From contig VJZX01000001.1 of the NCBI GenBank assembly GCA_009663185.1, forward strand, positions 310,001 to 374,000: DNA of 64,000 nt, read 5' to 3'. Position numbers and translations under genes: made by a program. Positions 1 through 64,000 of this stretch are shown one piece after another. Each line of letters opens with the position of its first letter. Position 1 is the stretch's first letter. The notes beneath the pieces were generated by a model. That model saw only the letters and a list, made by a program, of their open reading frames with translations, was not told where the DNA came from and made no database searches. This DNA is from Isoptericola halalbus (GTDB taxonomy: Bacteria > Actinomycetota > Actinomycetes > Actinomycetales > Cellulomonadaceae).

Positions 1-2
1 TC

Positions 3-458
3 GAGGAGCTCGTCGCGCTCGCCGACGTCGTCAAGGTGAGCGACGAGGACCTCGCGTGGCTCGCGCCCGAGGTCGCGCCGCTCGACGTCGCGCGCGCATG
101 GGTCCACGACCTGGGCGCGGCCGTCGTCGTCGTGACGTTCGGCGGCGCCGGCTCGACGGCGGTCGCGCGGTCCGGCGAGGTCACGGTCGCCTCGCGCAAG
201 GTCGAGGTCGTCGACACCGTGGGTGCCGGCGACTCCTTCATGGGCGCGCTGCTCGACGGCCTGTGGTCCGCCGACCTGCTCGGCGCGGCGCGACGCGACG
301 CGCTGCGTGCGGTCGACCTCGGCACGCTCGAGCGCCTGCTCACCCGGTGCGCCGCCGTCGCGGCGGTGACCGTCTCGCGCGCGGGCGCGAACCCGCCGTG
401 GGCGCACGAGCTCGCGGCCACGGACGACGTCACACAGGACACCGAGGAGGTTCGATGA
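3..458 (+). CDS. PfkB-family carbohydrate kinase (probable fructokinase), 3' part
   Basis: This is the C-terminal part of a ribokinase/PfkB sugar kinase, which phosphorylates a sugar with ATP in the cytoplasm. The frame is open from the window edge, so the start lies outside. The visible protein begins EELVALADVVKVSDEDLAWL, the conserved stretch after the substrate lid, and contains DTVGAGDSF, PfkB signature 2. In that motif the Asp is the catalytic base and the GAGD glycines form the anion hole. Family membership is clear. Fructose as the substrate is a guess from similarity of the KVSDEDL region to bacterial fructokinases. Its stop overlaps the start of the carbonic anhydrase gene by 4 bp (ATGA), so the two are probably co-transcribed. 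Confidence 0.85.
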   Translation, partial: EELVALADVVKVSDEDLAWLAPEVAPLDVARAWVHDLGAAVVVVTFGGAGSTAVARSGEVTVASRKVEVVDTVGAGDSFMGALLDGLWSADLLGAARRDALRAVDLGTLERLLTRCAAVAAVTVSRAGANPPWAHELAATDDVTQDTEEVR

Positions 459-1096
459 CACCGATCGAGGCATGGGCGGCGCTGCGCGCCGGCAACAAGC
501 GGTTCGTGCTGGACGAGCCGGCCCACCCGTCGCAGAACGCTGCCCGACGCCGCGAGCTGCGCGCGGCGCAGCACCCGCACACCGTGGTCTTCGGCTGCTC
601 GGACTCCCGGGTCGCCGCCGAGATCGTCTTCGACCAGGGGCTGGGCGACGTCTTCGTCGTCCGCACGGCGGGTCACGTCCTCGACACGACGGTCATCGGC
701 TCGATCGAGTACGGCGTCGAGGTGCTCGGCGCCCCTCTCGTCGTCGTCCTCGGGCACGACTCCTGCGGCGCGGTCGCCGCAACCGCACACACGCTCGCGA
801 CGGGTGAGCAGCCGCCCGGGTTCGTGCGCGCCGTCGTCGACCGCATCATCCCGTCGATCGCGGGCATCACGAGCCGCGACGGCGACGCGCTCGCCTCGGC
901 CGCGTACGACCCTGACACGCTGCGCACCGAGCACGTGCGCCACACGGTCGAGATGCTCCAGGGCTACTCGGCCGCGCTGAGCACCGCGGTGCGCGAGGGC
1001 CGCGCTGCGATCGTCGGCGTCGAGTACGACCTCGCCGAGGGCTCGGCCCGGCTCGTCGAGGTGGCCGGGGACGTGGGCGAGCAGCCGGAGTCGTGA
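455..1096 (+). CDS. Beta-class carbonic anhydrase
   Basis: Reversibly hydrates CO2 to bicarbonate using a zinc ion in the cytoplasm. The 213-residue protein has all four zinc-site and dyad residues of the beta class: Cys48, Asp50 and Arg52 in CSDSRV, and His101 and Cys104 in GHDSCG. Length is normal for bacterial beta carbonic anhydrases. The ATG at 455 was chosen because it overlaps the preceding kinase stop (ATGA), sits behind a GAGGAGG-type ribosome site, and yields the usual N-terminus (PIEAWAALRAGNKRF). An open frame extends far upstream of this ATG, but that part is only a shadow of the kinase gene. Confidence 0.93.
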   Translation: MTPIEAWAALRAGNKRFVLDEPAHPSQNAARRRELRAAQHPHTVVFGCSDSRVAAEIVFDQGLGDVFVVRTAGHVLDTTVIGSIEYGVEVLGAPLVVVLGHDSCGAVAATAHTLATGEQPPGFVRAVVDRIIPSIAGITSRDGDALASAAYDPDTLRTEHVRHTVEMLQGYSAALSTAVREGRAAIVGVEYDLAEGSARLVEVAGDVGEQPES

Positions 1097-1141
1097 CGCC
1101 TCTCACATCGGCTCGCGCCGCTGGTGCGGCACGATAGAGGC

Positions 1142-2575
1142 ATGACTTCCGACACCGTCGTCCCCGGCGCCGGCGCGCCCGAGACCGAGTACCGCATCGA
1201 GCACGACACGATGGGCGAGGTGCGCGTCCCCGCGCACGCGCTGTACCGCGCGCAGACGCAGCGCGCCGTGGAGAACTTCCCCATCTCCGGCACCCCGCTC
1301 GAGCGCGGGCACATCGAGGCGCTCGCGCGCGTCAAGAAGGCCGCCGCCCGAGCGAACGCCGAGCTCGGCGTGCTCGAGCAGGACGTCGCGGACGCGATCG
1401 TGGCCGCGGCGGACCGGGTGGCCTCGGGCACCCTCGACGAGCACTTCCCTGTCGACGTGTACCAGACCGGCTCCGGGACCTCGTCGAACATGAACACCAA
1501 CGAGGTGCTCGCGACGCTCGCCTCGCAGTCGCTCGGCCGGCCGGTGCACCCGAACGACCACGTCAACGCGTCCCAGTCCTCGAACGACGTGTTCCCCACG
1601 TCGGTGCACGTGGCCGCCACGGCCGGCGTCGTGAGCGACCTCGTCCCGGCGCTGAACCACCTCGCGGACGCGCTGGGTGCCAAGGCCCAGGAGTTCGCCG
1701 CGGTCGTGAAGTCGGGCCGCACGCACCTCATGGACGCGACGCCGGTAACCCTCGGCCAGGAGTTCGGCGGCTACGCGGCGGCGGTGCGCTACGGCGTCGA
1801 GCGCCTCGAGGCGGCGCTCCCCCGCGCCGCCGAGGTCCCGCTGGGCGGCACCGCGGTCGGCACGGGCATCAACACCCCCGCGGGCTTCCCGCAGCGCGTC
1901 ATCGAGCTGCTCCGCGAGGACACGGGCCTGCCGCTGACCGAGGCCCGTGACCACTTCGAGGCGCAGTCGGCGCGCGACGGCCTCGTCGAGCTCTCGGGCG
2001 CGCTGCGCACCGTCGCGGTGTCGATCACCAAGATCTGCAACGACCTGCGCTGGATGGGCTCGGGCCCGAACACGGGTCTCGGCGAGATCTTCATCCCCGA
2101 CCTGCAGCCGGGCAGCTCGATCATGCCGGGCAAGGTCAACCCCGTCGTACCCGAGGCCGTGCTCATGGTGTGCGCCCGGGTCGTGGGCAACGACGCGACG
2201 GTCGCGTGGGCGGGCGCGAGCGGCTCGTTCGAGCTCAACGTGCAGATCCCGGTCATCGCGCAGGGCGTGCTCGAGTCGATCCGCCTGCTGGCCAACGCGT
2301 CGCGCGTGCTCGCCGACAAGACGATCACGGGCATCACCGCGAACGTCGACAAGGCCCGCGCGTACGCCGAGTCGTCGCCGTCGATCGTCACGCCGCTCAA
2401 CCGCGTCATCGGCTACGAGGCGGCCGCCAAGGTCGCCAAGAAGGCCGTGGCCGAGGGCATCACGGTGCGCGAGGCCGTCGTGGCACTCGGGTTCGTCGAG
2501 CGGGGCGAGGTCACGGGGGCCCAGCTCGACGAGGCGCTCGACGTCCTGTCGATGACCCGGCCGCCGCAGGCCTGA
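1142..2575 (+). CDS. fumC: Fumarate hydratase class II
   Basis: Interconverts fumarate and malate in the TCA cycle. Class II fumarases need no iron-sulfur cluster. The 477-residue protein carries the fumarase/aspartase signature [11 protein letters not shown] near residues 324-333, whose serines form the mobile catalytic loop, and the [11 protein letters not shown] segment with His195, equivalent to the active-site His of E. coli FumC. The ATG at 1142 is preferred over an in-frame upstream GTG at 1124, because family homology starts only around [16 protein letters not shown]. It is followed by an intergenic region with a strong hairpin and a possible iron-regulated promoter, then the convergent phoH gene. 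Confidence 0.96.
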
Positions 2576-2597
2576 GTCTTACAGACCGGGCAGCGTG

Positions 2598-2616
2598 TTT
2601 GGTAAGCCTTACCTCA
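2598..2616. promoter_or_regulatory. Candidate DtxR/IdeR iron box
   Basis: The 19-bp element TTTGGTAAGCCTTACCTCA is a near-palindrome with core GGTAAG-C-CTTACC. Compared by eye with the published IdeR/DtxR consensus TTAGGTTAGSCTAACCTAA it matches at 15 of 19 positions. It overlaps the -35 of a promoter-like pair, TTGGTA (2599-2604) and TACGGT (2622-2627), separated by 17 bp. No protein gene lies downstream on the plus strand, which makes a small RNA the most economical target. Confidence 0.5.
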
Positions 2617-2633
2617 CCTGCTACGGTCGTCGC

Positions 2634-2697
2634 GTACGAGAGAGGCGTGCCCCGGGATGCGGGGCTGGGGGGTTCCAGCCCGGGGCACGCCTCTCGT
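2634..2697 (+). ncRNA. Candidate iron-responsive small RNA
   Basis: If the promoter at 2599-2627 is active, transcription would start near 2634 and run into the strong hairpin at 2640-2695, giving a transcript of about 65 nt that is mostly stem-loop. There is no ribosome site or open frame of useful length. Iron-controlled small RNAs of this kind are known in mycobacteria (MrsI, under IdeR) but no sequence match to them is claimed. It could instead be an orphan promoter left by gene loss. The boundaries are inferred. Confidence 0.3.
2640..2695. terminator. Bidirectional terminator between fumC and phoH
   Basis: Two 17-nt arms (2640-2656 and 2679-2695) are perfect inverted copies around a 22-nt loop, which itself can form a small ctgg/ccag stem. 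No U-tract follows on either strand, as is common for actinobacterial terminators. The position between two convergent genes fits termination for both. Confidence 0.75.
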
Positions 2698-2705
2698 CGT
2701 GCGTT

Positions 2706-4076
2706 CTACAGCTCGAGCCCCTCGAGCATCTCGGTCACCAGCGCGGCCACGGGCGAGCGCTCGGAGCGCGTGAGGGTCACGTGCGCGAACAGCGGATGGC
2801 CCTTGAGCGCCTCGATGACCGCCGCGACGCCGTCGTGCCGGCCCACCCGCAGGTTGTCGCGCTGGGCGACGTCGTGCGTGAGGACGACGCGCGAGCCCTG
2901 CCCGACACGCGAGAGCACCGTGAGCAGGACGTTGCGCTCGAGCGACTGCGCCTCGTCGACGATGACGAACGCGTCGTGCAGCGAACGCCCACGGATGTGC
3001 GTCAGCGGCAGCACCTCGAGCATGTCGCGGTCGATCACCTCGTCGACCACCTCGGGCGAGACGAGCGCCCCGAGCGTGTCGTAGACGGCCTGCGCCCACG
3101 GGTTCATCTTCTCGGACTCAGTTCCCGGCAGATATCCGAGCTCCTGCCCGCCCACCGCGTACAGCGGCCGGAACACGAGGATCTTGCGGTGCTGCCGGCG
3201 CTCGAGGACCGACTCGAGGCCCGCGCACAGGGCCAGCGCCGACTTGCCCGTCCCGGCGCGGCCGCCGAGCGAGACGATGCCGACCTCCTCGTCGAGCAGC
3301 AGGTCGATCGCGATGCGCTGCTCGGCCGAGCGCCCGTGGACGCCGAACACGTCCTGGTCGCCTCGCACGAGCCTGACCTTCTTGTCGGCCGTCACCCTGC
3401 CGAGCGCCGACCCGCGCGGCGAGTGGATCACGAGGCCCGTGTGGCACAGGAGCGGCGCCGCGGCGTCGAGCACCATCGGGTCGAGCGCGGAGAGCTCGAG
3501 CTCCGCGTGCTCGTACAGCAGACCCATCTGCTCGTCGGCGACGTCCACCTCACGCATGCCCGTCCAGCCCGAGTCGACCGCGAGCTCGTGCCGGTACTCC
3601 TCCGCCTTGAGGCCCACGGCCGACGCCTTGACCCGCATGGGCAGGTCCTTGGAGACGACGGTGACCGCCCTGCCCTCCGCGGCGAGGTTGGCCGCGACGG
3701 ACAGGATCCGGGTGTCGTTGTCCCCGAGCCGGAAGCCGTCCGGCAGCACCTTGGGGTCGGTGTGGTTGAGCTCGACGCGCAGCGTGCCGCCCTGGTCGCC
3801 CACGGGGATGGGGGCGTCGAGGCGACCGTGCTTGACCCGCAGGTCGTCGAGCGCCCGCAGGGCGCTGCGAGCGAAGTACCCGAGCTCCGCGTGGTGGCGC
3901 TTGGCCTCGAGCTCGGTCACGACGACGACAGGCAGGACGACGTTGTGCTCCGCGAAGCGGTGGATCGCCCGCGGGTCGGACAGCAGCACCGACGTGTCGA
4001 CGACGAAGGTCCGGCGGACCTCGCGTCCACGGACCTCGTCGTCACGGGTGTCAGGGGTGGGTGCGGTGTGGGCCAC
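2706..4076 (-). CDS. PIN domain-PhoH family ATPase (PhoH2 type)
   Basis: A 456-residue fusion of an N-terminal PIN nuclease domain ([12 protein letters not shown], first acidic residue Asp27) with a C-terminal PhoH P-loop ATPase. Walker A is GRAGTGKS at 272-279 and Walker B is IVDEAQS with Asp374-Glu375. PhoH2 proteins of this layout have been described as RNA helicase/RNases. The start is a GTG at 4076 behind GGAGGGAG. The gene is monocistronic and convergent with fumC. No small antitoxin-like gene is visible directly upstream, unlike the mycobacterial phoAT-phoH2 pair. Confidence 0.9.
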
Positions 4077-4415
4077 GGCGTGCTCCCTCCGGCGCTTGCG
4101 CGCCGTCGCCGCCCGGACGCCCGACGGCGGACCTCACGAGGTCGCTCCGGGCAGGGCGGGCTGGTGGGTGGGGCAGGCGACCGGCCGAGCGAGCGACGCT
4201 GCGCCGCAGGACCGGGGCCGGCCCTCCTGCACGGAGCGGTAACTCCATCGGCTGGCCTCCCGGAGGACGACTGGGTGCCGTCCCTGTCGTCAAACTACGG
4301 CTCTGCAATTCGGGCCACCACCCAGGCGCCCGGCGGGTCGTCAGATCGACATCAAGAGTTCACACGCCGGTCGTGTGATGTGCGTCCGGCGCCCCCGCGG
4401 ATGCAGCATGGAGGC
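4077..4415. other. 339-bp divergent intergenic region, no gene seen
   Basis: It separates the divergent phoH and DUF1697 genes. Open frames here give low-complexity, Arg-rich translations with no family resemblance. The only structure noticed is an inverted repeat at 4360-4378 (TCACACG, 5 bp, CGTGTGA), about 38 bp upstream of the DUF1697 start. It could be an operator, but no regulator can be assigned. Confidence 0.5.
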
Positions 4416-4970
4416 ATGTCGCCGTCGACCACCTACGTCGTCCTGCTGCGCGGGGTCAACCTCGGCCCGCACCGTCGCGTCTCCGCCGAGGACCTGCGCA
4501 CCGCCGCGGCGGACGCCGGCCTGGCCGACGCGCAGACCTTCGCCACGAGCGGCAACCTCGTGGCGGTCGCTCCCGCGGGCCTCTCCGCGTCCGCTGTCGC
4601 GGGCAAGGTGTCGGGGGCCCTCGCCGAGCGTCTGGGCGCCGAGGTCCTCGCCGTCGCGCTCGACGCCGCCCGGGTCGGCGCGATCGTCGAGGCGAACCCG
4701 TTCCCCGCGGCCGCGCAGAACGATCCCGCACACCTGCAGGTGCACGTCGGTCCCGAGCCGGTCGACGAGGCGGGCGTCGCGCGCCTTGACCTGTCCAACC
4801 CCGGACGCGAGCTGCTCGCCGTCGCCGAGGGGGTCCTCTACGTCCACTACCAGGACGGGATCGGTCGGTCCAAGGTCACCCCGGCGGCTCTCGACCGCGC
4901 GGCCGGGACCTGGACGACCGGACGCAACTGGAGGACGGTGCGACGCCTGCTCGCGATGACCGCGCCCTGA
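4416..4970 (+). CDS. DUF1697 family protein
   Basis: A 184-residue soluble protein of the DUF1697 family, whose function is unknown. The family hallmark is the N-terminal YVVLLRGVNLGP, followed by an alpha/beta ferredoxin-like region with TFATSGNLV, and a C-terminal TTGRNWRTVRRLL motif. All three are present, so the gene looks complete. The ATG at 4416 is preceded by GGAGG only 2 bases away, so initiation spacing is tight. An upstream in-frame extension has no family similarity. It is probably transcribed alone. Confidence 0.88.
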   Translation: MSPSTTYVVLLRGVNLGPHRRVSAEDLRTAAADAGLADAQTFATSGNLVAVAPAGLSASAVAGKVSGALAERLGAEVLAVALDAARVGAIVEANPFPAAAQNDPAHLQVHVGPEPVDEAGVARLDLSNPGRELLAVAEGVLYVHYQDGIGRSKVTPAALDRAAGTWTTGRNWRTVRRLLAMTAP

Positions 4971-4999
4971 GCGAGAAGGGCGCCCATCGCGGCGGGCCC

Positions 5000-5089
5000 G
5001 CTACCCTGGACCCGGGTGAGCCGGGAAGTCTGGTCGGCGGCGCCGGCTGCGACGCCGGTCTGTCCTCGTACACGCACCACGACAGGAGC
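5000..5089 (+). other. Possible structured 5' leader of nhaA
   Basis: The leader can fold into CCCGG-GTGAG-CCGGG (about 5012-5026), followed by AAGTCTGGTC and a second hairpin, CGGCG/CGCCG, around 5036-5058. The unpaired AAGTCTGGTC stretch between two GC-rich stems is the kind of pattern seen in actinobacterial leader RNAs. Ion-sensing riboswitches are known upstream of nhaA genes in other bacteria (nhaA-I), but this was not matched to any class. Confidence 0.3.
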
Positions 5090-5094
5090 ATGCC

Positions 5095-6390
5095 CTGACT
5101 ACCGACGTCGCCGCTCAGCCCCGCGGCCACCGCCTGCGTCGTTTCGTCTCGCGCGAGACGACGGGTGGAGCGCTGCTCATCGCGGCCGCCGCGCTCGCGC
5201 TCGTCCTGGCCAACTCGCCGTGGCGCGAGGGCTACCTGACACTCGCCGAGTCCGTCTTCGGCCCCGCGTACATCGGGCCCGTCCACATCCACCTCGACCT
5301 GACGGTCGCCGAGTGGGCGGCCGACGGGCTGCTCGCGATCTTCTTCTTCGTGGTCGGGCTCGAGCTCAAGCACGAGTTCGTCGTCGGGAGCCTGCGCAGC
5401 CCGCGCGAGGCGGGCGTCCCGATGATCGCCGCGGTCGGTGGCATGACGCTGCCCGCGCTCCTCTACCTGATCCTCGTCTCGGCGCTCGGCGACGGGAGCG
5501 CGCTGCGGGGGTGGGCCATCCCGACCGCGACCGACATCGCGTTCGCGCTCGCCGTGCTCGCGGTCTTCGGCAAGGGTCTGCCCGCGGCGATCCGCACGTT
5601 CCTGCTGACGCTCGCCGTGGTCGACGACCTGCTGGCGATCGTCGTCATCGCGATCTTCTACACCAGCGAGCTGCACTTCGGCTTCCTCGGCCTGGCCCTG
5701 CTCGCCGTCGCCCTGTTCGGCTGGCACGTGCGATCGCGATCTCCGCGGTGGTGGGTCCTGGTGCCGCTCTTCGCGATCGCGTGGGCCTTCATGCACGCCT
5801 CGGGCGTGCACGCGACCGTCGCCGGCGTGCTCATGGGCTTCACCGTCGCGGCCCGCGCGACGCACGGCGAGCCCGGCTCGCGCACGAACCGCCTCGAGCA
5901 CGCGGTCAAGCCGTGGTCGCAGGGCCTCGCGCTGCCGCTGTTCGCGTTCTTCGCCGCGGGCGTCGACCTGAGCGACGGCGGCGGGCCGGCCGAGATCCTC
6001 GGCCAGCCGGTCGTCGCCGCGATCGTCGCCGGTCTCGTGCTCGGCAAGCTCCTGGGCGTCCTGGGCACGACGTGGATCATCACCAAGACCACGCCCCTGC
6101 GCCTGGCCCAGGGCATCGGTGTGCGCGACCTGCTGCCGGTGGCCCTCCTCGCCGGGATCGGGTTCACGGTGTCCTTGCTCATCGCCGAGCTGTCGTTCGG
6201 CCACGGCTCCGAGCACACGCTCGGCGCCAAGTCGGCGATCCTCGGCGCGTCGGTCATCGCGGCGGTGCTCGGCGCCGCCACGCTCCGCTGGGATGTCCGC
6301 AAGGCGCGTGCTGCGGACATGAACCGTGACGGCGTCGAGGACCAGGTCACCGACTTCATCGGCGACGAGAAGGACCGCCTCGTGCACTGA
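5095..6390 (+). CDS. nhaA: Na+/H+ antiporter NhaA
   Basis: Exchanges cytoplasmic Na+ (or Li+) for protons across the membrane. The 431-residue protein has the expected 11-12 hydrophobic segments and the ion-binding motif VVDDLLAI with Asp177-Asp178 (E. coli D163/D164), plus the TATDIAFA helix-break motif. Homology reaches back to LRRFVSRETTGGALLI, upstream of the first in-frame GTG (5350). The only start that fits is CTG at 5095, six bases after AGGAG. A nearby ATG at 5090 is out of frame and stops after two codons. Either a CTG start is used or a base was lost near the start. A C-terminal cytoplasmic tail ends the protein. Confidence 0.9.
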   Translation: MTTDVAAQPRGHRLRRFVSRETTGGALLIAAAALALVLANSPWREGYLTLAESVFGPAYIGPVHIHLDLTVAEWAADGLLAIFFFVVGLELKHEFVVGSLRSPREAGVPMIAAVGGMTLPALLYLILVSALGDGSALRGWAIPTATDIAFALAVLAVFGKGLPAAIRTFLLTLAVVDDLLAIVVIAIFYTSELHFGFLGLALLAVALFGWHVRSRSPRWWVLVPLFAIAWAFMHASGVHATVAGVLMGFTVAARATHGEPGSRTNRLEHAVKPWSQGLALPLFAFFAAGVDLSDGGGPAEILGQPVVAAIVAGLVLGKLLGVLGTTWIITKTTPLRLAQGIGVRDLLPVALLAGIGFTVSLLIAELSFGHGSEHTLGAKSAILGASVIAAVLGAATLRWDVRKARAADMNRDGVEDQVTDFIGDEKDRLVH

Positions 6391-6405
6391 CCCGTCCTCG
6401 TGCGG

Positions 6406-6468
6406 CAACGAGCGTGCTGATTCTTCCCTCAAACGAGCCGTTTGGGGAAAGAGTCAGCACGCTCGTTG
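6406..6468. terminator. Long palindrome after nhaA
   Basis: Outer arms of 15 nt (6406-6420 and 6454-6468) are perfect inverted copies. The inner part is also largely self-complementary, so almost the whole 63 bp pairs. It starts 15 bp after the nhaA stop and also ends the remnant on the opposite strand. It is probably a bidirectional terminator. Confidence 0.7.
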
Positions 6469-6560
6469 GCCGAGCAGGGCGGTTCTCATCGCGGCGACGC
6501 GCTCGCGCAGGGCGTCGACGACGGCGGTCACCGCCGGCCGCCGCCACGCTCCGATCCTCG
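6454..6560 (-). pseudogene. Remnant of a transcriptional regulator C-terminus (LysR-like)
   Basis: Reading the minus strand gives an uninterrupted tail including AWRRPAVTAVVDALRERV and ending QRAC-stop at 6454. This resembles the helical end of LysR-type regulators. There is no start codon and no upstream domain, because the frame runs directly into a fragment of an oppositely oriented transporter gene. It is read as the 3' end of a regulator that lost its 5' part in a deletion. The family call is weak, since only about 35 residues remain. Confidence 0.35.
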
Positions 6561-6727
6561 CCACGACGTCGCTGCGCAACACCGGCTCGTGGTGGCCGAC
6601 GGCGGTCTACCTGCTCGTGGCGGGCGCCGTGACGACCGGCGCGGTGCTCGCCCTGCGCGAGACGCGCGGGGTGTCCCTGCACGAGCTCGACGCCCGCGAC
6701 CGCGAGCTCGAGCGGGTGGATCCATGA
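6555..6727 (+). pseudogene. 3' remnant of an MFS (metabolite:H+ symporter) transporter
   Basis: The last ~55 codons encode SLRNTGSWWPTAVYLLVAGA, a hydrophobic helix, and an ETRG-containing tail. This is the typical twelfth membrane helix and tail of MHS-family MFS transporters. Everything upstream is missing. Its stop overlaps the start of the following dehydrogenase pseudogene (ATGA), so it was once the first gene of the ketone-body operon that follows. It abuts a regulator remnant on the other strand, consistent with one deletion that removed the divergent promoter region and both 5' ends. Confidence 0.55.
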
Positions 6728-7475
6728 GCGAGCCGACCCTCGCCGGCCGTCATGCCCTGGTCACGGGCGGCGCGAGCGGCATCGGTGCGGCGTGCGCGCG
6801 AGCTCGCCGCGCGGGGCGCGCAGGTCACCGTCGCCGACGTCGACCCCGACGGCGCCAAGCGCCTCGCCGAAGAGCTCGGCGGCCAGGCGTGGGTCGTCGA
6901 CCTCGCGGACACGCGCGCGCTCGACGACCTGCGGCTCGACGTCGACGTGCTGGTCAACGACGCGGGCGCGCAACGCGTGAGCCCGGTGGATGCGCTCGCC
7001 CCCGACGACTTCCGGCAGCTGCACCGCCTCATGCTCGAGGCGCCGTTCCTGCTGATCCGGGCCGCGCTGCCGCACATGTACTCCCGCGGATGGCGCCGGG
7101 TCGTCAACCTCTCGTCGGTGCACGGGCTCGTCGCCTCGCCGTTCAAGTCGGCCTACGTGTCGGCCAAGCACGGGCTCGAGGGGCTGTCCAAGACCGTCGC
7201 CCTCGAGGGCGGTCCCCGCGGCGTGACCAGCGTCTGCGTCAACCCGGGCTACGTGCGGACGCCGCTCGTCGAGAAGCAGCTCTCCGACCAGGGCCCAGGC
7301 GCACGGCATACCGGAGTCCGAGGTGCTCGAGCGCATCCTGCTCGCGGAGTCCGCCGTCAAACCCCTCGTCGAGCCGGCGGAGGTCGCCTCGCTCGTCGGC
7401 TGGCTGACCGGCCCCGACGCCGCGATGGTGACCGGGGCGTCGTGGACGATCGACGGCGGATGGAGCGCGCGGTGA
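6724..7475 (+). pseudogene. Short-chain dehydrogenase, probable 3-hydroxybutyrate dehydrogenase, two frameshifts
   Basis: Three frames together encode a complete SDR of about 250 residues. The first has VTGGASGIGAA (NAD-binding), the second has DVLVNDAGAQ, NLSSVHG and SAYVSAKHG (Ser-Tyr-Lys catalytic set), and the third has a normal C-terminus ending TIDGGWSAR. The first break, near 6800, looks like loss of one CG from a CGCGCG run. The second, near 7294, looks like one extra G in a GGG run. Placement before scoAB and a thiolase suggests oxidation of 3-hydroxybutyrate to acetoacetate. It may be a real pseudogene or carry sequencing errors at repeats. All other motifs are intact. Confidence 0.75.
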
Positions 7476-7591
7476 CGAGGTCTCTGGCACGATCCGAGCG
7501 AGGGCGCGAGACCCGAGGCCCGATGTCGACGACGACACGCTCGCGATCGTCGGCGCGGGCTGACCGTCCTATGGTGGAAGAAAGGACAGAC

Positions 7592-8410
7592 ATGACCACC
7601 ACCTCACCTGCTCCCGGGCGCGACAAGGTCGTCGCGTCGCCGGCCGAGGCCGTCGCCGACATCCCCGACGGCGCGTCGCTCGCCGTCGGCGGGTTCGGGC
7701 TGTGCGGCAACCCGATCGCGCTGATCGAGGCTCTGCTCGCCCGCGGAACGCGCAATCTGTCGGTCGTGAGCAATAACTGCGGCGTCGACGACTGGGGCCT
7801 CGGCGTGCTGCTCGCAGCCGGGCGCATCCGCAAGATGACGAGCTCCTACGTGGGCGAGAACAAGGAGTTCGAGCGCCAGTTCCTCTCCGGCGAGCTCGAG
7901 CTCGAGCTCACGCCGCAGGGCACGCTCGCCGAGAAGCTCCGCGCGGGCGGCTCCGGCATCGCCGGGTTCTTCACGCGCACCGGGGTAGGCACGCAGGTGG
8001 CCGAGGGCGGCCTGCCGCAGAAGTTCGACGGCGACGGCGGCGTCGCGCAGGCCTCCCGGTCCAAGGAGGTGCGCACGTTCACCGCGGCGGACGGCTCGGC
8101 CGCCGAGTACGTGCTCGAGGAGGCGATCACCACCGACTTCGCACTGGTCCACGCGGCCAGGGGCGACCGGTACGGCAACCTCGTGTTCCACCGGTCGGCG
8201 CGCAACTTCTCCCCGCTCGCCGCCATGGCGGGGCGGGTCTGCATCGCCCAGGTCGAGGAGCTCGTCGAGCCGGGCGAGATCGACCCCGACCAGGTGCACC
8301 TGCCGGGGATCTACGTCCATCGCGTCGTCGAGGTGGGCACCGACATCGAGAAGCGGATCGAGCGCCGGACGGTGCGTCCGGCCGCGACGTCGACGAGCAA
8401 GGAGGCCTGA
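7592..8410 (+). CDS. scoA: Succinyl-CoA:3-ketoacid CoA-transferase subunit A
   Basis: Alpha subunit of a two-gene CoA transferase that activates acetoacetate (or a related 3-oxoacid) with CoA from succinyl-CoA or acetyl-CoA. The 272-residue protein shows the class I CoA-transferase motif GGFGLCGNP near its N-terminus and the conserved GTLAEKLRAGGSGIAGFFT region. The ATG at 7592 follows GAAAGGA. It is followed by scoB after 3 bp and then a thiolase, a standard ketone-body degradation set. The dehydrogenase and transporter that should supply acetoacetate upstream are broken, so the pathway may now work only on acetoacetate or internally produced substrate. Confidence 0.92.
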   Translation: MTTTSPAPGRDKVVASPAEAVADIPDGASLAVGGFGLCGNPIALIEALLARGTRNLSVVSNNCGVDDWGLGVLLAAGRIRKMTSSYVGENKEFERQFLSGELELELTPQGTLAEKLRAGGSGIAGFFTRTGVGTQVAEGGLPQKFDGDGGVAQASRSKEVRTFTAADGSAAEYVLEEAITTDFALVHAARGDRYGNLVFHRSARNFSPLAAMAGRVCIAQVEELVEPGEIDPDQVHLPGIYVHRVVEVGTDIEKRIERRTVRPAATSTSKEA

Positions 8411-8413
8411 GCC

Positions 8414-9106
8414 ATGCCCCTGACCCGCGACGAGATGGCGGCGCGCGCCGCACGTGAGCTGCAGGACGGCTGGTACGTCAACCTCGGGATCGGCCTGCCG
8501 ACGCTCGTGCCCAACCACGTCCCCGTGGGCCGGCACCTGGTGCTCCAGTCCGAGAACGGCCTGCTCGGCGTCGGCCCCTACCCGACCGAGGACGAGGTCG
8601 ACCCGGACCTCATCAACGCCGGCAAGGAGACGGTCACGCTCCTGGCCGGCTCGGCCGTGTTCGACTCCGCGCTGAGCTTCGGGATGATCCGGGGCGGGAA
8701 GATCGACGCCGCCGTCCTGGGCGGCATGCAGGTCTCCGTCAGGGGCGACCTCGCCAACTGGATGATCCCTGGCAAGATGGTCAAGGGCCCGGGCGGCGCG
8801 ATGGACCTCGTGCACGGGGCCGGGCTCGTCATCGTGCTCATGGAGCACACGACCCGCACCGGCGAGCCCAAGATCCTGCCCGAGTGCACGCTCCCGCTGA
8901 CCGGCACCGGCGTCGTCGACCGCATCATCACCGACCTCGCGGTCATCGACGTCACCGACGACGGGCTGGTGCTGCGCGAGGTCGCGCCGGGCGTGACCGT
9001 GGACGAGGTCGTGGCCGCGACCGGGGCGCCCCTGACCGTCGACCCGAGGGTCCAGAATGTGGATATCGGCGATCCCGAGTCCGAGCCCGAGGAGGCGCTC
9101 TCATGA
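8414..9106 (+). CDS. scoB: Succinyl-CoA:3-ketoacid CoA-transferase subunit B
   Basis: Beta subunit partner of the preceding gene. The 230-residue protein has the catalytic motif SENGLLG, where Glu47 forms the covalent CoA thioester, and the LGIGLPTLV loop at residues 24-32. The start is an ATG three bases after the scoA stop, behind an AGGAGG. Its stop overlaps the thiolase start by 4 bp (ATGA). Substrate preference within the 3-oxoacid family cannot be read from the sequence, so beta-ketoadipate-type activity remains possible. The linked acetyl-CoA acetyltransferase favours acetoacetate. Confidence 0.92.
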
Positions 9107-10299
9107 ACACCAATCCGCACGACGTCGTCATCGTCTCCGCCGCCCGCACCCCGCAGGGGCGGCTGCGCGGCGCGCTGGCGTCGCTCACGGCCGTCGAGCT
9201 CGGGGCCGTGGCCGCCCGCGCGGCGCTCGAGCGCGCCGGCGGGCTGTCCGCCAGCGACGTGGACGCGGTGGTCTTCGGCCAGGTGATCCAGGCCGGGGCC
9301 GGGCAGAACCCGGCCCGCCAGACGGCGGTCGCGGCCGGCGTCGGCATGGGCGTGCCCGGCGTGACGATCAACAAGGTCTGTCTCTCGGGCCTGACCGCCG
9401 TGATCGACGGCGCACGGCTGCTGCGCACGGGCGAGGCCTCCGTCGTGCTCGTCGGCGGCCAGGAGTCGATGACGAACGCCCCGCACCTGCTGCCCGGCGC
9501 ACGCACGGGCTTCGGGTACGGCGAGGCGACGCTGCTCGACGCCGTCGCGCGCGACGGCCTGACCGACGCGTTCGACGGCCGGGCCATGGGCGTCTCCACC
9601 GAGGAGAGCAACTCCGGCGACGCCCGGGTGTCACGCGAGGAGCAGGATGCGATCGCCGCGGCGTCGCACGAGCGTGCGGCCACGGCGGCCAAGGAGGGTG
9701 TGTTCGAGGCCGAGCTCGCACCCGTGACCGTCCCGCAGCGCCGCGGCGAGCCCGTCGTCGTGCGCGACGACGAGGGCGTGCGCCCGGACACGAGCGTCGA
9801 GGCGCTCGCGCGGCTGCGGCCCGCGTTCAACCCCGAGGGCACCATCACGGCCGGCAACGCGTCGCAGATCTCCGACGGTGCCGCCGCGCTCGTGCTCACC
9901 ACGCGGGAGCGTGCAGAGGCGGCGGGAGCTCCGGTGCTCGCCACCCTGTGCGCGCACGGGCAGGTGGCCGGGCCGGACCGGTCGCTGCACTCGCAGCCGG
10001 CCAACGCGATCGGCCGCGCGCTCGAGCGGCAGGGCTGGTCGGCCTCAGACCTCGACCTGGTCGAGATCAACGAGGCGTTCGCAGCCGTCGTCGCCGTGTC
10101 CGCTCGCCGGCTCGGCGTCGACCTCGAGCGCGTCAACATGCACGGCGGCGGCATCTCGCTCGGCCACCCGATCGGCGCGTCGGGCGCTCGCATCGCCGTC
10201 CACGCCGCACACGAGCTGGCCCGCCGCGGCGGCGGACGTGCCGCCGTCGGGCTGTGCGGCGGCGGCGGCCAGGGCGAGGCCCTCCTCCTCGAGGCCTGA
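9103..10299 (+). CDS. Acetyl-CoA C-acetyltransferase (thiolase)
   Basis: Cleaves acetoacetyl-CoA to two acetyl-CoA, completing the ketone-body route started by ScoAB. The 398-residue protein has the nucleophile Cys93 in INKVCLSGL, the His-containing GHPIGASGA motif, and the C-terminal CGGGGQGEA motif with the second catalytic Cys. The NEAF motif is also present. The length is typical of degradative and biosynthetic thiolases. The start overlaps the scoB stop (ATGA). The acetyl-CoA produced would feed the glyoxylate shunt genes encoded 2 kb downstream. A long perfect palindrome directly follows the stop codon. Confidence 0.94.
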
Positions 10300-10363
10300 G
10301 CGTGTGAGCGGACTTTTGGCCCGGTTCTGGTCTCAGAACCGGGCCAAAAGTCCGCTCACACGC
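10300..10363. terminator. Perfect 30-bp palindrome after the thiolase gene
   Basis: Arms 10300-10329 and 10334-10363 are exact inverted copies with a 4-base loop. The palindrome begins one base after the thiolase stop and also lies just beyond the stop of the minus-strand remnant at 10370, so it can terminate both strands. Its length and perfection exceed what termination needs. It resembles, in placement and layout, the palindrome after nhaA. Confidence 0.75.
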
Positions 10364-10369
10364 TGTCAG

Positions 10370-10693
10370 TCAGCCGATGAACTCGGTGAGGTCCTCGCAG
10401 AAGTCGCGGTCGCTGGTCTGCCAGTTCCCGGTCTGACCTTGGAAGAGGAAGTCGACCTCCACGTCGTCCTCCTCGGTCGCCGTCCCCTTCGTGTCGATCA
10501 CGACCGTGAACGCCAGCCGGCCCGCGTCGATGAAGAGCTTCTTACCGTCGGGACCGAAGTACGACGTCCTTCCCGTGGTCTGCGCGTCGATCGCGATCAG
10601 GCCGCCACCCAGGTCGGTGACGTGGACGTCCTTGTCCTGGCCGGAAGTGACGAAGGAGAACGTCTGACCGTTCTCGAGATTCGTGAAGGTGCC
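10370..10693 (-). pseudogene. C-terminal fragment of an unrecognised protein
   Basis: The minus strand has a 107-codon frame ending at 10370 with normal coding character (for example TNLENGQTFSFVTSGQDKDV and CEDLTEFIG at the end) but no start codon. An in-frame TAG lies directly upstream at 10694-10696. The beta-rich, Gly/Thr-rich composition suggests the end of a secreted or surface protein, but no family is recognised. It is probably a truncated gene. Upstream of the TAG (10697-10873) no continuation is visible. Confidence 0.45.
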
Positions 10694-10873
10694 CTAATGG
10701 GTGTCTCCCTCTATCGGTCGGTCGCGGATGCGCAGCCCGCCCCATGCGCCTCGCCGGGGCCGACGTCACGGCCTCGGCCGAACTTCGTCGGGCACGCCGG
10801 CCGATTTCACCCTCAGCACACGGTCCGCGGCGCCGGCACCACCGACCGCGTTGTCAGGCTCAGGCGTACGTAT

Positions 10874-10911
10874 CCCCCGGCCTGGCCTTGACAACGCTGG
10901 CCAGGAGGGGG
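10874..10911. terminator. Terminator after ramB
   Basis: An interrupted hairpin with CCCCC/GGGGG and CCTGGCC/GGCCAGG stem parts lies directly beyond the ramB stop codon on the minus strand. Arms are 10874-10887 and 10899-10911. Confidence 0.6.
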
Positions 10912-12459
10912 TCACGACGCCGGCGCGTGCCGCTCGAGGAACTCGTACACCTCGGTCGTGTCGACGCCGGGGAACGCGCCGGACGGCATCGCGGCCAGCA
11001 TCGACGCGTGCGGGCGCGCACTCGGGAAGGCGTGCCCGGCCCAGCGCTGCGCGAGCGGCCGGGAGGGCTGGCGGCAGCACGACTCGTCCGGGCAGCGCGA
11101 GGTGGAGCGTGCGGTCGTCTCCCGCCCCAGGAACCACTTCACCTGCGCGAACGGCACGCCCACGGTCACCGAGAACCGGCCGTCCGGCGTGTCCGACACC
11201 CGCGAGGTGCACCAGTACGTGCCGGTGGGCGTGTCCGTGTACTGGTAGTACGGGCTCAGCCGGTCCTCGATCCCGAACACCACGCGGGAGGTCCACTGCC
11301 GGCACACGTACTGCCCCTCGACCGTGCCGAGCGCGTCCGCCGGGAACCGGACGCCGTCGTTCTCGTACGCCTTGTGGATCGCACCGGACTCGTGGACCTT
11401 CATGAAGTGCACCCCGAGACCGAGGTGGCGTGTGGCGAGGTTGGTGAACCGGTGGGCGGCGGTCTCGTACGACACGGCAAACGCGTCGCGCAGGTCCTCG
11501 AGCGAGATCGCGCGCGCGTCCTTGGCCTCGCGCAGGTGCTTGACGGCGTCGCGCTCCGGCAGGAGCAGCGCCGCGCACAGGTAGTTGGCCTCGACGCGCT
11601 GGCGCAGGAACTCGTGGTAGTCCCTCGGCTCGGCGTGCTCGAGCACGTGGGAGGCGAGCGCCTGCAGCAGGGCCGAGCGGGCGTCGGAGCGTCCGCGGAT
11701 GCCGTTGCTCGGCAGGTACACGCGCCGGTTCCGCTGGTCGATGACGGCACGCACTGAGTGCGGCACGTCGGGCACGTACTGGATCGTGAAGCCGAGGTGT
11801 GCGGCGAGCTCGCCCGCGGCCCGCTGGGGCAGCGGTCCGCGCGTGTGCCCGACGTCGTCCAGCAGGCCGCGCGCGACGAGCTCGAGGTCCGGGAAGTAGT
11901 TGTCCTGCGCGCGCATGTCGGCGCGCAGCTCGGTGTTGGCGCGCCGCGCCTCCTCGGGCGTGGCCGCCCGTTCGCGGTGCAGGCGCTCGAGCTCGTGCTG
12001 CAGCGCCATGATCGTCTCGAGCGCATCAGTCGGCAGCGACTTGCCCACGCGCACCGGCCTGATCCCGAGCGCGGAGAAGAGTGGCCCTCTTTGCACCCGC
12101 TCGAGCTCGATCTCGAGCGCGTCGCGGCGCGACGGCGGCTCGGGCGACAGGAGGTCCTCGACGCTCGCTCCGAGCGCCTTGGCGACCGCCTGCAGGCGCG
12201 CGAACGTCGGCTCACGCTTGCCGTTCTCGAGCATGGACACCTGCGAGGGCGCGCGGCCGATCGCGGTCCCCAGCTCCTCGAGCGTCATCCCGCGCTGTGT
12301 GCGCAGGTGGCGGATCCGCCGGCCGATCGTGAGTGCGTCCGGCTCGGCCTCGAGCGGGATCGACGCCGCGACGGAGCCCGACGTCGGACGCGGCCGACGT
12401 CCCTCGTCCCGGGTACCGAGAACTCTCGATGTCGAGATAGCCATGATCGAGGGTGACAC
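10912..12459 (-). CDS. ramB: RamB-type transcriptional regulator of acetate/glyoxylate metabolism
   Basis: A 515-residue regulator with an N-terminal XRE helix-turn-helix (about residues 45-100, GMTLEELGTAIGRAPSQVSM), a central IrrE/ImmA-like region without a complete HExxH, and the long C-terminal domain of short-chain fatty acid regulators. In Corynebacterium, RamB represses glyoxylate-shunt and acetate-activation genes. Here it is divergent from aceA-aceB with 124 bp between, which strongly supports the same role. The start is GTG at 12459. An in-frame ATG at 12444 is the alternative. The C-terminal domain contains several Cys (YWCTS, CPDESCC), typical of the family. Confidence 0.88.
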   Translation of the reverse strand: MSPSIMAISTSRVLGTRDEGRRPRPTSGSVAASIPLEAEPDALTIGRRIRHLRTQRGMTLEELGTAIGRAPSQVSMLENGKREPTFARLQAVAKALGASVEDLLSPEPPSRRDALEIELERVQRGPLFSALGIRPVRVGKSLPTDALETIMALQHELERLHRERAATPEEARRANTELRADMRAQDNYFPDLELVARGLLDDVGHTRGPLPQRAAGELAAHLGFTIQYVPDVPHSVRAVIDQRNRRVYLPSNGIRGRSDARSALLQALASHVLEHAEPRDYHEFLRQRVEANYLCAALLLPERDAVKHLREAKDARAISLEDLRDAFAVSYETAAHRFTNLATRHLGLGVHFMKVHESGAIHKAYENDGVRFPADALGTVEGQYVCRQWTSRVVFGIEDRLSPYYQYTDTPTGTYWCTSRVSDTPDGRFSVTVGVPFAQVKWFLGRETTARSTSRCPDESCCRQPSRPLAQRWAGHAFPSARPHASMLAAMPSGAFPGVDTTEVYEFLERHAPAS

Positions 12460-12583
12460 AGCCCATGAGTTCCGTCCAGGAGAAGAACCGGGAAAGTTCT
12501 CCTCCGATTCGCTCGCTTAGCCCTGGCGGGAGAGGCCAGAGTCGTGAGCACGGAAGTTCCACCCACGACCGAGAGGCACGACG
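12460..12583. promoter_or_regulatory. Divergent ramB-aceA promoter region
   Basis: The 124-bp gap between divergent ramB and aceA must hold both promoters. Three copies of AGTTC occur in the same orientation (near 12469, 12495 and 12561), two of them within GGAA(A)GTTC. They are candidate RamB half-sites by position only, and the corynebacterial RamB motif was not clearly found. The aceA ribosome site is GAGAGGCACG just before its ATG. Confidence 0.45.
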
Positions 12584-13909
12584 ATGACCGCGACCCTCGA
12601 GCACCAGACGACCCCCTGCGCCACGCCACGCCCGGGCGACCAGACGCAGACGGCCGCCGAGCTCGCGCAGCAGTGGGCGACCGATCCCCGGTGGGCCGAT
12701 GTGCGACGCACCTACTCGGCCGAGGACGTCGTCGCGCTGCGGGGGTCCGTCCGCGAGGAGCACACCCTCGCCCGCCGCGGCGCCGAGCGCCTGTGGGAGC
12801 TGCTGCACACCCGCGAGTGGGTGCGCGCGCTCGGCGCCCTGACCGGCAACCAGGCCGTGCAGCAGGTCAAGGCCGGGCTCGAGGCGATCTACCTGTCCGG
12901 CTGGCAGGTGGCCGCCGACGCCAACATGGCGGGCCAGACCTACCCCGACCAGTCGCTCTACCCCGCCAACTCGGTGCCCCAGGTCGTGCGCCGCATCAAC
13001 AACGCGCTGCTGCGCGCCGACCAGATCGAGCACGCCGAGTCCGGCGCCGGAAGCCGCGAGTGGCTCGCGCCGATCGTCGCCGACGCCGAGGCCGGGTTCG
13101 GCGGCCCGCTCAACGCCTACGAGCTCATGAGCGCGATGATCGCCGCGGGCGCCGCCGGGGTGCACTGGGAGGACCAGCTCGCCTCGGAGAAGAAGTGCGG
13201 CCACCTGGGCGGCAAGGTCCTCGTGCCGACGCAGCAGCACGTGCGCACGCTCAGCGCCGCCCGGCTCGCGGCCGACGTCGCCGGCGCCCCGACCGTGATC
13301 ATCGCGCGGACCGACGCGCTCGCGGCCGACCTGCTGACCTCCGACGTCGACCCGCGCGACGCCGAGTTCCTCACGGGCGAGCGCACGCCCGAGGGCTTCT
13401 ACCGGGTCCGCAACGGCATCGAGCCGGTGATCTCGCGCGGCCTCGCCTACGCCGAGGTGGCGGACCTGCTGTGGGTCGAGACCGGCACGCCCGACCTAAA
13501 GGTGGCGTCGAAGTTCGCCGAGGCCATCCACGAGCGGTTCCCGGACAAGCTCCTGAGCTACAACTGCTCGCCGTCGTTCAACTGGAAGAAGCACCTGTCC
13601 GACGCTGAGATCGCCTCGTTCCAGCGCGAGCTCGCCGCGATGGGCTACAAGTTCCAGTTCATCACCCTGGCCGGGTTCCACTCGCTGTCGCACTCGATGT
13701 TCGAGCTCGCGCGGGGGTACTCGGAGCGCGCCATGAGCGCCTACGTCGAGCTGCAGGAGGCCGAGTTCGCCTCCGAGGCCGACGGCTACACCGCCACCCG
13801 CCACCAGCGGGAGGTCGGCACCGGCTACTTCGACCGGGTCGCGACGGCGCTCAACCCCGACGCCTCGACCCTCGCCCTCGCCGGCTCCACCGAGACCGCC
13901 CAGTTCTGA
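12584..13909 (+). CDS. aceA: Isocitrate lyase
   Basis: Splits isocitrate into succinate and glyoxylate, the first step of the glyoxylate shunt used for growth on acetate or acetyl-CoA-yielding substrates. The 441-residue protein carries the signature [10 protein letters not shown] with catalytic Cys205, and the YNCSPSFNW substrate loop. Length is standard for the short bacterial isoform. It is divergent from ramB and followed after 17 bp by aceB, forming a two-gene operon. Regulation by RamB is inferred from the arrangement and from Corynebacterium. Confidence 0.97.
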
Positions 13910-13926
13910 CCTTCCGGAGGCACCCC

Positions 13927-15627
<1,701 letters not shown>

Positions 15628-15668
15628 CGCTGCGCAGCTGACGCCGCGCACGACCGCGTCGGGGGCGG

Positions 15669-16410
15669 TCAGCGGGCGCGCGCGAGAGCCTCGGGCAGCG
15701 TCTCGCCCAGCTCGGGGCTGGCCTCGACCATGAGGCCGGCCCCGAGGTCTTGGACCCGGCGGGCGTTGAGCCACTGGTCGGCCGCGAAGAGCGGGATCAC
15801 GACCTGAGGCACGCCGGCGGCCAGCGCCGTCGTCGTCGTGCCGAACCCGCCGTGCCCGACCATCGCGGCCACGTGCGGCCATGAGCGCATCCTGCGGCCA
15901 CCAGCGCTCGACGTGCGCGTTGTCAGGCCAAGGGCGCAGCGCCTCGGGATCGCTACCCGTGCCGACCGTGAGCAGGACGCGTGCCTCGACGTCGGCGAGC
16001 GCATCGAGCACGACGGTGTAGGTCGCGTCGAAGGCGTGCAGGCTCCCGGCGACCGAGCCGAGCGTCACGTAGACCAGCGGCGCGTCTGGATCGCCCCAGG
16101 CAGGCAGGGCTGCGGCGGGAGCGCGGTCCGGGTCAGCGCGGTACCGCGCGGGCGGAGGCGCGGTCGCGTCGTCGAACGAGGGTGGCACGGTCGTGAACTC
16201 CGGCGCGGCGGCGGCAGCCCGTGTCAGGTCGCGGTCGGGGATACCGGCAAGCGCGGCCAGGTCGGCGAGCGGCGTCGCCAGGCTGTCGACCATCCACGCG
16301 TGCAGACGGTGCAGTCCGATCCCCACCTGCACGTGCGTCGTGCCCGGCAGCCTCGACGGCGCGCGCGAGCGGTTCGGCCGGCACGACGTCGTCGCGTACC
16401 TGAGCGAGCG
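15669..16410 (-). pseudogene. Decayed MGT-type glycosyltransferase
   Basis: Several frames together resemble a macrolide-type glycosyltransferase. The C-terminal donor-binding domain is recognisable by YVTLGSVAGS, then WWPQDAL, then HVAAMVGHGGFGTTTTALAAGVP and PLFAADQWLNARRV. A single extra G near 15886 shifts the frame between WWPQDAL and PHVAAMVGHGG. The N-terminal half is reduced to a short piece (VVPAEPLARAVEAAGHD, about 16340-16400) in a different frame, so much of the acceptor domain is missing. At least two lesions make loss of function likely. Confidence 0.65.
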
Positions 16411-16702
16411 CGCCCGCTGAGACCGGCTCGCTCCCGGACACCGGCTCCGCGCCGTCCGAGTCGGGTAAACAGAACCGACCGGACGGCTCCGCCCCCGACC
16501 TCGGCATCAGCCAGGTCAAGGCATGGTCTCGATCGGGCTCCACGCTGCCCAAAACCCTGGACTTCCGCGGCTCGCGGGCTTACCTTCGCCTCGGCGGACC
16601 GGTTCACCGGCCCGCCTGGACGTACGACAGCCATCGACAAGGAGCCGCCACGCGCGCATCGCCCGACCTCGCGCGCACCGCATGCCAGGAAGGAGCAGGA
16701 CC

Positions 16703-17182
16703 GTGGTCGACGTGCTGGTCCTCAACGCCGGCTACGAGCCGTTGCATCGCGTGTCGGTGAAGCACGCGATCACGATGCTCGTGCGCGAGGTCGCCGTGGT
16801 CGAGGAGGCCGTCGACGGCCACACCTTCGGGCCCTACCCGCTCCCCCGCGTCCTGCGGCTCGTCCGCTACGTCGCGATGCGCTGGCGCTACCGCTCGGCG
16901 GGTCACCCCGTGTGCACCAAGGACGGGGTCAAGCGTCGTGACCAGAGGTGCGCGTACTGCGGCGGGCCGGCCCAGACGGTCGACCACGTGGTCCCACGCT
17001 CACGCGGAGGCGACTCGACGTGGCTCAACCTCGTGGCCGCGTGCGTCTCGTGCAACCACCGCAAGGCGGACCGCACCCCCGCCGAGGCGGGGATGCCGCT
17101 GCTCGTCACGCCCTCCGTGCCTCCGGCCGACCACGGCCTGGTCAGACGCGGCCGGAGATCACGGATCGCCGTCGCGGCCTAG
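16703..17182 (+). CDS. HNH endonuclease family protein
   Basis: A 159-residue protein with a C-terminal HNH nuclease fold: the zinc-binding pair CAYCGG, the catalytic DHVVPRSRGGDSTWLNLV, and the second pair CVSCNHRKADRTP. Actinobacteria widely carry this single-domain form, beginning VLVLNAGYEPLHRVSVKHA, and its role is not established. Its distance from any methylase argues against a restriction system here. GTG at 16703 is chosen because AAGGAGCAGG lies just upstream. An ATG at 16682 would add seven residues. It converges with the next gene, and a strong hairpin lies just past its stop. Confidence 0.88.
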   Translation: MVDVLVLNAGYEPLHRVSVKHAITMLVREVAVVEEAVDGHTFGPYPLPRVLRLVRYVAMRWRYRSAGHPVCTKDGVKRRDQRCAYCGGPAQTVDHVVPRSRGGDSTWLNLVAACVSCNHRKADRTPAEAGMPLLVTPSVPPADHGLVRRGRRSRIAVAA

Positions 17183-18247
17183 TCAGAACCCCTCGGGCTG
17201 CCAGAGACGCTCGCCACCGTCGTCGTCGGTGGCGGGCGTCTCTGCTGTGAAGACTGCCGCGGCGCTGCTCGTGGAGTCGGCGACCGGGGTCGTTCCCGAC
17301 GGCGCTCCCGTACCCGACCCGGCGGACGCCAGCGAGCGCGACGCGATGACCGTGCTCGTGAAGTTCGCATGGCACACGGTGCAGTACCACTCGGGCGTCG
17401 GCACGGGCACCTCGAAGCCGCCGTAGACGACGTCAGGCTCGGCGCCCACCACGTCCTCCTGGAAGGTCATGCCCCACACGATGCGCTGCGTCGCGCCGCG
17501 CGAGCCGCAGCCCGGGCACTGGGGGCGCAGCCGGGCGCGCTGGGCCGCGATCGTGTGGGCGTGCATGAGCTCGTGGCACTGCTCGCACAGGAGGTGGACG
17601 TCGCGGACGATCTGGTCGAGCGTGCGCCCGCCGGCAGTCGTCGTGCCGAGGCGCACCGCGCCGTCGTCGTGCGCCTCGAGCTTGCGGACGTCGACGAAGC
17701 GTTCGCAGGTGGCGCAGCGCTCCTCGCGTCGCATCGCCCAGCCGGTGATGGTCCGGTGCCCGAGGATGCGCAGCACGTGCACGTCGGACGCCACGGCGCC
17801 GGTGCCGCAGTCGCCCGGGTCCAGCGTGTGCACGGGCCCGTCGCGGAACTGCTGGGCGATCCCGTCCAGCACGAGCCGCGCGTGCTCGGCCGGCAGCCAG
17901 CCCGACGACCCGGTGTACGCGTCGGCGCTCTCGAACAGGTCCGCCCACACGATGGGCCGCTCGGGCCCGAACAGCTCGTCGGTCACCCAGCTCGCGCCGT
18001 CGGTGGAACCCATGAGCTCGACGGCAGCGACGACCCCGGCGTCACCGAGGACGGTCACGACGACGTCGCCCCGCTGCGGCCCCTCGGGGCCTCCAGGCAG
18101 CGAGTGCTCTCGCGAGCGGGTCGCGACGGCGACGGACTCGCGAAGCCAGTCGGTCGACCAGTGCAGGTAGACCGACGGCACCAGCCACGCGGGCAGCGAC
18201 GACACGGACGGGAAGGCCTCGGCTTCGTTGGTCACGGCCCAGAACAT
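17183..18247 (-). CDS. Uncharacterised protein with zinc-ribbon cysteine pairs
   Basis: A 354-residue protein not assigned to a named family. The N-terminal half is rich in aromatic and acidic residues. The second half has paired cysteines that could bind zinc: CATCERF, LLCEQCHELMHAH (HNH-like, with several His), QCPGCGSRG and YCTVCHANF. The extreme C-terminus is Ser/Thr/Ala-rich and probably disordered. ATG at 18247 or GTG at 18235 may be the start, since both precede continuous coding sequence and neither has a clear ribosome site. It converges with the HNH gene. A nucleic-acid-associated role is possible, but that is inference from the cysteine pattern only. Confidence 0.6.
   Translation of the reverse strand: MFWAVTNEAEAFPSVSSLPAWLVPSVYLHWSTDWLRESVAVATRSREHSLPGGPEGPQRGDVVVTVLGDAGVVAAVELMGSTDGASWVTDELFGPERPIVWADLFESADAYTGSSGWLPAEHARLVLDGIAQQFRDGPVHTLDPGDCGTGAVASDVHVLRILGHRTITGWAMRREERCATCERFVDVRKLEAHDDGAVRLGTTTAGGRTLDQIVRDVHLLCEQCHELMHAHTIAAQRARLRPQCPGCGSRGATQRIVWGMTFQEDVVGAEPDVVYGGFEVPVPTPEWYCTVCHANFTSTVIASRSLASAGSGTGAPSGTTPVADSTSSAAAVFTAETPATDDDGGERLWQPEGF
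17203..17243. terminator. Hairpin downstream of the HNH gene, inside the convergent 3' end
   Basis: Arms 17203-17219 and 17227-17243 pair over 17 bp with one mismatch and a 7-base loop. It lies 20 bp after the HNH gene stop and within the last codons of the opposing gene, so it can terminate both strands. Confidence 0.65.
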
Positions 18248-18341
18248 ATCTGGTCCGCGCGGCATCCCGACAGGGGCACCCGGTCACGCTAGGGTCCGGA
18301 ATCAGCCACGACGACGACGCGGGCCCCGAGGAGGAGCCGGG

Positions 18342-18701
18342 ATGAACATCGGGCTGTGGATCGCCGCCGGCCTCCTGGCGGCCGTCTATCTGGCCGTGGG
18401 ACTGACGAAGCTCGCGCGCGGACGGGCGCTGCGTCACCGGATGGGATGGGTCGACGACTTCCCCGACCCGGTCGTCAGGTTCATCGGTCTCGCGGAGATC
18501 GCGGGCGCGCTCGGGCTGGTCCTCCCGAAGGTGACCGGGACCGTCCCCATCCTCACGCCGATCGCCGGTGCCGGGCTGGTGCTCCTCCAGGTCCTCGCGA
18601 TCGCCATCCACGTACGGCGGGGGGAGAGAGCGCAGCTCGGCATCAACGTCCTGCTGCTCCTGCTCGCGGCGTTCGTCGCCGTCGGCCGGTTCCTCTGGTG
18701 A
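18342..18701 (+). CDS. DoxX-family small membrane protein
   Basis: A 119-residue integral membrane protein with four predicted hydrophobic helices, beginning MNIGLWIAAGLLAAVYLAVG. It has the DoxX-like features KLARGRALRHRMGW after helix 1 and FIGLAEIAGALGLVLP in helix 2. DoxX relatives take part in quinone-linked or redox membrane functions, but no specific activity can be assigned. The ATG at 18342 has GAGGAGCC 7 bases upstream. It converges with the DUF779-aldehyde dehydrogenase operon, with only 3 bp between the stop codons. Confidence 0.8.
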   Translation: MNIGLWIAAGLLAAVYLAVGLTKLARGRALRHRMGWVDDFPDPVVRFIGLAEIAGALGLVLPKVTGTVPILTPIAGAGLVLLQVLAIAIHVRRGERAQLGINVLLLLLAAFVAVGRFLW

Positions 18702-18704
18702 CGC

Positions 18705-19093
18705 TCAGCTCCGCAGCGCCTCCCACTCGACGTCCGTCAGCAGCCGGGACCTGATGAGGAACCGCACGCCCTCGGGCGCCTCGACGCTGAACCCGGCACC
18801 GCGCCCCGGCACGACGTCGATCGTCAGGTGCGTGTGCTGCCAGTACTCGAACTGCGACCTGCTCATCCAGACCGGCACGCGGAAGCTCGGGTCGTCGTCG
18901 GAGTCGACGACGAGGTCGCCCAGGTGCACGTCCGCGTCGGACACGATGAACTCACCCTGCGGGTAGCACATCGGACTCGACCCGTCGCAGCAGCCGCCGG
19001 ACTGGTGGAACATCAGCTCGCCGTGCCGGCGCCGCAGCCGGGCGAGGAGCCCGGCCGCGGCGTCGGTCACGGCAACTCGCGTCGCCGTCGTCA

Positions 19094-19094
<1 letters not shown>
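18705..19094 (-). CDS. DUF779 family protein (aldehyde dehydrogenase partner)
   Basis: A 129-residue member of DUF779, a family of unknown function almost always encoded next to an acetaldehyde-type aldehyde dehydrogenase. The characteristic segment MFHQSGGCCDGSSPMCY contains three cysteines that could bind metal, and QFEYWQHTHLTIDVVPGRGA is the other conserved block. Its start overlaps the stop of the aldehyde dehydrogenase gene (TGATG), so translation is coupled. Confidence 0.9.
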
Positions 19095-20617
<1,523 letters not shown>

Positions 20618-20685
20618 GCTCTGCCTCCTCGCACGCACTGACGTGGCGCTGCTCTGCGCCGATGCGTGCGACGGTAGGCGGCGGG

Positions 20686-20705
20686 GGGTTGCAGAAGGGT
20701 TGCAG
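20686..20705. promoter_or_regulatory. 11-bp-spaced direct repeat upstream of the aldehyde dehydrogenase
   Basis: GGGTTGCAG occurs twice, at 20686-20694 and 20697-20705, exactly one helical turn apart and 69-88 bp upstream of the dehydrogenase ATG. This is an activator-like position. The core GTTGC/GCAAC recurs upstream of the regulator gene (22012-22028), so both may bind the GAF-type regulator. Confidence 0.5.
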
Positions 20706-20714
20706 CGTGGGGGC

Positions 20715-21959
20715 TCAGCGCAGCGCGGCGTCGAGGACCATGACGTGCGCGCGGGCGCGCGCCGCCTGCGGGCTGCCGGGCTCGGCACGGGCCAGGAGGA
20801 GCGTCCAGGCCTCGAGGTCGTCGGCGGCGTCGGGGTGCCGGGTCCACGCGTCGAGGACGTCGACGTCGGTGCTCGCCAGGACGGCGCAGCGCACCTCGGC
20901 CGAGAGCTCGGCCCGGAGCCGCTCGACGCCGGGAGCTCCTGACCGCGGCAGCAGCGGCGCCCGGTAGGCCCCGAGAGCACCGCGCACGTCGCCGGCGGCG
21001 AGCGCCTCGCGGACCAGGCCGGCGTCGGTGCGCAGCGGCCGGGCGAGCCGGTAGGGCCGGGACTCCGCGAGCGGTGGTCCGACGGAGCGACGCAGCCGGG
21101 AGACCTCGGCCCGGACGGTCACGTCCGACAGCTCGCGAGGGTGCAGGAGCACCGCCAGCGCATCGGCCGACAGGCCCTCGGGATGCTCGGCGAGGAGGAC
21201 GAGGATCTCGGCGTGCCGCAGCGACAGCGAGCGCCGGCCGCCGGTTCCCGTCCAGCGGGGCGAGCCGAGCACCTCGAGCTCGGCCATCGCCACCCGTCCG
21301 GCCGCCGTCGGGCCGAGCGTCCGGGCGAGCTCGCGCTCGACGCTCCCGGTCACGGCCCGCACGAGCGAGAGCACCATCTGCGAGCCGGCGGCCGGGCCCC
21401 CGGTGACGTCGAGGACGCCGAGCACCGCGCCCGTGCGCAGGTCCCTGACGGGTGCAGCGGCGCAGCTGAGTTCTTGCGCGGGTCGGGAGAAGTGCTCGGC
21501 ACCGCGCACGCGCACCGCGCGGCGGGTGGCCAGCGCGGTGCCGGGCGCGTTGGTACCCACGCGGTCCTCGGCCCACAGCGCGCCCTCCACGAACCCGACG
21601 CGGTCGAGGCTCGAGCGCGCACGCAGGTTGCCCTCGACCCACAGGAGGCGACCGGCGTCGTCGGACACGGCGACCACGAGGCCCTCGTCGGTCGCGGCCG
21701 CGACCAGGAGCTCGCGAACGACGGGCATCGCGGCCCGGAGCGGGTGCGACGCGCGGTAGGTCTCGAGGTCGTCGGACTCGAGCCCGACGACGGCGCGCGG
21801 GTCGTCGGGGTCGACGCCGCTGTGCAACGAGCGGCGCCAGGAGGCGGCCACGACGGGGTCGATGCCGGGCAGGAGCGTGCCCGTGGACAGGAACGTCTCA
21901 TGGGCGGCACGCAGCACTCGCGCGTCGCGGATCACGCCCGTCGCCCGCGGATCCTCCAT
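20715..21959 (-). CDS. GAF-domain transcriptional regulator of the aldehyde dehydrogenase operon
   Basis: A 414-residue regulator. The N-terminal part ([32 protein letters not shown]) is the AcoR-like segment that precedes a GAF sensor domain (about residues 60-210, with [12 protein letters not shown] and [20 protein letters not shown]). There is no AAA+ sigma-54 domain. After the GAF domain comes a winged-helix-like region ([32 protein letters not shown]) and a helical tail. Such truncated AcoR relatives are common in actinobacteria next to aldehyde dehydrogenases, which they are thought to control. The gene lies directly upstream on the same strand, 97 bp away. Confidence 0.8.
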
Positions 21960-22008
21960 CGTGCCTCCGACGTCGTCGTCAGAATGCGGCCAGTGTAGGC
22001 GCGCCCGA

Positions 22009-22028
22009 CAACGTTGCGCGCAGCAACG
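22009..22028. promoter_or_regulatory. CGTTGC/GCAACG inverted repeat upstream of the regulator
   Basis: CGTTGC (22012-22017) and GCAACG (22023-22028) form an inverted repeat with a 5-bp spacer, 50-70 bp upstream of the regulator start. The left arm lies in the palindrome CAACGTTG (22009-22016). The GCAAC core matches the repeats upstream of the aldehyde dehydrogenase, suggesting autoregulation. Confidence 0.4.
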
Positions 22029-22139
22029 AGCCGCCGATGTCTCATATTGTGGTCCCACATCGTGGACGGGTGGTGTCGTGGCAGGTGGAGCGGTCCTTAC
22101 AGTGGCTCGGACAGCCAGCCGGCCCGAGGAGGAACACCC

Positions 22140-23051
22140 ATGCCTGCACCGCTCGACCCGCACCCCCGCCTTGCCGAGTACGCCCACCCGGAGCGCCTCG
22201 TCACGACCGAGTGGCTCGCGCAGAACCTCGACAACCCCGACCTCGTGGTCGTCGAGTCCGACGAGGACGTCCTCCTCTACGAGACCGGCCACATCCCCGG
22301 GTCGGTCAAGGTCGACTGGCACACCGACCTGCTGCTGCCGGTCGAGCGCGACTACCTCGAGGGCCCCGACTTCGCCAAGCTGCTCGGCTCGAAGGGCATC
22401 TCACGCGACACGACGATCGTGCTCTACGGCGACAAGAACAACTGGTGGGCCGCGTACACCGCGTGGGTGTTCACGCTGTTCGGCCACGAGGACGTCCGCC
22501 TGCTCGATGGCGGCCGCAACCTGTGGGTGGCCGAGGGCCGCGAGCTGACCACGGAGGTCCCGACCCCGGCGCCCGCCGAGTACCCGACCGTCGAGCGCGA
22601 CGACTCGACCTTCCGCGCCTTCAAGGAGGACGTGCTCGCCCACCTCGGCACGGGGCCGCTCGTCGACATCCGCTCGCCGCAGGAGTACACCGGCGAGCGC
22701 CTGCACATCCCCGACTACCCGGAGGAGGGCGTGCTGCGCGGCGGCCACATCCCCACGGCGCACAGCGTCCCGTGGGCCACGGCCGTGTCCGAGGACGGCA
22801 CGTACAAGACCCGCGCCGAGCTCGAGGCGATCTACCGGGAGGGCGGCCTCGGCATCGCCGCGGACGACAGGGTGATCACCTACTGCCGCATCGGCGAGCG
22901 CTCGAGCCACACGTGGTTCGCCCTGCACTTCCTGCTCGGCATCCCCGACGTGCGCAACTACGACGGCTCCTGGACCGAGTGGGGCAACGCCGTGCGCGTG
23001 CCGATCGTCGCGGGCGACCAGCCGGGCGAGGTGCCGGCCAGGGCCGCCTGA
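22140..23051 (+). CDS. sseA: Thiosulfate/3-mercaptopyruvate sulfurtransferase
   Basis: Transfers sulfane sulfur from thiosulfate or mercaptopyruvate to an acceptor. The 303-residue protein has two rhodanese domains. The N-terminal one is inactive (YGDKNNWWA in place of a catalytic Cys loop), and the C-terminal one has the active-site loop [11 protein letters not shown] with Cys249. The ATG at 22140 follows GAGGAACACC. It is followed after 12 bp by sufE, giving a two-gene sulfur-transfer operon, an arrangement common in actinobacteria. Divergent from the GAF regulator. Confidence 0.92.
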
Positions 23052-23063
23052 GAGACTGGACCC

Positions 23064-23513
23064 ATGACCGACGCCACCACGATCGACCGGCTGCCCGGCC
23101 AGCTCGCCGAGATCCGCGACGACTTTCTCGCGCTCGGCGAGCCGGACCGGCTGCAGCTCCTGCTCGAGTTCTCGCGCGAGCTGCCGGAGCTGCCCGCCCG
23201 CTACGCCGCGACGCCGGGGCTCCTCGAGCGCGTCCAGGAGTGCCAGTCCCCCGTCCGCGCGTTCGCCGAGGTGGCCGACGGCGTCGTGCACTTCTACGCC
23301 ACGGCGCCCCAGGAAGCGCCGACGACGCGAGGCTTCGCGTCGATCCTCGCGCAGGGCCTGTCGGGGCTCACCACTCAGCAGGTGCTCGACGTGCCCGACG
23401 AGTTCCCCCTCATGCTGGGCCTGACGCGCGCCGTGAGCGCGCTGCGCCTGAACGGGATGGCGGGCATGCTCACGCGCGCCAAGCGCCAGGTGCGCGAGCA
23501 GCTCGCGGCCTGA
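23064..23513 (+). CDS. sufE: SufE family sulfur acceptor protein
   Basis: A 149-residue SufE-like protein that accepts persulfide sulfur from a cysteine desulfurase or sulfurtransferase and passes it to Fe-S assembly. The acceptor Cys60 lies in ERVQECQSPV, the normal position, and the C-terminal FASILAQGLSGLTTQQVL block is conserved. The gene is 12 bp after sseA, so the partner here may be the sulfurtransferase. The ATG lacks a strong ribosome site, which suggests coupling to sseA translation. Confidence 0.9.
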   Translation: MTDATTIDRLPGQLAEIRDDFLALGEPDRLQLLLEFSRELPELPARYAATPGLLERVQECQSPVRAFAEVADGVVHFYATAPQEAPTTRGFASILAQGLSGLTTQQVLDVPDEFPLMLGLTRAVSALRLNGMAGMLTRAKRQVREQLAA

Positions 23514-23533
23514 CCTACGCCATCGGACGCGGG

Positions 23534-23758
23534 TCAGTAGTCGAACAGCTCGCCGAGCCACGACTCCCGGCCCCGGGCGGAAGGCGCCGCCGACGGACCG
23601 CTCACCTCGGCGGCGATCTCGGCCTCCATCGAGCGGTCGATGATCTTGTCCAGCTCGCCACGGTCGAGCCACACGCCGCGGCACGTCGGGCAGTAGTCGA
23701 TCTCGACCCCCCTACGCTCGGAGACAACCAGGGTGGACTGGTCGTGGGGGCACTGCAT
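23534..23758 (-). CDS. Small zf-TFIIB zinc-ribbon protein
   Basis: A 74-residue protein with one zinc ribbon: MQCPHDQSTLVV supplies Cys3 and a His, and DYCPTCRGVWLDRGELDKII gives the second pair and the conserved GVWLDRGEL. This is the zf-TFIIB/YjdM-like single-ribbon family, with no known function. The ATG at 23758 is preferred over an upstream in-frame start because it begins at the first zinc ligand and has GAAGGAGCG upstream. It is divergent from the FAD monooxygenase. Confidence 0.85.
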   Translation of the reverse strand: MQCPHDQSTLVVSERRGVEIDYCPTCRGVWLDRGELDKIIDRSMEAEIAAEVSGPSAAPSARGRESWLGELFDY

Positions 23759-23832
23759 CGTGTCGCTCCTTCGTCCGGTCGCCATCACAACGGCCGGCGT
23801 GTTCCTTCGGTTCCCGCCGGGAGGGCAGGGAC

Positions 23833-25014
23833 ATGCGCGCGCTCGTGGCGGGTGCCGGGATCGCCGGGCTGACCGTCGCAGACGGGCTCGCGCGCGGCGG
23901 GTGGGACGTCACGGTCGTCGAGCAGGCACCGGGACCGCGCGGCCAGGGGTACATGATCGACTTCTTCGGCCCCGGCTACGACGCCGCCGAGAAGACCGGC
24001 CTGCTCGCTCATCTGCGGCGTCGTGCCTACGACATCGCCGAGATCGCGTGGGTCGACGAGCGCGGGCGTACGCGGGCCCGCCTGGACTACGGTGCGATGC
24101 GCGACGCCGTCCAGGGCCGGCTCTTCAGCCTCCTGCGGCCCGACGTCGAGGACGCCCTCCGGGAGCGGCTGCCCGGTACGGTCGACGTGCGCCACGGGCA
24201 CCGCCTGACGTCCTTCGACGACGACGGCGACACCGTGACCGTGCGCCTCGCGGTCGACGGCGCACCCGGCACGACCCGGCTGGAGGCCGACGTGCTGGTC
24301 GGCGCAGACGGCATCCACTCGCGGGTGCGCGGGCTGCTGCTGGGTACGGAGCCCGAGTCGCACCTGCGGCACCTGGGCTACCAGACCTGCGCGTACACGT
24401 TCGTGGACGAGGCCCTGCACGAGCACTGGCGGGGACGGTTCGCCATGACGGACACCGTCGACCGGTCCGTCGGGGTGTACGCGGCGCGTGGCGGCCTGGT
24501 GGCGATGTTCGGCGTCCACCGCGTCGACGGCCCCGGCCTGCCCGACGACCCGCGCGAGGAGGTCGCGCGCCGCTACGCCGGTCTGGGCCCGCAGATCGAC
24601 GAGATCCTGGCGCACCGCCCCGCGGCCGACGAGCTCTACTACGACCAGGTCGCCCAGGTCGTCGTCCCACGGTGGGGTGCCGGTCGCGTCGTCCTGGCGG
24701 GCGACGCGGCCGGCGCAGTGTCCCTCCTCGCGGGCCAAGGTGCGTCCCTCGCCGTCGCGGGCGGCACGCTCCTCGCGGACCGGCTGCTCCGGCACGACGT
24801 CCCGGCCGCGATCGTCTCCTACGAGCGCGAGCTGCGTCCCGTGGTCGAGGAGAGGCAGGCGGCCGGCCGTCGGGCCGCCGGCTCGTTCGTCCCGCGCGAC
24901 CGGCTCGGGCTGTGGACCAGGCGCGCCGCGCTGCGGGGGCTGCGCGTGCCGGGCCTCCGACGCGCTCTCCTCGCCCGGCTCGTCGGCAAGCAGGCAGAGC
25001 TGTTCCGTGCCTGA
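23833..25014 (+). CDS. FAD-dependent monooxygenase (aromatic hydroxylase family)
   Basis: A 393-residue flavoprotein of the PHBH/UbiH fold. It has the FAD Rossmann motif GAGIAGL (7-13), the middle DG-type motif LVGADGIHSRVRG, and the third motif GDAAGAVSLLAGQGASLA. It should use NAD(P)H and O2 to hydroxylate a small molecule. The substrate is not evident. The N-terminal GQGYMIDFFGPGYDAAEKTGL matches the subgroup often annotated with tetracycline-modifying or related oxygenases, but no such function is claimed. The ATG at 23833 follows GGGAGGGCAGGG. Confidence 0.85.
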   Translation: MRALVAGAGIAGLTVADGLARGGWDVTVVEQAPGPRGQGYMIDFFGPGYDAAEKTGLLAHLRRRAYDIAEIAWVDERGRTRARLDYGAMRDAVQGRLFSLLRPDVEDALRERLPGTVDVRHGHRLTSFDDDGDTVTVRLAVDGAPGTTRLEADVLVGADGIHSRVRGLLLGTEPESHLRHLGYQTCAYTFVDEALHEHWRGRFAMTDTVDRSVGVYAARGGLVAMFGVHRVDGPGLPDDPREEVARRYAGLGPQIDEILAHRPAADELYYDQVAQVVVPRWGAGRVVLAGDAAGAVSLLAGQGASLAVAGGTLLADRLLRHDVPAAIVSYERELRPVVEERQAAGRRAAGSFVPRDRLGLWTRRAALRGLRVPGLRRALLARLVGKQAELFRA

Positions 25015-25069
25015 CCACACCGCGATCCCACGCACGGCGAACGTCCCCGCATGTGCAAGAGTGGTCGCC

Positions 25070-25459
25070 ATGACGGTGCTCGTGGCCTACAACGCGTCGC
25101 CGCACGGCGAGGCTGCCGTCCGCACGGCGGTCGCCGAGGCTGCGCGACGCCGCCTCCCCCTGGCGGTCCTCGACCTGCATCCTGAGCACTCGGCGTCACC
25201 CGTCGACGACGGGCTCGCCGCACTGCTCGCGGACGCACCGCCCGAGGTCCAGGTGGCCCCGGTGACGGTTCGCCCCGAGGGCACCGAACCGGCCGATGCG
25301 ATCCTCGACGCTGCCGAGGCGTCCGGGGCGACGCTCGTCGTCCTCGGCTCGCGCAAGCGTTCGTCGATGGGCACGTTCCTCATGGGATCGACGACGCAGC
25401 GGGTCCTGCTCGACTCCCCCGTCCCCGTGCTCGTGGTCAAGGACGCCTACGACCGATGA
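25070..25459 (+). CDS. Universal stress protein (UspA family)
   Basis: A 129-residue single-domain Usp. It begins TVLVAYNASPHGEAAVRTAV and ends with the ATP-binding G-x2-G-x9-G-S/T type loop in GSRKRSSMGTFLMGSTTQRV. The ATP-binding form is therefore expected. Usp proteins respond to stress and growth arrest. The exact role is unknown. The gene lies 55 bp after the monooxygenase on the same strand and may be co-transcribed. Confidence 0.88.
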   Translation: MTVLVAYNASPHGEAAVRTAVAEAARRRLPLAVLDLHPEHSASPVDDGLAALLADAPPEVQVAPVTVRPEGTEPADAILDAAEASGATLVVLGSRKRSSMGTFLMGSTTQRVLLDSPVPVLVVKDAYDR

Positions 25460-25529
25460 GGTGACGTTCAGCGCCCGGGGTGGCGCGTCGTCGCGCTCGC
25501 CGGACGGTTCGGCAGGCCCCCGCGACCTG

Positions 25530-25765
25530 CACTTTCATCCCGAGCGCACCACGTTGACACCACTGTGCCATCAGAAGTGTCGACGAGCTGCAGCACCAGC
25601 TCGCCACCGCAGCCGCCGGCGGGGACGAGGCACGTGAACTCGCCGACCGCCTGACGGCGCCCCTCGACACCGCCGTCCGACTCGTGCTGTTCGATGCGCT
25701 CTCGACCGCGGCGAACGAGATCACGGCCGACCTCGCCCCGGGGTCTGTCGACGTGCGGCCTCCAC
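25530..25765 (+). pseudogene. Truncated HicB-like antitoxin-type protein
   Basis: The frame from 25576 reads SVDELQHQLATAAAGGDEAR followed by LADRLTAPLDTAVRLVLFDA and ALSTAANEITADLAPGSVDVR. This resembles the N-terminal helical half of small actinobacterial proteins annotated as HicB/Arc-like antitoxins, recalled from memory. An apparent start segment (DLHFHPERTTLT) is in another frame, and the C-terminal half after SVDVR is missing. No partner toxin is visible. It appears to be a decayed gene. Confidence 0.45.
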
Positions 25766-25780
25766 CCGCCGGCGACCCGA

Positions 25781-26950
25781 TCACACCCGCACGAGGGGAC
25801 GCAGGTCGCCCCGCGCCGCCCGCACGTGCTCGGTCGGGAGGTTCTGCACGCCCCCAGCCTCGGCTACCCACCAGCCGAGGTTGGGGGCGCGGCTCACGTA
25901 GCCGTCGCGCAGCACGTGCCGCAGCGCGGTGTCGGCGAGCAGCACGCCGTCGCGCCAGCCACCCTCGGACCCGGGCGCGGCGAGGATGCGCAGGCCGCGC
26001 CGGAAGACGACTCGCCCGTCGACCCGCTCGTAGCCGGGCTTGAGCCGCTTCACGGCGTTGATCAGGCGAAAGGCCCACGGCGGGTCCGGGTCCAGCAGGA
26101 GCGGGGCGCGCCGGGACAGCTGGCCCGCGAGCCGGCCCGCGTCGATGTCGACGCCGACCGCGGCGAGCTCCTCGGCCATCCACTCGAGCGCCAGGTCCGA
26201 CAGGCCGCAGCGCGCCCCACCGCCACCGACGTCGCCGTGCGTGCCCGGGAACCACACCTGCTCCACCCGACCGGGGGGGTCGCCGTCGGGCACCTCCCAC
26301 AGGCACGGGGCGAAGGTGATCCGGCGCTCGTCGATCGCGAGCGCCTGACGGGCGGTCTGCACGACCGCCGAGAGCCGCACGTCGTGGAAGCGGTGCTTGC
26401 GCCGCGACAGCACGGGCACGCCCAGCGCCCCGACGGTGTCGAAGACGCCGAGGAACCGCACGGGCGCGTCCCACGAGTGCTCGGCCTTGAACCGTGCCTT
26501 CTCGCGCGCGACGGCGCCGGCCTCGGCGCCCTCGGGGCGCAGGGCGCTCAACCGGTAGAGGCGCTCGGCCTCACCCAGGAGCCCCGCGTCGACGGCCCCG
26601 GCGGTCAGGAGGCCGACCTGCGAGATCATGCCCGCGACGCTGCGCGCGGTGTACACGCCGCGCGAGTAGCCGAGGATGACGATCTCGTCCCCTGGCGCGT
26701 AGCTCATCGCGAGGAACCGGTAGCCCTCGACGACGTTGCGGGTGAATCCGTAGCCGAAGGCGCCGCCGAGCAGCCGGTCGACGGTGTAGCCGCGCGAGCC
26801 CACGCCGCCGACGTACCCGACGACCTGCACGGTGTCCGTGCCCGGGACGACCCCGGACCGCACCGCCCGCGCGAGCTTCTCGATGTTGGACACCTGCGGG
26901 TTCACCGCGTGGTTCCACGTGCCGTCGCAACACAGGACGAGTCGTCTCAT
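25781..26950 (-). CDS. DUF2235 domain protein (putative alpha/beta hydrolase)
   Basis: A 389-residue protein of the DUF2235 family, related to Tle-type phospholipase effectors. The N-terminal LVLCCDGTWNHAVNPQVSNI and the nucleophile-elbow-like ILGYSRGVYTARSVAGMI are the family hallmarks, and FLGVFDTVGALG and WFPGTHGDVGGGG supply the expected acidic and His residues. No signal peptide or type VI secretion genes are near, so an effector role is unlikely. A cytoplasmic hydrolase of unknown substrate is the best description. The ATG at 26950 was chosen because family homology begins there. Confidence 0.85.
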   Translation of the reverse strand: MRRLVLCCDGTWNHAVNPQVSNIEKLARAVRSGVVPGTDTVQVVGYVGGVGSRGYTVDRLLGGAFGYGFTRNVVEGYRFLAMSYAPGDEIVILGYSRGVYTARSVAGMISQVGLLTAGAVDAGLLGEAERLYRLSALRPEGAEAGAVAREKARFKAEHSWDAPVRFLGVFDTVGALGVPVLSRRKHRFHDVRLSAVVQTARQALAIDERRITFAPCLWEVPDGDPPGRVEQVWFPGTHGDVGGGGARCGLSDLALEWMAEELAAVGVDIDAGRLAGQLSRRAPLLLDPDPPWAFRLINAVKRLKPGYERVDGRVVFRRGLRILAAPGSEGGWRDGVLLADTALRHVLRDGYVSRAPNLGWWVAEAGGVQNLPTEHVRAARGDLRPLVRV

Positions 26951-27017
26951 GGGGTTCCTCCACCAGTGAGGAGCACCACGACCGCCGGCTGATACACCCC
27001 GCCGGTGGAAAGTGCGC

Positions 27018-27779
27018 TCAGCGCAGCCGGCGCAGGAACTCGCGCGTGCGCTCGCGTTGCGGGTCGTCGAGCACCTGCCCCGGCGCGCCGCGCTCGTGCA
27101 CGCGTCCGTCGTGCAGGAACACGACCTCGTCGGCGACCTCGCGAGCGAAGCCCATCTCGTGGGTCGCCACAAGCATGGTCGTGCCCTCGTCGCGCAGGGC
27201 GTGGAGCAGGTCGAGCACCTCGCCCACGAGCTCGGGGTCGAGCGCGGAGGTGATCTCGTCGAGCAGGAGGAGCTCGGGCCCGGACACGAGAGCGCGGGCG
27301 ATCGCGGCCCGCTGCTGCTCGCCGCCCGAGAGCTGGTCGGGGTAGGCGCGCGCCTTGTGCGCGAGCCCGACCTTCTCGAGCATGGCGAGCCCGGCCTGGT
27401 CGGCCTCGGCCCGCGGCCGGCGGTGCACGACGCGCGGGGCGAGCGTCACGTTGTCGAGCACCCGCAGGTGCGGGAACAGGTTGTACTGCTGGAAGACGAG
27501 GGCGAGCCGGGAGCGGACCACGTTCGCGTCGACCCACGGGTCGGCCACGTCCTCGCCGTCGAGCAGCACCTGGCCGTCGTCGACGTCCTCGAGCAGGTCG
27601 ACCACGCGCAGCAGCGTCGACTTCCCGGACCCCGACGAGCCCACGACGACGACGCAGGCGTGCTCGCCGACGTCGAGGTCGATGCCGTCGAGCACGACCC
27701 TGCGGTCCTCGCCCGCGCCGTACGTCTTGCGCACCCCGCGCAGGGACAGCAACGGCTGAGAAGCCCCCGGAGCGATCAC
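27018..27779 (-). CDS. Polar amino acid ABC transporter, ATP-binding protein
   Basis: A 253-residue ABC ATPase of the GlnQ/HisP family. Walker A is GSSGSGKS (47-54), the Q-loop follows in LVFQQYNLFPH, the signature is LSGGEQQRAAIARAL, and Walker B is ELLLLDEITSALDPE. LVATHEMGFAREV carries the switch His. It drives import of an amino acid with the permease and lipoprotein encoded upstream. The start is GTG at 27779, overlapping the permease stop (GTGA). It is the last gene of a three-gene operon. Confidence 0.94.
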   Translation of the reverse strand: MIAPGASQPLLSLRGVRKTYGAGEDRRVVLDGIDLDVGEHACVVVVGSSGSGKSTLLRVVDLLEDVDDGQVLLDGEDVADPWVDANVVRSRLALVFQQYNLFPHLRVLDNVTLAPRVVHRRPRAEADQAGLAMLEKVGLAHKARAYPDQLSGGEQQRAAIARALVSGPELLLLDEITSALDPELVGEVLDLLHALRDEGTTMLVATHEMGFAREVADEVVFLHDGRVHERGAPGQVLDDPQRERTREFLRRLR

Positions 27780-28648
27780 CGCAACACCCCCGCACCGGGC
27801 ACGCCGCGCAGCTGCCCGCGCCACCCTTGCCGTGCCGACCACGCGTCCACGAGCCGCGTGAGCGGGATCGAGATCAGCAGGAACAGGATCCCGGCCACGA
27901 CGTACGGGGTGAAGTTGTAGTTGCCGGTGGTGGCGATCTGCGCCGCGCGGATCGCGTCCACGGCTCCGAGGATCGAGATGAGCCCAGAGTCCTTCTGCAG
28001 GGACACCAGCACGCTCGCCACCGGCGCGGTCACGTTCCGCACGGCCTGCGGGAGGACGACGCGGCGCGCCGCCTGCCCGCGCGTGAGCCCGAGCGACCGC
28101 GCCGCGGCGCCCTGCGACGGGTGTACCGACTCGATGCCGGCGCGGAAGATCTCGGTGAGATACGCCGTGTAGGTGAGGACGATCGCGAGCCCGCCCAGGA
28201 ACGCCGCGCTCACGGGGAGCCACTCGAGCCGCAGCGCGGGCAGCCCGAACCCGACGAGCAGCAGCACCAGCAGCACGGGCACGCCGCGGAACACGTCGAC
28301 GTAGACGGTCGCGAGAACCCGCAGGGGGAACAGCGCCGGCAGCCGCGACGTGCGCACCACGGCGATCAGCAGGCCGACGGCGAGCCCCACGACCGACGCC
28401 ACGACCCACACCCGCAGGTTGAGCCACAGGCCGACCGCGACGTCGGGCAGCACCTCCCACGCCCGCTCGGGCGAGAAGAACGCCTGCCGCGCGCGCTCCC
28501 AGCCCGGCGCGTTCGTCACGACGAGGACGACGCCCGCCAGCACGACCGCCGTCGCGACTCCGGCCACGAGCAGCGCCCTGCGGTGCTGGGCGCGCCGGAA
28601 CGCCTCGCGGGCGCGGGCACGCTCGGACGGCACCCAGGCGTCGGTCAT
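27776..28648 (-). CDS. Polar amino acid ABC transporter, permease
   Basis: A 290-residue HisM/GlnP-type membrane subunit. It has an extra N-terminal helix (residues 25-47), then the family core with VDVFRGVPVLLVLLLVGFGL and the ATPase-coupling EAA loop EIFRAGIESVHPSQGAAARSLG. A single permease gene implies a homodimer. It lies between the lipoprotein (13 bp upstream) and the ATPase (4-bp overlap). The substrate cannot be told from sequence. Confidence 0.92.
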   Translation of the reverse strand: MTDAWVPSERARAREAFRRAQHRRALLVAGVATAVVLAGVVLVVTNAPGWERARQAFFSPERAWEVLPDVAVGLWLNLRVWVVASVVGLAVGLLIAVVRTSRLPALFPLRVLATVYVDVFRGVPVLLVLLLVGFGLPALRLEWLPVSAAFLGGLAIVLTYTAYLTEIFRAGIESVHPSQGAAARSLGLTRGQAARRVVLPQAVRNVTAPVASVLVSLQKDSGLISILGAVDAIRAAQIATTGNYNFTPYVVAGILFLLISIPLTRLVDAWSARQGWRGQLRGVPGAGVLR

Positions 28649-28661
28649 CGCAGGCGGGGCC

Positions 28662-29534
28662 TCACGACAGCTCGGGGATGTCGTCCGACTTCAGCCACTC
28701 GGTGCGCAGCTGCTCGAGAGTGCCGTCCGCCTCGAGTGCCTCGACCGCCTCCGAGACGCAGGCCGTGAGCTCGGAGTCCTTGTCGAGCACGAGGCCGAGC
28801 TGCTCGGGCTCGCCCGCGTCGGGCAGCGTGCCGGCGACGTGCGTGTCCGGGAAGTACACCGTCGAGGCCGCCACGCCCTGGTCGACGTCCATGACCATCG
28901 CGTCGACCGTGCCCGACGTCAGCGCGGTCATGCCGTCGCCGGCGTTGTTGAACGGCACGATCTCGACGGCATCGCCCCACGCCGTCTCCGCGGCGTCGAG
29001 CGAGGTCTGCGACGCCGTCACGCCGACGCGCGCGCCCTCGAGGTCGGCGAGCGACGCCGCCTCGGCGTACTCGCCCTCGTCGGCGACGATGACTCCCTGG
29101 CGGCTCGTCAGGTACGGGCTCGAGAAGTCGACCGCCTGGGCCCGCTCCTCCGTGATGGTCGTCTGGTACGCGGCGACGTCGAACGGCTTGATCGCCGGGC
29201 TGATGATCTGCTCGAACGTGACCGTGACCCACTCGACGTCCTCGGCGGCGTAGCCGAGCTCCTCGGCGACCGCGTAGACGAGCGCCGACTCGAAGCCCTC
29301 GCCGCTCGTCGGCTCGCCCACGTACCACGGCTCGAACGGCTCGCCGGCTCCCACGGTCAGCGTTCCGTCGGTCAGCGTGGGCAGGTCGCCGGCGGCGCAC
29401 TCGGCGCCCGCACCGGCGTCGGTCGCCGCGGTCGTCTCAGGAGCCTCCGGCTCGCCGGGCTGCGAGCACGCGGCGAGCCCGAGAACGACGGCCGGGACCA
29501 GGGTGGCGGCGAGTGCGGGACGCGACGGGCGCAC
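28662..29534 (-). CDS. Amino acid ABC transporter substrate-binding lipoprotein
   Basis: A 290-residue extracellular solute-binding protein of family 3. The N-terminus is a lipoprotein signal with lipobox LAAC at Cys23, followed by an acidic, low-complexity linker. The mature part has GEPFEPWYVGEPTSGEGFES, FDVAAYQTTITEERAQAVDFS (the conserved sensing segment) and VGVTASQTS. The GTG at 29534 follows GGAAGG. It is the first gene of the operon. Two Cys in the mature protein may form a disulfide. Confidence 0.92.
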   Translation of the reverse strand: MRPSRPALAATLVPAVVLGLAACSQPGEPEAPETTAATDAGAGAECAAGDLPTLTDGTLTVGAGEPFEPWYVGEPTSGEGFESALVYAVAEELGYAAEDVEWVTVTFEQIISPAIKPFDVAAYQTTITEERAQAVDFSSPYLTSRQGVIVADEGEYAEAASLADLEGARVGVTASQTSLDAAETAWGDAVEIVPFNNAGDGMTALTSGTVDAMVMDVDQGVAASTVYFPDTHVAGTLPDAGEPEQLGLVLDKDSELTACVSEAVEALEADGTLEQLRTEWLKSDDIPELS

Positions 29535-29580
29535 GGCGGGGCCTTCCGTTCTGACGTGGGACGACGACGCCGAGCCTAGC

Positions 29581-30096
29581 TCAGGGGTGCACGTGCGCCC
29601 TGTTGCCCGTCCTCGCCGAGATGTCCTCCTCCGCCTGCCCGAGGAGCGCGTCGGCGAGCCGCCGCAGCGCGCGCCCGGCCGCGACCTCGTCCCCGATGAC
29701 GGGGACCTCCTGGTCGCCCGGATCCTTGCGCGCGTGCCCGACGCCACGCAGCGGCCCGACGTCGCCGTGCTCGGCCGGCCCGGCCACGAGGGTGGCCTCC
29801 GCCGTCGTGCTCCCCGACGACTCGACCACCGTCAGCTGCACGTGCCAGGTCGTCGACCGCGTCGGCACACCCGCGCCAGCGGTCGCCCGCTCGGTCGTGC
29901 CCTCGCTGCCGGGATCGTGCCGGACCACGGTGTCGGGCCCCGGGAAGACGAGCGACTCGTCCCCGGTGTCCGACCATCGCACCAGGTACGGCGGCGACCC
30001 GTCCGCGCTGCGCACGCTCACCACGACGCCCTCGCGCACCGCGGCACCCACCACGCCGGACGCCGTCACGATCCGGTCACCTACTGACGCCTTCAT
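29581..30096 (-). CDS. DUF1918-DUF1876 two-domain protein
   Basis: A 171-residue protein combining two small domains usually encoded separately or fused in actinobacteria. The N-terminal DUF1918 is SH3-like (VGDRIVTASGVVGAAVREGV, PYLVRWSDTGDESLVFPG). The C-terminal DUF1876 is a compact alpha/beta domain (TTWHVQLTVVESSGSTTAEA ending AEEDISARTG). Neither has a known activity. Such genes are often induced under stress or hypoxia in mycobacteria. The ATG at 30096 has GAGGACTG upstream. It stands alone between two operons. Confidence 0.85.
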   Translation of the reverse strand: MKASVGDRIVTASGVVGAAVREGVVVSVRSADGSPPYLVRWSDTGDESLVFPGPDTVVRHDPGSEGTTERATAGAGVPTRSTTWHVQLTVVESSGSTTAEATLVAGPAEHGDVGPLRGVGHARKDPGDQEVPVIGDEVAAGRALRRLADALLGQAEEDISARTGNRAHVHP

Positions 30097-30152
30097 GAGC
30101 AGTCCTCCGTCTCGTCGTCGAGCATCTGCATCGTGTTCCATCATGCGCCCGA

Positions 30153-30179
30153 CGCCGGAGGTTCGCCGAGGGTCCGGCG
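30153..30179. terminator. Possible terminator after the GH42 operon
   Basis: CGCCGGA (30153-30159) and TCCGGCG (30173-30179) form a 7-bp stem with a 13-base loop, 12 bp beyond the GH42 stop on the minus strand. Confidence 0.4.
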
Positions 30180-30190
30180 GGATCGTCCCG

Positions 30191-32293
30191 TCAGGTCTCG
30201 AGGAGCACCCGAACGTCCCACGGTCCGAGCGCGACGGTCTCCCCTGCTGCGAACGCGTCGTCGCCCAGCGCGTCCCGCACGGCGACGGGTACGGTGCACG
30301 GCGCCGGCTCCCAGGACCAGTTGTGCAGCACACGCAGCCGGGCTCCAATCCCGGTCGTCGCCGACGTCACGGTCACGGAGCCGGCGCGCAGCTCGCGCCA
30401 CGGGTCGCCGTCGGCCGGCACGAGCCAGTCGAGAAGCTCCCGGGCGAGCGTCCGGTCGGGCACGGTGCCCACGACCGTGACGCGACCTGCGCCCGCCCGG
30501 GCCGTCGTGATGGCGGAGAACCGCCCGTGGTGCGGGTGGTCGTAAGTGGCGACGACGTCGGCACCCTCGGCGCGCAGGGCGTCCGCCCAGCGGGTCGCCC
30601 GTCCTGACGCGGAGAACCCGTTCCCCTCGTCCCAGAGCTCCACGGGAGCGTCGAGGCTGGAGAACTCCTGGTAGCTCACGCCCGCGACGTCGGACAGCAG
30701 CGCGGGCTTGACCTCACGCCGGGCCCGCGCCTCGGTGTCGGCATAGGCCGTACGCGGTCCGAGCACCAGGTGCCCGCCCGCCTCCGCGTAGCGGCGCAGC
30801 CAGGTGAGCAGCTCGTCCGACGCGACGTACAGCGCGGGGACCAGCAGCACGAGCAGCTCGGCGGCGACGTCGCCCGGGTCGCGCAGGTCGCCCCCGGCGT
30901 CGTCGACGAGCTGGTTGTCGTGCACGATGCGGACTCCGGCGCCGGCGTCGAACGCGCCCCGGTAGAACGCCTCGACGATCTCCTCGTACGTGCGCGGGTC
31001 CGGCCGCCCGTCCGCCTCCCAGGCGGGCTGGCCCGCCAGCCCCCACAGGGACGGGTGCGACCAGACCAGGCCGACCGCGGCGTCGGGCACCAGCCCCTCG
31101 ACGAGCGGGCCGGCGGTGGCCAGCTCGCCGCCGAGCTGCGAGAGCTCGTCGTACACGCGACCGGGGCGCTGGTCGTGCGGGATGACGCCACCCCAGTAGG
31201 TCTCGGCGCCGTAGTGCAGCGTGTGCCAGTGCCAGTACTCGATCATGCGGGCGCCGCGGGCGACCATCGCCCACGCGACCTGGCGCCACTGGCCGTCGAA
31301 GGCCGGGTAGTTGGTGGCGGAGCCGCCGATCGACGCCGCGTTCGTCTCGGTGACGAGGAACGGCTCCTGCCGAGAGGAGTACATGCGGTCCGCGCTGTGG
31401 AAGACGGTCCACGTGCCCTGCGTGGCCCATCCCTGGCGGGCGCCGTCGGCCCCGGGCATCGCGAGCCCGTCCTGCATCGCGTAGTAGGGGTTGCCCGCCG
31501 TGACGTCGAGGTCCTCGGTCAGCCGCCGGTCCTCCAGAGCCGGGCGGCTGTAGGCCAGACACGTCGTGACGAACTTCTCCGGTCCGGCGAGCTCGCGCAC
31601 GATCTGGGCCTGCCAGGTGATGAACTCCGTCGTGAGCCGGGCCTGGAAGCGCCGCCACGCCAGGTCGTACTGCGGCTGGGCGTTGTTGTCGGGCGTCCAC
31701 AGGTCTGCCCAGGTGGACAGCCGGTGCGACCAGTAGACGAGGCCCCACTCCCGGTTGAGCGTCTCGATGTCGCCGTAGGTGCGCCGCAGGTCGTCCACGA
31801 ACGCCTGGAAGACACCGTGGTTGTGGAAGAGCTCGAGTCCGGGCTCGTTGTCGACCTGGAACCCGATCACCGCCGGGTGGTCGTGGTATCGCCCGACGAC
31901 GGCGCGGATGACGCGCTCGGCATGAAAGCGGTACGCGGGGTGCGTGAAGTCCATCTCCTGGCGCGCGCCCCAGCCGATGCGCTCGCCCGTGCGGCGCTCG
32001 GCCGCGATCTCGGGGTACTTGCGCGCGAGCCACGGCGGGACCGCGTAGGTCGGCGTGCCCAGGACGACCGAGATCCCCCGGGCGTGCGCCCCGTCGAGGA
32101 CCGGGGCGAGGTACTCGAGCTCGAACACCCCGTCCTCGGGCTCCCACGTCGACCAGGTCGACTCCCCCACCCGGATGACGGAGAACCCGGCCGCCTTCAT
32201 GAGGTCGAGGTCCTCGTCCAGCCGCGGGGACGGCTGGTACTCGTGGTAGTAGGCGGCGCCGAAGAGCACCGGCCGCGGCAGGTCTGTCGCCAC
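30191..32293 (-). CDS. Beta-galactosidase, glycoside hydrolase family 42
   Basis: Hydrolyses terminal beta-galactosides in the cytoplasm. There is no signal peptide. The 700-residue protein has the standard GH42 layout: a TIM barrel with acid/base Glu150 in QVDNEP and nucleophile Glu316 in LVTETN, a trimerisation Rossmann-like domain (about 400-620), and a small C-terminal beta domain. The start is GTG at 32293 behind AAAGGAA. It is the last gene of a lacI-SBP-malF-malG-bga operon, so its substrate is probably imported galacto-oligosaccharide or a plant galactan fragment. Alpha-arabinosidase side activity is known for the family. Confidence 0.95.
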   Translation of the reverse strand: MATDLPRPVLFGAAYYHEYQPSPRLDEDLDLMKAAGFSVIRVGESTWSTWEPEDGVFELEYLAPVLDGAHARGISVVLGTPTYAVPPWLARKYPEIAAERRTGERIGWGARQEMDFTHPAYRFHAERVIRAVVGRYHDHPAVIGFQVDNEPGLELFHNHGVFQAFVDDLRRTYGDIETLNREWGLVYWSHRLSTWADLWTPDNNAQPQYDLAWRRFQARLTTEFITWQAQIVRELAGPEKFVTTCLAYSRPALEDRRLTEDLDVTAGNPYYAMQDGLAMPGADGARQGWATQGTWTVFHSADRMYSSRQEPFLVTETNAASIGGSATNYPAFDGQWRQVAWAMVARGARMIEYWHWHTLHYGAETYWGGVIPHDQRPGRVYDELSQLGGELATAGPLVEGLVPDAAVGLVWSHPSLWGLAGQPAWEADGRPDPRTYEEIVEAFYRGAFDAGAGVRIVHDNQLVDDAGGDLRDPGDVAAELLVLLVPALYVASDELLTWLRRYAEAGGHLVLGPRTAYADTEARARREVKPALLSDVAGVSYQEFSSLDAPVELWDEGNGFSASGRATRWADALRAEGADVVATYDHPHHGRFSAITTARAGAGRVTVVGTVPDRTLARELLDWLVPADGDPWRELRAGSVTVTSATTGIGARLRVLHNWSWEPAPCTVPVAVRDALGDDAFAAGETVALGPWDVRVLLET

Positions 32294-32340
32294 GGTGTTC
32301 CTTTCGCTGGAGGGGTCGTCGGAGGGGTTGTTGCGCAGGG

Positions 32341-33255
32341 TCACTGCTTGACCCCGCCGGTCGTCAGGCCGGACTGCCAGTAGCGCTGCAGGAACAGGAA
32401 GGCCACGACGAGCGGGATGATCGAGACGAGCGACCCGGTGATGACCATCGAGAACAGCGCCTGCGAGCCCGCGCCGGCCTGGGAGGTCGCCTGCCACTGC
32501 GCCAGCCCGACGGTGAGCGGATACCACTCGGGGCTGTTGAGCATGATCAGCGGGAGGAAGTAGTTGTTCCACGTCGCCACGAGCGCGAACAGCAGCACGG
32601 TGATGAAGCCGGGGGCGAGGAGCCGCAGCACGATCTGCACGAAGATCCGGAACTCTCCCGCGCCGTCGACGCGCGCTGCCTCGAGCAGGGTGTCGGGCAC
32701 CGCGCTCTCGGCGTAGACGCGCATGAGGTAGACCCCGAACGGGCTCACGAGCGACGGCAGGATCACGGCCCAGGGAGTGTCCGTCAGCCCCACCTTGGCG
32801 AACAGCAGGTACGTCGGGATCGCCAGCGCGGTCAGCGGGATCATGATCGCGCCCAGGACGAACGCGAACAGCGCGTTGCTTCCGCGGAACCGCAGCTTGG
32901 CGAACGCGTACCCGGCCGCCGTCGCGAGCGCCGCCGCCCCGATCGCCGCCGTTCCCGCGTACAGGATCGTGTTGCGCGCCCAGGTGAGGTAGATGCCACC
33001 CTGGCGCGTGAACACGTCGCGCAGGTTGTCGCCGATGTTCACCTCGTCGGCGAACCACAGGCCGAACGACGAGAAGAGGTCCGCGTTGGACTTGGTCGAC
33101 GCGACGACGAGCCACCACAGCGGCAGCAGGAAGTACGCGACGGCGGCCAGGAGTCCGATAGTCAGGATCCAGCTCGGCTTGGCCTGTGCGCCTCGACGGC
33201 GACGCCGGGCGACCGGGCGGGCCTCGGTCGTGGACGGGACCTTTGTCGTGGTCAC
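32341..33255 (-). CDS. Sugar ABC transporter permease, MalG type
   Basis: A 304-residue inner-membrane subunit with six helices and an N-terminal basic cytoplasmic tail. The EAA coupling loop reads EAARVDGAGEFRIFVQIVLR, and the C-terminus ends with the typical FLFLQRYWQSGLTTGGVKQ. The GTG start overlaps the upstream permease stop (GTGA). It pairs with that permease as a heterodimer. No ATPase gene is present in the operon, so a shared MsiK-like ATPase encoded elsewhere is expected, as is usual in actinobacteria. Confidence 0.94.
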   Translation of the reverse strand: MTTTKVPSTTEARPVARRRRRGAQAKPSWILTIGLLAAVAYFLLPLWWLVVASTKSNADLFSSFGLWFADEVNIGDNLRDVFTRQGGIYLTWARNTILYAGTAAIGAAALATAAGYAFAKLRFRGSNALFAFVLGAIMIPLTALAIPTYLLFAKVGLTDTPWAVILPSLVSPFGVYLMRVYAESAVPDTLLEAARVDGAGEFRIFVQIVLRLLAPGFITVLLFALVATWNNYFLPLIMLNSPEWYPLTVGLAQWQATSQAGAGSQALFSMVITGSLVSIIPLVVAFLFLQRYWQSGLTTGGVKQ

Positions 33256-34199
33256 GAGGCACGCTCCTTGCGCAGGGCGCCCAGCTGGACGACGTACGAG
33301 ACGATCATGATGACGAAGCCGAGCAGGAACGCGAGCGCCGCGGCGTAGTTCACCTCGCGCCCGATGAACGCGATGTTGTAGGCGTACAGGTTGGGCGTGT
33401 AGCCGATGCCGATGACGTTGGGCGCGATCGTGGCGAGGATGCTCGGCTCGTTGAACAGCTGGAAGGTACCGATCACCGAGAAGATGGTGGTCAGCAGGAG
33501 CGCCGGCCGGATCGCGGGGATCTTGATCGACCAGGCGACGCGGATCTCGCCCGCCCCGTCGACGCGCGCGGCCTCGTAGACCTCGGAGGGGATCGCCCGC
33601 AGCGCGGCGAACATGATGATCATGTTGTAGCCGACGAAGCTCCACGTGACGATGTTCATGATCGAGTAGAGCATCAGGTCCCGGGACAGGAAGTTGGGAG
33701 CCGTCGTCCCCAGGTCGCGGGCGAACTGGGCGAACGGCCCGAAGTTCCGTCCGTACAGGTACCCCCACATGAGGGCGGCGATGACCCCCGGCACGGCGTA
33801 GGGAACGAAGATGCTCAGCCGCACGAAGCGCTTCAGACGGAGTCGCCCGCTGTCGAGGACCAGCGCGAACAGCAGGGCGAAGCCGAGCATGATCGGCACC
33901 TGGATGACCAGGAACTGCACCATGCGCAGCACGCCCGCGATGAACGTGTTGTCCTGCACGGCCCGCACGTAGTTGTCGAACCCCACGAAGGCGTTCCCGC
34001 CGATGAGCTGCACCCGGAAGAAGGACAGATAACCCGAATACACCAGCGGCACGACGAGCATCGCGACGAAGACGACCAGGAACGGCAGGACGAACAGGTA
34101 GCCGGCGCGCGCCTCTCGATACTGCAGCCCGGCCCCGTGCGCGCGGCCGGTAGGGGTCTCGCCGCGCTGCACCTCGGTCGTCGTGGTGGTGGACGCCAT
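33252..34199 (-). CDS. Sugar ABC transporter permease, MalF type
   Basis: A 315-residue membrane subunit with six helices, starting after a short hydrophilic N-terminus rich in Thr. The coupling loop is EAARVDGAGEIRVAWSIKIP. The ATG at 34199 has a strong AGGAGG site. It works with the following MalG-type permease to import the ligand of the upstream binding protein. Confidence 0.94.
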   Translation of the reverse strand: MASTTTTTEVQRGETPTGRAHGAGLQYREARAGYLFVLPFLVVFVAMLVVPLVYSGYLSFFRVQLIGGNAFVGFDNYVRAVQDNTFIAGVLRMVQFLVIQVPIMLGFALLFALVLDSGRLRLKRFVRLSIFVPYAVPGVIAALMWGYLYGRNFGPFAQFARDLGTTAPNFLSRDLMLYSIMNIVTWSFVGYNMIIMFAALRAIPSEVYEAARVDGAGEIRVAWSIKIPAIRPALLLTTIFSVIGTFQLFNEPSILATIAPNVIGIGYTPNLYAYNIAFIGREVNYAAALAFLLGFVIMIVSYVVQLGALRKERAS

Positions 34200-34267
34200 C
34201 GCCCGCCACCTCCTTTCGGATCGTGGTGGACGGGCCACGCGCTCGGCCCGGCCCGTCCACCGAGGTG

Positions 34268-35638
34268 TCACTCGACGGTGAAGCCCTGGCCCTCGGCGTA
34301 GGACACCAGCTCGGCCTGCCACGCCTCGAGGCCGGCGACCATGTCGCCGCGCTGAGAGATGGCGTCGCCGAGCGTCTCGTTGAACGCCGAGTACGCGAAG
34401 TCCATGAACGGCAGCCACTGCATGTCGGTGGACACCGTCCCGGAGATCTCGGCGAACAGCTCGTTGACCCGCTGGCCGCCGTAGAACTCGGACTCCTGCT
34501 CGACCCACTCAGGATCCTCAAGGATCTCTGTCGAGGCCGGGAACAGGAACTGCTCGGTCGCGAACCGGAGCGCCGGCTCGTGCTCGATGTTGATCCACCG
34601 CGCGAGCTCGGCGGCCTGGATGGGGTTGTCGGACTGGTTCAGCACGACGTCGGTCGAGCCGCCCCAGTTCCCCGCGACGTTCTCACCGGCCGACCACTGC
34701 GGCAGCGGCGCCGCGCGCCACTTGCCGCTCGTGTTGCCGGCTGTGCCCTGGAGGAAGACCGGGCCCCAGGCGGCCGTCTGCCAGCTCGCGTACTTGCCGT
34801 TGGCGAGACCCTGGTACCACTGGTCGTTGAAGTCGGCGTCCACCCCGACGACGTCGTCCTGGACGAGGTCTTGCCAGAACTCGACGACCTGCCGCACCTC
34901 GGGCGAGTCGACCGCGATCGTGACGGTCTCCTCGCCGTCGTAGCCGAACGGCCGCGCACCGGCCTGCCACATGAGGCCGACGAGCTGACCCGGATCGTTG
35001 CCCGGCAGGTTGGTCAGGTAGCTGTCGGGGTTGGCCTCGCGGAAGTCGCGCGCCGCCTGGGCGAAGTCGTCCCAGGTCTCGGGCACCTCGATGCCGGCCT
35101 CGGACAGCAGGTCCTCCCGGTACAGGTTTCCCATCGGTCCCGTGTCCTGCGGGACGGCGTAGACCGAGTCGCCATCGCTGACCTGCTGCCAGACCCACTC
35201 CGGGAACATGTCCCCCAGGTCGTCGGGCAGGTACGGCGCCAGGTCGAGGAGGTCGTCGGTCACCCGGAACGACTGCAGGTGCTGGAACTCGATCTGAGCC
35301 ACGTCGGGGGCACCACTGCCGGCCTGCAGGGCCGTGCGCAGCTGCTGGTAGTGCTCGGCCCCGGCGCCGACGTTGACGAGCTCGACGTCGATCTCGGGGT
35401 AGGCCTCCATGAACATGTCGACCTGGTTCTGGATGTCGGGCACCCAGGTCCAGAAGGTCAGCTCGGTCGGCGTGCTCATCGCCTCGTCGAACTCCTCCTG
35501 CGTGATCTCCTCGGCGGGTGCGGCGTCGCCGTCGCCCCCGTCACCGTCACCGTCACCGCCGCCCCCGCATGCTGCGAGGACCAGGGACCCCGCTGCGAGG
35601 GCCGACGCGATGGCAGCTCGGCGCTGGTTGGTTCGCAT
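34268..35638 (-). CDS. Sugar ABC transporter substrate-binding lipoprotein
   Basis: A 456-residue family 1 extracellular solute-binding protein. The signal peptide ends at lipobox LAAC with Cys24, followed by a Gly/Asp repeat linker (GGGGDGDGDGGDGD). The mature part contains ELTFWTWVPDIQNQ and the usual family segment YAVPQDTGPMGNLYREDLL. It starts 4 bp after the lacI stop, and its ribosome site AAGGAAGCAGG lies within the last lacI codons, so translation is likely coupled. A beta-galactoside ligand is suggested by the operon only. Confidence 0.93.
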   Translation of the reverse strand: MRTNQRRAAIASALAAGSLVLAACGGGGDGDGDGGDGDAAPAEEITQEEFDEAMSTPTELTFWTWVPDIQNQVDMFMEAYPEIDVELVNVGAGAEHYQQLRTALQAGSGAPDVAQIEFQHLQSFRVTDDLLDLAPYLPDDLGDMFPEWVWQQVSDGDSVYAVPQDTGPMGNLYREDLLSEAGIEVPETWDDFAQAARDFREANPDSYLTNLPGNDPGQLVGLMWQAGARPFGYDGEETVTIAVDSPEVRQVVEFWQDLVQDDVVGVDADFNDQWYQGLANGKYASWQTAAWGPVFLQGTAGNTSGKWRAAPLPQWSAGENVAGNWGGSTDVVLNQSDNPIQAAELARWINIEHEPALRFATEQFLFPASTEILEDPEWVEQESEFYGGQRVNELFAEISGTVSTDMQWLPFMDFAYSAFNETLGDAISQRGDMVAGLEAWQAELVSYAEGQGFTVE

Positions 35639-35642
35639 GTCA

Positions 35643-36755
35643 CTACCTGCTTCCTTGTGGGTGCATGGCTTGCTGGGGTCGGTCGATCGGTTCGGGGCGG
35701 GTCGCCTGCCGGTGCGGCGGAGGCCCGCTGCTCGCACGCACGACGAGCTCGACGGGAATGACCACGCTGTGCACCGGCGCCGGGCCGCCGTTGCTCCCGA
35801 GCCGGGCGAGCAGCTCGGCGACGGCACGCCGGCCGGTGGCACCGAAGTCCTGGCGCACGGTGGTGAGCGGGATGAACAGGTGCTCCGCCTCGGGGACGTC
35901 GTCGAACCCGACGATCGAGAAATCCTCAGGGATGCGCCGGCCTGCCTCGTAGAACGCACGCATGATGCCGAGGGCCATCTGGTCGTTGGCCGCGAACACG
36001 GCGGTGACATCGCCTCGGGCGACGAGCTCCCGCCCGACGGCGTACCCCGTGCCCGGCGTCCAGTCGCCCTCGATCGGCTCCGGGACGACGGCGCCGGCCG
36101 CTTCCAGCGCGTCGCGCCAGCCGTCGGCGCGCTCTCGGGCGGGGTGCCACGACATCGGGCCCGAGAGGTGCCAGACGGTCCGGTGGCCCAGCTCCAGGAG
36201 GTGCTCGGTCGCCGCACGGGCGCCGCCGCGCTGGTCCGGGACCACGGTGGGAAGCATGAGGTCGCCAGGGAGCCGGTCGAGCGAGACCGCGGGGATCCGC
36301 TGCAGCAGGCCGTCGGCCTCGATCGGCGCCATGTGCACCGGTGTGGCGAGCACGATGCCGTCGACCCCGTGCTCGACCAGCTCGCGCACGGCACGGACCA
36401 GCTCGTCGGGCGTGGCCTCGAAGGTGGACGACACGACGACCGAGTACCCCGCCTCCCAGGCGGCGCGCTCGAGGCCGAAGAGCTGCGACGTCGGGCCGAA
36501 GCGGGCAGTGCCGGGGGTCACCGCGCCGATGACGCGGCTGCGGCGGGCGGCCAGCGCGCGGGCCGCGGCGTTGGGCCGGTAGCCGAGCTCGCGCACGGCG
36601 GCCAGGACCCGGTCGCGGAGCGCGGGCCGCACGTTGGGCTCCCCGTTGACGACGCGCGAGACGGTCTTGAGCGACACGCCCGCTCGACGGGCGACGTCGG
36701 CCATGACCGGCCGGGACGCCTGTCTCTGCACCTGTGGTCTCTGCACCTGTGGCAC
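35643..36755 (-). CDS. LacI-family regulator of the beta-galactoside operon
   Basis: A 370-residue repressor with an N-terminal HTH (MADVARRAGVSLKTVSRVVNG) and a periplasmic-binding-like effector domain. It is the first gene of its operon. A perfect 18-bp operator (36768-36785) lies just upstream of the chosen GTG at 36755, which follows GGGAGGG. Starting further upstream would place the operator inside the coding region. The N-terminal extension contains PQVQR twice, encoded by a 15-bp tandem repeat (36723-36752). Autoregulation together with the transporter and GH42 genes is inferred. Confidence 0.9.
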   Translation of the reverse strand: MPQVQRPQVQRQASRPVMADVARRAGVSLKTVSRVVNGEPNVRPALRDRVLAAVRELGYRPNAAARALAARRSRVIGAVTPGTARFGPTSQLFGLERAAWEAGYSVVVSSTFEATPDELVRAVRELVEHGVDGIVLATPVHMAPIEADGLLQRIPAVSLDRLPGDLMLPTVVPDQRGGARAATEHLLELGHRTVWHLSGPMSWHPARERADGWRDALEAAGAVVPEPIEGDWTPGTGYAVGRELVARGDVTAVFAANDQMALGIMRAFYEAGRRIPEDFSIVGFDDVPEAEHLFIPLTTVRQDFGATGRRAVAELLARLGSNGGPAPVHSVVIPVELVVRASSGPPPHRQATRPEPIDRPQQAMHPQGSR

Positions 36756-36767
36756 GGCCCTCCCTCT

Positions 36768-36785
36768 GTTGACAGCGCTGTCAAC
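36768..36785. promoter_or_regulatory. LacI-type operator, perfect 18-bp palindrome
   Basis: GTTGACAGCGCTGTCAAC is fully symmetric with the central CG-flanked core typical of LacI-family operators. It sits 13 bp upstream of the lacI start at the head of the GH42 operon. Confidence 0.8.
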
Positions 36786-36890
36786 TGCGGACGTCTTCAC
36801 ACTCCGGCACGCGCGCCGAGGATGTCAAGGGGCGTACACACGGACGTGATGGAGTCGTGACCCGACCGTGTCTCGCACTTCACTGCGCGA

Positions 36891-37148
36891 TCAGTGTTCG
36901 TGGACATGGTCGCCGTGCTGGTAGTGCCGGTGACCGTCGTGGACGTGGTCCAGATGATCGCCGTGCTCCACCGTCTCGCACCCGTCCCCCGCTGCATGAG
37001 GGCCGCCCGGGTGGTCGACGTGGATCTTCTCCCCAGCGTGACGCTCGTCGCCGTAGAGGTGGTCGATGTGGTCCTCGTGCTCGACCGTCTCGCGGCCGTC
37101 ACCGGGGAGGTGCTCGCGACCGTGCACCTCGCTGTGCCCCGTGGTCAT
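36891..37148 (-). CDS. Histidine-rich small protein with two internal repeats
   Basis: An 85-residue protein with 20 histidines and one cysteine, probably metal-binding. Two repeats are visible: residues 16-46 (GDGRETVEHEDHIDHLYGDE...) and 54-85 (GDGCETVEHGDHLDHVHDGH...). The second matches the common actinobacterial His-rich small protein type with HGDHxDHVHDGHRH. The first is a diverged copy in which several His are replaced. ATG at 37148 follows GGAAGGACGG. No zinc transporter or Zur gene is adjacent. Zinc or nickel storage or buffering is an inference from composition. Confidence 0.75.
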   Translation of the reverse strand: MTTGHSEVHGREHLPGDGRETVEHEDHIDHLYGDERHAGEKIHVDHPGGPHAAGDGCETVEHGDHLDHVHDGHRHYQHGDHVHEH

Positions 37149-37220
37149 GGTCCGTCCTTCCTGGTCCGGTCCGTGCCGCTCCAGCATCACCTGGCGTGAT
37201 TCGGCCCACAAGTCACCGAA

Positions 37221-37253
37221 GGCCTGCGGTCGGCGTCGTGCCGACCGCAGGCC
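37221..37253. terminator. Terminator after the GH32 gene
   Basis: Arms 37221-37234 and 37240-37253 are a perfect 14-bp inverted repeat with a 5-base loop, 53 bp beyond the GH32 stop on the minus strand. Confidence 0.75.
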
Positions 37254-37305
37254 CTCGTGGAGGGTCCGGGGCGCGAGGCGGTCTGTCCCGCGCCCCCGAC
37301 CGGTC

Positions 37306-40300
37306 CTACCGCTGCACCGGCACGTTGACGTCGTCGACGCTCAGGTGGCCCCACCCGCCCGTCGCCCGGTCCACGACCTCGAGGTACAGCTCCTCGCCGA
37401 CGTGCTCGGACGCGTCGACGAAGCGTCGCTCGTACTGGGCGCGCAGCCCGTCCTGCTCGTTGCCGGTGACCTTGGCGAGCACGGCGCCGTCCGACGCGCG
37501 GACGAGGGCGACGTACAGACGCTCGGGGTCGTGGCCGCCGGCGGTGAGCAGGTCGATCTGCCCGTCGCCGCCGAGAGTGAACGTCTCGGACCGCAGCCGG
37601 CCGGTCGCCGCGTCGCCGACCGCCCCGTTGAACCCCCACAGGTGGCACCGGTCGGTGCTCCCCCAGGCGTTGGCCTGGCGGAAGGGCCCGCCCCAGCCCC
37701 AGTCGTTCACGTCGGTGACGTTGGCGTCGCTGTACGCGGTGCCCTCGACGACGGTCCACCCCGTCAGGTCGCATGTTGCGAAGTCGCCGTTGGTCAGCTC
37801 GCCGACCGCGGGGTCGGGCGTCCAGGCCTCGTCGTGGTGGGCAGGGGCGACCGGACCGTAGGCGCCGTCGAGGTTCCACACCCGCAGGGACTTCACCTTG
37901 ACGTTCGCCCCGCCGACGACGCGCAGTCCGACCGCGTCTGCGAGCGTCGGGTAGACGCGGGTCGTCATCGACTTGCGGCCGTCGACGAACGCCTCGACGA
38001 CCGACCTGTCGACGTAGACGTGCATGGTGACCTTCCCGTCCGGCCCGACCTCGAGCCGGCCGCCGTGGGTGCCCTTGCGGGTGTCCGGGTCGAGGCTCGA
38101 CCACCTCCGGTCGAGGGCCAGCGTGCCGGACGCCCGGTCGACCGTGAGCACCGTCCGCTCGGTGCCGTCGCTGCTGCGGCGGACCTCCAGGCCTGCCTCC
38201 TGCGACCCACCCGGCCGCGCGGTCTGCGTGATCTGCAGCTCGACCTCGACCTCGAGGAGGTCGGTGAGGTCGTCGTGCCGCTCGGCGAGGACCGTGTTCG
38301 CGCGGGTGACCGACACGTCCTCGAGGTCGACCACCTGGTCCGACCGCAGGGACTGAAGCTCCTCGACGGGCTCCAGACCGGCGTCGCCGTCGGGCGTGAG
38401 GGTCAGCTCGACCGGGAGCCCCATCGAGTGGGCCCAGCCGGCGTCGTGGTGGTCGGACTCGCTGCGGCCGTCCTGCGTGATGGTGAACAGGAGCGAGCGG
38501 CCCTGCGGGTCGACCGTGCCCGACGGCCCGGTGAAGTGCTCGCCGTAGTCGAACATCCGAGGCTTCTCGTGGTCGGGGACGAACGTCGTCGTCTCGCGGT
38601 CCCAGGTCCCCACCCAGTAGTAGGTGTTCTTGGCCGTGTTCTCGTCGTACCCCTCGAACCACGGGTTCACCACGAGCACGTGCTTCTCGACGCCGTCCTT
38701 GGTCCCGAGGGGAAGGAGGACCGGCAGCTCCCAGACCGCGCCGGTCTTCGGGAACGTGGCCGCGTCACCGATGAACAGCGGGTTCTGGTACTCCCAGCTC
38801 ACGAGGTCGCGGGAGGTGTAGACGAGCGCCGTGCCGCCCACCCTCGTGTCACCGTCGACGATGCCCGAACCGACCAGCTGGTACCAGATCGGCTCCCCGT
38901 CGGGGGCCGTCTCCTGCCAGACGAACGGGTCGCGGAACTGCCCGAACCAGGGCGTGCCCATCGGGGACGACAGGTCGCGTTCCTGGACCGTGACCGGCTC
39001 GGGCTCCAGGCGCCACTCGGCGAGCGGGCTCTCGGCCGAGCCGGGCACCGGCCAGGCGAGGCCGGTCGCCTGGTTGGGGACCGCCGAGTCGTTGCCCGCC
39101 GTGTAGAACAGCACGGGATTGCCGTCGGCGTCGTAGGTGGCGCTGCCGGACCACACGCCGTCCGGTGTGACGGGCTCCGTCGGCGCGATGGCCACGGGCA
39201 GGTCTTCCCAGTGGACCAGGTCGTCACTCACGGCGTGGCCCCAGTGGATCTGGTGCCAGTACGGGCCCTGCGGGTTGTGCTGGTAGAAGATGTGGTACTT
39301 GCCGTCGAACCAGATCGGGGCGTGCGGCTCGTTCATCCAGTGCTCGGCCGGCAGGAAGTGGTACTGCGGGCGGTACCGGTCACCGTCGAACCGTGAGCGG
39401 TCCGGCCGCAGGTCCTCCGTCCCGGGCACGGTGGCGTCGCCGTAGGCGGCCGCGATCTCCTCGGCCGTGCGGAGCTCGTCGGTGACGGTCAGCTCGTCGA
39501 TCGCACCGTTCCACGAGTTGGCGTGGAACGTCCCGTTGATGACGGCGGCCTGGTTGTGCCGCCCGACCATGACCGGCTCACCGACCGCGGGCAGGATCCG
39601 GGTGCCCGCGCCGAGGTCCTTCTGCGCGACGAGGTCCCCGTCGAGGTAGAGCCGCATGTGCCCGGAGGCGGCGTCGTAGGTGGCGGCGACGTGGCTCCAC
39701 TCGTACGTGGGCAGGACGGCGTCGGCGGGCGCCTTGAGCGTGTGCCACGCGATGCCGTCGCCCAGGCCCAGACCCCATGCGCCGTGCCGGTACATGCCGA
39801 GCAGATAGCCGGACTTCGCCCGGGCGTCGTGCTGGTTGACGATCGCCGACGCCTGTCCGAGGTCCCCCCACTCGTAGGAGCGCGGGGCGACCCACGCCTC
39901 GATGCTCAACGTGCTGCTCGGGGTGAGCGCCTCGTCGGCGGCGCGCCGCAGGTAGGTCGAATAACCGTCGAAGAGCAGCGAGCCACCCACGACGCCCTCG
40001 CTCCACAGCGGGTCGCTGTCCGGCTTGTCGGCCGCGTCGTCGAACACGTAGGCGACGTCGTCCCTGACGTCGGACCCGCTGTCGTGGGCCTGGATGCCCG
40101 ACGTCTCGTCGAAGGACCAGTGCATGGGCCGGTTGACCAGCGTGCGGATCTCGTCCGCGTTGAGGTGGCCGGTCGCCGACTCGTCGACGAGGCGCAGCGC
40201 CACCGTCTTGCCGCGGTGCCCGGACAGGTCGAGGACCATCTCCTGGTACGCCTCTCCCGTCGAGGCCACGGTCGTGCGCGCGAGCTCGGTGCCGTCGGCG

Positions 40301-41646
40301 GCCGACACGACCGCGGCGTAGATCCCGGGGTCGGCGGTGCCGCCCAGGAGCAGGCGGACCTCCTCCCGACCCCCGACGAGGAACCTCGGCGAGGTCAGGG
40401 TCCCGGTCCGGCTGTCGTCGCCGAGCGCGCCGCCCCACAGGTGACGGCCGAGGGCCCCGAAGGGCTCGCCGTCCGGCGTCGTGGTCGCGTCGCTGAGGTG
40501 TGCCTCGGTGAAGGAGTCGCCCTGCGCCGTCCAGCCGCGGAGGGTCCCGGACTCGAAGCCGGGATCGTCGAGCTCGTAGCCCAGCACGTCGACGGTCGTG
40601 TCGAACGCGTCGACGTTGATGTGGCCCCAGCCGCCGGTCGCCTGGTCCACGACCTCGATGTACAGCTCCTGGCCGAGGTAAGCCGTGGCGTCCCACCGGA
40701 CGCGGCTGTACCGCTCGGAGTCGGCGAACGCGGTGTTCGTGGCGCGCATCAGCTCCGCGCCGTCGGAAGCCCGGTGCAGCGCGACGTAGAGGCGGTCGAC
40801 GTCGTCGCCGCCGCCGATCAGGAACTCGATCGCGCCCGAGCCGCCGAGGAGGAACGTGGACGAGCGCAGCGTGCCGGTCGGGCTGTCGCCGCCGTCCTTG
40901 GCCCCCCACAGGTGGTAGCTGCCGTCGTGCTCGAACGGCCCGCCCCAGCCCCAGTCGGTCGCGTCGGTGACCCGCGCGTCGGTGAAGGCGTCACCCGTGG
41001 CGGTCCAGCCGGTCAGGTCGCCGGACTCGAACCCGGGGTTCTGGAGCTCGAGGAGCGACTGCTCGGTCTCGGTGCGGACGTCGTCGAGGTTCAGGTGCCC
41101 CCAGCCGCCCGAGGCGGTGTCCACGACCTGGAGGTACAGCTCCTCACCCAGGTGGGGCGACGCGTCCCACACGACCCGGGACAGCCGCTCGGAGTCCGCG
41201 AAGGCGGTGTTGGTCGCGCGCATCAGCTCGGCGCCGTCCGACGCGCGGTGCAGCGCGACGTAGAGGTTCTCGAGGTCGTTCCCGCCGCCGAGGAGGAAGC
41301 TGATCTCCCCGATGCCCCCGAGCGTGAAGGTCGAGGAGCGCAGGCGACCGGTCGGCGCGTCGCCGACCGCGGCACCCCAGAGGTGGTACGCGCCGTCCGG
41401 GTTGAAGCAGCAGCCCCAGCCCCAGTCGGTGGCGTCGGACACCGACGCGGCGGTGAACGCGTCCCCCTCGACGACCTCCCAGCCGGACAGGTCACCGGTC
41501 TCGAAGCTCGGGTTCTGGACCGTGGTCGGCGCGGCCGCGCTCGCGGTCCCGACGCTGGTGAGCGTCGTCGCCGCGGCCAGCGCGAGCGCGGCCGCAAGTG
41601 CCGGTAGGAGGCGCCGGAGGCGTCTGGTGGGCAGGACTGTGGACAT
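37306..41646 (-). CDS. Secreted multimodular glycoside hydrolase family 32 (fructan-active)
   Basis: A 1446-residue secreted protein. After a signal peptide (to about residue 38) come three ~155-residue Gal-binding-like modules (about 41-196, 197-352, 355-505), a LamG/concanavalin-like domain (about 507-700), the GH32 five-bladed propeller and beta-sandwich (about 755-1270), and a fourth copy of the module (about 1283-1446). Each module ends with a GWGHLNxDDV-type motif. Catalytic motifs are FRDPF with Asp906 and VWELP with acid/base Glu973. The nucleophile motif, normally WMNDPNG, reads WMNEPHAP with Glu773. Substrates are likely levan, inulin or similar. LacI lies just upstream. No sortase motif is seen. 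Confidence 0.9.
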   Translation of the reverse strand: MSTVLPTRRLRRLLPALAAALALAAATTLTSVGTASAAAPTTVQNPSFETGDLSGWEVVEGDAFTAASVSDATDWGWGCCFNPDGAYHLWGAAVGDAPTGRLRSSTFTLGGIGEISFLLGGGNDLENLYVALHRASDGAELMRATNTAFADSERLSRVVWDASPHLGEELYLQVVDTASGGWGHLNLDDVRTETEQSLLELQNPGFESGDLTGWTATGDAFTDARVTDATDWGWGGPFEHDGSYHLWGAKDGGDSPTGTLRSSTFLLGGSGAIEFLIGGGDDVDRLYVALHRASDGAELMRATNTAFADSERYSRVRWDATAYLGQELYIEVVDQATGGWGHINVDAFDTTVDVLGYELDDPGFESGTLRGWTAQGDSFTEAHLSDATTTPDGEPFGALGRHLWGGALGDDSRTGTLTSPRFLVGGREEVRLLLGGTADPGIYAAVVSAADGTELARTTVASTGEAYQEMVLDLSGHRGKTVALRLVDESATGHLNADEIRTLVNRPMHWSFDETSGIQAHDSGSDVRDDVAYVFDDAADKPDSDPLWSEGVVGGSLLFDGYSTYLRRAADEALTPSSTLSIEAWVAPRSYEWGDLGQASAIVNQHDARAKSGYLLGMYRHGAWGLGLGDGIAWHTLKAPADAVLPTYEWSHVAATYDAASGHMRLYLDGDLVAQKDLGAGTRILPAVGEPVMVGRHNQAAVINGTFHANSWNGAIDELTVTDELRTAEEIAAAYGDATVPGTEDLRPDRSRFDGDRYRPQYHFLPAEHWMNEPHAPIWFDGKYHIFYQHNPQGPYWHQIHWGHAVSDDLVHWEDLPVAIAPTEPVTPDGVWSGSATYDADGNPVLFYTAGNDSAVPNQATGLAWPVPGSAESPLAEWRLEPEPVTVQERDLSSPMGTPWFGQFRDPFVWQETAPDGEPIWYQLVGSGIVDGDTRVGGTALVYTSRDLVSWEYQNPLFIGDAATFPKTGAVWELPVLLPLGTKDGVEKHVLVVNPWFEGYDENTAKNTYYWVGTWDRETTTFVPDHEKPRMFDYGEHFTGPSGTVDPQGRSLLFTITQDGRSESDHHDAGWAHSMGLPVELTLTPDGDAGLEPVEELQSLRSDQVVDLEDVSVTRANTVLAERHDDLTDLLEVEVELQITQTARPGGSQEAGLEVRRSSDGTERTVLTVDRASGTLALDRRWSSLDPDTRKGTHGGRLEVGPDGKVTMHVYVDRSVVEAFVDGRKSMTTRVYPTLADAVGLRVVGGANVKVKSLRVWNLDGAYGPVAPAHHDEAWTPDPAVGELTNGDFATCDLTGWTVVEGTAYSDANVTDVNDWGWGGPFRQANAWGSTDRCHLWGFNGAVGDAATGRLRSETFTLGGDGQIDLLTAGGHDPERLYVALVRASDGAVLAKVTGNEQDGLRAQYERRFVDASEHVGEELYLEVVDRATGGWGHLSVDDVNVPVQR

Positions 41647-41762
41647 GCGCGATCCATCTCCTTCGATGTCGACCGGGCCTCGGTCAGCAGGACGAGGTGT
41701 TGGCCGGCGGCCGGCCGTCGCGGCCGCGGTACTGGTGCGTCGGGCGAGGCGCCCGGCGTCGC

Positions 41763-42830
41763 TCAGGCGAGGTTGCGTCGCCGCTGTGGCTCGTGCGCCG
41801 CGGGTGGCGGCGCGACCGAGGCCCGGTGGATCACCGGACCCCGGAGACGGGCGGTCGGCGCGGCGGCCCTCGTGCCCGCCGGCGCCTCGATGCGTTCGAA
41901 GAGCTGTTCCGCGGCCCACGCGCCCATGTCGTAGTGCCGCAGCTCGATGGTCGTCAGGCCCGGGTGGAGGCCTTCCGCGATGAACTCCTGGTTGTCGAAG
42001 CCGACGACGGACAGGTCGTCCGGGATGCGCAGCCCCAGCTCGGCAGCCGCACGGTAGACACCCATCGCCACCCGGTCGCTGAAGCAGAAGATGCCCGTGG
42101 GCGGCTTGTCGCCCGTGAGAAGCTCGCGGGCCGCCTCGTAGCCGCCCGCAGGGTCGGTCTCCGCGGTGACGACCCGGACGTCGTCGTCGCGGATGCCGGC
42201 CGCCGTCAGCCGACGACGGAAGCCCTCCTCGCGTCCGAACGCCGCGGGGATCTCGTCCACGTCGTTGATGAACGCGAGCCGGCGGTGGCCGGCAGCGAGC
42301 AGCACGTCGGCGGCGTCCTCGCCGCCGGACACCTCGTCCGGCACGACCCACGGCACGCCGGACGTGGTGCACGACGCGTTGATCAGCACCGTGGGCACAG
42401 CGGCAAGCTGCGGCGGCAGCTCGACCTGCCTGTGGTACATGGTGGCGTAGAGGATGCCGTCGACCTGCCGTCGCAGCAGCTCGTCGATCCCCCGGCTCTC
42501 CAGATCACGCTGGTAGCCCGTGTTGACGACGAACACCACGGCGTCCCTCGAGAGCGCGACGTCCTGTGCGCCGAGGATGATCTTTCCCGCGAACGGCGTG
42601 GTCGCGATCTCGTCGCCGACGAGCCCGATGGTGTTGGACCGCTGGGTGCGCAGGCTCTGGGCCAGCACGTTGGGTGCATAGCCGAGCCGCGCGGCGGCCT
42701 CGCGCACCCGGGTCCGCGTCTCGGGGTGCACCCGCTTACCCGGCACGTCGTTGAGGACGTGCGAGACCGTGGTGATCGAGACGCCGGCCTCGGCTGCTAC
42801 CTGCTTGATGGTGACTCGTCGTTGCGTCAT
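41763..42830 (-). CDS. LacI-family regulator upstream of GH32
   Basis: A 355-residue LacI/GalR regulator with HTH (TIKQVAAEAGVSITTVSHVL) and a sugar-binding domain (GIFCFSDRVAMGVYRAAAEL, SVVGFDNQEF). It precedes the GH32 gene by 116 bp on the same strand, so fructan-derived sugar is the likely effector. Two similar operator candidates lie at 42836-42848, touching the start, and 42939-42951. The ATG at 42830 has only a weak ribosome site (GCAGAG), which overlaps the proximal operator. Confidence 0.9.
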   Translation of the reverse strand: MTQRRVTIKQVAAEAGVSITTVSHVLNDVPGKRVHPETRTRVREAAARLGYAPNVLAQSLRTQRSNTIGLVGDEIATTPFAGKIILGAQDVALSRDAVVFVVNTGYQRDLESRGIDELLRRQVDGILYATMYHRQVELPPQLAAVPTVLINASCTTSGVPWVVPDEVSGGEDAADVLLAAGHRRLAFINDVDEIPAAFGREEGFRRRLTAAGIRDDDVRVVTAETDPAGGYEAARELLTGDKPPTGIFCFSDRVAMGVYRAAAELGLRIPDDLSVVGFDNQEFIAEGLHPGLTTIELRHYDMGAWAAEQLFERIEAPAGTRAAAPTARLRGPVIHRASVAPPPAAHEPQRRRNLA

Positions 42831-42835
42831 CTCTG

Positions 42836-42848
42836 CCCAATCGTTTTG
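42836..42848. promoter_or_regulatory. Proximal LacI operator candidate
   Basis: On the minus strand this reads CAAAACGATTGGG. It is 6 bp upstream of the lacI start and almost identical to the element at 42939-42951 in opposite orientation. Confidence 0.55.
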
Positions 42849-42938
42849 CTTTGAGGAGTGTGCAGGGCTGCGGGCAACGCGTCAAGGCCCGATGGTCCGC
42901 AGGGGGCAGATATCTACGCCCGTGTGATTCCGCGGGCG

Positions 42939-42951
42939 CAAAACGGTTGGG
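42939..42951. promoter_or_regulatory. Distal LacI operator candidate
   Basis: CAAAACGGTTGGG on the plus strand differs at one base from the proximal element and lies 103 bp away in inverted orientation, a spacing suitable for repression by DNA looping. Confidence 0.5.
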
Positions 42952-42985
42952 CGGACTCGGTTCAGGTAACGCCAGCGGGAGACCG

Positions 42986-44020
42986 TCAGGACACGACGGG
43001 GGGCGTGCTCTCGCGCACGATGACGTGCCCTTCGACCACCCGGGTCCGTGGGCTGTCGCTGCGCGGGCTCACGGCGAGCTCCAGCGCCTCGTCCGCGACC
43101 TGCTCCCAGGAGAGGTGCACGGTGGTCAGGGACGGCGTGACGTCGCGCAACGCCTTGATGTCGTCGAACCCGGCGACGGCAACCCGACGGGGGTCTCCCG
43201 TGTCGCGCAGGAAGGTGAGCACCCCGAGTGCCATCGAGTCGTTGACGGCGAAGATGGCGTCGACGGCGACGTTGCGCCGCAGAAGGTCACCCGTCATCGC
43301 GTAGGCGGCGTCGCGGTTGAAGTCGCCGATGAGGATCCGGTCGGCGGGGAGCTCGATGCCGGCGTCGGCGAGCCCCGCGACGAAGCCCTCGGTCCGGTCG
43401 CGCTGGGTGATGCCGTGCTTGAAGCCGGAGACCACCGCGAAGTTCCGGTAGCCGAGCCCGGCCAGCGTCGTCGCCATGTCGTAGCCGCCCTTGCGGTTGG
43501 CGTACGCGACGGTGTCGAACGGGAGCCCCTCCTGCGTGATGAGCACGGCGCGTCCGCCCTCCGCCTCGTAGCGCCGCAGCGCCTCGACGAGCGCGGGGAT
43601 CGTCACGTCATCCGTCGCACGGCCACCGGCGATCACGAGGATCTCGGGGCGGTGGCTGCGAACGAGGTTGACCGCCTCGACCAGGTCGGCGGGGGCGGTG
43701 CCGGCCAAGATCAAGGTGAACGGAAGGCCGCGCCGCTGGGTGGCCGACACGACCCCGGCGGTGATCGGGTTCGCGTAGTCGTCCGGCATGCCCTTGACGA
43801 CGAGGGTCACGCCGCGCGCCCTGCCACGGGCCACTGCCTGCGCCGCGATGTTCGTCGTGTACCCGAGCGACTTCGCCGCTTCGAGCACGCGGACCCGGTT
43901 TGCCTCGCGGACGCCGCGGTCGCTGCCGTTCAGCGCCCGGGACGCGGTCGCAGCGGAGACGCCGGCGAGGCGAGCCACGTCGGCCAGCCGTGCAGGCCGG
44001 GACGGTGCCGGGTCCTTCAT
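42986..44020 (-). CDS. LacI-family regulator downstream of the hydroxyacid dehydrogenase
   Basis: A 344-residue LacI/GalR protein. The HTH is LADVARLAGVSAATASRALN. The effector domain has IFAVNDSMALGVLTFLRD and VAVAGFDDI. ATG at 44020 with GGAGGCGAG upstream is preferred to an extended start at 44095, because a palindromic operator (44072-44086) lies between them. It is the last gene after an LplBC-type transporter and a hydroxyacid dehydrogenase on the same strand and probably controls them. The effector is unknown. Confidence 0.88.
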   Translation of the reverse strand: MKDPAPSRPARLADVARLAGVSAATASRALNGSDRGVREANRVRVLEAAKSLGYTTNIAAQAVARGRARGVTLVVKGMPDDYANPITAGVVSATQRRGLPFTLILAGTAPADLVEAVNLVRSHRPEILVIAGGRATDDVTIPALVEALRRYEAEGGRAVLITQEGLPFDTVAYANRKGGYDMATTLAGLGYRNFAVVSGFKHGITQRDRTEGFVAGLADAGIELPADRILIGDFNRDAAYAMTGDLLRRNVAVDAIFAVNDSMALGVLTFLRDTGDPRRVAVAGFDDIKALRDVTPSLTTVHLSWEQVADEALELAVSPRSDSPRTRVVEGHVIVRESTPPVVS

Positions 44021-44071
44021 CGGTCGCTCGCCTCCAGATCGGTGCGCCAGTCGGTGCGACGGAAATCCTAG

Positions 44072-44086
44072 CGGAAAGGCTTTCCG
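44072..44086. promoter_or_regulatory. LacI-type operator candidate
   Basis: CGGAAAGGCTTTCCG is a perfect 7-bp palindrome around one central base, 52 bp upstream of the lacI start. A related GGAA/GAAAG element occurs at the head of the transporter operon (48888-48900). Confidence 0.65.
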
Positions 44087-44117
44087 TCGTTGCATGCAAG
44101 GGCTCCTCCGAGCCCTG

Positions 44118-45074
44118 TCACCCCTCCCCGCGTGCGTACCGCGCGAGGTCCGCCACGACGGCGTCGCCCATCCGACGAAGCTCGGTGCCCATGGAGCCGG
44201 CGATGTGCGGCGTGAGGAACACGTTGGGCAGGTCGTAGATCACCGACTCGGCCGGCAGCGGCTCGGGATCCGTGACGTCGAGGATCGCGTTGATCCGCCC
44301 CGTACGGAGCTCCTTCTCGAGCGCTTCTGCGTCGACGATCGCGCCACGGGCCGTGTTGATGAGCGTCGCGCCGTCGGGCATGAGGCCGAGCAGCGAGGCG
44401 TCGAACAGCCCCACGGTCTCCGGGACGACCGGTGCGTGGATGGACACGACGTCGCTGCGGCGCACCAGGTCCGGCAGGTCTACCTTCTCGACCCCCAGTC
44501 CTTCCGCCTCGTGGGACGCGAGGAACGGGTCGTACACCAGGACGTGCAGGCCGGAGCAGGGGCGCAGCAGGTCGATCAGGGCACGACCCGTCCGCGACGC
44601 GCTCACGATCCCGACCGTCCGGTGGTAGTTCCCGGCCGTCACGAACTCGTCCTCGCGGTCGATGTGCGCGCGGCGCTCCCGGAGCAGGTCGCGCGCCCGG
44701 AAGGCGTCCTTGTTCGCCAGGATGATCATCGCGAGCGTGTACTCGGCGACGGGGATCGAGTTGGCCACGCCGGTGTCCGAGAACGCGATCCCGTCCGCCC
44801 CGTCGGGGAAGAGGTGGACGGCGGATCCCCCCGCGTGGATCACGTGCCGGAGCCGTGGCGCGTGGCGCAGGACGTCGGCCGGGAGCGGCGGCGTGTCCCA
44901 GCCGGTGAGCAGTACCTCGGTTCGCGACAGGACCTCCCGGGCGGCCTGCGAGCCGAACTCGGTGAGGACCCCCCCGACCCGCCGCGCGGGGACGTCGGCC
45001 AGGGCCTCGTGCCCCGGACCGAACAACCGCTCGGCCAACCGGTCGGACCCGACCGCCACTGCGTACTCGAACAC
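44118..45074 (-). CDS. D-2-hydroxyacid dehydrogenase (NAD-dependent)
   Basis: A 318-residue enzyme of the D-isomer 2-hydroxyacid dehydrogenase family, reducing a 2-oxoacid such as hydroxypyruvate or glyoxylate. The substrate domain has HAGGSAVHLFP. The catalytic set is visible as Arg in LINTARGAIV, Glu in DVTDPEPLP and His in TPHIAGSMG. The NAD motif is unusual, GIVSASRTGRALIDLLRP instead of GxGxxG, but the same variant is common in sugar-utilisation loci of actinobacteria. Its place between a sugar transporter and a LacI regulator suggests a sugar-acid substrate. Confidence 0.85.
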   Translation of the reverse strand: MFEYAVAVGSDRLAERLFGPGHEALADVPARRVGGVLTEFGSQAAREVLSRTEVLLTGWDTPPLPADVLRHAPRLRHVIHAGGSAVHLFPDGADGIAFSDTGVANSIPVAEYTLAMIILANKDAFRARDLLRERRAHIDREDEFVTAGNYHRTVGIVSASRTGRALIDLLRPCSGLHVLVYDPFLASHEAEGLGVEKVDLPDLVRRSDVVSIHAPVVPETVGLFDASLLGLMPDGATLINTARGAIVDAEALEKELRTGRINAILDVTDPEPLPAESVIYDLPNVFLTPHIAGSMGTELRRMGDAVVADLARYARGEG

Positions 45075-45171
45075 GCTTCTCCTCTCGAGAACGGGTTGGG
45101 GACCCGGGGCCGGCGGCGCCTCACGCCGACCCCGGGAGCTTCGCGCGTGGCCTCGGTGAGGCCCGCGCCGG

Positions 45172-46752
45172 CTACTGCGAGGCCAGGTAGGCGTCCGCCT
45201 GCTTGTTGAGCTCCTCCTGGACCTTCGCGAGGCCTGCCCGGTCGACGGCCTTCTTGAGCTTGTCTAGCCCTTCGGCGACGTCGACCGCGCCGGCCCACAG
45301 CGGGTTGCCGAACTCGGCGATGGCCGCCGTGATCTGGGCGTGCTCCTTCTCGATCTCGGTCAGGTCCGGGATGAACGAGGCGAACGGGTCGAGCGTGAAG
45401 TTCTCGTAGTCCTTCGACCACTCGAACCAGCTCGCCTCGCTCTCGGACATCCGAGAGAACTTCCGCTCGAGCGGGATGCGCCAGCTCAGCGCGTATCCGG
45501 GGAAGTTCGTGTACTCGCCGACCGGCTCGTAGGCGTCGTCCCCCACCGCCTTCCAGTCGGTCCCCTCCTCGCCGTACTGCAGCAGGTCGTGGTTCTCCTG
45601 GATGGAGACCCAGTCCAGGAGCTGCAGCGCGGCCTCGGCATCGGCCGCCGCGGCGTTCACGACCACGAGGTTGTCGGCCTGGAAGGTCTGGTTCGGCTTC
45701 GCGGCCAGTCCGTCGCGGAACGGGAGCAGGCTCACGAGCGTGGCGCCCGGGACCGCCTTCTCGAGCTGGTCGAGGTGGCCCGAGGTATCCAGTCCGTCGG
45801 TGATACCCCAGCACGTGGCCGCGCCGCCGCCGTCGAACTGCGCCTTGATCGTGGCCGGGTCGGCGTTGAGGCGGTCGGCGTTGATGATGCCGTCCTCGTA
45901 GTACTTGCGGATGCGGTGCAGCGACTCGAGGTACGGCTCGTACTCCCAGAAGGGCACCGCGTCCGTCGAACCCGTTGCTGCCGCCTGCCGCGACGGCACG
46001 AACATGAGGGAGTCGCTGGAGAAGTAGAGAGGGAGGAAGTCGGGGCTCTCCCAGCCCTGGGCGTAGAGCGTCCCGGTGGGTGCGCCGAGAACGTCGAAGA
46101 CCGAGTTGGACTTGACGTACCCCGGGATGCCCTCCTTCTGCACCACGTCGTACCAGAACTTCTCGAGCTGGTCGAACGTCTCGATGCCGCCGGGAGCGTG
46201 CTTGTCGATCAGGTCGCCACGGGCGACGATGTGGTGAATGCGGGCGGCGCTGTTGACCGCGGGGATACCGTAGATCGAGCCGTCGGGCCAGCGGTTGGCG
46301 TCGAACGCGCTCTGGTCGACGGAGGCCTTGAGGTTCGGGTACTTGTCGCTCTCCAGGGCATCGTCGAGCGGCTGGAGCGCGCCGGACTCGATGAGCTGGG
46401 CGATGTTGAGCCAACGGGCGGACAGCGCGGTCTGGAAGTCTTCGCGGGCGGTGAACTTCAACAGGGACTGCGAGGCGTAGTTCTTCCAGTTGATGAACTC
46501 CGGGTTGAACTCGAAGCCGAGGTCCGCCTTGAGCTTGCTGTTGACCGCCGCACTGATGCGGTCCCACTGCGCCGGGACGTCGCCCGGCAGCAGCAGGCGG
46601 TACGTCTTGGCGCCCGCGCTGCCGCTCGAGCCGCCCGAGCCAGGGGCGCAGGCGGCTAGCGTCGCGGCCGCGAGGATCCCGCCGGTGCCTGCGAGGAACG
46701 ATCGGCGGGAGACAGTCCGTGACAGAGCAGCGCCGTTGATGAGCTGTGCCAT
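45172..46752 (-). CDS. ABC transporter substrate-binding lipoprotein (LipO/Lpl type)
   Basis: A 526-residue solute-binding protein. The N-terminus combines a twin-arginine motif (SRRSFLAG, Arg16-Arg17) with a lipobox (TLAAC, Cys35), so it is probably a Tat-exported lipoprotein. Its large size and late DLTEIEKEHAQITAAIAEFG block match binding proteins that pair with LplB/LplC-type permeases. Start ATG at 46752 has GAGGAAGC upstream. Ligand probably an oligosaccharide or polysaccharide fragment. Confidence 0.9.
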   Translation of the reverse strand: MAQLINGAALSRTVSRRSFLAGTGGILAAATLAACAPGSGGSSGSAGAKTYRLLLPGDVPAQWDRISAAVNSKLKADLGFEFNPEFINWKNYASQSLLKFTAREDFQTALSARWLNIAQLIESGALQPLDDALESDKYPNLKASVDQSAFDANRWPDGSIYGIPAVNSAARIHHIVARGDLIDKHAPGGIETFDQLEKFWYDVVQKEGIPGYVKSNSVFDVLGAPTGTLYAQGWESPDFLPLYFSSDSLMFVPSRQAAATGSTDAVPFWEYEPYLESLHRIRKYYEDGIINADRLNADPATIKAQFDGGGAATCWGITDGLDTSGHLDQLEKAVPGATLVSLLPFRDGLAAKPNQTFQADNLVVVNAAAADAEAALQLLDWVSIQENHDLLQYGEEGTDWKAVGDDAYEPVGEYTNFPGYALSWRIPLERKFSRMSESEASWFEWSKDYENFTLDPFASFIPDLTEIEKEHAQITAAIAEFGNPLWAGAVDVAEGLDKLKKAVDRAGLAKVQEELNKQADAYLASQ

Positions 46753-46806
46753 GGTGCTTCCTCTCATGTGAGGGTCGTGGTGGCCTTGCGGCCGGTCGGG
46801 AGTGCG

Positions 46807-47748
46807 TCAGCCCTTGGTGGCGCCGAGCGTGAGGCCCTTGACGAAGTAGCGCTGGGCGAAGGGGTAGGCCAGGAGGATCGGGCCGATGGTGATGACGGTC
46901 ATCGCGAGGCGCATCTGGTAGACGGGCGCGGCGGACACCGTTCCGAGGTCGGCCGCGTTGGCGACGCTCGTGATGAGGTTCTGGAGCACGAGCTGCAAGG
47001 GGTACTTCGCGGGCTCGCTGATGAACAGCAGGGCGTGGAACCACTCGTTCCAGAACGTCACCGCGTAGAAGAGCGCGATGACGGCGATCACGGGCTTGGA
47101 CAGCGGCAGCACGATCTGGAAGAAGATGCGCAGCTCACCGGCGCCGTCGATGCGGGCGGCGTCGAGGATCTCCTGGGGCGTGCCCCGGAAGAAGCTCACC
47201 TGCACGAAGACGAGGAACGGCGCGACGACGAGCGGCAGGATGACCGCGAACCATGAGTTCCGCAGCTGCAGCACCTGCGTGATCAGGATGTACATCGGCA
47301 CCAGGCCGCCGGTGAACAGCATGGGGATGTAGGCGAAGACCGCGAGCGGCTTGCTCAGCCACGGCAGGCCGCGGGCGATCACCCAGGCGATGCCGGACGT
47401 GGCCGTGACGGCGATCGCCGTTCCGACGATGGTGATGAAGATCGTCGCGCCGTAGGAGAGCCAGACGCGCGACCCGGCGAAGATCGTCGTGTAGGCGTCG
47501 AGCGAGAACGGGTCGGGCCAGAACGAGTAGCCGCTCTGTGAGAGCACGGACTCGTCGGTGAGCGAGCCCGCGACGACCATCCAGAACGGGATCAGGCAAA
47601 TGAGGCCGAACGCGACGACGCCGACGTAGCTGGCGACAGTGAACGGCTCGGGGCGGTGCCGACGGCGGCGACGGCGGGTTTCCTCCAGCCGCGGCGCGGC
47701 AGCTGACGGCTGTGCGGTGCGGACACGGGCAGTCTCGGTGGTGGTCAC
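46807..47748 (-). CDS. ABC transporter permease, LplC type
   Basis: A 313-residue permease with six helices after an Arg-rich N-terminus. The coupling loop is DAARIDGAGELRIFFQIVLP. The Lpl-type C-terminus ends QRYFVKGLTLGATKG. The GTG start overlaps the upstream permease stop (GTGA). Confidence 0.93.
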   Translation of the reverse strand: MTTTETARVRTAQPSAAAPRLEETRRRRRRHRPEPFTVASYVGVVAFGLICLIPFWMVVAGSLTDESVLSQSGYSFWPDPFSLDAYTTIFAGSRVWLSYGATIFITIVGTAIAVTATSGIAWVIARGLPWLSKPLAVFAYIPMLFTGGLVPMYILITQVLQLRNSWFAVILPLVVAPFLVFVQVSFFRGTPQEILDAARIDGAGELRIFFQIVLPLSKPVIAVIALFYAVTFWNEWFHALLFISEPAKYPLQLVLQNLITSVANAADLGTVSAAPVYQMRLAMTVITIGPILLAYPFAQRYFVKGLTLGATKG

Positions 47749-48737
47749 AGGATCGACGTCTCCCTCGCGTAGCGCCGCTGGACCAGGGTCGCGATGACGA
47801 CGAGGACGAACCCCACGACCGACTGGAACAGCCCGATGGCGGCGGTTGTACCGAAGTCGCCGAACGTGCGCAGCGCACGGAAGACGTACGTGTCGATGAC
47901 GTCCGTCGTCGCGAAGAGCGTCCCGTTGTCGCCGATAATCGCGTAGATGGTGCCGAAGTCGCCGTAGAAGATCCGCCCGACGCCGAGGACGAGCAGGATC
48001 GCGGCGGTCGGCTTGAGCAGCGGGGTGGTGATCCGCAGCGCCATCTGGGCGCGGCTCGCGCCGTCGATGACACCGGCCTCGTAGACCTCCTCGGGGATCG
48101 CCGTGATCGCGGCGAGGAAGATGACGCTCATGTAGCCGCCGAGCTGCCAGACCTTGACGACCGTGAGGATCCACGGCCAGGGGCCGGGCGTGGTGTACCA
48201 GGACGGCTCGGGGAGCGTGAACATGCTGAGGAGGTCGTTGACGAGCCCGCCGCGACCACCCGGTCCGGCCAGGAACGCCTGCAGGAAGATGCTCACGACG
48301 ATGGGCGAGACGAAGTACGGGACGAAGATCACCGACTGGAAGAAGCGCTTCGTCACGCGCCCGCGGATCTCGTTGAGCATCAGCGCGAGCAGGATGCCCG
48401 CGCCGAGCGTCGCCGCCAAGAACAGCACGTTGAGGAACAGCGTGTTCCACATGATGCGGCCGGCGTTGCCGGACGTGAAGAAGAACTCGAAGTTCTCCAG
48501 TCCTGCCCAGGGCGAGCCGAAGACGCCGTCGGCGACGTTGAAGTCCTGGAACGCGACCACGAGCCCGGCCATCGGACCGTAGGCGAAGACGAGCAGCAGG
48601 ACGACGGCCGGTGCGGCGAGGATCACGAGACCGTAGTCACGACCGCGCCAGGTGCGGCGCGATCCCCGGTCCCTGGTCCGACGGGCGGTGTCGGCGGTAG
48701 CAAGGTTCTCGCTCGCGGTGCCGAGATCGGTGGTCAT
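47745..48737 (-). CDS. ABC transporter permease, LplB type
   Basis: A 330-residue permease, first gene of the operon. The coupling loop EAGVIDGASRAQMALRITTP and the N-terminal FAYGPMAGLVVAFQDFNVAD are typical of LplB. It forms the channel with the LplC-type partner. As with the GH42 operon, no ATPase gene is adjacent. Confidence 0.93.
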   Translation of the reverse strand: MTTDLGTASENLATADTARRTRDRGSRRTWRGRDYGLVILAAPAVVLLLVFAYGPMAGLVVAFQDFNVADGVFGSPWAGLENFEFFFTSGNAGRIMWNTLFLNVLFLAATLGAGILLALMLNEIRGRVTKRFFQSVIFVPYFVSPIVVSIFLQAFLAGPGGRGGLVNDLLSMFTLPEPSWYTTPGPWPWILTVVKVWQLGGYMSVIFLAAITAIPEEVYEAGVIDGASRAQMALRITTPLLKPTAAILLVLGVGRIFYGDFGTIYAIIGDNGTLFATTDVIDTYVFRALRTFGDFGTTAAIGLFQSVVGFVLVVIATLVQRRYARETSIL

Positions 48738-48887
48738 CGGCCACCTCCGGGCGGGAGGTGGAGCGACGACGTGGTGTCGCGCTCACATGGGTCCACGGCG
48801 GGGCTCTCCTTCTTCGTCGAAGGCCGGCAGGTGCTGGCACTGAGCGTGAGGTTAGGGCGCTGGCTGCGTAGGTGTCAAGGAAAGAAT

Positions 48888-48900
48888 GAAAGCGCGTTCC
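48888..48900. promoter_or_regulatory. LacI-like operator upstream of the LplBC operon
   Basis: GAAAGCGCGTTCC contains GAAAGCGCGTTC, symmetric at 10 of 12 positions with a central GCGC. It shares the GAAAG half-site with the operator at 44072-44086. Confidence 0.45.
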
Positions 48901-49036
48901 ACTCCCAAAGCAACGGCGTTCCGGCGCGCGGGACGCAGAAGTTGGCCGATTGCGGGCTGATGCCGCCGTCCGGGAACTCGCTCGTATCGGCATGTGGTTC
49001 CGCGTTCATCGCGGAAGATGAATGTGTTTCACGGCT

Positions 49037-49065
49037 TTGCCGCCGTTCCGCGGCGCGTGTAGCCT
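49037..49065 (+). promoter_or_regulatory. Promoter of a probable leaderless transcript
   Basis: TTGCCG (49037-49042) and TAGCCT (49060-49065) are 17 bp apart. The ATG of the hydrolase gene begins 8 bp after the -10, where transcription would be expected to start. Confidence 0.5.
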
Positions 49066-49072
49066 GCGCGTG

Positions 49073-49885
49073 ATGACCACCCTGCACCTCACGCGCACCG
49101 CCGCGCGCCCGCCGGTGCGAGGCACGATCCTCGCACTTCACGGGATGATGGAGAGCGGGCCGACCCTCGCGTCTGCGACCGACGCATGGGCGGCCGACGG
49201 GTGGTCCGTCGTCGCCCCCGACCTGCGCGGCCACGGACACTCTCCCCGGTGGGACCCCGACGACGCGCTGCACCCGGGCGACCGCCTGACGCAGGACGTC
49301 GTCGAGCTCCTCGACGAGCTGGGTGACGACGCTGTCGCCGCGGGTCCGCTGGTGCTGTTCGGGCACTCCGCCGGCGGGGGCGTCGCCGCGGCGAGTGCGG
49401 CGCTGCGTCCCGACCGGGTCCGCGCCGTCGTGCTCGAGGACCCGTTCTGGCGGCTCCCGATGACCCGTCACCAGGACCGGAGTGTCGCGGAGCAGGCCTA
49501 CTGCGACCTGCTCGACCGGCAGGCCATGGAGCTTCCGGAGCTCGCCGCGTGGGGCGCGTCCGAGCACCCCGGCTGGGATCCCGAGGAGCTCCCGGCCTGG
49601 GCGCAGGCGCAGCACGACGCCGATCCGGCGCTGGTCCGCAACGGCGACGTCATTCCGACGCCGTCGTGGCCGGACCTCCTGTCCGGTCTCGTCCGGGCGG
49701 ACATCGACACCCTGGTCGTCACCGGGACGGCGGCAGGCGTCGGCATGACGCCGGAGCACCGTCGGCTCATCAGTTCCAGCGGTGCTCGCCTCGCCGTCAT
49801 CGACGGCGCCGCCCACTTCGTGCGGCGTGACGCGCCGCAGGAGTTCGTCCGGGTGACATCGACGTTCCTGGCCGAGGTCGCCTGA
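49073..49885 (+). CDS. Alpha/beta hydrolase
   Basis: A 270-residue alpha/beta hydrolase. The nucleophile Ser99 lies in LFGHSAGGG, the oxyanion segment is LALHGMMESG, and APDLRGHGHS is the usual family block. A likely catalytic His is in DGAAHFVRRD near the C-terminus. Substrate unknown. There is no ribosome site before the ATG, consistent with a leaderless mRNA. Confidence 0.85.
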   Translation: MTTLHLTRTAARPPVRGTILALHGMMESGPTLASATDAWAADGWSVVAPDLRGHGHSPRWDPDDALHPGDRLTQDVVELLDELGDDAVAAGPLVLFGHSAGGGVAAASAALRPDRVRAVVLEDPFWRLPMTRHQDRSVAEQAYCDLLDRQAMELPELAAWGASEHPGWDPEELPAWAQAQHDADPALVRNGDVIPTPSWPDLLSGLVRADIDTLVVTGTAAGVGMTPEHRRLISSSGARLAVIDGAAHFVRRDAPQEFVRVTSTFLAEVA

Positions 49886-49902
49886 GCGAGCTTATGGCCC
49901 GG

Positions 49903-49938
49903 CTGGGCGCCCGCGGAGTCGTCGCCGCGGGCGCCCAG
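49903..49938. terminator. Terminator between the hydrolase gene and mrp
   Basis: Arms 49903-49916 and 49925-49938 form a perfect 14-bp GC stem with an 8-base loop between convergent genes. Confidence 0.75.
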
Positions 49939-49967
49939 GCTGGGACAGGACTTGGAACCGGCGACCT
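49939..49967 (-). other. Degenerate tRNA 3'-end fragment, possible attachment-site remnant
   Basis: On the minus strand this begins AGGTCGC and aligns with the variable loop, T-arm and 3' acceptor strand of the initiator tRNA encoded at 63164-63237: 23 of 28 tRNA positions match with one inserted base. It is in the same orientation as the tRNA and lies at the far end of the intervening block. The alignment was done by eye, and chance similarity cannot be excluded. Confidence 0.35.
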
Positions 49968-49978
49968 GGAACCGTTCT

Positions 49979-51157
49979 TCAGCAGGTCGCGCACATGCCC
50001 GACGAGCAGCAGCCCGCGGTGGCCATCGCCATGAGCGGCAGCGAGCGCAGCGGCCTGTCGACCTGGTTCGCGAGCCAGCCGCCGATGGCGCGCAGCGCCT
50101 CCGAGGCTGAGGTCGGCTCGGCGCCCTCGAGCACCACGGGGGCGCCCTGGTCGCCTCCGGTGCCGATCGTCGGCTCGATGGGCACCTGACCGACGAGCGG
50201 AACGACGTAGCCGAGCTCTCGCGTCAGGGTCGCGGCCACCGCTGCGCCTCCACCTTCGCCGAAGGGGGTCCACCGCCGACCATCGGGAAGCTCGGCCCAG
50301 GCCATGTTCTCGATGACCCCGAGAACACGCTGCTTGGTCTCCTTCGCGACGGTGCCGGCTCGCTCCGCGACCTCGGCCGCGGCCAGGTGGGGCGTGGTGA
50401 CGACGAGGTACTCGGCGCGAGGCAGCAGCTGTGCCAGGGAGATGGTGATGTCACCGGTCCCCGGCGGCATGTCGATGAGCAGGACGTCCAGGTCGCCCCA
50501 GTAGACATCGACGAAGAACTGCTGCAGCGCTCGGTGGAGCATCGGCCCGCGCCACATGACCGGCGCGTTCCCCTCGGTGAACATCCCCATCGAGATGACC
50601 TTCACCCCGTGGCCCGTCGGCGGCATCAGCATGCGGTCGACCTGGGTCGGGGCCGTCGTCAGCCCCAGTGCGCGCGGGATGCTGTGGCCGTAGATGTCGG
50701 CGTCGACGACGCCGACGCGCAGTCCGCGCCGGGCGAGCTCAGCGGCGATGTTGGCCGTGACGCTGGACTTGCCCACTCCACCCTTGGCCGAGGCGATGCA
50801 GTACACCTTCGTGGCGGAGTCGGCGGCGGCGAAGGGGACGGTCGGCTCCGCTTGCTCCCCGCGGAGCAGCTGGCGCAGGTCCCCACGCTGCTGCTCCGTC
50901 ATCACGCCGAGCTCGACGTGCACGGCTGCCACGTGCGGGATCTTCTCGACGGCCGATGTCACCTCGCGCGTGATGCGATCCTTCATCGGGCAGCCGGCGA
51001 CGGTGAGGACGACCGTGACAGTGACGTCACCGCCGACGATCGTCACGTCGCGGACCATGCCGAGCTCGGTGATCGGCCGACCGATCTCTGGATCGAGGAC
51101 CGTTGCCAGGGCCGCCTGGACCTCGTCGGCGAGGGGGATCACTTCGGTCATGCTCAT
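49979..51157 (-). CDS. Mrp/NBP35-type P-loop ATPase with cysteine-rich tail
   Basis: A 392-residue protein. The N-terminal MIP18-like (DUF59) domain spans about residues 8-85 with the conserved Cys in TVAGCPMKD. The ATPase domain has the deviant Walker A ASAKGGVGKSS (Lys130) and IDMPPGTGDITI. Mrp proteins carry or transfer Fe-S clusters. The usual internal CxxC after ENM is missing (ENMAWAELPDGRRW). Instead the protein ends in GCCSSGMCATC, four Cys in 11 residues. The ATG at 51157 overlaps the korB stop, so it belongs to the operon and may mature its Fe-S enzymes. Confidence 0.88.
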   Translation of the reverse strand: MSMTEVIPLADEVQAALATVLDPEIGRPITELGMVRDVTIVGGDVTVTVVLTVAGCPMKDRITREVTSAVEKIPHVAAVHVELGVMTEQQRGDLRQLLRGEQAEPTVPFAAADSATKVYCIASAKGGVGKSSVTANIAAELARRGLRVGVVDADIYGHSIPRALGLTTAPTQVDRMLMPPTGHGVKVISMGMFTEGNAPVMWRGPMLHRALQQFFVDVYWGDLDVLLIDMPPGTGDITISLAQLLPRAEYLVVTTPHLAAAEVAERAGTVAKETKQRVLGVIENMAWAELPDGRRWTPFGEGGGAAVAATLTRELGYVVPLVGQVPIEPTIGTGGDQGAPVVLEGAEPTSASEALRAIGGWLANQVDRPLRSLPLMAMATAGCCSSGMCATC

Positions 51158-52266
51158 GCGCTGGCTCCTCGGTGGGTAGGGACGCTCCACACGTCTCCGG
51201 CGAAGATGAGGTCCTCCAGGTCCGGAGGGCTCGCCTCGGCTGCGATCTCGCCCTGCCGGCGGACGTCGTCGTCGTACGCGGGACGCGACACCGCCCGGAA
51301 GACGCCCGTGACGACGTACGACAGGTCCTGGGCAGAGAGCCGTGAGAGGGCGAACGCCGTCGTCGGGTCCGGGTCCGCCGGATCGTGGATCAGCACCTGG
51401 GCGGGGTCTGCCTCGTCCCGGGCGACGACGCGCAGGGTGCCCCCGTCCCGGACGACCAGGTGGGAGTGCCGTCCCTGGTCATCAGGCTCGCCGAGACCGA
51501 GAGGGCTCCCCGCCGCGAGCTTGATGAGGCGCCGTTCGCTCCCGGGCTCCTTCAGGACGTCGAAGGCCCCGTTGTTGAAGATGGGACAGTTCTGATAGAT
51601 CTCGACCAGGGCAGCCCCACGATGCTCCGCTGCTCGGGAAAGCACCTCGGCGAGCCCTTCGCGGTCGGAGTCGAGGGCACGGGCGACGAACGACGCCTCG
51701 GCCCCGAGTGCCAGCGAGACCGGGTTGAAGGGCGCGTCCGGCGCGCCGAGGGGACTCGACTTGGTCACCATTCCCTGGTTGCTGGTCGGCGAGTACTGGC
51801 CCTTGGTGAGGCCGTACACGCGGTTGTTGAAGAGCAGGATGGTGATGTTGACGTTCCTGCGCAGAGCGTGGATCAGGTGGTTGCCACCGATCGAGAGCGC
51901 GTCCCCGTCGCCGGTGATGACCCAGACGGACAGATCGGGGCGGGCGACAGCCAGCCCTGTCGCGATCGCGGGCGCGCGGCCATGGATGGAGTGCATCCCG
52001 TAGGTGTCGAGGTAGTAGGGGAACCGGCTCGAGCACCCGATGCCCGAAACGAAGACCAGGTTCTCCTTCTTCAGGCCGAGAGCCGGCAGCATCGCCTGCA
52101 CCGTGTTGAGGATGATGTAGTCCCCGCAGCCCGGGCACCAGCGCACCTCCTGGTCGGACCGGTAGTCCGCGGGCTTCTGTCCTTGCGGTCCGCGGGGCAC
52201 CATCGCGAGTCCCGAGAGCGGCTGCTGCTCCCCCTCGACCTGGAGCGGTTCGTCGAGCGTGGTCAT
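51154..52266 (-). CDS. korB: 2-oxoacid:ferredoxin oxidoreductase, beta subunit
   Basis: The thiamine-diphosphate-binding subunit of a KorAB-type enzyme that oxidatively decarboxylates a 2-oxoacid to acyl-CoA and reduces ferredoxin, or runs in reverse. The 370-residue protein has the cluster ligands WCPGCGDY (Cys44, Cys47) and Cys in SGIGCSSRFPYY, and the ThDP motif TGDGDALSIGGNH with NNRVYGLTKGQ. Its start overlaps korA (ATGA). The family is usually 2-oxoglutarate-specific in actinobacteria, but the setting here leaves the substrate open. Confidence 0.92.
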   Translation of the reverse strand: MTTLDEPLQVEGEQQPLSGLAMVPRGPQGQKPADYRSDQEVRWCPGCGDYIILNTVQAMLPALGLKKENLVFVSGIGCSSRFPYYLDTYGMHSIHGRAPAIATGLAVARPDLSVWVITGDGDALSIGGNHLIHALRRNVNITILLFNNRVYGLTKGQYSPTSNQGMVTKSSPLGAPDAPFNPVSLALGAEASFVARALDSDREGLAEVLSRAAEHRGAALVEIYQNCPIFNNGAFDVLKEPGSERRLIKLAAGSPLGLGEPDDQGRHSHLVVRDGGTLRVVARDEADPAQVLIHDPADPDPTTAFALSRLSAQDLSYVVTGVFRAVSRPAYDDDVRRQGEIAAEASPPDLEDLIFAGDVWSVPTHRGASA

Positions 52267-54116
52267 GCCGCGACTCCTTCCATGTAGGCGAGGAACGCCG
52301 CCTCCAGGTCGCCCGCCTTGAACGGCTGTCCGGTGACCTGGGTGTGACTGACCAGGTGGGTGGCCCCACGTCCACGGAGCAGGAGCGCCAGCTGGCCGAG
52401 GTTCATCTCGGGGACGATGACGCGCTCGTACCGGGCGAGGACGTCGTCGAGGTTGGCCGGGAACGGGTTGAGGTGCCGCAGGTGGGCGTGGGCGACGGGG
52501 ACTCCCCGCGCGGCCAGTCGACGGCACGCATCCTGGATGGGTCCATAGGTGGAGCCCCAACCGAGGATCAATGTCCGGGTGGTCGCCGGGGAGGGATCGT
52601 GGACGTCGAGATCCGCGACGTCGATGCCGGCGATCTTCTGCTGGCGCAACCGCACCATGAACTCGTGGTTGGCCGGGTCGTACGAGATGGCACCTGTGTC
52701 AGCGGCCTTCTCGAGCCCGCCGATGCGGTGCTCCAGCCCTGGGGTGCCGGGGATCGCCCATGCACGTGCCAGCGTCTCCTGGTCCCGGACGTAAGGCCAG
52801 TGGGTCCCGCTCCCGTCCGCCGCGTTGGGTTCCGTCGAGAAGTCAGGACGGATGTCTGGCAGCTGGTCGATCACCGGGAGTCGCCACGGCTCTGCGCCGT
52901 TGGCGAGGGCTCCGTCGGACAGAAGGAGCACGGGGGTCCGGTAGGTGACGGCGATCCGAACTGCCTCCAGGGCCGCGTCGAAACAGTCCGCCGGCGTGCT
53001 GGGTGCGACGACCGCGACCGGTGACTCGCCGTGCCGCCCGAACATGGCCTGCAGAAGGTCTGCCTGCTCCGTCTTCGTGGGCAGCCCGGTCGAGGGCCCG
53101 CCTCGCTGGACGTCGACGACGAGCAGCGGGAGCTCGGCCATCACCGCCAGACCGATCGTCTCCGACTTGAGGGCGAGACCGGGACCGGAGGTCGTGGTGA
53201 CGCCGAGTGCTCCGCCGAACGAGGCACCGAGGGCAGCACCGACCGCGGAGATCTCGTCCTCGGCCTGGATGGTGAGCACCGGGAAGTTCTTGTGCTTGGC
53301 GAGCTCGTGCAGGATGTCGGAGGCAGGGGTGATCGGGTAGGTACCCAGCACCACCTTCATCCCGGACACCCAGCCCGCAGCGATGATGCCCAGCGCGAGT
53401 GCCGCGTTGCCGCTCACGTGCCGGTATGTCCCCTCGGGAAGGGCCGCGGCAGGCACCTCGTAGCTGACGGCGAACATCTCCGTCGTCTCACCGAAGTTCC
53501 AGCCGGCGCGGAAGGCAAGGATGTTCGCCTGCGCCACCAGCGGCTTCTTCGCGAACTTCTTCCGCAGGTAGTCCTCCACCACCTCGGTCGGCCGCCCGTA
53601 CATCCAGGACAGGAGCCCCAGCGCGAAGAGGTTCCGGCACCGCAGCGCTTCCTTGCGTCCGAGGCCGAGCTCGCTGACAGCCCCCAGGGTCAGGGCGCCC
53701 ATGGTGACCTGATGGACGGTGAGATGGGCAAGGGATCCATCGCTGAGGGGGTCCGACACATACCCGGCCTTGGCGATGTTGCGCTTGGTGAACTCGTCGG
53801 GATCGACGATCACGACACCGCCGACCGAGACGTCGGCGGCATTGGCCCGGAGCGCCGCGGGGTTCATCGCCACGAGCACGTCGGGAGCGTCACCGGGGGT
53901 GAGGATGTCGCTGCTGGCGAAGTGGACCTGGAACGAGGAGACGCCGTGCACGGTGCCCTGCGGCGCCCTGATCTCCGCCGGAAAGTTGGGGAAGGTCGCC
54001 AGGTCGTTGCCGAACGCGGCTGCCTGCCCGGTAAAGCGATCCCCGACGAGCTGCATGCCGTCGCCGGAGTCGCCGGCGAACCGGACGACGACCCGGTCGA
54101 TGCGCTCTGTGTTCAT
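52263..54116 (-). CDS. korA: 2-oxoacid:ferredoxin oxidoreductase, fused gamma-alpha subunit
   Basis: A 617-residue partner of KorB. The N-terminal gamma domain (about 1-190) starts VVRFAGDSGDGMQLVGDRFT. The alpha domain follows with GTYPITPASDILHEL and TTTSGPGLALKSETIGLAVM, then a C-terminal part with LILGWGSTYGPIQDACR and AHAHLRHLNPFP. This is the standard actinobacterial fused layout. It overlaps fdxA and korB by 4 bp on each side. Confidence 0.93.
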   Translation of the reverse strand: MNTERIDRVVVRFAGDSGDGMQLVGDRFTGQAAAFGNDLATFPNFPAEIRAPQGTVHGVSSFQVHFASSDILTPGDAPDVLVAMNPAALRANAADVSVGGVVIVDPDEFTKRNIAKAGYVSDPLSDGSLAHLTVHQVTMGALTLGAVSELGLGRKEALRCRNLFALGLLSWMYGRPTEVVEDYLRKKFAKKPLVAQANILAFRAGWNFGETTEMFAVSYEVPAAALPEGTYRHVSGNAALALGIIAAGWVSGMKVVLGTYPITPASDILHELAKHKNFPVLTIQAEDEISAVGAALGASFGGALGVTTTSGPGLALKSETIGLAVMAELPLLVVDVQRGGPSTGLPTKTEQADLLQAMFGRHGESPVAVVAPSTPADCFDAALEAVRIAVTYRTPVLLLSDGALANGAEPWRLPVIDQLPDIRPDFSTEPNAADGSGTHWPYVRDQETLARAWAIPGTPGLEHRIGGLEKAADTGAISYDPANHEFMVRLRQQKIAGIDVADLDVHDPSPATTRTLILGWGSTYGPIQDACRRLAARGVPVAHAHLRHLNPFPANLDDVLARYERVIVPEMNLGQLALLLRGRGATHLVSHTQVTGQPFKAGDLEAAFLAYMEGVAA

Positions 54117-54451
54117 CGGCCGGGTGTCCCGGCCACGAGGGGGGTGTCCACGCCGATGTCACCGAGGTCCGCGGCCCCACCGGGGTTGCCCACGGGCGCC
54201 GAACGACCGGGCAGCACCTCGGTGAAGAAGCGGGCGTTGTCCTCGACGAAGGCGAGCTCCTCCTCCAGCGCGTCGTCTGCCTGGAAGATCGCCTCGGCCG
54301 GGCAGACGGGTTCGCAGGCACTGCAGTCGATGCACTCGTCAGGGTTGATGTACGCGCTGCGTTCCCCGATGTAGATGCAGTCCACGGGGCACTCGTCGAC
54401 ACAGGCGCGGTCGGTGACGTCGATGCACGGGGCTCCGATGACGTAGGTCAT
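54113..54451 (-). CDS. fdxA: 7Fe-type ferredoxin
   Basis: A 112-residue ferredoxin with Cys9, Cys17, Cys21 and Cys25 (ACVDECPVDC) and the second set Cys40-x2-Cys43-x2-Cys46-x3-Cys50-Pro. This is the arrangement of seven-iron (3Fe-4S plus 4Fe-4S) FdxA proteins, with the usual extended C-terminus. It overlaps korA by 4 bp and is likely the electron partner of KorAB. Confidence 0.93.
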   Translation of the reverse strand: MTYVIGAPCIDVTDRACVDECPVDCIYIGERSAYINPDECIDCSACEPVCPAEAIFQADDALEEELAFVEDNARFFTEVLPGRSAPVGNPGGAADLGDIGVDTPLVAGTPGR

Positions 54452-54470
54452 GTCTCAGTCCTTCAGGTCT

Positions 54471-55253
54471 TCAGTGGGAGGGAAACTGCCCATGGCCGAG
54501 CAGCGCGAGGATCTCCTTGCCCTGCAGCGCGAACTCCGGGTGCAGCTGGGCGTCGGGGTCGCGAGGGCGTGCTACGGCGACGATCCGCGCGACCCGGGCC
54601 GGGCGCGGTGTCAGTACGACGACGCGATCGGCGAGCAGCAGGGCCTCCTCGACGTCGTGCGTCACGAAGAGGACGGTGGTGCGTCGCTGCTGCCAGACCG
54701 AGACCAGCAGCTCCTGCATGTCGAGCCGCGTCTGGGCATCGAGGGCACCGAACGGCTCATCCATGAGCAGCACTCGCGGCTCTGCGGCAAGAGTCCGCGC
54801 GAGCTGGACGCGCTGGCGCATGCCGCCGGAGAGCTGCTTGGGCAGGTGATCGGCGAATGGCGTCAGGCCTACCTGGTCCAGCAGCGCGAGCGCGAGCTGC
54901 TTGCGCTCCCGACGCGGAACCCCTCGCATCGCCAGCGCGAACTCGACGTTCCGGCGGGCCGTGCGCCAAGGCAGCAACGCATCCTCTTGGAACACCATCG
55001 CGCAGTGGGCTTCCGGGCCGTTGTGGACCAGGCCGTCGATCCTCGCGGCGCCTGCTGCGATCGGCTGCAGGCCCGCGAGAGCCCGCAGGATGGTCGACTT
55101 GCCGCAGCCTGAGGGGCCGAGGAGCATGACGATCTCACCGGGGTCGACCTTCAGATCGATCTGCGCGGCGGGCCCGTCTGGGTAGTCGATCCGGATGTTG
55201 TCGAGGTCGACCGGTGCGCCGGCGTCGGTCGTGGCGACTGCCGCGGAGCTCAT
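54471..55253 (-). CDS. Nitrate/sulfonate/taurine-type ABC transporter ATPase
   Basis: A 260-residue ATPase of the SsuB/TauB family. Walker A is GPSGCGKS (46-53), the Q-loop is MVFQEDALLPWRTARRNV, the signature LSGGMRQRVQLARTL, and Walker B VLLMDEPFGALDAQTR. The family-specific LPWR is present. The start overlaps the permease stop (ATGA). Substrate class follows from the whole transporter. Confidence 0.92.
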   Translation of the reverse strand: MSSAAVATTDAGAPVDLDNIRIDYPDGPAAQIDLKVDPGEIVMLLGPSGCGKSTILRALAGLQPIAAGAARIDGLVHNGPEAHCAMVFQEDALLPWRTARRNVEFALAMRGVPRRERKQLALALLDQVGLTPFADHLPKQLSGGMRQRVQLARTLAAEPRVLLMDEPFGALDAQTRLDMQELLVSVWQQRRTTVLFVTHDVEEALLLADRVVVLTPRPARVARIVAVARPRDPDAQLHPEFALQGKEILALLGHGQFPSH

Positions 55254-56116
55254 CGCGCCTCCCCCGGCAGCCAACGGTTCACTCGGCGACCGAGGCGCTC
55301 GATCAGCCAGGATGTCGTGAATCCCATCGCTCCGATGGTCAGCATCCCGGCGACCACGCCCGAGTAGTCGAGCAGCGAGTAGGACATCCAGGTCCAGTAG
55401 CCGACGCCGAACTGGCCGGAGATCATCTCGGCACTGATGACGCAGATCCAGGCCACCCCCATGCTCACCGACAGACCGGAGAAGATCGCCGGCATCGCGC
55501 CAGGCAGCACGATGTGAAAGAGGACCTGCCGCCTTCTCGCGCCAAGAGTCGAGGCTGCATCCATCCAGACCAGGGGCAGCGTCTTCATCGCGTGGATGGT
55601 GGCCACGGTGACCGGGAAGACCGCCGCGAAGAAGGTGATGAAGACGATGCCCTGCTCGCTGGTGGGAAACAGCAGGATCGCGAGGGGGACGAGCGCGATC
55701 GCGGGGATCGGGCGGGCGATCTCGATCAAGGGGCGCAGCAACGCTGCGACGACCTTCGATCGGCCGATCCCGATCCCCACGACGACCCCGACCAGGCTGG
55801 CGAGCGCGAACCCCGACAGGATCCTTCGCAGGCTCGAGACGACATGCTGGCGGAACTCGGCCGTCTCCAGCTGCACCCGCAGCGAGTGGTAGACGTCCAG
55901 TGGTCCGGGGATCTTGTCGAACCGCACCCAGGCGATCACGTCGTACCTGGTCAGCAGGTGCCAGACCAGCACTGCACCGACGATCGGGACGATCGGGAGC
56001 GACCTGGACGCCACCGCGGCCAGTCCGCCGCGCCCGGGCGACGGATGTACTCGCTCGATCGGTGGTGCCTCGGCAACCGGGACAGCGGGAAGTGCCCGCT
56101 CCTGGGTGGTGGTCAT
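55250..56116 (-). CDS. Nitrate/sulfonate/taurine-type ABC transporter permease
   Basis: A 288-residue SsuC/TauC-type permease with six helices and an N-terminal hydrophilic tail. The coupling loop region is DAASTLGARRRQVLFHIVLP. GVAWICVISAEMISGQFGVG is the conserved family block. It overlaps both neighbours by 4 bp (ATGA). Confidence 0.92.
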   Translation of the reverse strand: MTTTQERALPAVPVAEAPPIERVHPSPGRGGLAAVASRSLPIVPIVGAVLVWHLLTRYDVIAWVRFDKIPGPLDVYHSLRVQLETAEFRQHVVSSLRRILSGFALASLVGVVVGIGIGRSKVVAALLRPLIEIARPIPAIALVPLAILLFPTSEQGIVFITFFAAVFPVTVATIHAMKTLPLVWMDAASTLGARRRQVLFHIVLPGAMPAIFSGLSVSMGVAWICVISAEMISGQFGVGYWTWMSYSLLDYSGVVAGMLTIGAMGFTTSWLIERLGRRVNRWLPGEAR

Positions 56117-57531
56117 GGCGCTCGCACGCTCTCGAGGGCTTCGTCGTACCCCAGCACCTCGGCGCCCGCGTGCTCCGCCGCGTAGGCTTCGGCGTCTCCG
56201 ACCGTGGCGAACGGAAGCATCTTCTCCGCCTCGCCGAGGGCCGGATCCACCACCCAGGTGGCGAACTGCCCGAAGATCCGCGTTCCCGACGCCGTGTCGG
56301 GGACGTACAGCGAGCGGTATTCCCCACCCTTGGCGACCAGCATCAGGAGGCACGTGGGCGTAGCTGCGACCTTGGTGGTGGCGCTGCCCGCGGGCCATGC
56401 CTCCGACGCGGTCGCCGCCTCCTCGACCTCACGGTCGCAAACCTCGTCGTGGCCGGTGATCGCGGAAGCATTCACCGTGTCGGCCTGCACCTTCGCGTAG
56501 TCGGCGCCGTAGATCTCCTTGAGCGGACCCTCGTCGACGAATGCGTCGACGTCGAGCTCCTCCAGCGAGCCGAGGTCCTTCAGGAACGGCAGGCCCTGCT
56601 TGACGGCGTCGACCAGCTGCGGCTTGATCGTCAGGTCGAAGGTGACTGCACCGTTGGGGCCGTTGTAGAGGTAGACGAGCTCGGGAGGCAGCCCGGTCGC
56701 GGCGGCGACCTTCTCCGCGGCCTCGAGGGGATGCTCTTGCAGGTACTCGGTCGCCTCCTTCTGTGCCGCGAGGAATGCCGTCATGACCTCGGGGTTCTCC
56801 TCGATGTACTTCTCGTTCGCCACCACCCCGTGGAACGTGGGGGTTCCGGTCTTGCCGTTGTGCAGGAGCCTCCCGGTGCCCTCGAAGACCGCCTTCTGCG
56901 GGAACGGGACGAACTGCGCCAGCGCGGCAACCTGCTTCGACTCCAGCGAGGTCATGCCCACGGGCGGGTCCTGGCCGAGGATGTCGATGTCACCGGGCGA
57001 CATGCCGGCGCCGTCGAGAGCCCGGACGAGGTTGCCGTGCGCGGTCGAACCGAGACTCGTCGAGACGACCTGGCCATCCAGGTCGTTGAGCGTGGTTGCC
57101 GTGGAGTCCGTCGGGACCACGATCTGGTTGAGCGCGCCGTCCAGGTTGTAGCCGGTGACACTGACCCACCGGGTCTTGGCGGCTCCGAGCGTCGCCGACT
57201 TGGCCCCGTTGACGGACAACGGGTAGTCGCCCATGGAGCCGATGTCGACCTTCTCGGCGATCATCTCGGCAGTGAGCGGAGGTCCCGAGGCGAAGTCGTG
57301 CCAGCTGATCTCGTAGGCCTTCCCGGACTTCTGCGCTGCCTCGTCCAGATGCTTCTCGAGCAGCCCCAGCTCGCGCATCAGCGTGCCGGCCGTGACGGTG
57401 TTGATGGTCTTGGACTGGTATCCGACGGCGACCGCGACGGTGTCATCCGCGGCAGCGCCAGCACAACCGGCAAGGGCGCTGCCTGTCAGGACAAGCACGG
57501 CGGTACCGGCCGCCATCCTGGTGATCTTCAC
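56113..57531 (-). CDS. SsuA/NrtA-type substrate-binding lipoprotein with C-terminal NosL-like extension
   Basis: A 472-residue lipoprotein (LAGC, Cys23). Residues 30-350 form a binding protein of the nitrate/sulfonate/taurine family (SKTINTVTAGTLMRELGLLE, IGSMGDYPLSVNGAKS, VVSTSLGSTAHGN). From about residue 364 a further ~109 residues follow, with two Cys (Cys365, Cys394) and the segment GDAEAYAAEHAGAEVLGYDE. This resembles the C-terminus of NosL-type copper-chaperone-like proteins. Normal SsuA/TauA proteins are about 320 residues, so the extension is extra. The gene is 10 bp after the small ferredoxin. Confidence 0.82.
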   Translation of the reverse strand: MKITRMAAGTAVLVLTGSALAGCAGAAADDTVAVAVGYQSKTINTVTAGTLMRELGLLEKHLDEAAQKSGKAYEISWHDFASGPPLTAEMIAEKVDIGSMGDYPLSVNGAKSATLGAAKTRWVSVTGYNLDGALNQIVVPTDSTATTLNDLDGQVVSTSLGSTAHGNLVRALDGAGMSPGDIDILGQDPPVGMTSLESKQVAALAQFVPFPQKAVFEGTGRLLHNGKTGTPTFHGVVANEKYIEENPEVMTAFLAAQKEATEYLQEHPLEAAEKVAAATGLPPELVYLYNGPNGAVTFDLTIKPQLVDAVKQGLPFLKDLGSLEELDVDAFVDEGPLKEIYGADYAKVQADTVNASAITGHDEVCDREVEEAATASEAWPAGSATTKVAATPTCLLMLVAKGGEYRSLYVPDTASGTRIFGQFATWVVDPALGEAEKMLPFATVGDAEAYAAEHAGAEVLGYDEALESVRAP

Positions 57532-57541
57532 GGTCGTCTCC

Positions 57542-57769
57542 TCAGCGCAGCAGGTACGGGATGTTGACGGTCACGGCGTCGACGGGGCAGCGGGCGGCGC
57601 AGGGGCCGCAGTACCAGCACTCGTCGACGTGCATGTAGGCCTTGCCCGAGTCGGGGTTGATCGCCAGCGAGTCCAGCGGGCACATGTCGACGCAGAGGGT
57701 GCATCCATCGATGCACTTCTCCTCGTCGATCACGACCGGGACGTCGGAGCGGGATGTTGCTTGAGCCAT
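57542..57769 (-). CDS. Two-cluster 4Fe-4S ferredoxin, AprB-like partner
   Basis: A 75-residue ferredoxin. The first cluster set is Cys19-x3-Cys23-x2-Cys26-x3-Cys30-Pro (CIDGCTLCVDMCP), one residue longer than the usual CxxC start. The second is Cys51-x2-Cys54-x2-Cys57-x3-Cys61-Pro (CWYCGPCAARCP). Together with the flavoprotein two genes upstream it recalls the AprA/AprB pair of APS reductase. It likely carries electrons to or from that flavoprotein. Confidence 0.9.
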   Translation of the reverse strand: MAQATSRSDVPVVIDEEKCIDGCTLCVDMCPLDSLAINPDSGKAYMHVDECWYCGPCAARCPVDAVTVNIPYLLR

Positions 57770-57781
57770 GGACGGGTCCTC

Positions 57782-58699
57782 TCAAGAAGGGAAGTCGGCT
57801 TCGGATTCCAGGGCGATGCGGGCGAAGGCACGGACGTCGGCGTCCGCATCTCCTTGGGCGCGAAGCAGTGCCTCGCGCACGTCTGGGTTCTGGGCCAGAC
57901 GCGGCGTCAAGGCCTTGACGGCGGCCTTGCGGACGTCCAGGTTCTGATCAGCGGCAGCGACGATGAGCGGTTCGACGGCACCTTCAGCTCTCGACTCGAT
58001 AAGGGCGGTAGCGGCCGCCTGTCGTACTTCCCAGGCGGTGTCCGCCAGACCGGCGACGGCAAGCCCGGCGGCGTCGTCGGTGCACCCGGTCCCGCTGAGT
58101 GCGTTCAGGGCTGCAGCACGAACAAGGTGATCGCTGTCGTCGTGCATGCCGACGAGCGTGGCGATCCCCCGAGGGTCACCGACCGCTCCGATTCCGCGGG
58201 CCGCAGCGATCCGGATCCGGGGTTCGGTATCCCGCGCTGCGACAGCGAGGCCGTCGAGGTCGTCCAGGGAGACGAGACCCAGGACGACCTCGCGGCGGAC
58301 ACGTGGGTCCGGGTCGGACAGGCAACGCAGGAGATCGGCGGTCGACGTGAGCCGGTGGCGCCACAGTGCGCCGATCGCGGCGCACCGTATCCCTGCGTCA
58401 TCACTGCTCGTCGCGACCTGCAGGTGCTCCACGAACTCCGGGCCTGGCTGGAGCACCTCACGCAGCTCACGGAGCAGGTCGGCCGCGCGCTGGCGTACCG
58501 CGTCGTCCGGGTCGGTCAGGGCGGCCGCGAAATATGGTGTGGCCTCCTCCCAGTCATCTCCTGCCTCGCTGAGAACCGTGAGCGCGGTTCGGCGGACCTC
58601 GGGATCGTCGCTCCTGAGATAGGGCTCCAGCTCCTCCGCGGACGGGGCCTCGTCGACCAGCTCGAGCAGGGCGAGGATGCGCGCGTTCGGGGCGCTCAT
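57782..58699 (-). CDS. HEAT-repeat protein
   Basis: A 305-residue all-helical protein made of about nine HEAT/PBS-lyase-like repeats of ~31 residues, visible as recurring DPDDAVRQRAADLL, DPDPRVRREVVLGL, AWEVRQAAATAL and NLDVRKAAVKAL. It has no enzyme motif. ATG at 58699 overlaps the flavoprotein stop (ATGA) and has GGAGG 7 bp upstream. HEAT proteins are scaffolds or assembly factors. Its position between flavoprotein and ferredoxin genes suggests it joins or matures them. Confidence 0.88.
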   Translation of the reverse strand: MSAPNARILALLELVDEAPSAEELEPYLRSDDPEVRRTALTVLSEAGDDWEEATPYFAAALTDPDDAVRQRAADLLRELREVLQPGPEFVEHLQVATSSDDAGIRCAAIGALWRHRLTSTADLLRCLSDPDPRVRREVVLGLVSLDDLDGLAVAARDTEPRIRIAAARGIGAVGDPRGIATLVGMHDDSDHLVRAAALNALSGTGCTDDAAGLAVAGLADTAWEVRQAAATALIESRAEGAVEPLIVAAADQNLDVRKAAVKALTPRLAQNPDVREALLRAQGDADADVRAFARIALESEADFPS

Positions 58700-60465
58700 C
58701 GCCATGCCTCCGCCAGCTCGACTCCCTGCGGGGCGAGCTCGTCCGGAACACCGTCGGGTCGCACGAACCCCGGCACAGGCACGATGTAGGGGGCCACGGG
58801 TCGCCGCTCGAACTTCATCCCTCCAGTCGCGGCGTCCTTGCTGAGGTTGAGGTGGCAGAACCAGCTCGCGTCGTCCTGCTGGGGGATGTCGTTGCGGGCG
58901 TGGTAGAGCCCCCACCGGCTCTCGGTGCGCTCGAGGGAGGACCGCGCCGCCATCTCCGCGCAGTCCCGGATGAAGCTGACCTCGGCGCAACGCATCAGCT
59001 CATGGGGCGTGCGGGCGCCCATCTGAGCGATGTCGATGCGCATGCGCTCAAACGCCTCGATGCCCAGGGAGAGGTAGCGCTCCGTCTTGGGAGGCTGCAG
59101 GTAGTCGTTGACGAAGCGGCGCAGCTTGTACTCGACCTGGGGCTGCGGCGGACCGTCCGGGTTGGATGCCGGCCGGTAGATCAGCTCGTGCGCGGCCTCG
59201 ATCTGATCCTCAGGCAGTCCCGGGCGGGAGGCCGACCTGGCGAAGATCGCCGCGTCCTCGCCGGCGATGTCGCCGTACACGAAGGCGCCGATCATGTAGT
59301 TGTGCGGGACCAGTGCCATGTCGCCCGCGGCGTACAGGCCCGGGACCGTGGTCCTGGCGTGCTCGTCCACCCAGACGCCAGACGCGGAGTGGCCGCTGCA
59401 CAGCCCGATCTCCGAGATGTGCATCTCGATGTCACGATCCCGGTAGTTCGTTCCCCGGCCCTCGTGGAACGTCCCGCGCGTGGGGCGCTCGGTGGTGTGG
59501 AGGATGCCCTCGATCTCACTGATCGTCGCGTCCGGAAGGTGGCTCAGCTTCAGGTAGATGGGTCCACGCGAGCTCTCCAGCTCCCGTTTGACCTCCGCCA
59601 TCATCTGCCCGGACCAGTAGTCGCAGTCGACGAAGCGGTTGCCTTCGCCGTTGACCTGGTAGCCGCCGAACGGGTTGGCCACGTAAGCGCAGGCCGGGCC
59701 GTTGTAGTCCTTGATCAGCGGGTTGATCTGGAAGCACTCGATGCCCGACAGCTCCGCGCCGGCGTGGTAGGCCATCGCGTAGCCGTCACCAGCGTTCGTG
59801 GGGTTCTCGTACGTCCCGTAGAGGTATCCGCTGGCCGGCAGGCCCAGCCGACCGGCCGCACCGGCGGCGAGGATCACCGCCCCGGCTGACACCGTCACGA
59901 ACTCGCCGGTGCGGGTGTCGAAGCCGACGGCACCGACCGCCCGCCCGTCCACCGTGAGAACCCGAACCGGCATGAGCCGGTTGGTCATCGTGACGTTGGA
60001 ACGCACGTTGCGCGACCGGAGCTCGCGGTAGAGGACCTTCTTGACCTCCTTGCCCTCGGGCATCGGGAGGACGTAGCTGCCGGAGCGGTGCACCTTGCGG
60101 ACGGCGTACTCGTCGTGCTCGTCCTTCTCGAACTTGACCCCGTAGGACTCCAGGCGCTGCACCATCTCGAAGCCTCGGGTCGCGGTCTGGTAGATGGTGC
60201 GCTGGTTCACGATGCCGTCGTTCGCGACGGTGATGTCGGCGACGTAGTCCTCGGGGGTCGCCTTGCCGGGGACGACGGCGTTGTTGACGCCGTCCATACC
60301 CATCGCCAGGGCGCCCGAGTGGCGGACGTGCGCCTTCTCCATGATCAGGACGGAGGCCCCGTTTCTGGCCGCCGTCAGTGCGGCCATCGTGCCCGCCGTG
60401 CCGCCGCCTACGACGAGGACGTCACATTCGATGTGACGCCGGTCGGTTACTTCGGGAATCTGCAT
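58696..60465 (-). CDS. AprA/fumarate reductase-like FAD flavoprotein
   Basis: A 589-residue flavoprotein of the succinate dehydrogenase/fumarate reductase/APS reductase alpha family. The FAD motif is VVGGGTAGTMAAL (18-30). HSGALAMGMDGVNNAV and the FAD-anchoring VPGLYAAGDMAL are present, and the late helical domain has SRWGLYHARNDIPQQDD. No membrane anchor or FrdB-type protein is encoded nearby. The small ferredoxin is the likely partner. Resemblance to AprA suggests sulfur chemistry, but the active-site substrate ligands cannot be assigned here. It starts 3 bp after the GntR gene. Confidence 0.85.
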   Translation of the reverse strand: MQIPEVTDRRHIECDVLVVGGGTAGTMAALTAARNGASVLIMEKAHVRHSGALAMGMDGVNNAVVPGKATPEDYVADITVANDGIVNQRTIYQTATRGFEMVQRLESYGVKFEKDEHDEYAVRKVHRSGSYVLPMPEGKEVKKVLYRELRSRNVRSNVTMTNRLMPVRVLTVDGRAVGAVGFDTRTGEFVTVSAGAVILAAGAAGRLGLPASGYLYGTYENPTNAGDGYAMAYHAGAELSGIECFQINPLIKDYNGPACAYVANPFGGYQVNGEGNRFVDCDYWSGQMMAEVKRELESSRGPIYLKLSHLPDATISEIEGILHTTERPTRGTFHEGRGTNYRDRDIEMHISEIGLCSGHSASGVWVDEHARTTVPGLYAAGDMALVPHNYMIGAFVYGDIAGEDAAIFARSASRPGLPEDQIEAAHELIYRPASNPDGPPQPQVEYKLRRFVNDYLQPPKTERYLSLGIEAFERMRIDIAQMGARTPHELMRCAEVSFIRDCAEMAARSSLERTESRWGLYHARNDIPQQDDASWFCHLNLSKDAATGGMKFERRPVAPYIVPVPGFVRPDGVPDELAPQGVELAEAWR

Positions 60466-60468
60466 GGC

Positions 60469-61260
60469 CTAGTCGCTTTCTGTGTCGCGCAGGGACGTGA
60501 AGGGGTTGGCGAGAGGGGTGCGCTCAAGCCAGCTGGCCAGGGTCATCCGGTCGCCCCGGTAGCGCAGGAACTCGAGGTCGACGGGCCGGCCACCGTCGGC
60601 GTGTGTCAGCCGCTCCACGAACAGCAACGGCGACCCGGGGCGGATGCGGAGCATCCCTGCGACCACACGGTCGGCGACCATGGCCTCGATCCGCAGCCGT
60701 GCGGCACCGAGCGGCAGGCCGAGCTCGGACTCGATGAGCTCGAAGATGTCGTGGTTCTCGAGGTCGAGCTCGAGCAGCGGCTCGCCGATGTCGGCCGGGA
60801 AGTAGCTGGCGTCGAGGGTCACCGGCTCGCCGTCGAAGGAGCGGACACGCTCCAGGCAGAGGACTGGAGAACCTGCTTCGAGCTGGAGCCGCTCGGCGAC
60901 CAGGGGCACGGCTGGCAGGATCTCGGCCAGGACGACGTCGTTGGTGACGCGGGGATGTCGCGACTCGAAGGTCTCCGCGAGGCCTCGAAGCCGGTCGAGG
61001 CCATGGACGAGCTTTCCGGCGACCACGAAGGTGCCAGAACCCTGGATGCGGGTGATCAGGCCTTCGTCCCGCAGGAGCGAGAGAACCTCGCGGATGATGT
61101 TGCGGCTGGCGCCGAACTCCAGGGCCAGGGCGGTCTCCGGTGGAAGTGGCTCGCGCCCGTAGACGCCCTCGAGGATGCGCGTCCGGAGTACGTCACGGAT
61201 CCGGCGGACAGGCCCGGAACGCCGCCCTGCGGGCACCGGGTCATCCGTTGTCGGCTTCAT
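60469..61260 (-). CDS. GntR/UTRA-family regulator, first gene of the redox operon
   Basis: A 263-residue regulator. The winged HTH reads RTRILEGVYGREPLPPETAL then EFGASRNIIREVLSLLRDEG with RIQGSGTFV. A UTRA ligand domain follows (VLCLERVRSFDGEPVTLDAS, LFVERLTHADGGRPVDLEFL). It is 3 bp from the flavoprotein gene and heads an eleven-gene run, so it probably controls it. Three phased GTTAC repeats lie upstream (61283-61320). Confidence 0.9.
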   Translation of the reverse strand: MKPTTDDPVPAGRRSGPVRRIRDVLRTRILEGVYGREPLPPETALALEFGASRNIIREVLSLLRDEGLITRIQGSGTFVVAGKLVHGLDRLRGLAETFESRHPRVTNDVVLAEILPAVPLVAERLQLEAGSPVLCLERVRSFDGEPVTLDASYFPADIGEPLLELDLENHDIFELIESELGLPLGAARLRIEAMVADRVVAGMLRIRPGSPLLFVERLTHADGGRPVDLEFLRYRGDRMTLASWLERTPLANPFTSLRDTESD

Positions 61261-61282
61261 GCGAGGACTCTCGGGGGCGCGG

Positions 61283-61320
61283 GTTACGTGCCATAGCGAC
61301 TCCAGTTACCCGAGAGTTAC
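61283..61320. promoter_or_regulatory. Three helically phased GTTAC repeats
   Basis: GTTAC occurs at 61283-61287, 61305-61309 and 61316-61320, in the same orientation and 22 and 11 bp apart, so on one face of the helix. They lie 23-60 bp upstream of the minus-strand GntR start. They are candidate binding sites for one of the two GntR proteins. Confidence 0.45.
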
Positions 61321-61550
61321 GCCTGCCCCACGTGACCGGACTGTCCGCTGACCTCGGGAAACACGGAGATGCGTGATGATCCGCCGGAAAGAGGCGGGGA
61401 TCCGCCGGGCAGATCGCGACCGCGCGTACCACGTCGGAAGCAAGCGACCGCGGTCACAACGCCGCAGGGTGGCCAGCACCGCCGCCCCGCAGAGACTGCG
61501 ATTCCGTCGCTGAGCCCGGTCGGAGTCACCGTGGTGCACAGTCATTATGT

Positions 61551-61559
61551 TGTTATACT
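61551..61559 (+). promoter_or_regulatory. Extended -10 promoter for a leaderless transcript
   Basis: TG-T-TATACT (61551-61559) is an extended -10 with a perfect TG motif and TATACT. The GTG start codon at 61566 is 7 bp downstream of its last base, where transcription should begin. No good -35 is seen. The surrounding ATTATGTTGTTATACTAAT is unusually AT-rich for this genome. Confidence 0.6.
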
Positions 61560-61565
61560 AATCGC

Positions 61566-62297
61566 GTGTCGAAACAACCCCTCTACGCCCAGATCGAAGA
61601 CGCGCTGCTGGCCAGGATCACCACCGGACTCGCTCCGGGAGACCGGCTGCCGACCGAGGACCAGCTGATCGAGGAATTCGGCGCGAGTCGCATCACAGTC
61701 CGGCGCGCCGTTCAGAACCTTGTGGCCCGAGGTGTCGTCGTGACTCAGCAGGGACGGGGCACCTTCGTCGCCGAGCGGCAGCTCGAGCAGCCCCTGACCG
61801 CACTCACCGGGTTCGTCGAGGACATGGAGGCCCTGGGCCTCGGAGCCTCCGCGGAGCTGATCACCGCCGAGACCGTGCCGGCCTCCCCTGCCGTCGCCGC
61901 CCGGCTCGACCTGCTGACGGGATCGCCGGTCGACTTCATCGAACGAGTGCGGCTGGCTGAAGGACGACCGGTCTCGTTCGACCAGACCTGGCTTCCCGGC
62001 GGAGTCGCCGAGGGGATGGTTCGCGAAGACCTCGCGAACCAGCCGATCTTCACCCTGCTCGAAGAGAAGTACGGCATCCCGCTGCGCGAGGCGACCTACC
62101 GCCTGCGTGCGACCAGCGCCGCCGAGCACGTCGCTGAACACCTGCGGGTCGCCCCCGGAGAGCCCATCCTGCTGGTCGAGCGCACCACGTTCACGACCGG
62201 TCAGAAGCCCATCGACTACGAGCTCCTGCACTATCGGGGCGACGCCATCACGTTCGTGACGAGCCTGAGCCGCCCCGCGGCCGGGACACACAGGTGA
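61566..62297 (+). CDS. GntR/UTRA-family regulator upstream of a TauE exporter
   Basis: A 243-residue GntR protein with HTH (GDRLPTEDQLIEEFGASRIT, VVTQQGRGTFVAE) and UTRA domain (PVDFIERVRLAEGRPVSFDQ, ILLVERTTFTTGQKPIDYEL). GTG at 61566 lies immediately after the -10, so the mRNA is probably leaderless. Its stop overlaps the TauE start (GTGA). It is divergent from the redox operon's own GntR. Confidence 0.9.
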   Translation: MSKQPLYAQIEDALLARITTGLAPGDRLPTEDQLIEEFGASRITVRRAVQNLVARGVVVTQQGRGTFVAERQLEQPLTALTGFVEDMEALGLGASAELITAETVPASPAVAARLDLLTGSPVDFIERVRLAEGRPVSFDQTWLPGGVAEGMVREDLANQPIFTLLEEKYGIPLREATYRLRATSAAEHVAEHLRVAPGEPILLVERTTFTTGQKPIDYELLHYRGDAITFVTSLSRPAAGTHR

Positions 62298-63022
62298 CCG
62301 AGGCTGCTGGCCTGGCGGCTGTGTGCCTCGCCGTGACGCTCGGGGCTACCGCCCAACGGATCACCGGCATCGGGATCGCCCTGGTGAGCGCACCGGCCCT
62401 CGTGCTGATGTTCGGCCCGCTGACCGCGGTGCCCCTGTGCAACCTGATGGCCCTGCTGCTGAACATAGGGATTCTGCTGACTTCCCTCGGCAGGATCGAG
62501 TGGCGACGGGCAGCCACCATGGCAGCCGGGTCGGCGGTCGTCATCCTGGCCCTCTCCCCACTCGTACAGCGGGCGGATCAAGCGATTCTGCAGGCCACCA
62601 TCGGCGTCGCGGTGCTCAGCGCCATCGCGCTGACCTTCTGGCTGAGAACCCGGAGCAGGCCGTCAGATGATTCGATGCTGGCGCGGGTGTTCGCCGGTGC
62701 GAGCGCCGGAGGCCTCGGCGCCGCCGCAGGCCTGAGCGGTCCACCGCTGGCGATCTACGCGGTGCGCACCGGCTGGGCCGGGCCGACCTTCGTCCCGACG
62801 CTCCAAGGCGTCGCGGCCGTCATCAACGTCCTTGCCGTGGCAGCGGCTCCACGGATCTCCATCCCGCCCCTGACGTGGGCCGTGCTCATTGGGGCGCTGG
62901 GAGCGGGCGCGGCCGCAGGCGCCCTTCTCGCGCCTCGAGCCGACGCCCGCTGGATCCAGACGGCGGCGCTCGCGCTCGCTGCTGTCGGGGCGATCGTCAC
63001 CATCGTCGTGGCACTGACATGA
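62294..63022 (+). CDS. TauE/SafE family membrane exporter
   Basis: A 242-residue membrane protein with about eight helices. The family features are an N-terminal ATAQRITGIGIALVSAPALV and a second-half GLGAAAGLSGPPLAIYAVRT, reflecting the internal duplication of TauE/SafE. Characterised members export sulfite, sulfoacetate or other organic anions. Its place next to an SsuABC-like importer and AprA-like flavoprotein supports export of an acidic, possibly sulfur-containing, by-product. The GTG start overlaps the GntR stop. Confidence 0.87.
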   Translation: MTEAAGLAAVCLAVTLGATAQRITGIGIALVSAPALVLMFGPLTAVPLCNLMALLLNIGILLTSLGRIEWRRAATMAAGSAVVILALSPLVQRADQAILQATIGVAVLSAIALTFWLRTRSRPSDDSMLARVFAGASAGGLGAAAGLSGPPLAIYAVRTGWAGPTFVPTLQGVAAVINVLAVAAAPRISIPPLTWAVLIGALGAGAAAGALLAPRADARWIQTAALALAAVGAIVTIVVALT

Positions 63023-63125
63023 CCGCCCTCGCCACAGCACGATGACTGGGCGGGTCGCCTCGTTCACGCAGGCCGCGCGGCGCGGCATCGCGGCGTCGCG
63101 GAACTGGATCCGTCTCCAATGCATT

Positions 63126-63157
63126 CAGGCCCGGGAGTCCTTGGACTCCCGGGCCTG
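63126..63157. terminator. Terminator of the initiator tRNA gene
   Basis: Arms 63126-63140 and 63143-63157 are a perfect 15-bp inverted repeat with a 2-base centre, 7 bp beyond the tRNA 3' end on the minus strand. Confidence 0.8.
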
Positions 63158-63163
63158 ATCTCG

Positions 63164-63237
63164 TAGCGGGGGCGGGATTTGAACCCGCGACCTCTGGGTT
63201 ATGAGCCCAGCGAGCTACCGAACTGCTCCACCCCGCG
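63164..63237 (-). tRNA. Initiator tRNA-fMet (anticodon CAU)
   Basis: The minus strand folds into a full cloverleaf of 74 nt. The acceptor starts CGCGGGG and pairs with CCCCGC, leaving position 1 (C) opposite U72 unpaired, an initiator hallmark. The anticodon stem is CTGGG/CCCAG with three G-C pairs next to the loop CTCATAA, the other hallmark. The T-arm is GCGGG-TTCAAAT-CCCGC. CCA is not encoded. Only a terminator follows. Confidence 0.95.
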
Positions 63238-63329
63238 TCGACTTGGAAGACATTACGGCATCGAACCCACCCACACCAAATCGAATCGACCAAGTGGGAC
63301 GGAGGTCACAGGCCGCTCCACGCGCGCAG

Positions 63330-63366
63330 CGAGGGGGGCGCCATCCGATGGACGGCACCCCCCTCG
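63330..63366. terminator. Terminator after the UPF0182 gene
   Basis: Arms 63330-63342 and 63354-63366 pair over 13 bp with one mismatch, 25 bp beyond the stop on the minus strand. Confidence 0.65.
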
Positions 63367-63390
63367 TGTCGATCGAGCGTCAGCCCGTGA

Positions 63391-64000
63391 TCAGCCTGCG
63401 AGCTCGGCCTCCGCGGCGACGGCCTCCTCGATCGCCCGCTGCAGGCGCTCCTGCGCCTCGCCGTAGGCCGCGAAGTCGCCCGAGGAGAGCGCCTCCTGGC
63501 TGTCGGCCAGGGCCTCGTTGGCCTCCTGCAGGGCCGCGTCGAGGCGTGCGCGCGGGTCGCCCTCCGGGGTGGTCGGCGTCGTCGGCTCCGCTGTGTCGGT
63601 CGGCTCGGGCTCGGACCCGGTGCCCGTGCCCGGGTCGACGTCCACAGGGTCGGTGGGCACGTCAGTCTCGACGTCGCCCTCGGCGTCCCCTGCCCTGGCA
63701 CCCGAGTCACCACCGAAGACCTGGTCGAGCGCCTCGTCGAGGGTCGCCGCATAGCCCGTCTGGTCGCCGAACGCCACGAGCACCCGGCGCAGCAGCGGGA
63801 ACTGCGTCCCGCCGGCCGACTGGATGTACACCGGCTGGACGTACAGCAGGCCACCGCCCACGGGCAGTGTCAGCTGGTTGCCACGCACCACGATCGACGA
63901 GCCGCGCTCGAGGATGTTGAGCTGTTCGGAGATCGTCGGGTTCGAGTTGAAGTTGTTCTGCACCTGCCCGGGGCCGGGCACCGTCGCGTCGCGCGGCAGC
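63391..64000 (-). CDS. UPF0182 family membrane protein, C-terminal part
   Basis: The C-terminal ~203 residues of a large (normally ~950-1000 residues) multi-pass UPF0182 protein. The visible part is the conserved end of the extracytoplasmic domain: [40 protein letters not shown] and [17 protein letters not shown]. It is followed by an acidic, Pro/Thr-rich linker ([20 protein letters not shown]) and a final helix rich in Ala/Glu ([20 protein letters not shown]). Function of the family is unknown. The frame remains open to the window edge. Confidence 0.88.

Follow-up and report, generated by a model that had tools for sequence, protein, structure and literature searches.

The window analysed here, a 64,000-nt stretch of Isoptericola halalbus DNA, carries 11 co-directional open reading frames (ORFs) on the minus strand, running from 61260 to 49979 (Table 1). 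On recomputation the intergenic gaps were 3, -4, 12, 10, -4, -4, 19, -4, -4, and -4 bp, the same values as in a preliminary description of this DNA. Its proposal of a compact eleven-gene operon also appears sound at the level of sequence: the genes share one strand and these gaps, and identical gene order was found in other genomes, making the arrangement more than chance. A consensus scan of 49500-62400 returned no terminator-like site and a single promoter-like site (61572-61544, upstream of the first regulator gene), which is weak evidence because 0.6 such sites are expected by chance.

Table 1. Predicted genes of the operon and of its divergent neighbours.
Predicted product	Position	Strand	Model matches and remarks
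GntR/UTRA transcription regulator, first gene, 263 aa	60469..61260	-	Pfam UTRA 122.9 bits, GntR 55.9 bits
AprA/PAPS-reductase-alpha-like FAD flavoprotein, 589 aa, proposed catalytic subunit	58696..60465	-	FAD_binding_2 126.3 bits; also Succ_DH_flav_C
HEAT-repeat protein, 305 aa	57782..58699	-	HEAT_2 131.4 bits
Two-[4Fe-4S] ferredoxin, 75 aa, proposed AprB-like small subunit	57542..57769	-	Fer4_7 40.8 bits
Lipoprotein substrate-binding protein (SBP), NMT1/SsuA-type, 472 aa	56113..57531	-	SsuA/TauA-type domain and C-terminal domain of ~110 residues
ABC permease	55250..56116	-	BPD_transp_1 85.7 bits
ABC ATPase	54471..55253	-	ABC_tran 108.9 bits
FdxA-type ferredoxin	54113..54451	-	NCBIfam FdxA_Actino 145.9 bits, cut-off 125
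KorA, 2-oxoacid:ferredoxin oxidoreductase alpha subunit, 617 aa	52263..54116	-	TIGR03710 633.1 bits, cut-off 482.75
KorB, beta subunit, 370 aa	51154..52266	-	TPP_enzyme_C 110.4 bits; TIGR02177 248.9 bits, just below cut-off 261.9
Mrp/ApbC-type P-loop ATPase, 392 aa, Cys-rich tail	49979..51157	-	PF10609 258.8 bits, PF01883 72.9 bits
Second GntR/UTRA regulator, divergent	61566..62297	+	Pfam UTRA 130.5 bits
TauE/SafE-family transporter	62294..63022	+	PF01925 53.8 bits, cut-off 32.6

The flavoprotein is homologous to the catalytic subunits of APS and PAPS reductases. It scores 889.4 bits against NCBIfam PRK08275 (cut-off 587) and 1189.8 bits, just below the cut-off of 1196, against PRK13800, which describes a fused flavoprotein-HEAT protein. 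Both models are named "fumarate reductase/succinate dehydrogenase flavoprotein subunit," the label that database records give to this highly conserved protein of a widespread module, yet it fails the curated models of those enzymes (TIGR01812, 142.1 vs. 567.3 bits; TIGR01816, 120.3 vs. 727.35 bits); such an identity was rejected on these scores, and the name is an annotation. It also falls far below the curated aprA model (149.9 vs. 641.75 bits) and PRK06854 (269 vs. 557 bits). In a comparison of 21 sequences from three phyla, 195 alignment columns were invariant. The substrate-site residues of AprA are Asn74, Trp234, Arg265, and His398 (A. fulgidus numbering). Asn74 (here Asn61) and His398 (here His359, in a G-H motif, placed by way of the alignment with PAPS reductase) are kept, while Arg265 and Trp234 are replaced by Leu250 and Tyr219; all four positions are invariant in the 21 sequences. 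The two replacements argue that the substrate or the chemistry differs from that of APS. In the AlphaFold2 model of the flavoprotein the mean pLDDT is 58.7, and several stretches, residues 202-308 among them, are below 50.

The best solved relative of the flavoprotein is the alpha subunit of PAPS reductase from Methanothermococcus thermolithotrophicus (8a8o, PMC10322725; 191.1 bits over residues 9-554), an enzyme that pairs an FAD-containing alpha subunit with a two-cluster ferredoxin as beta subunit. The asparagine and the G-H motif histidine are shared with that enzyme; Leu250 and Tyr219 set the flavoprotein family apart from it. The operon further differs by its importer, HEAT protein, and Mrp, and by the lack of ATP sulfurylase and APS kinase. 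In the small ferredoxin, eight cysteines and Trp52 are invariant among 19 sequences. It matches the beta subunits 8a8o_C, 3gyx_B, and 1jnr_B, but polyferredoxins score higher and rank first in the profile search, where AprB (3gyx_B) comes seventh. Its residues 14-68 align on residues 5-58 of the PAPS reductase beta subunit, placing Trp52 at position 42-43 as read from the alignment ends; Trp42 of that subunit has been proposed to act in electron transfer (PMC10322725). AprAB offers a similar subunit pair of the same fold class, but the aprB model is matched weakly (30.8 bits) and the operon's small subunit, at 75 aa, is shorter than the chains compared, which have 150 and 166 aa. The first description of an AprA-like flavoprotein accompanied by a dedicated two-cluster ferredoxin is supported, and both proteins match PAPS reductase subunits. 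The HEAT protein corresponds to residues 608-896 of PRK13800, a model 898 residues long. Its gene is separate in the window, and KorAB-FdxA-Mrp lie downstream, unlike in the PRK13800 arrangement; in most other actinobacterial copies seen it is fused to the flavoprotein (70 of 77 complete flavoprotein ORFs have at least 836 aa). This frequency of fusion is consistent with a stable association of the two proteins.

The importer is of the sulfonate type in its predicted fold. Among Foldseek matches to the AlphaFold2 model of the SBP (mean pLDDT 92.0), the best were SsuA (3ksx) and TauA (6ssy), and ranks 1-8 were all entries for one or the other of these proteins (E 1.3e-20 to 2.0e-16, 17-24% identity), in keeping with the SsuABC-like uptake proposed earlier. 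Unlike SsuABC and TauABC, however, all three components fall below the curated sulfonate and taurine cut-offs: the SBP scores 124.9 bits against TIGR01728 (SsuA_fam; cut-off 163.5), the ATPase 236.5 bits against the taurine ATPase model (its best; cut-off 357), and the permease is below cut-off for its best NCBIfam models, NtrB, TauC, and SaoP. The operon also lacks an SsuD or TauD monooxygenase, and its SBP has the additional C-terminal domain. This domain resembles NosL only faintly, at 16.7 bits, below the Pfam cut-off of 24 (E ≤ 0.1 in 7 of 40 SBP members). A general copper-chaperone role of the tail was rejected, as its cysteines are missing from the aligned proteobacterial and cyanobacterial members.

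The core of the system (flavoprotein, two-cluster ferredoxin, HEAT protein, and SsuABC-like importer, often with Mrp or DUF971) recurs without KorAB in Proteobacteria and Cyanobacteria, as annotated in 12 records, in line with the earlier statement that it occurs in other bacteria. The literature listings searched gave no description of the module, and the passages found in PMC7661421 and PMC13352529 make no mention of the genes. A gene-neighborhood survey recovered the eleven-gene set elsewhere, within a sample of 15 long-type operons. FdxA was matched in every one of these and is followed by KorAB in ten, by an FprA-like NADPH:ferredoxin reductase in three, and by neither in two. The junction of KorAB, FdxA, and Mrp with the flavoprotein module is not peculiar to the window; in all ten cases KorAB sits between FdxA and Mrp, though these come from few lineages (six are Streptomyces-type). 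The FprA-like gene of N. vaccinii matches 1lqt_A over residues 6-466 of 467 (298.9 bits); that of genome G1026 is 78% identical to it, and a partial one from N. salmonicida is 81% identical over 80 residues. On the flavoprotein tree, the states require 2 changes among the 15 operons, with the FprA group placed as sister to the window, Promicromonospora, and Glycomyces (93/87, below the starred level). Mrp had been grouped with KorAB, which is not supported: it persists without KorAB in G085 and beside FprA in N. vaccinii and G1026, and 9 of the 12 non-actinobacterial records carry Mrp or DUF971 beside the core; the long-type operon of P. dioxanivorans, with neither KorAB nor Mrp, is a counter-case.

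KorAB and FprA both reduce ferredoxin. If KorAB-FdxA or FprA-FdxA is the electron feed, the enzyme most likely reduces the imported compound. On balance, we lean toward reading the operon as a widespread module for import and redox chemistry, here in a self-powered variant that has moved horizontally. The SsuABC-type importer would take up a small anionic compound, likely a sulfonate or other sulfur oxyanion. KorAB would oxidize a cellular 2-oxoacid, probably 2-oxoglutarate by analogy with its relatives, and reduce FdxA, from which electrons would pass to the small ferredoxin, then to FAD, and finally to the imported compound. The flavoprotein and small ferredoxin would together form an AprAB/PAPS-reductase-like enzyme with FAD, two [4Fe-4S] clusters, and a conserved tryptophan relay; the HEAT protein may associate stably with the flavoprotein, and Mrp may assist iron-sulfur cluster loading of the enzyme. 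Electron direction and donor are usually hard to guess from sequence, and the natural replacement of KorAB by FprA gives a direct handle on both. A dedicated non-TCA role for KorAB in an organism with 2-oxoglutarate dehydrogenase would follow if this reading is true, and, with a sulfonate as substrate, a reductive flavo-iron-sulfur enzyme would join the known desulfonating enzymes.

A more specific and tentative extension, which we hold to be somewhat unlikely as a whole, is a hitherto unrecognized route for oxygen-independent use of organosulfur compounds in aerobic bacteria, in which the AprAB-derived enzyme would reductively release sulfite with KorAB (2-oxoglutarate) or FprA (NADPH) as donor, or, as a variant covered by the same assessment, would split an S-sulfonate (thiosulfate, for example) into sulfide and sulfite. 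Such an enzyme would need low-potential electrons, which could explain why the donor came to be encoded within the operon in some lineages.

The imported and reduced compound could instead be a phosphonate, a carboxylate, or another non-sulfur anion handled by the same machinery, a reading that we consider a serious contender, though not the probable one. The SBP superfamily binds other small anions and ligands: the Phosphonate-bd model was matched in 37 of 40 SBP members, and the fold hits include bicarbonate, pyrimidine, and PQQ proteins. Both GntR/UTRA regulators score near the PhnF and HutC models, below cut-offs, and the loss of AprA Arg265 and Trp234 is compatible with such a substrate. 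Against it stand the closeness of the SBP fold to SsuA and TauA, the fact that the solved structures nearest to the flavoprotein are PAPS and APS reductases, and the TauE or YeiH-type exporters or met, tau, or ssu genes found near several non-actinobacterial copies. In actinobacteria the neighborhood is less telling. Clustering of neighboring ORFs at 87 loci gave 19 clusters with at least three genera, and the four scanned against Pfam were a LysR regulator, two luciferase-like monooxygenases, and one FAD monooxygenase. Relative to 40 control regions of 20 kb, taken at fixed positions in eleven genomes that carry the flavoprotein, enrichment was shown neither for TauE (2/87 loci vs. 0/40 controls) nor for luciferase-like monooxygenases (9/87 loci, three genera, vs. 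1/40), in a comparison where one seed was taken from the target loci and many target loci fell short of 20 kb; this counts against a firm sulfur assignment. The preliminary description had also linked a TauE/SafE exporter to the operon. The gene does lie beside it, but among the 15 long-type operons both this gene and the second regulator occur in just three (the window, L078, and L079; several stretches are short upstream), so that export is no fixed part of the module. The first regulator, by comparison, has a match upstream of the flavoprotein in all 15, divergent in L051.

Another view, put forward with the first description, has the flavoprotein oxidize or reduce the import and its carbon reach a 2-oxoacid that KorAB cleaves. 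KorAB is indeed co-encoded and moves with the module, and the FprA-type genome G1026 has a KorA elsewhere that could perform the step. Yet FprA, which handles no carbon, holds the same place in three operons; no KorA or KorB match was found near the fused-type loci (24 class loci and 73 named loci, some partial) or in the 12 proteobacterial and cyanobacterial annotations; and none of the operon's enzymes would connect the carbon skeleton of a sulfonate with a 2-oxoacid. Carbon flow through KorAB is unneeded and fits the FprA replacement less well than electron supply does, and we regard it as unlikely. Slightly less credible still is the opposite electron direction, in which the flavoprotein oxidizes the import and reduces FdxA, FprA then forming NADPH and KorAB running in the carboxylating direction. 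In principle, both FprA and KorAB can work in reverse, but reductive carboxylation by KorAB would be unusual in organisms with 2-oxoglutarate dehydrogenase, and in aerobic actinobacteria the usual role of KorAB and FprA is ferredoxin reduction. Dissimilatory APS reductases are reversible enzymes, but the reverse reaction of PAPS reductase, the nearest solved relative, could not be measured (PMC10322725).

KorA has 6n2n as its best solved relative (268.7 bits), and the operon resembles known KorAB systems in its separate KorB and adjacent ferredoxin; it differs in that KorAB lies inside a substrate-specific operon and is replaced by FprA in relatives. That KorAB, FdxA, and Mrp are housekeeping genes (with KorAB the core TCA enzyme) which came to adjoin the module by chance is very improbable: KorA occurs outside the operon in 12 of 12 genomes examined beyond the window's family, where it is thus a common core enzyme, and KorAB adjoins unrelated genes on Streptomyces plasmids, but its place is kept in ten of 15 operons, none of 17 same-genus genomes has a KorA at E ≤ 1e-50, and among 221 genomes of the family a close KorA (94-100%) is confined to the two that carry the flavoprotein. 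This co-occurrence and the organism's own 2-oxoglutarate dehydrogenase (OGDH, PF16870; found in 13 of 13 genomes tested, including this one) contradict a chance-joined TCA enzyme. Three more genomes of the family hold just a 37-38% KorA relative, and the operon KorA is the sole match in its own genome. Core and operon copies occur together in four Streptomyces-type genomes and in G209, and in the former the operon KorAs form a clade apart from the core KorAs; the KorA tree neither demonstrates nor rejects one common origin for the operon KorAs (AU p 0.41). A search of plasmids for FdxA (226 records) was too unspecific. A second Mrp, 61% identical, is encoded elsewhere in the genome, and, among 13 operon Mrps compared, the Cys-rich tail is common only to the window and P. 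panici.

All eleven minus-strand genes attributed to this operon in the preliminary description are present, and the recomputed gaps agree (3, -4, 12, 10, -4, -4, 19, -4, -4, and -4). By domain searches, the ORFs encode a GntR/UTRA regulator, an FAD_binding_2 flavoprotein, a HEAT protein, a two-cluster ferredoxin (the small ferredoxin), an NMT1/SsuA-type lipoprotein (the substrate-binding protein, SBP; lipobox called by eye), a permease, an ATPase, FdxA, KorA, KorB, and Mrp. A divergent GntR-TauE pair lies upstream.

Coordinates of the operon and of individual features at this and related loci
Feature	Position	Observation
Operon, minus strand	window, 49979-61260	eleven genes
Mrp C-terminus	window, 49979-50017	Cys-rich tail, shared with Promicromonospora panici alone among 13 operon Mrps compared
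Sugar-type ABC importer	window, 42986-48737	downstream of operon; DUF3502 binding protein by domain search, two permeases by eye; LacI-like regulator (by eye) and 2-hydroxyacid dehydrogenase nearby
AhpC/TSA-like gene	L180:10564-11256	sub-threshold match, by domain scan
AhpC/TSA-like gene	L081:16531-17343	45-50% relative of the L180 gene, which was the one scanned
LysR regulator fused to NMT1/SsuA-like domain	L048:9307-11343	Leptolyngbya; divergent to flavoprotein

The flavoprotein search gave 27 full-length matches with at least 76% identity in 246 genomes of the class, 2 carriers in 221 genomes of the window's family, 1 match in 22 genomes of the family of G209 (a coded genome), 138 matches at E<=1e-250 in 391 coded genomes of an apparent Streptomyces-type order, and 35 at E<=1e-300 in 397 of an apparent Mycobacteriales-type order; from the named genome collection, the best 80 loci among the matches listed were used. 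Actinobacterial loci fall into two types. In the commoner one, flavoprotein and HEAT part form a single fused protein (70/77 complete flavoprotein ORFs have at least 836 aa), and no KorA, KorB, or Mrp match occurred in 24 class and 73 named fused-type loci, some of them incomplete. The long type, collected at 15 loci with flavoproteins at least 83% identical to the window's, has the order GntR, flavoprotein, HEAT, ferredoxin, SBP, permease, ATPase, FdxA, a variable slot, and Mrp. Nocardia salmonicida carries both types close together on one contig (L080, L126; NZ_BDBR01000003.1), and G528 and G518 have a second flavoprotein copy (76-77% identity). The copy in G129 (L076), with flavoprotein and HEAT fragments and no matches for the rest of the module, is apparently decayed; two-frame matches for both KorA and SBP in G209 (L050) suggest frameshifts or assembly errors.

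The slot holds KorAB, followed by Mrp, in 10 of the 15 long-type loci (the window, Promicromonospora panici, Glycomyces sp. YM15, G209, two named Streptomyces, and four coded genomes of Streptomyces type). In three others, from Nocardia vaccinii, G1026, and N. salmonicida, FdxA is followed by an FprA-like reductase (N. vaccinii protein vs. 1lqt, 298.9 bits over the full protein length), and then by Mrp in the first two; the N. salmonicida contig stops within the FprA-like gene. FdxA directly adjoins Mrp in G085, leaving the slot empty, and in Pseudonocardia dioxanivorans it precedes a weakly AhpC-like gene and a transposase-like ORF (by eye), with no Mrp match in that stretch. Two changes are required to account for these states on the flavoprotein tree, where the window's group has the FprA group as its sister (support 93/87, below the starred level). 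Since KorAB and FprA both reduce ferredoxin, the slot is most simply read as housing the module's electron supply. G518 has an AhpC/TSA-like gene between FdxA and KorAB, a 45-50% relative of which follows FdxA in Pseudonocardia dioxanivorans.

That KorAB might be the core TCA enzyme, joined by chance, is contradicted by its distribution. Among the 221 family genomes, close KorA (94-100%) occurs only in the 2 flavoprotein carriers; three others (L258, L259, L260) have a distant relative (37-38% identity), and none of 17 same-genus genomes, two of them <90% complete, has KorA at E<=1e-50. The 2-oxoglutarate dehydrogenase E1 (PF16870) is present in 13/13 genomes tested, including the window's. 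Four Streptomyces-type long-type genomes have a second, core KorA, and their operon and core KorAs form separate clades; a single clade of all operon KorAs is neither supported nor rejected (AU p 0.41). The operon's KorAB is thus not the core enzyme. The two carriers belong to two genera with flavoproteins 97% identical, which fits horizontal transfer. On two Streptomyces plasmids (L256, L257) KorAB comes after a 2OG-Fe dioxygenase gene near a polyketide-type cluster, so that KorAB may also serve as a portable unit elsewhere.

Among solved structures, the flavoprotein is closest to the Methanothermococcus PAPS reductase alpha subunit (191.1 bits, residues 9-554). The enzyme family retains counterparts of AprA Asn74 and His398, but Leu250 stands where AprA has Arg265 and Tyr219 where it has Trp234; all four positions are invariant in 21 sequences from three phyla. 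The sequence suggests an AprAB-type enzyme whose substrate site has been altered. The flavoprotein scores under the cut-offs of the curated aprA and SDH/FRD models. The small ferredoxin matches PAPS/APS reductase beta subunits, although polyferredoxins outscore them; its Trp52 is invariant in 19 sequences and falls, judged from alignment ends, at 42-43. Trp42 of the Methanothermococcus enzyme has a proposed role in electron transfer (PMC10322725).

Recurrence of the core in other bacteria, as the preliminary description proposed, was borne out. Of 51 plasmid records with the flavoprotein, 13 were picked for variety, one actinobacterial (Tsukamurella). Ferredoxin and HEAT are annotated in all 12 others, and 11 have an SBP-permease-ATPase set within 8 kb (Nostoc has binding proteins only). 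Three records have an annotated Mrp, six a DUF971/GBBH-like gene, and none KorAB; all such absences are soft, given incomplete gene tables. Mrp therefore belongs with the flavoprotein module and not, as previously supposed, with KorAB. No CXXC occupies the usual place in the Mrps of actinobacterial operons or in the canonical copy; the three cyanobacterial module Mrps have one.

The sequence data establish which genes are present, their order, their recurrence, and their homologies; which way electrons flow, how specific the donors are, how the subunits pair, and what is imported we infer as follows. A compound would be imported; KorAB with a 2-oxoacid and CoA, or alternatively FprA with NADPH, would reduce FdxA; electrons would pass through the small ferredoxin to FAD; the imported compound would be reduced; and sulfite, if the product, would be assimilated or exported. 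TauE, the candidate exporter, is found in 3/15 long-type operons. Full-text searches, with subscription papers mostly outside their scope, found no description of the module, either directly or through NosL with sulfonate transport.

The SBP's predicted structure (pLDDT 92.0) has SsuA and TauA as nearest folds, and its C-terminal domain of ~110 residues gives a faint NosL signal in 7/40 members. Among the 12 non-actinobacterial copies, TauE/SafE is annotated near four, a TSUP-family transporter near that of Acinetobacter, YeiH or sulfate-exporter-family genes near two cyanobacterial ones, tau/ssu genes near that of Mesorhizobium, an ssu-like set with an NtaA/DmoA monooxygenase near that of Cupriavidus, and metX with an acetylhomoserine enzyme near that of Nostoc. 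Near actinobacterial copies, enrichment was not shown for TauE (2/87 loci vs. 0/40 control regions) or luciferase-like monooxygenases (9/87 loci, in 3 genera, vs. 1/40 controls), which counts against a firm sulfur assignment. The Leptolyngbya LysR fusion may sense the imported compound directly; a LysR gene of similar length is annotated in Pseudanabaena.
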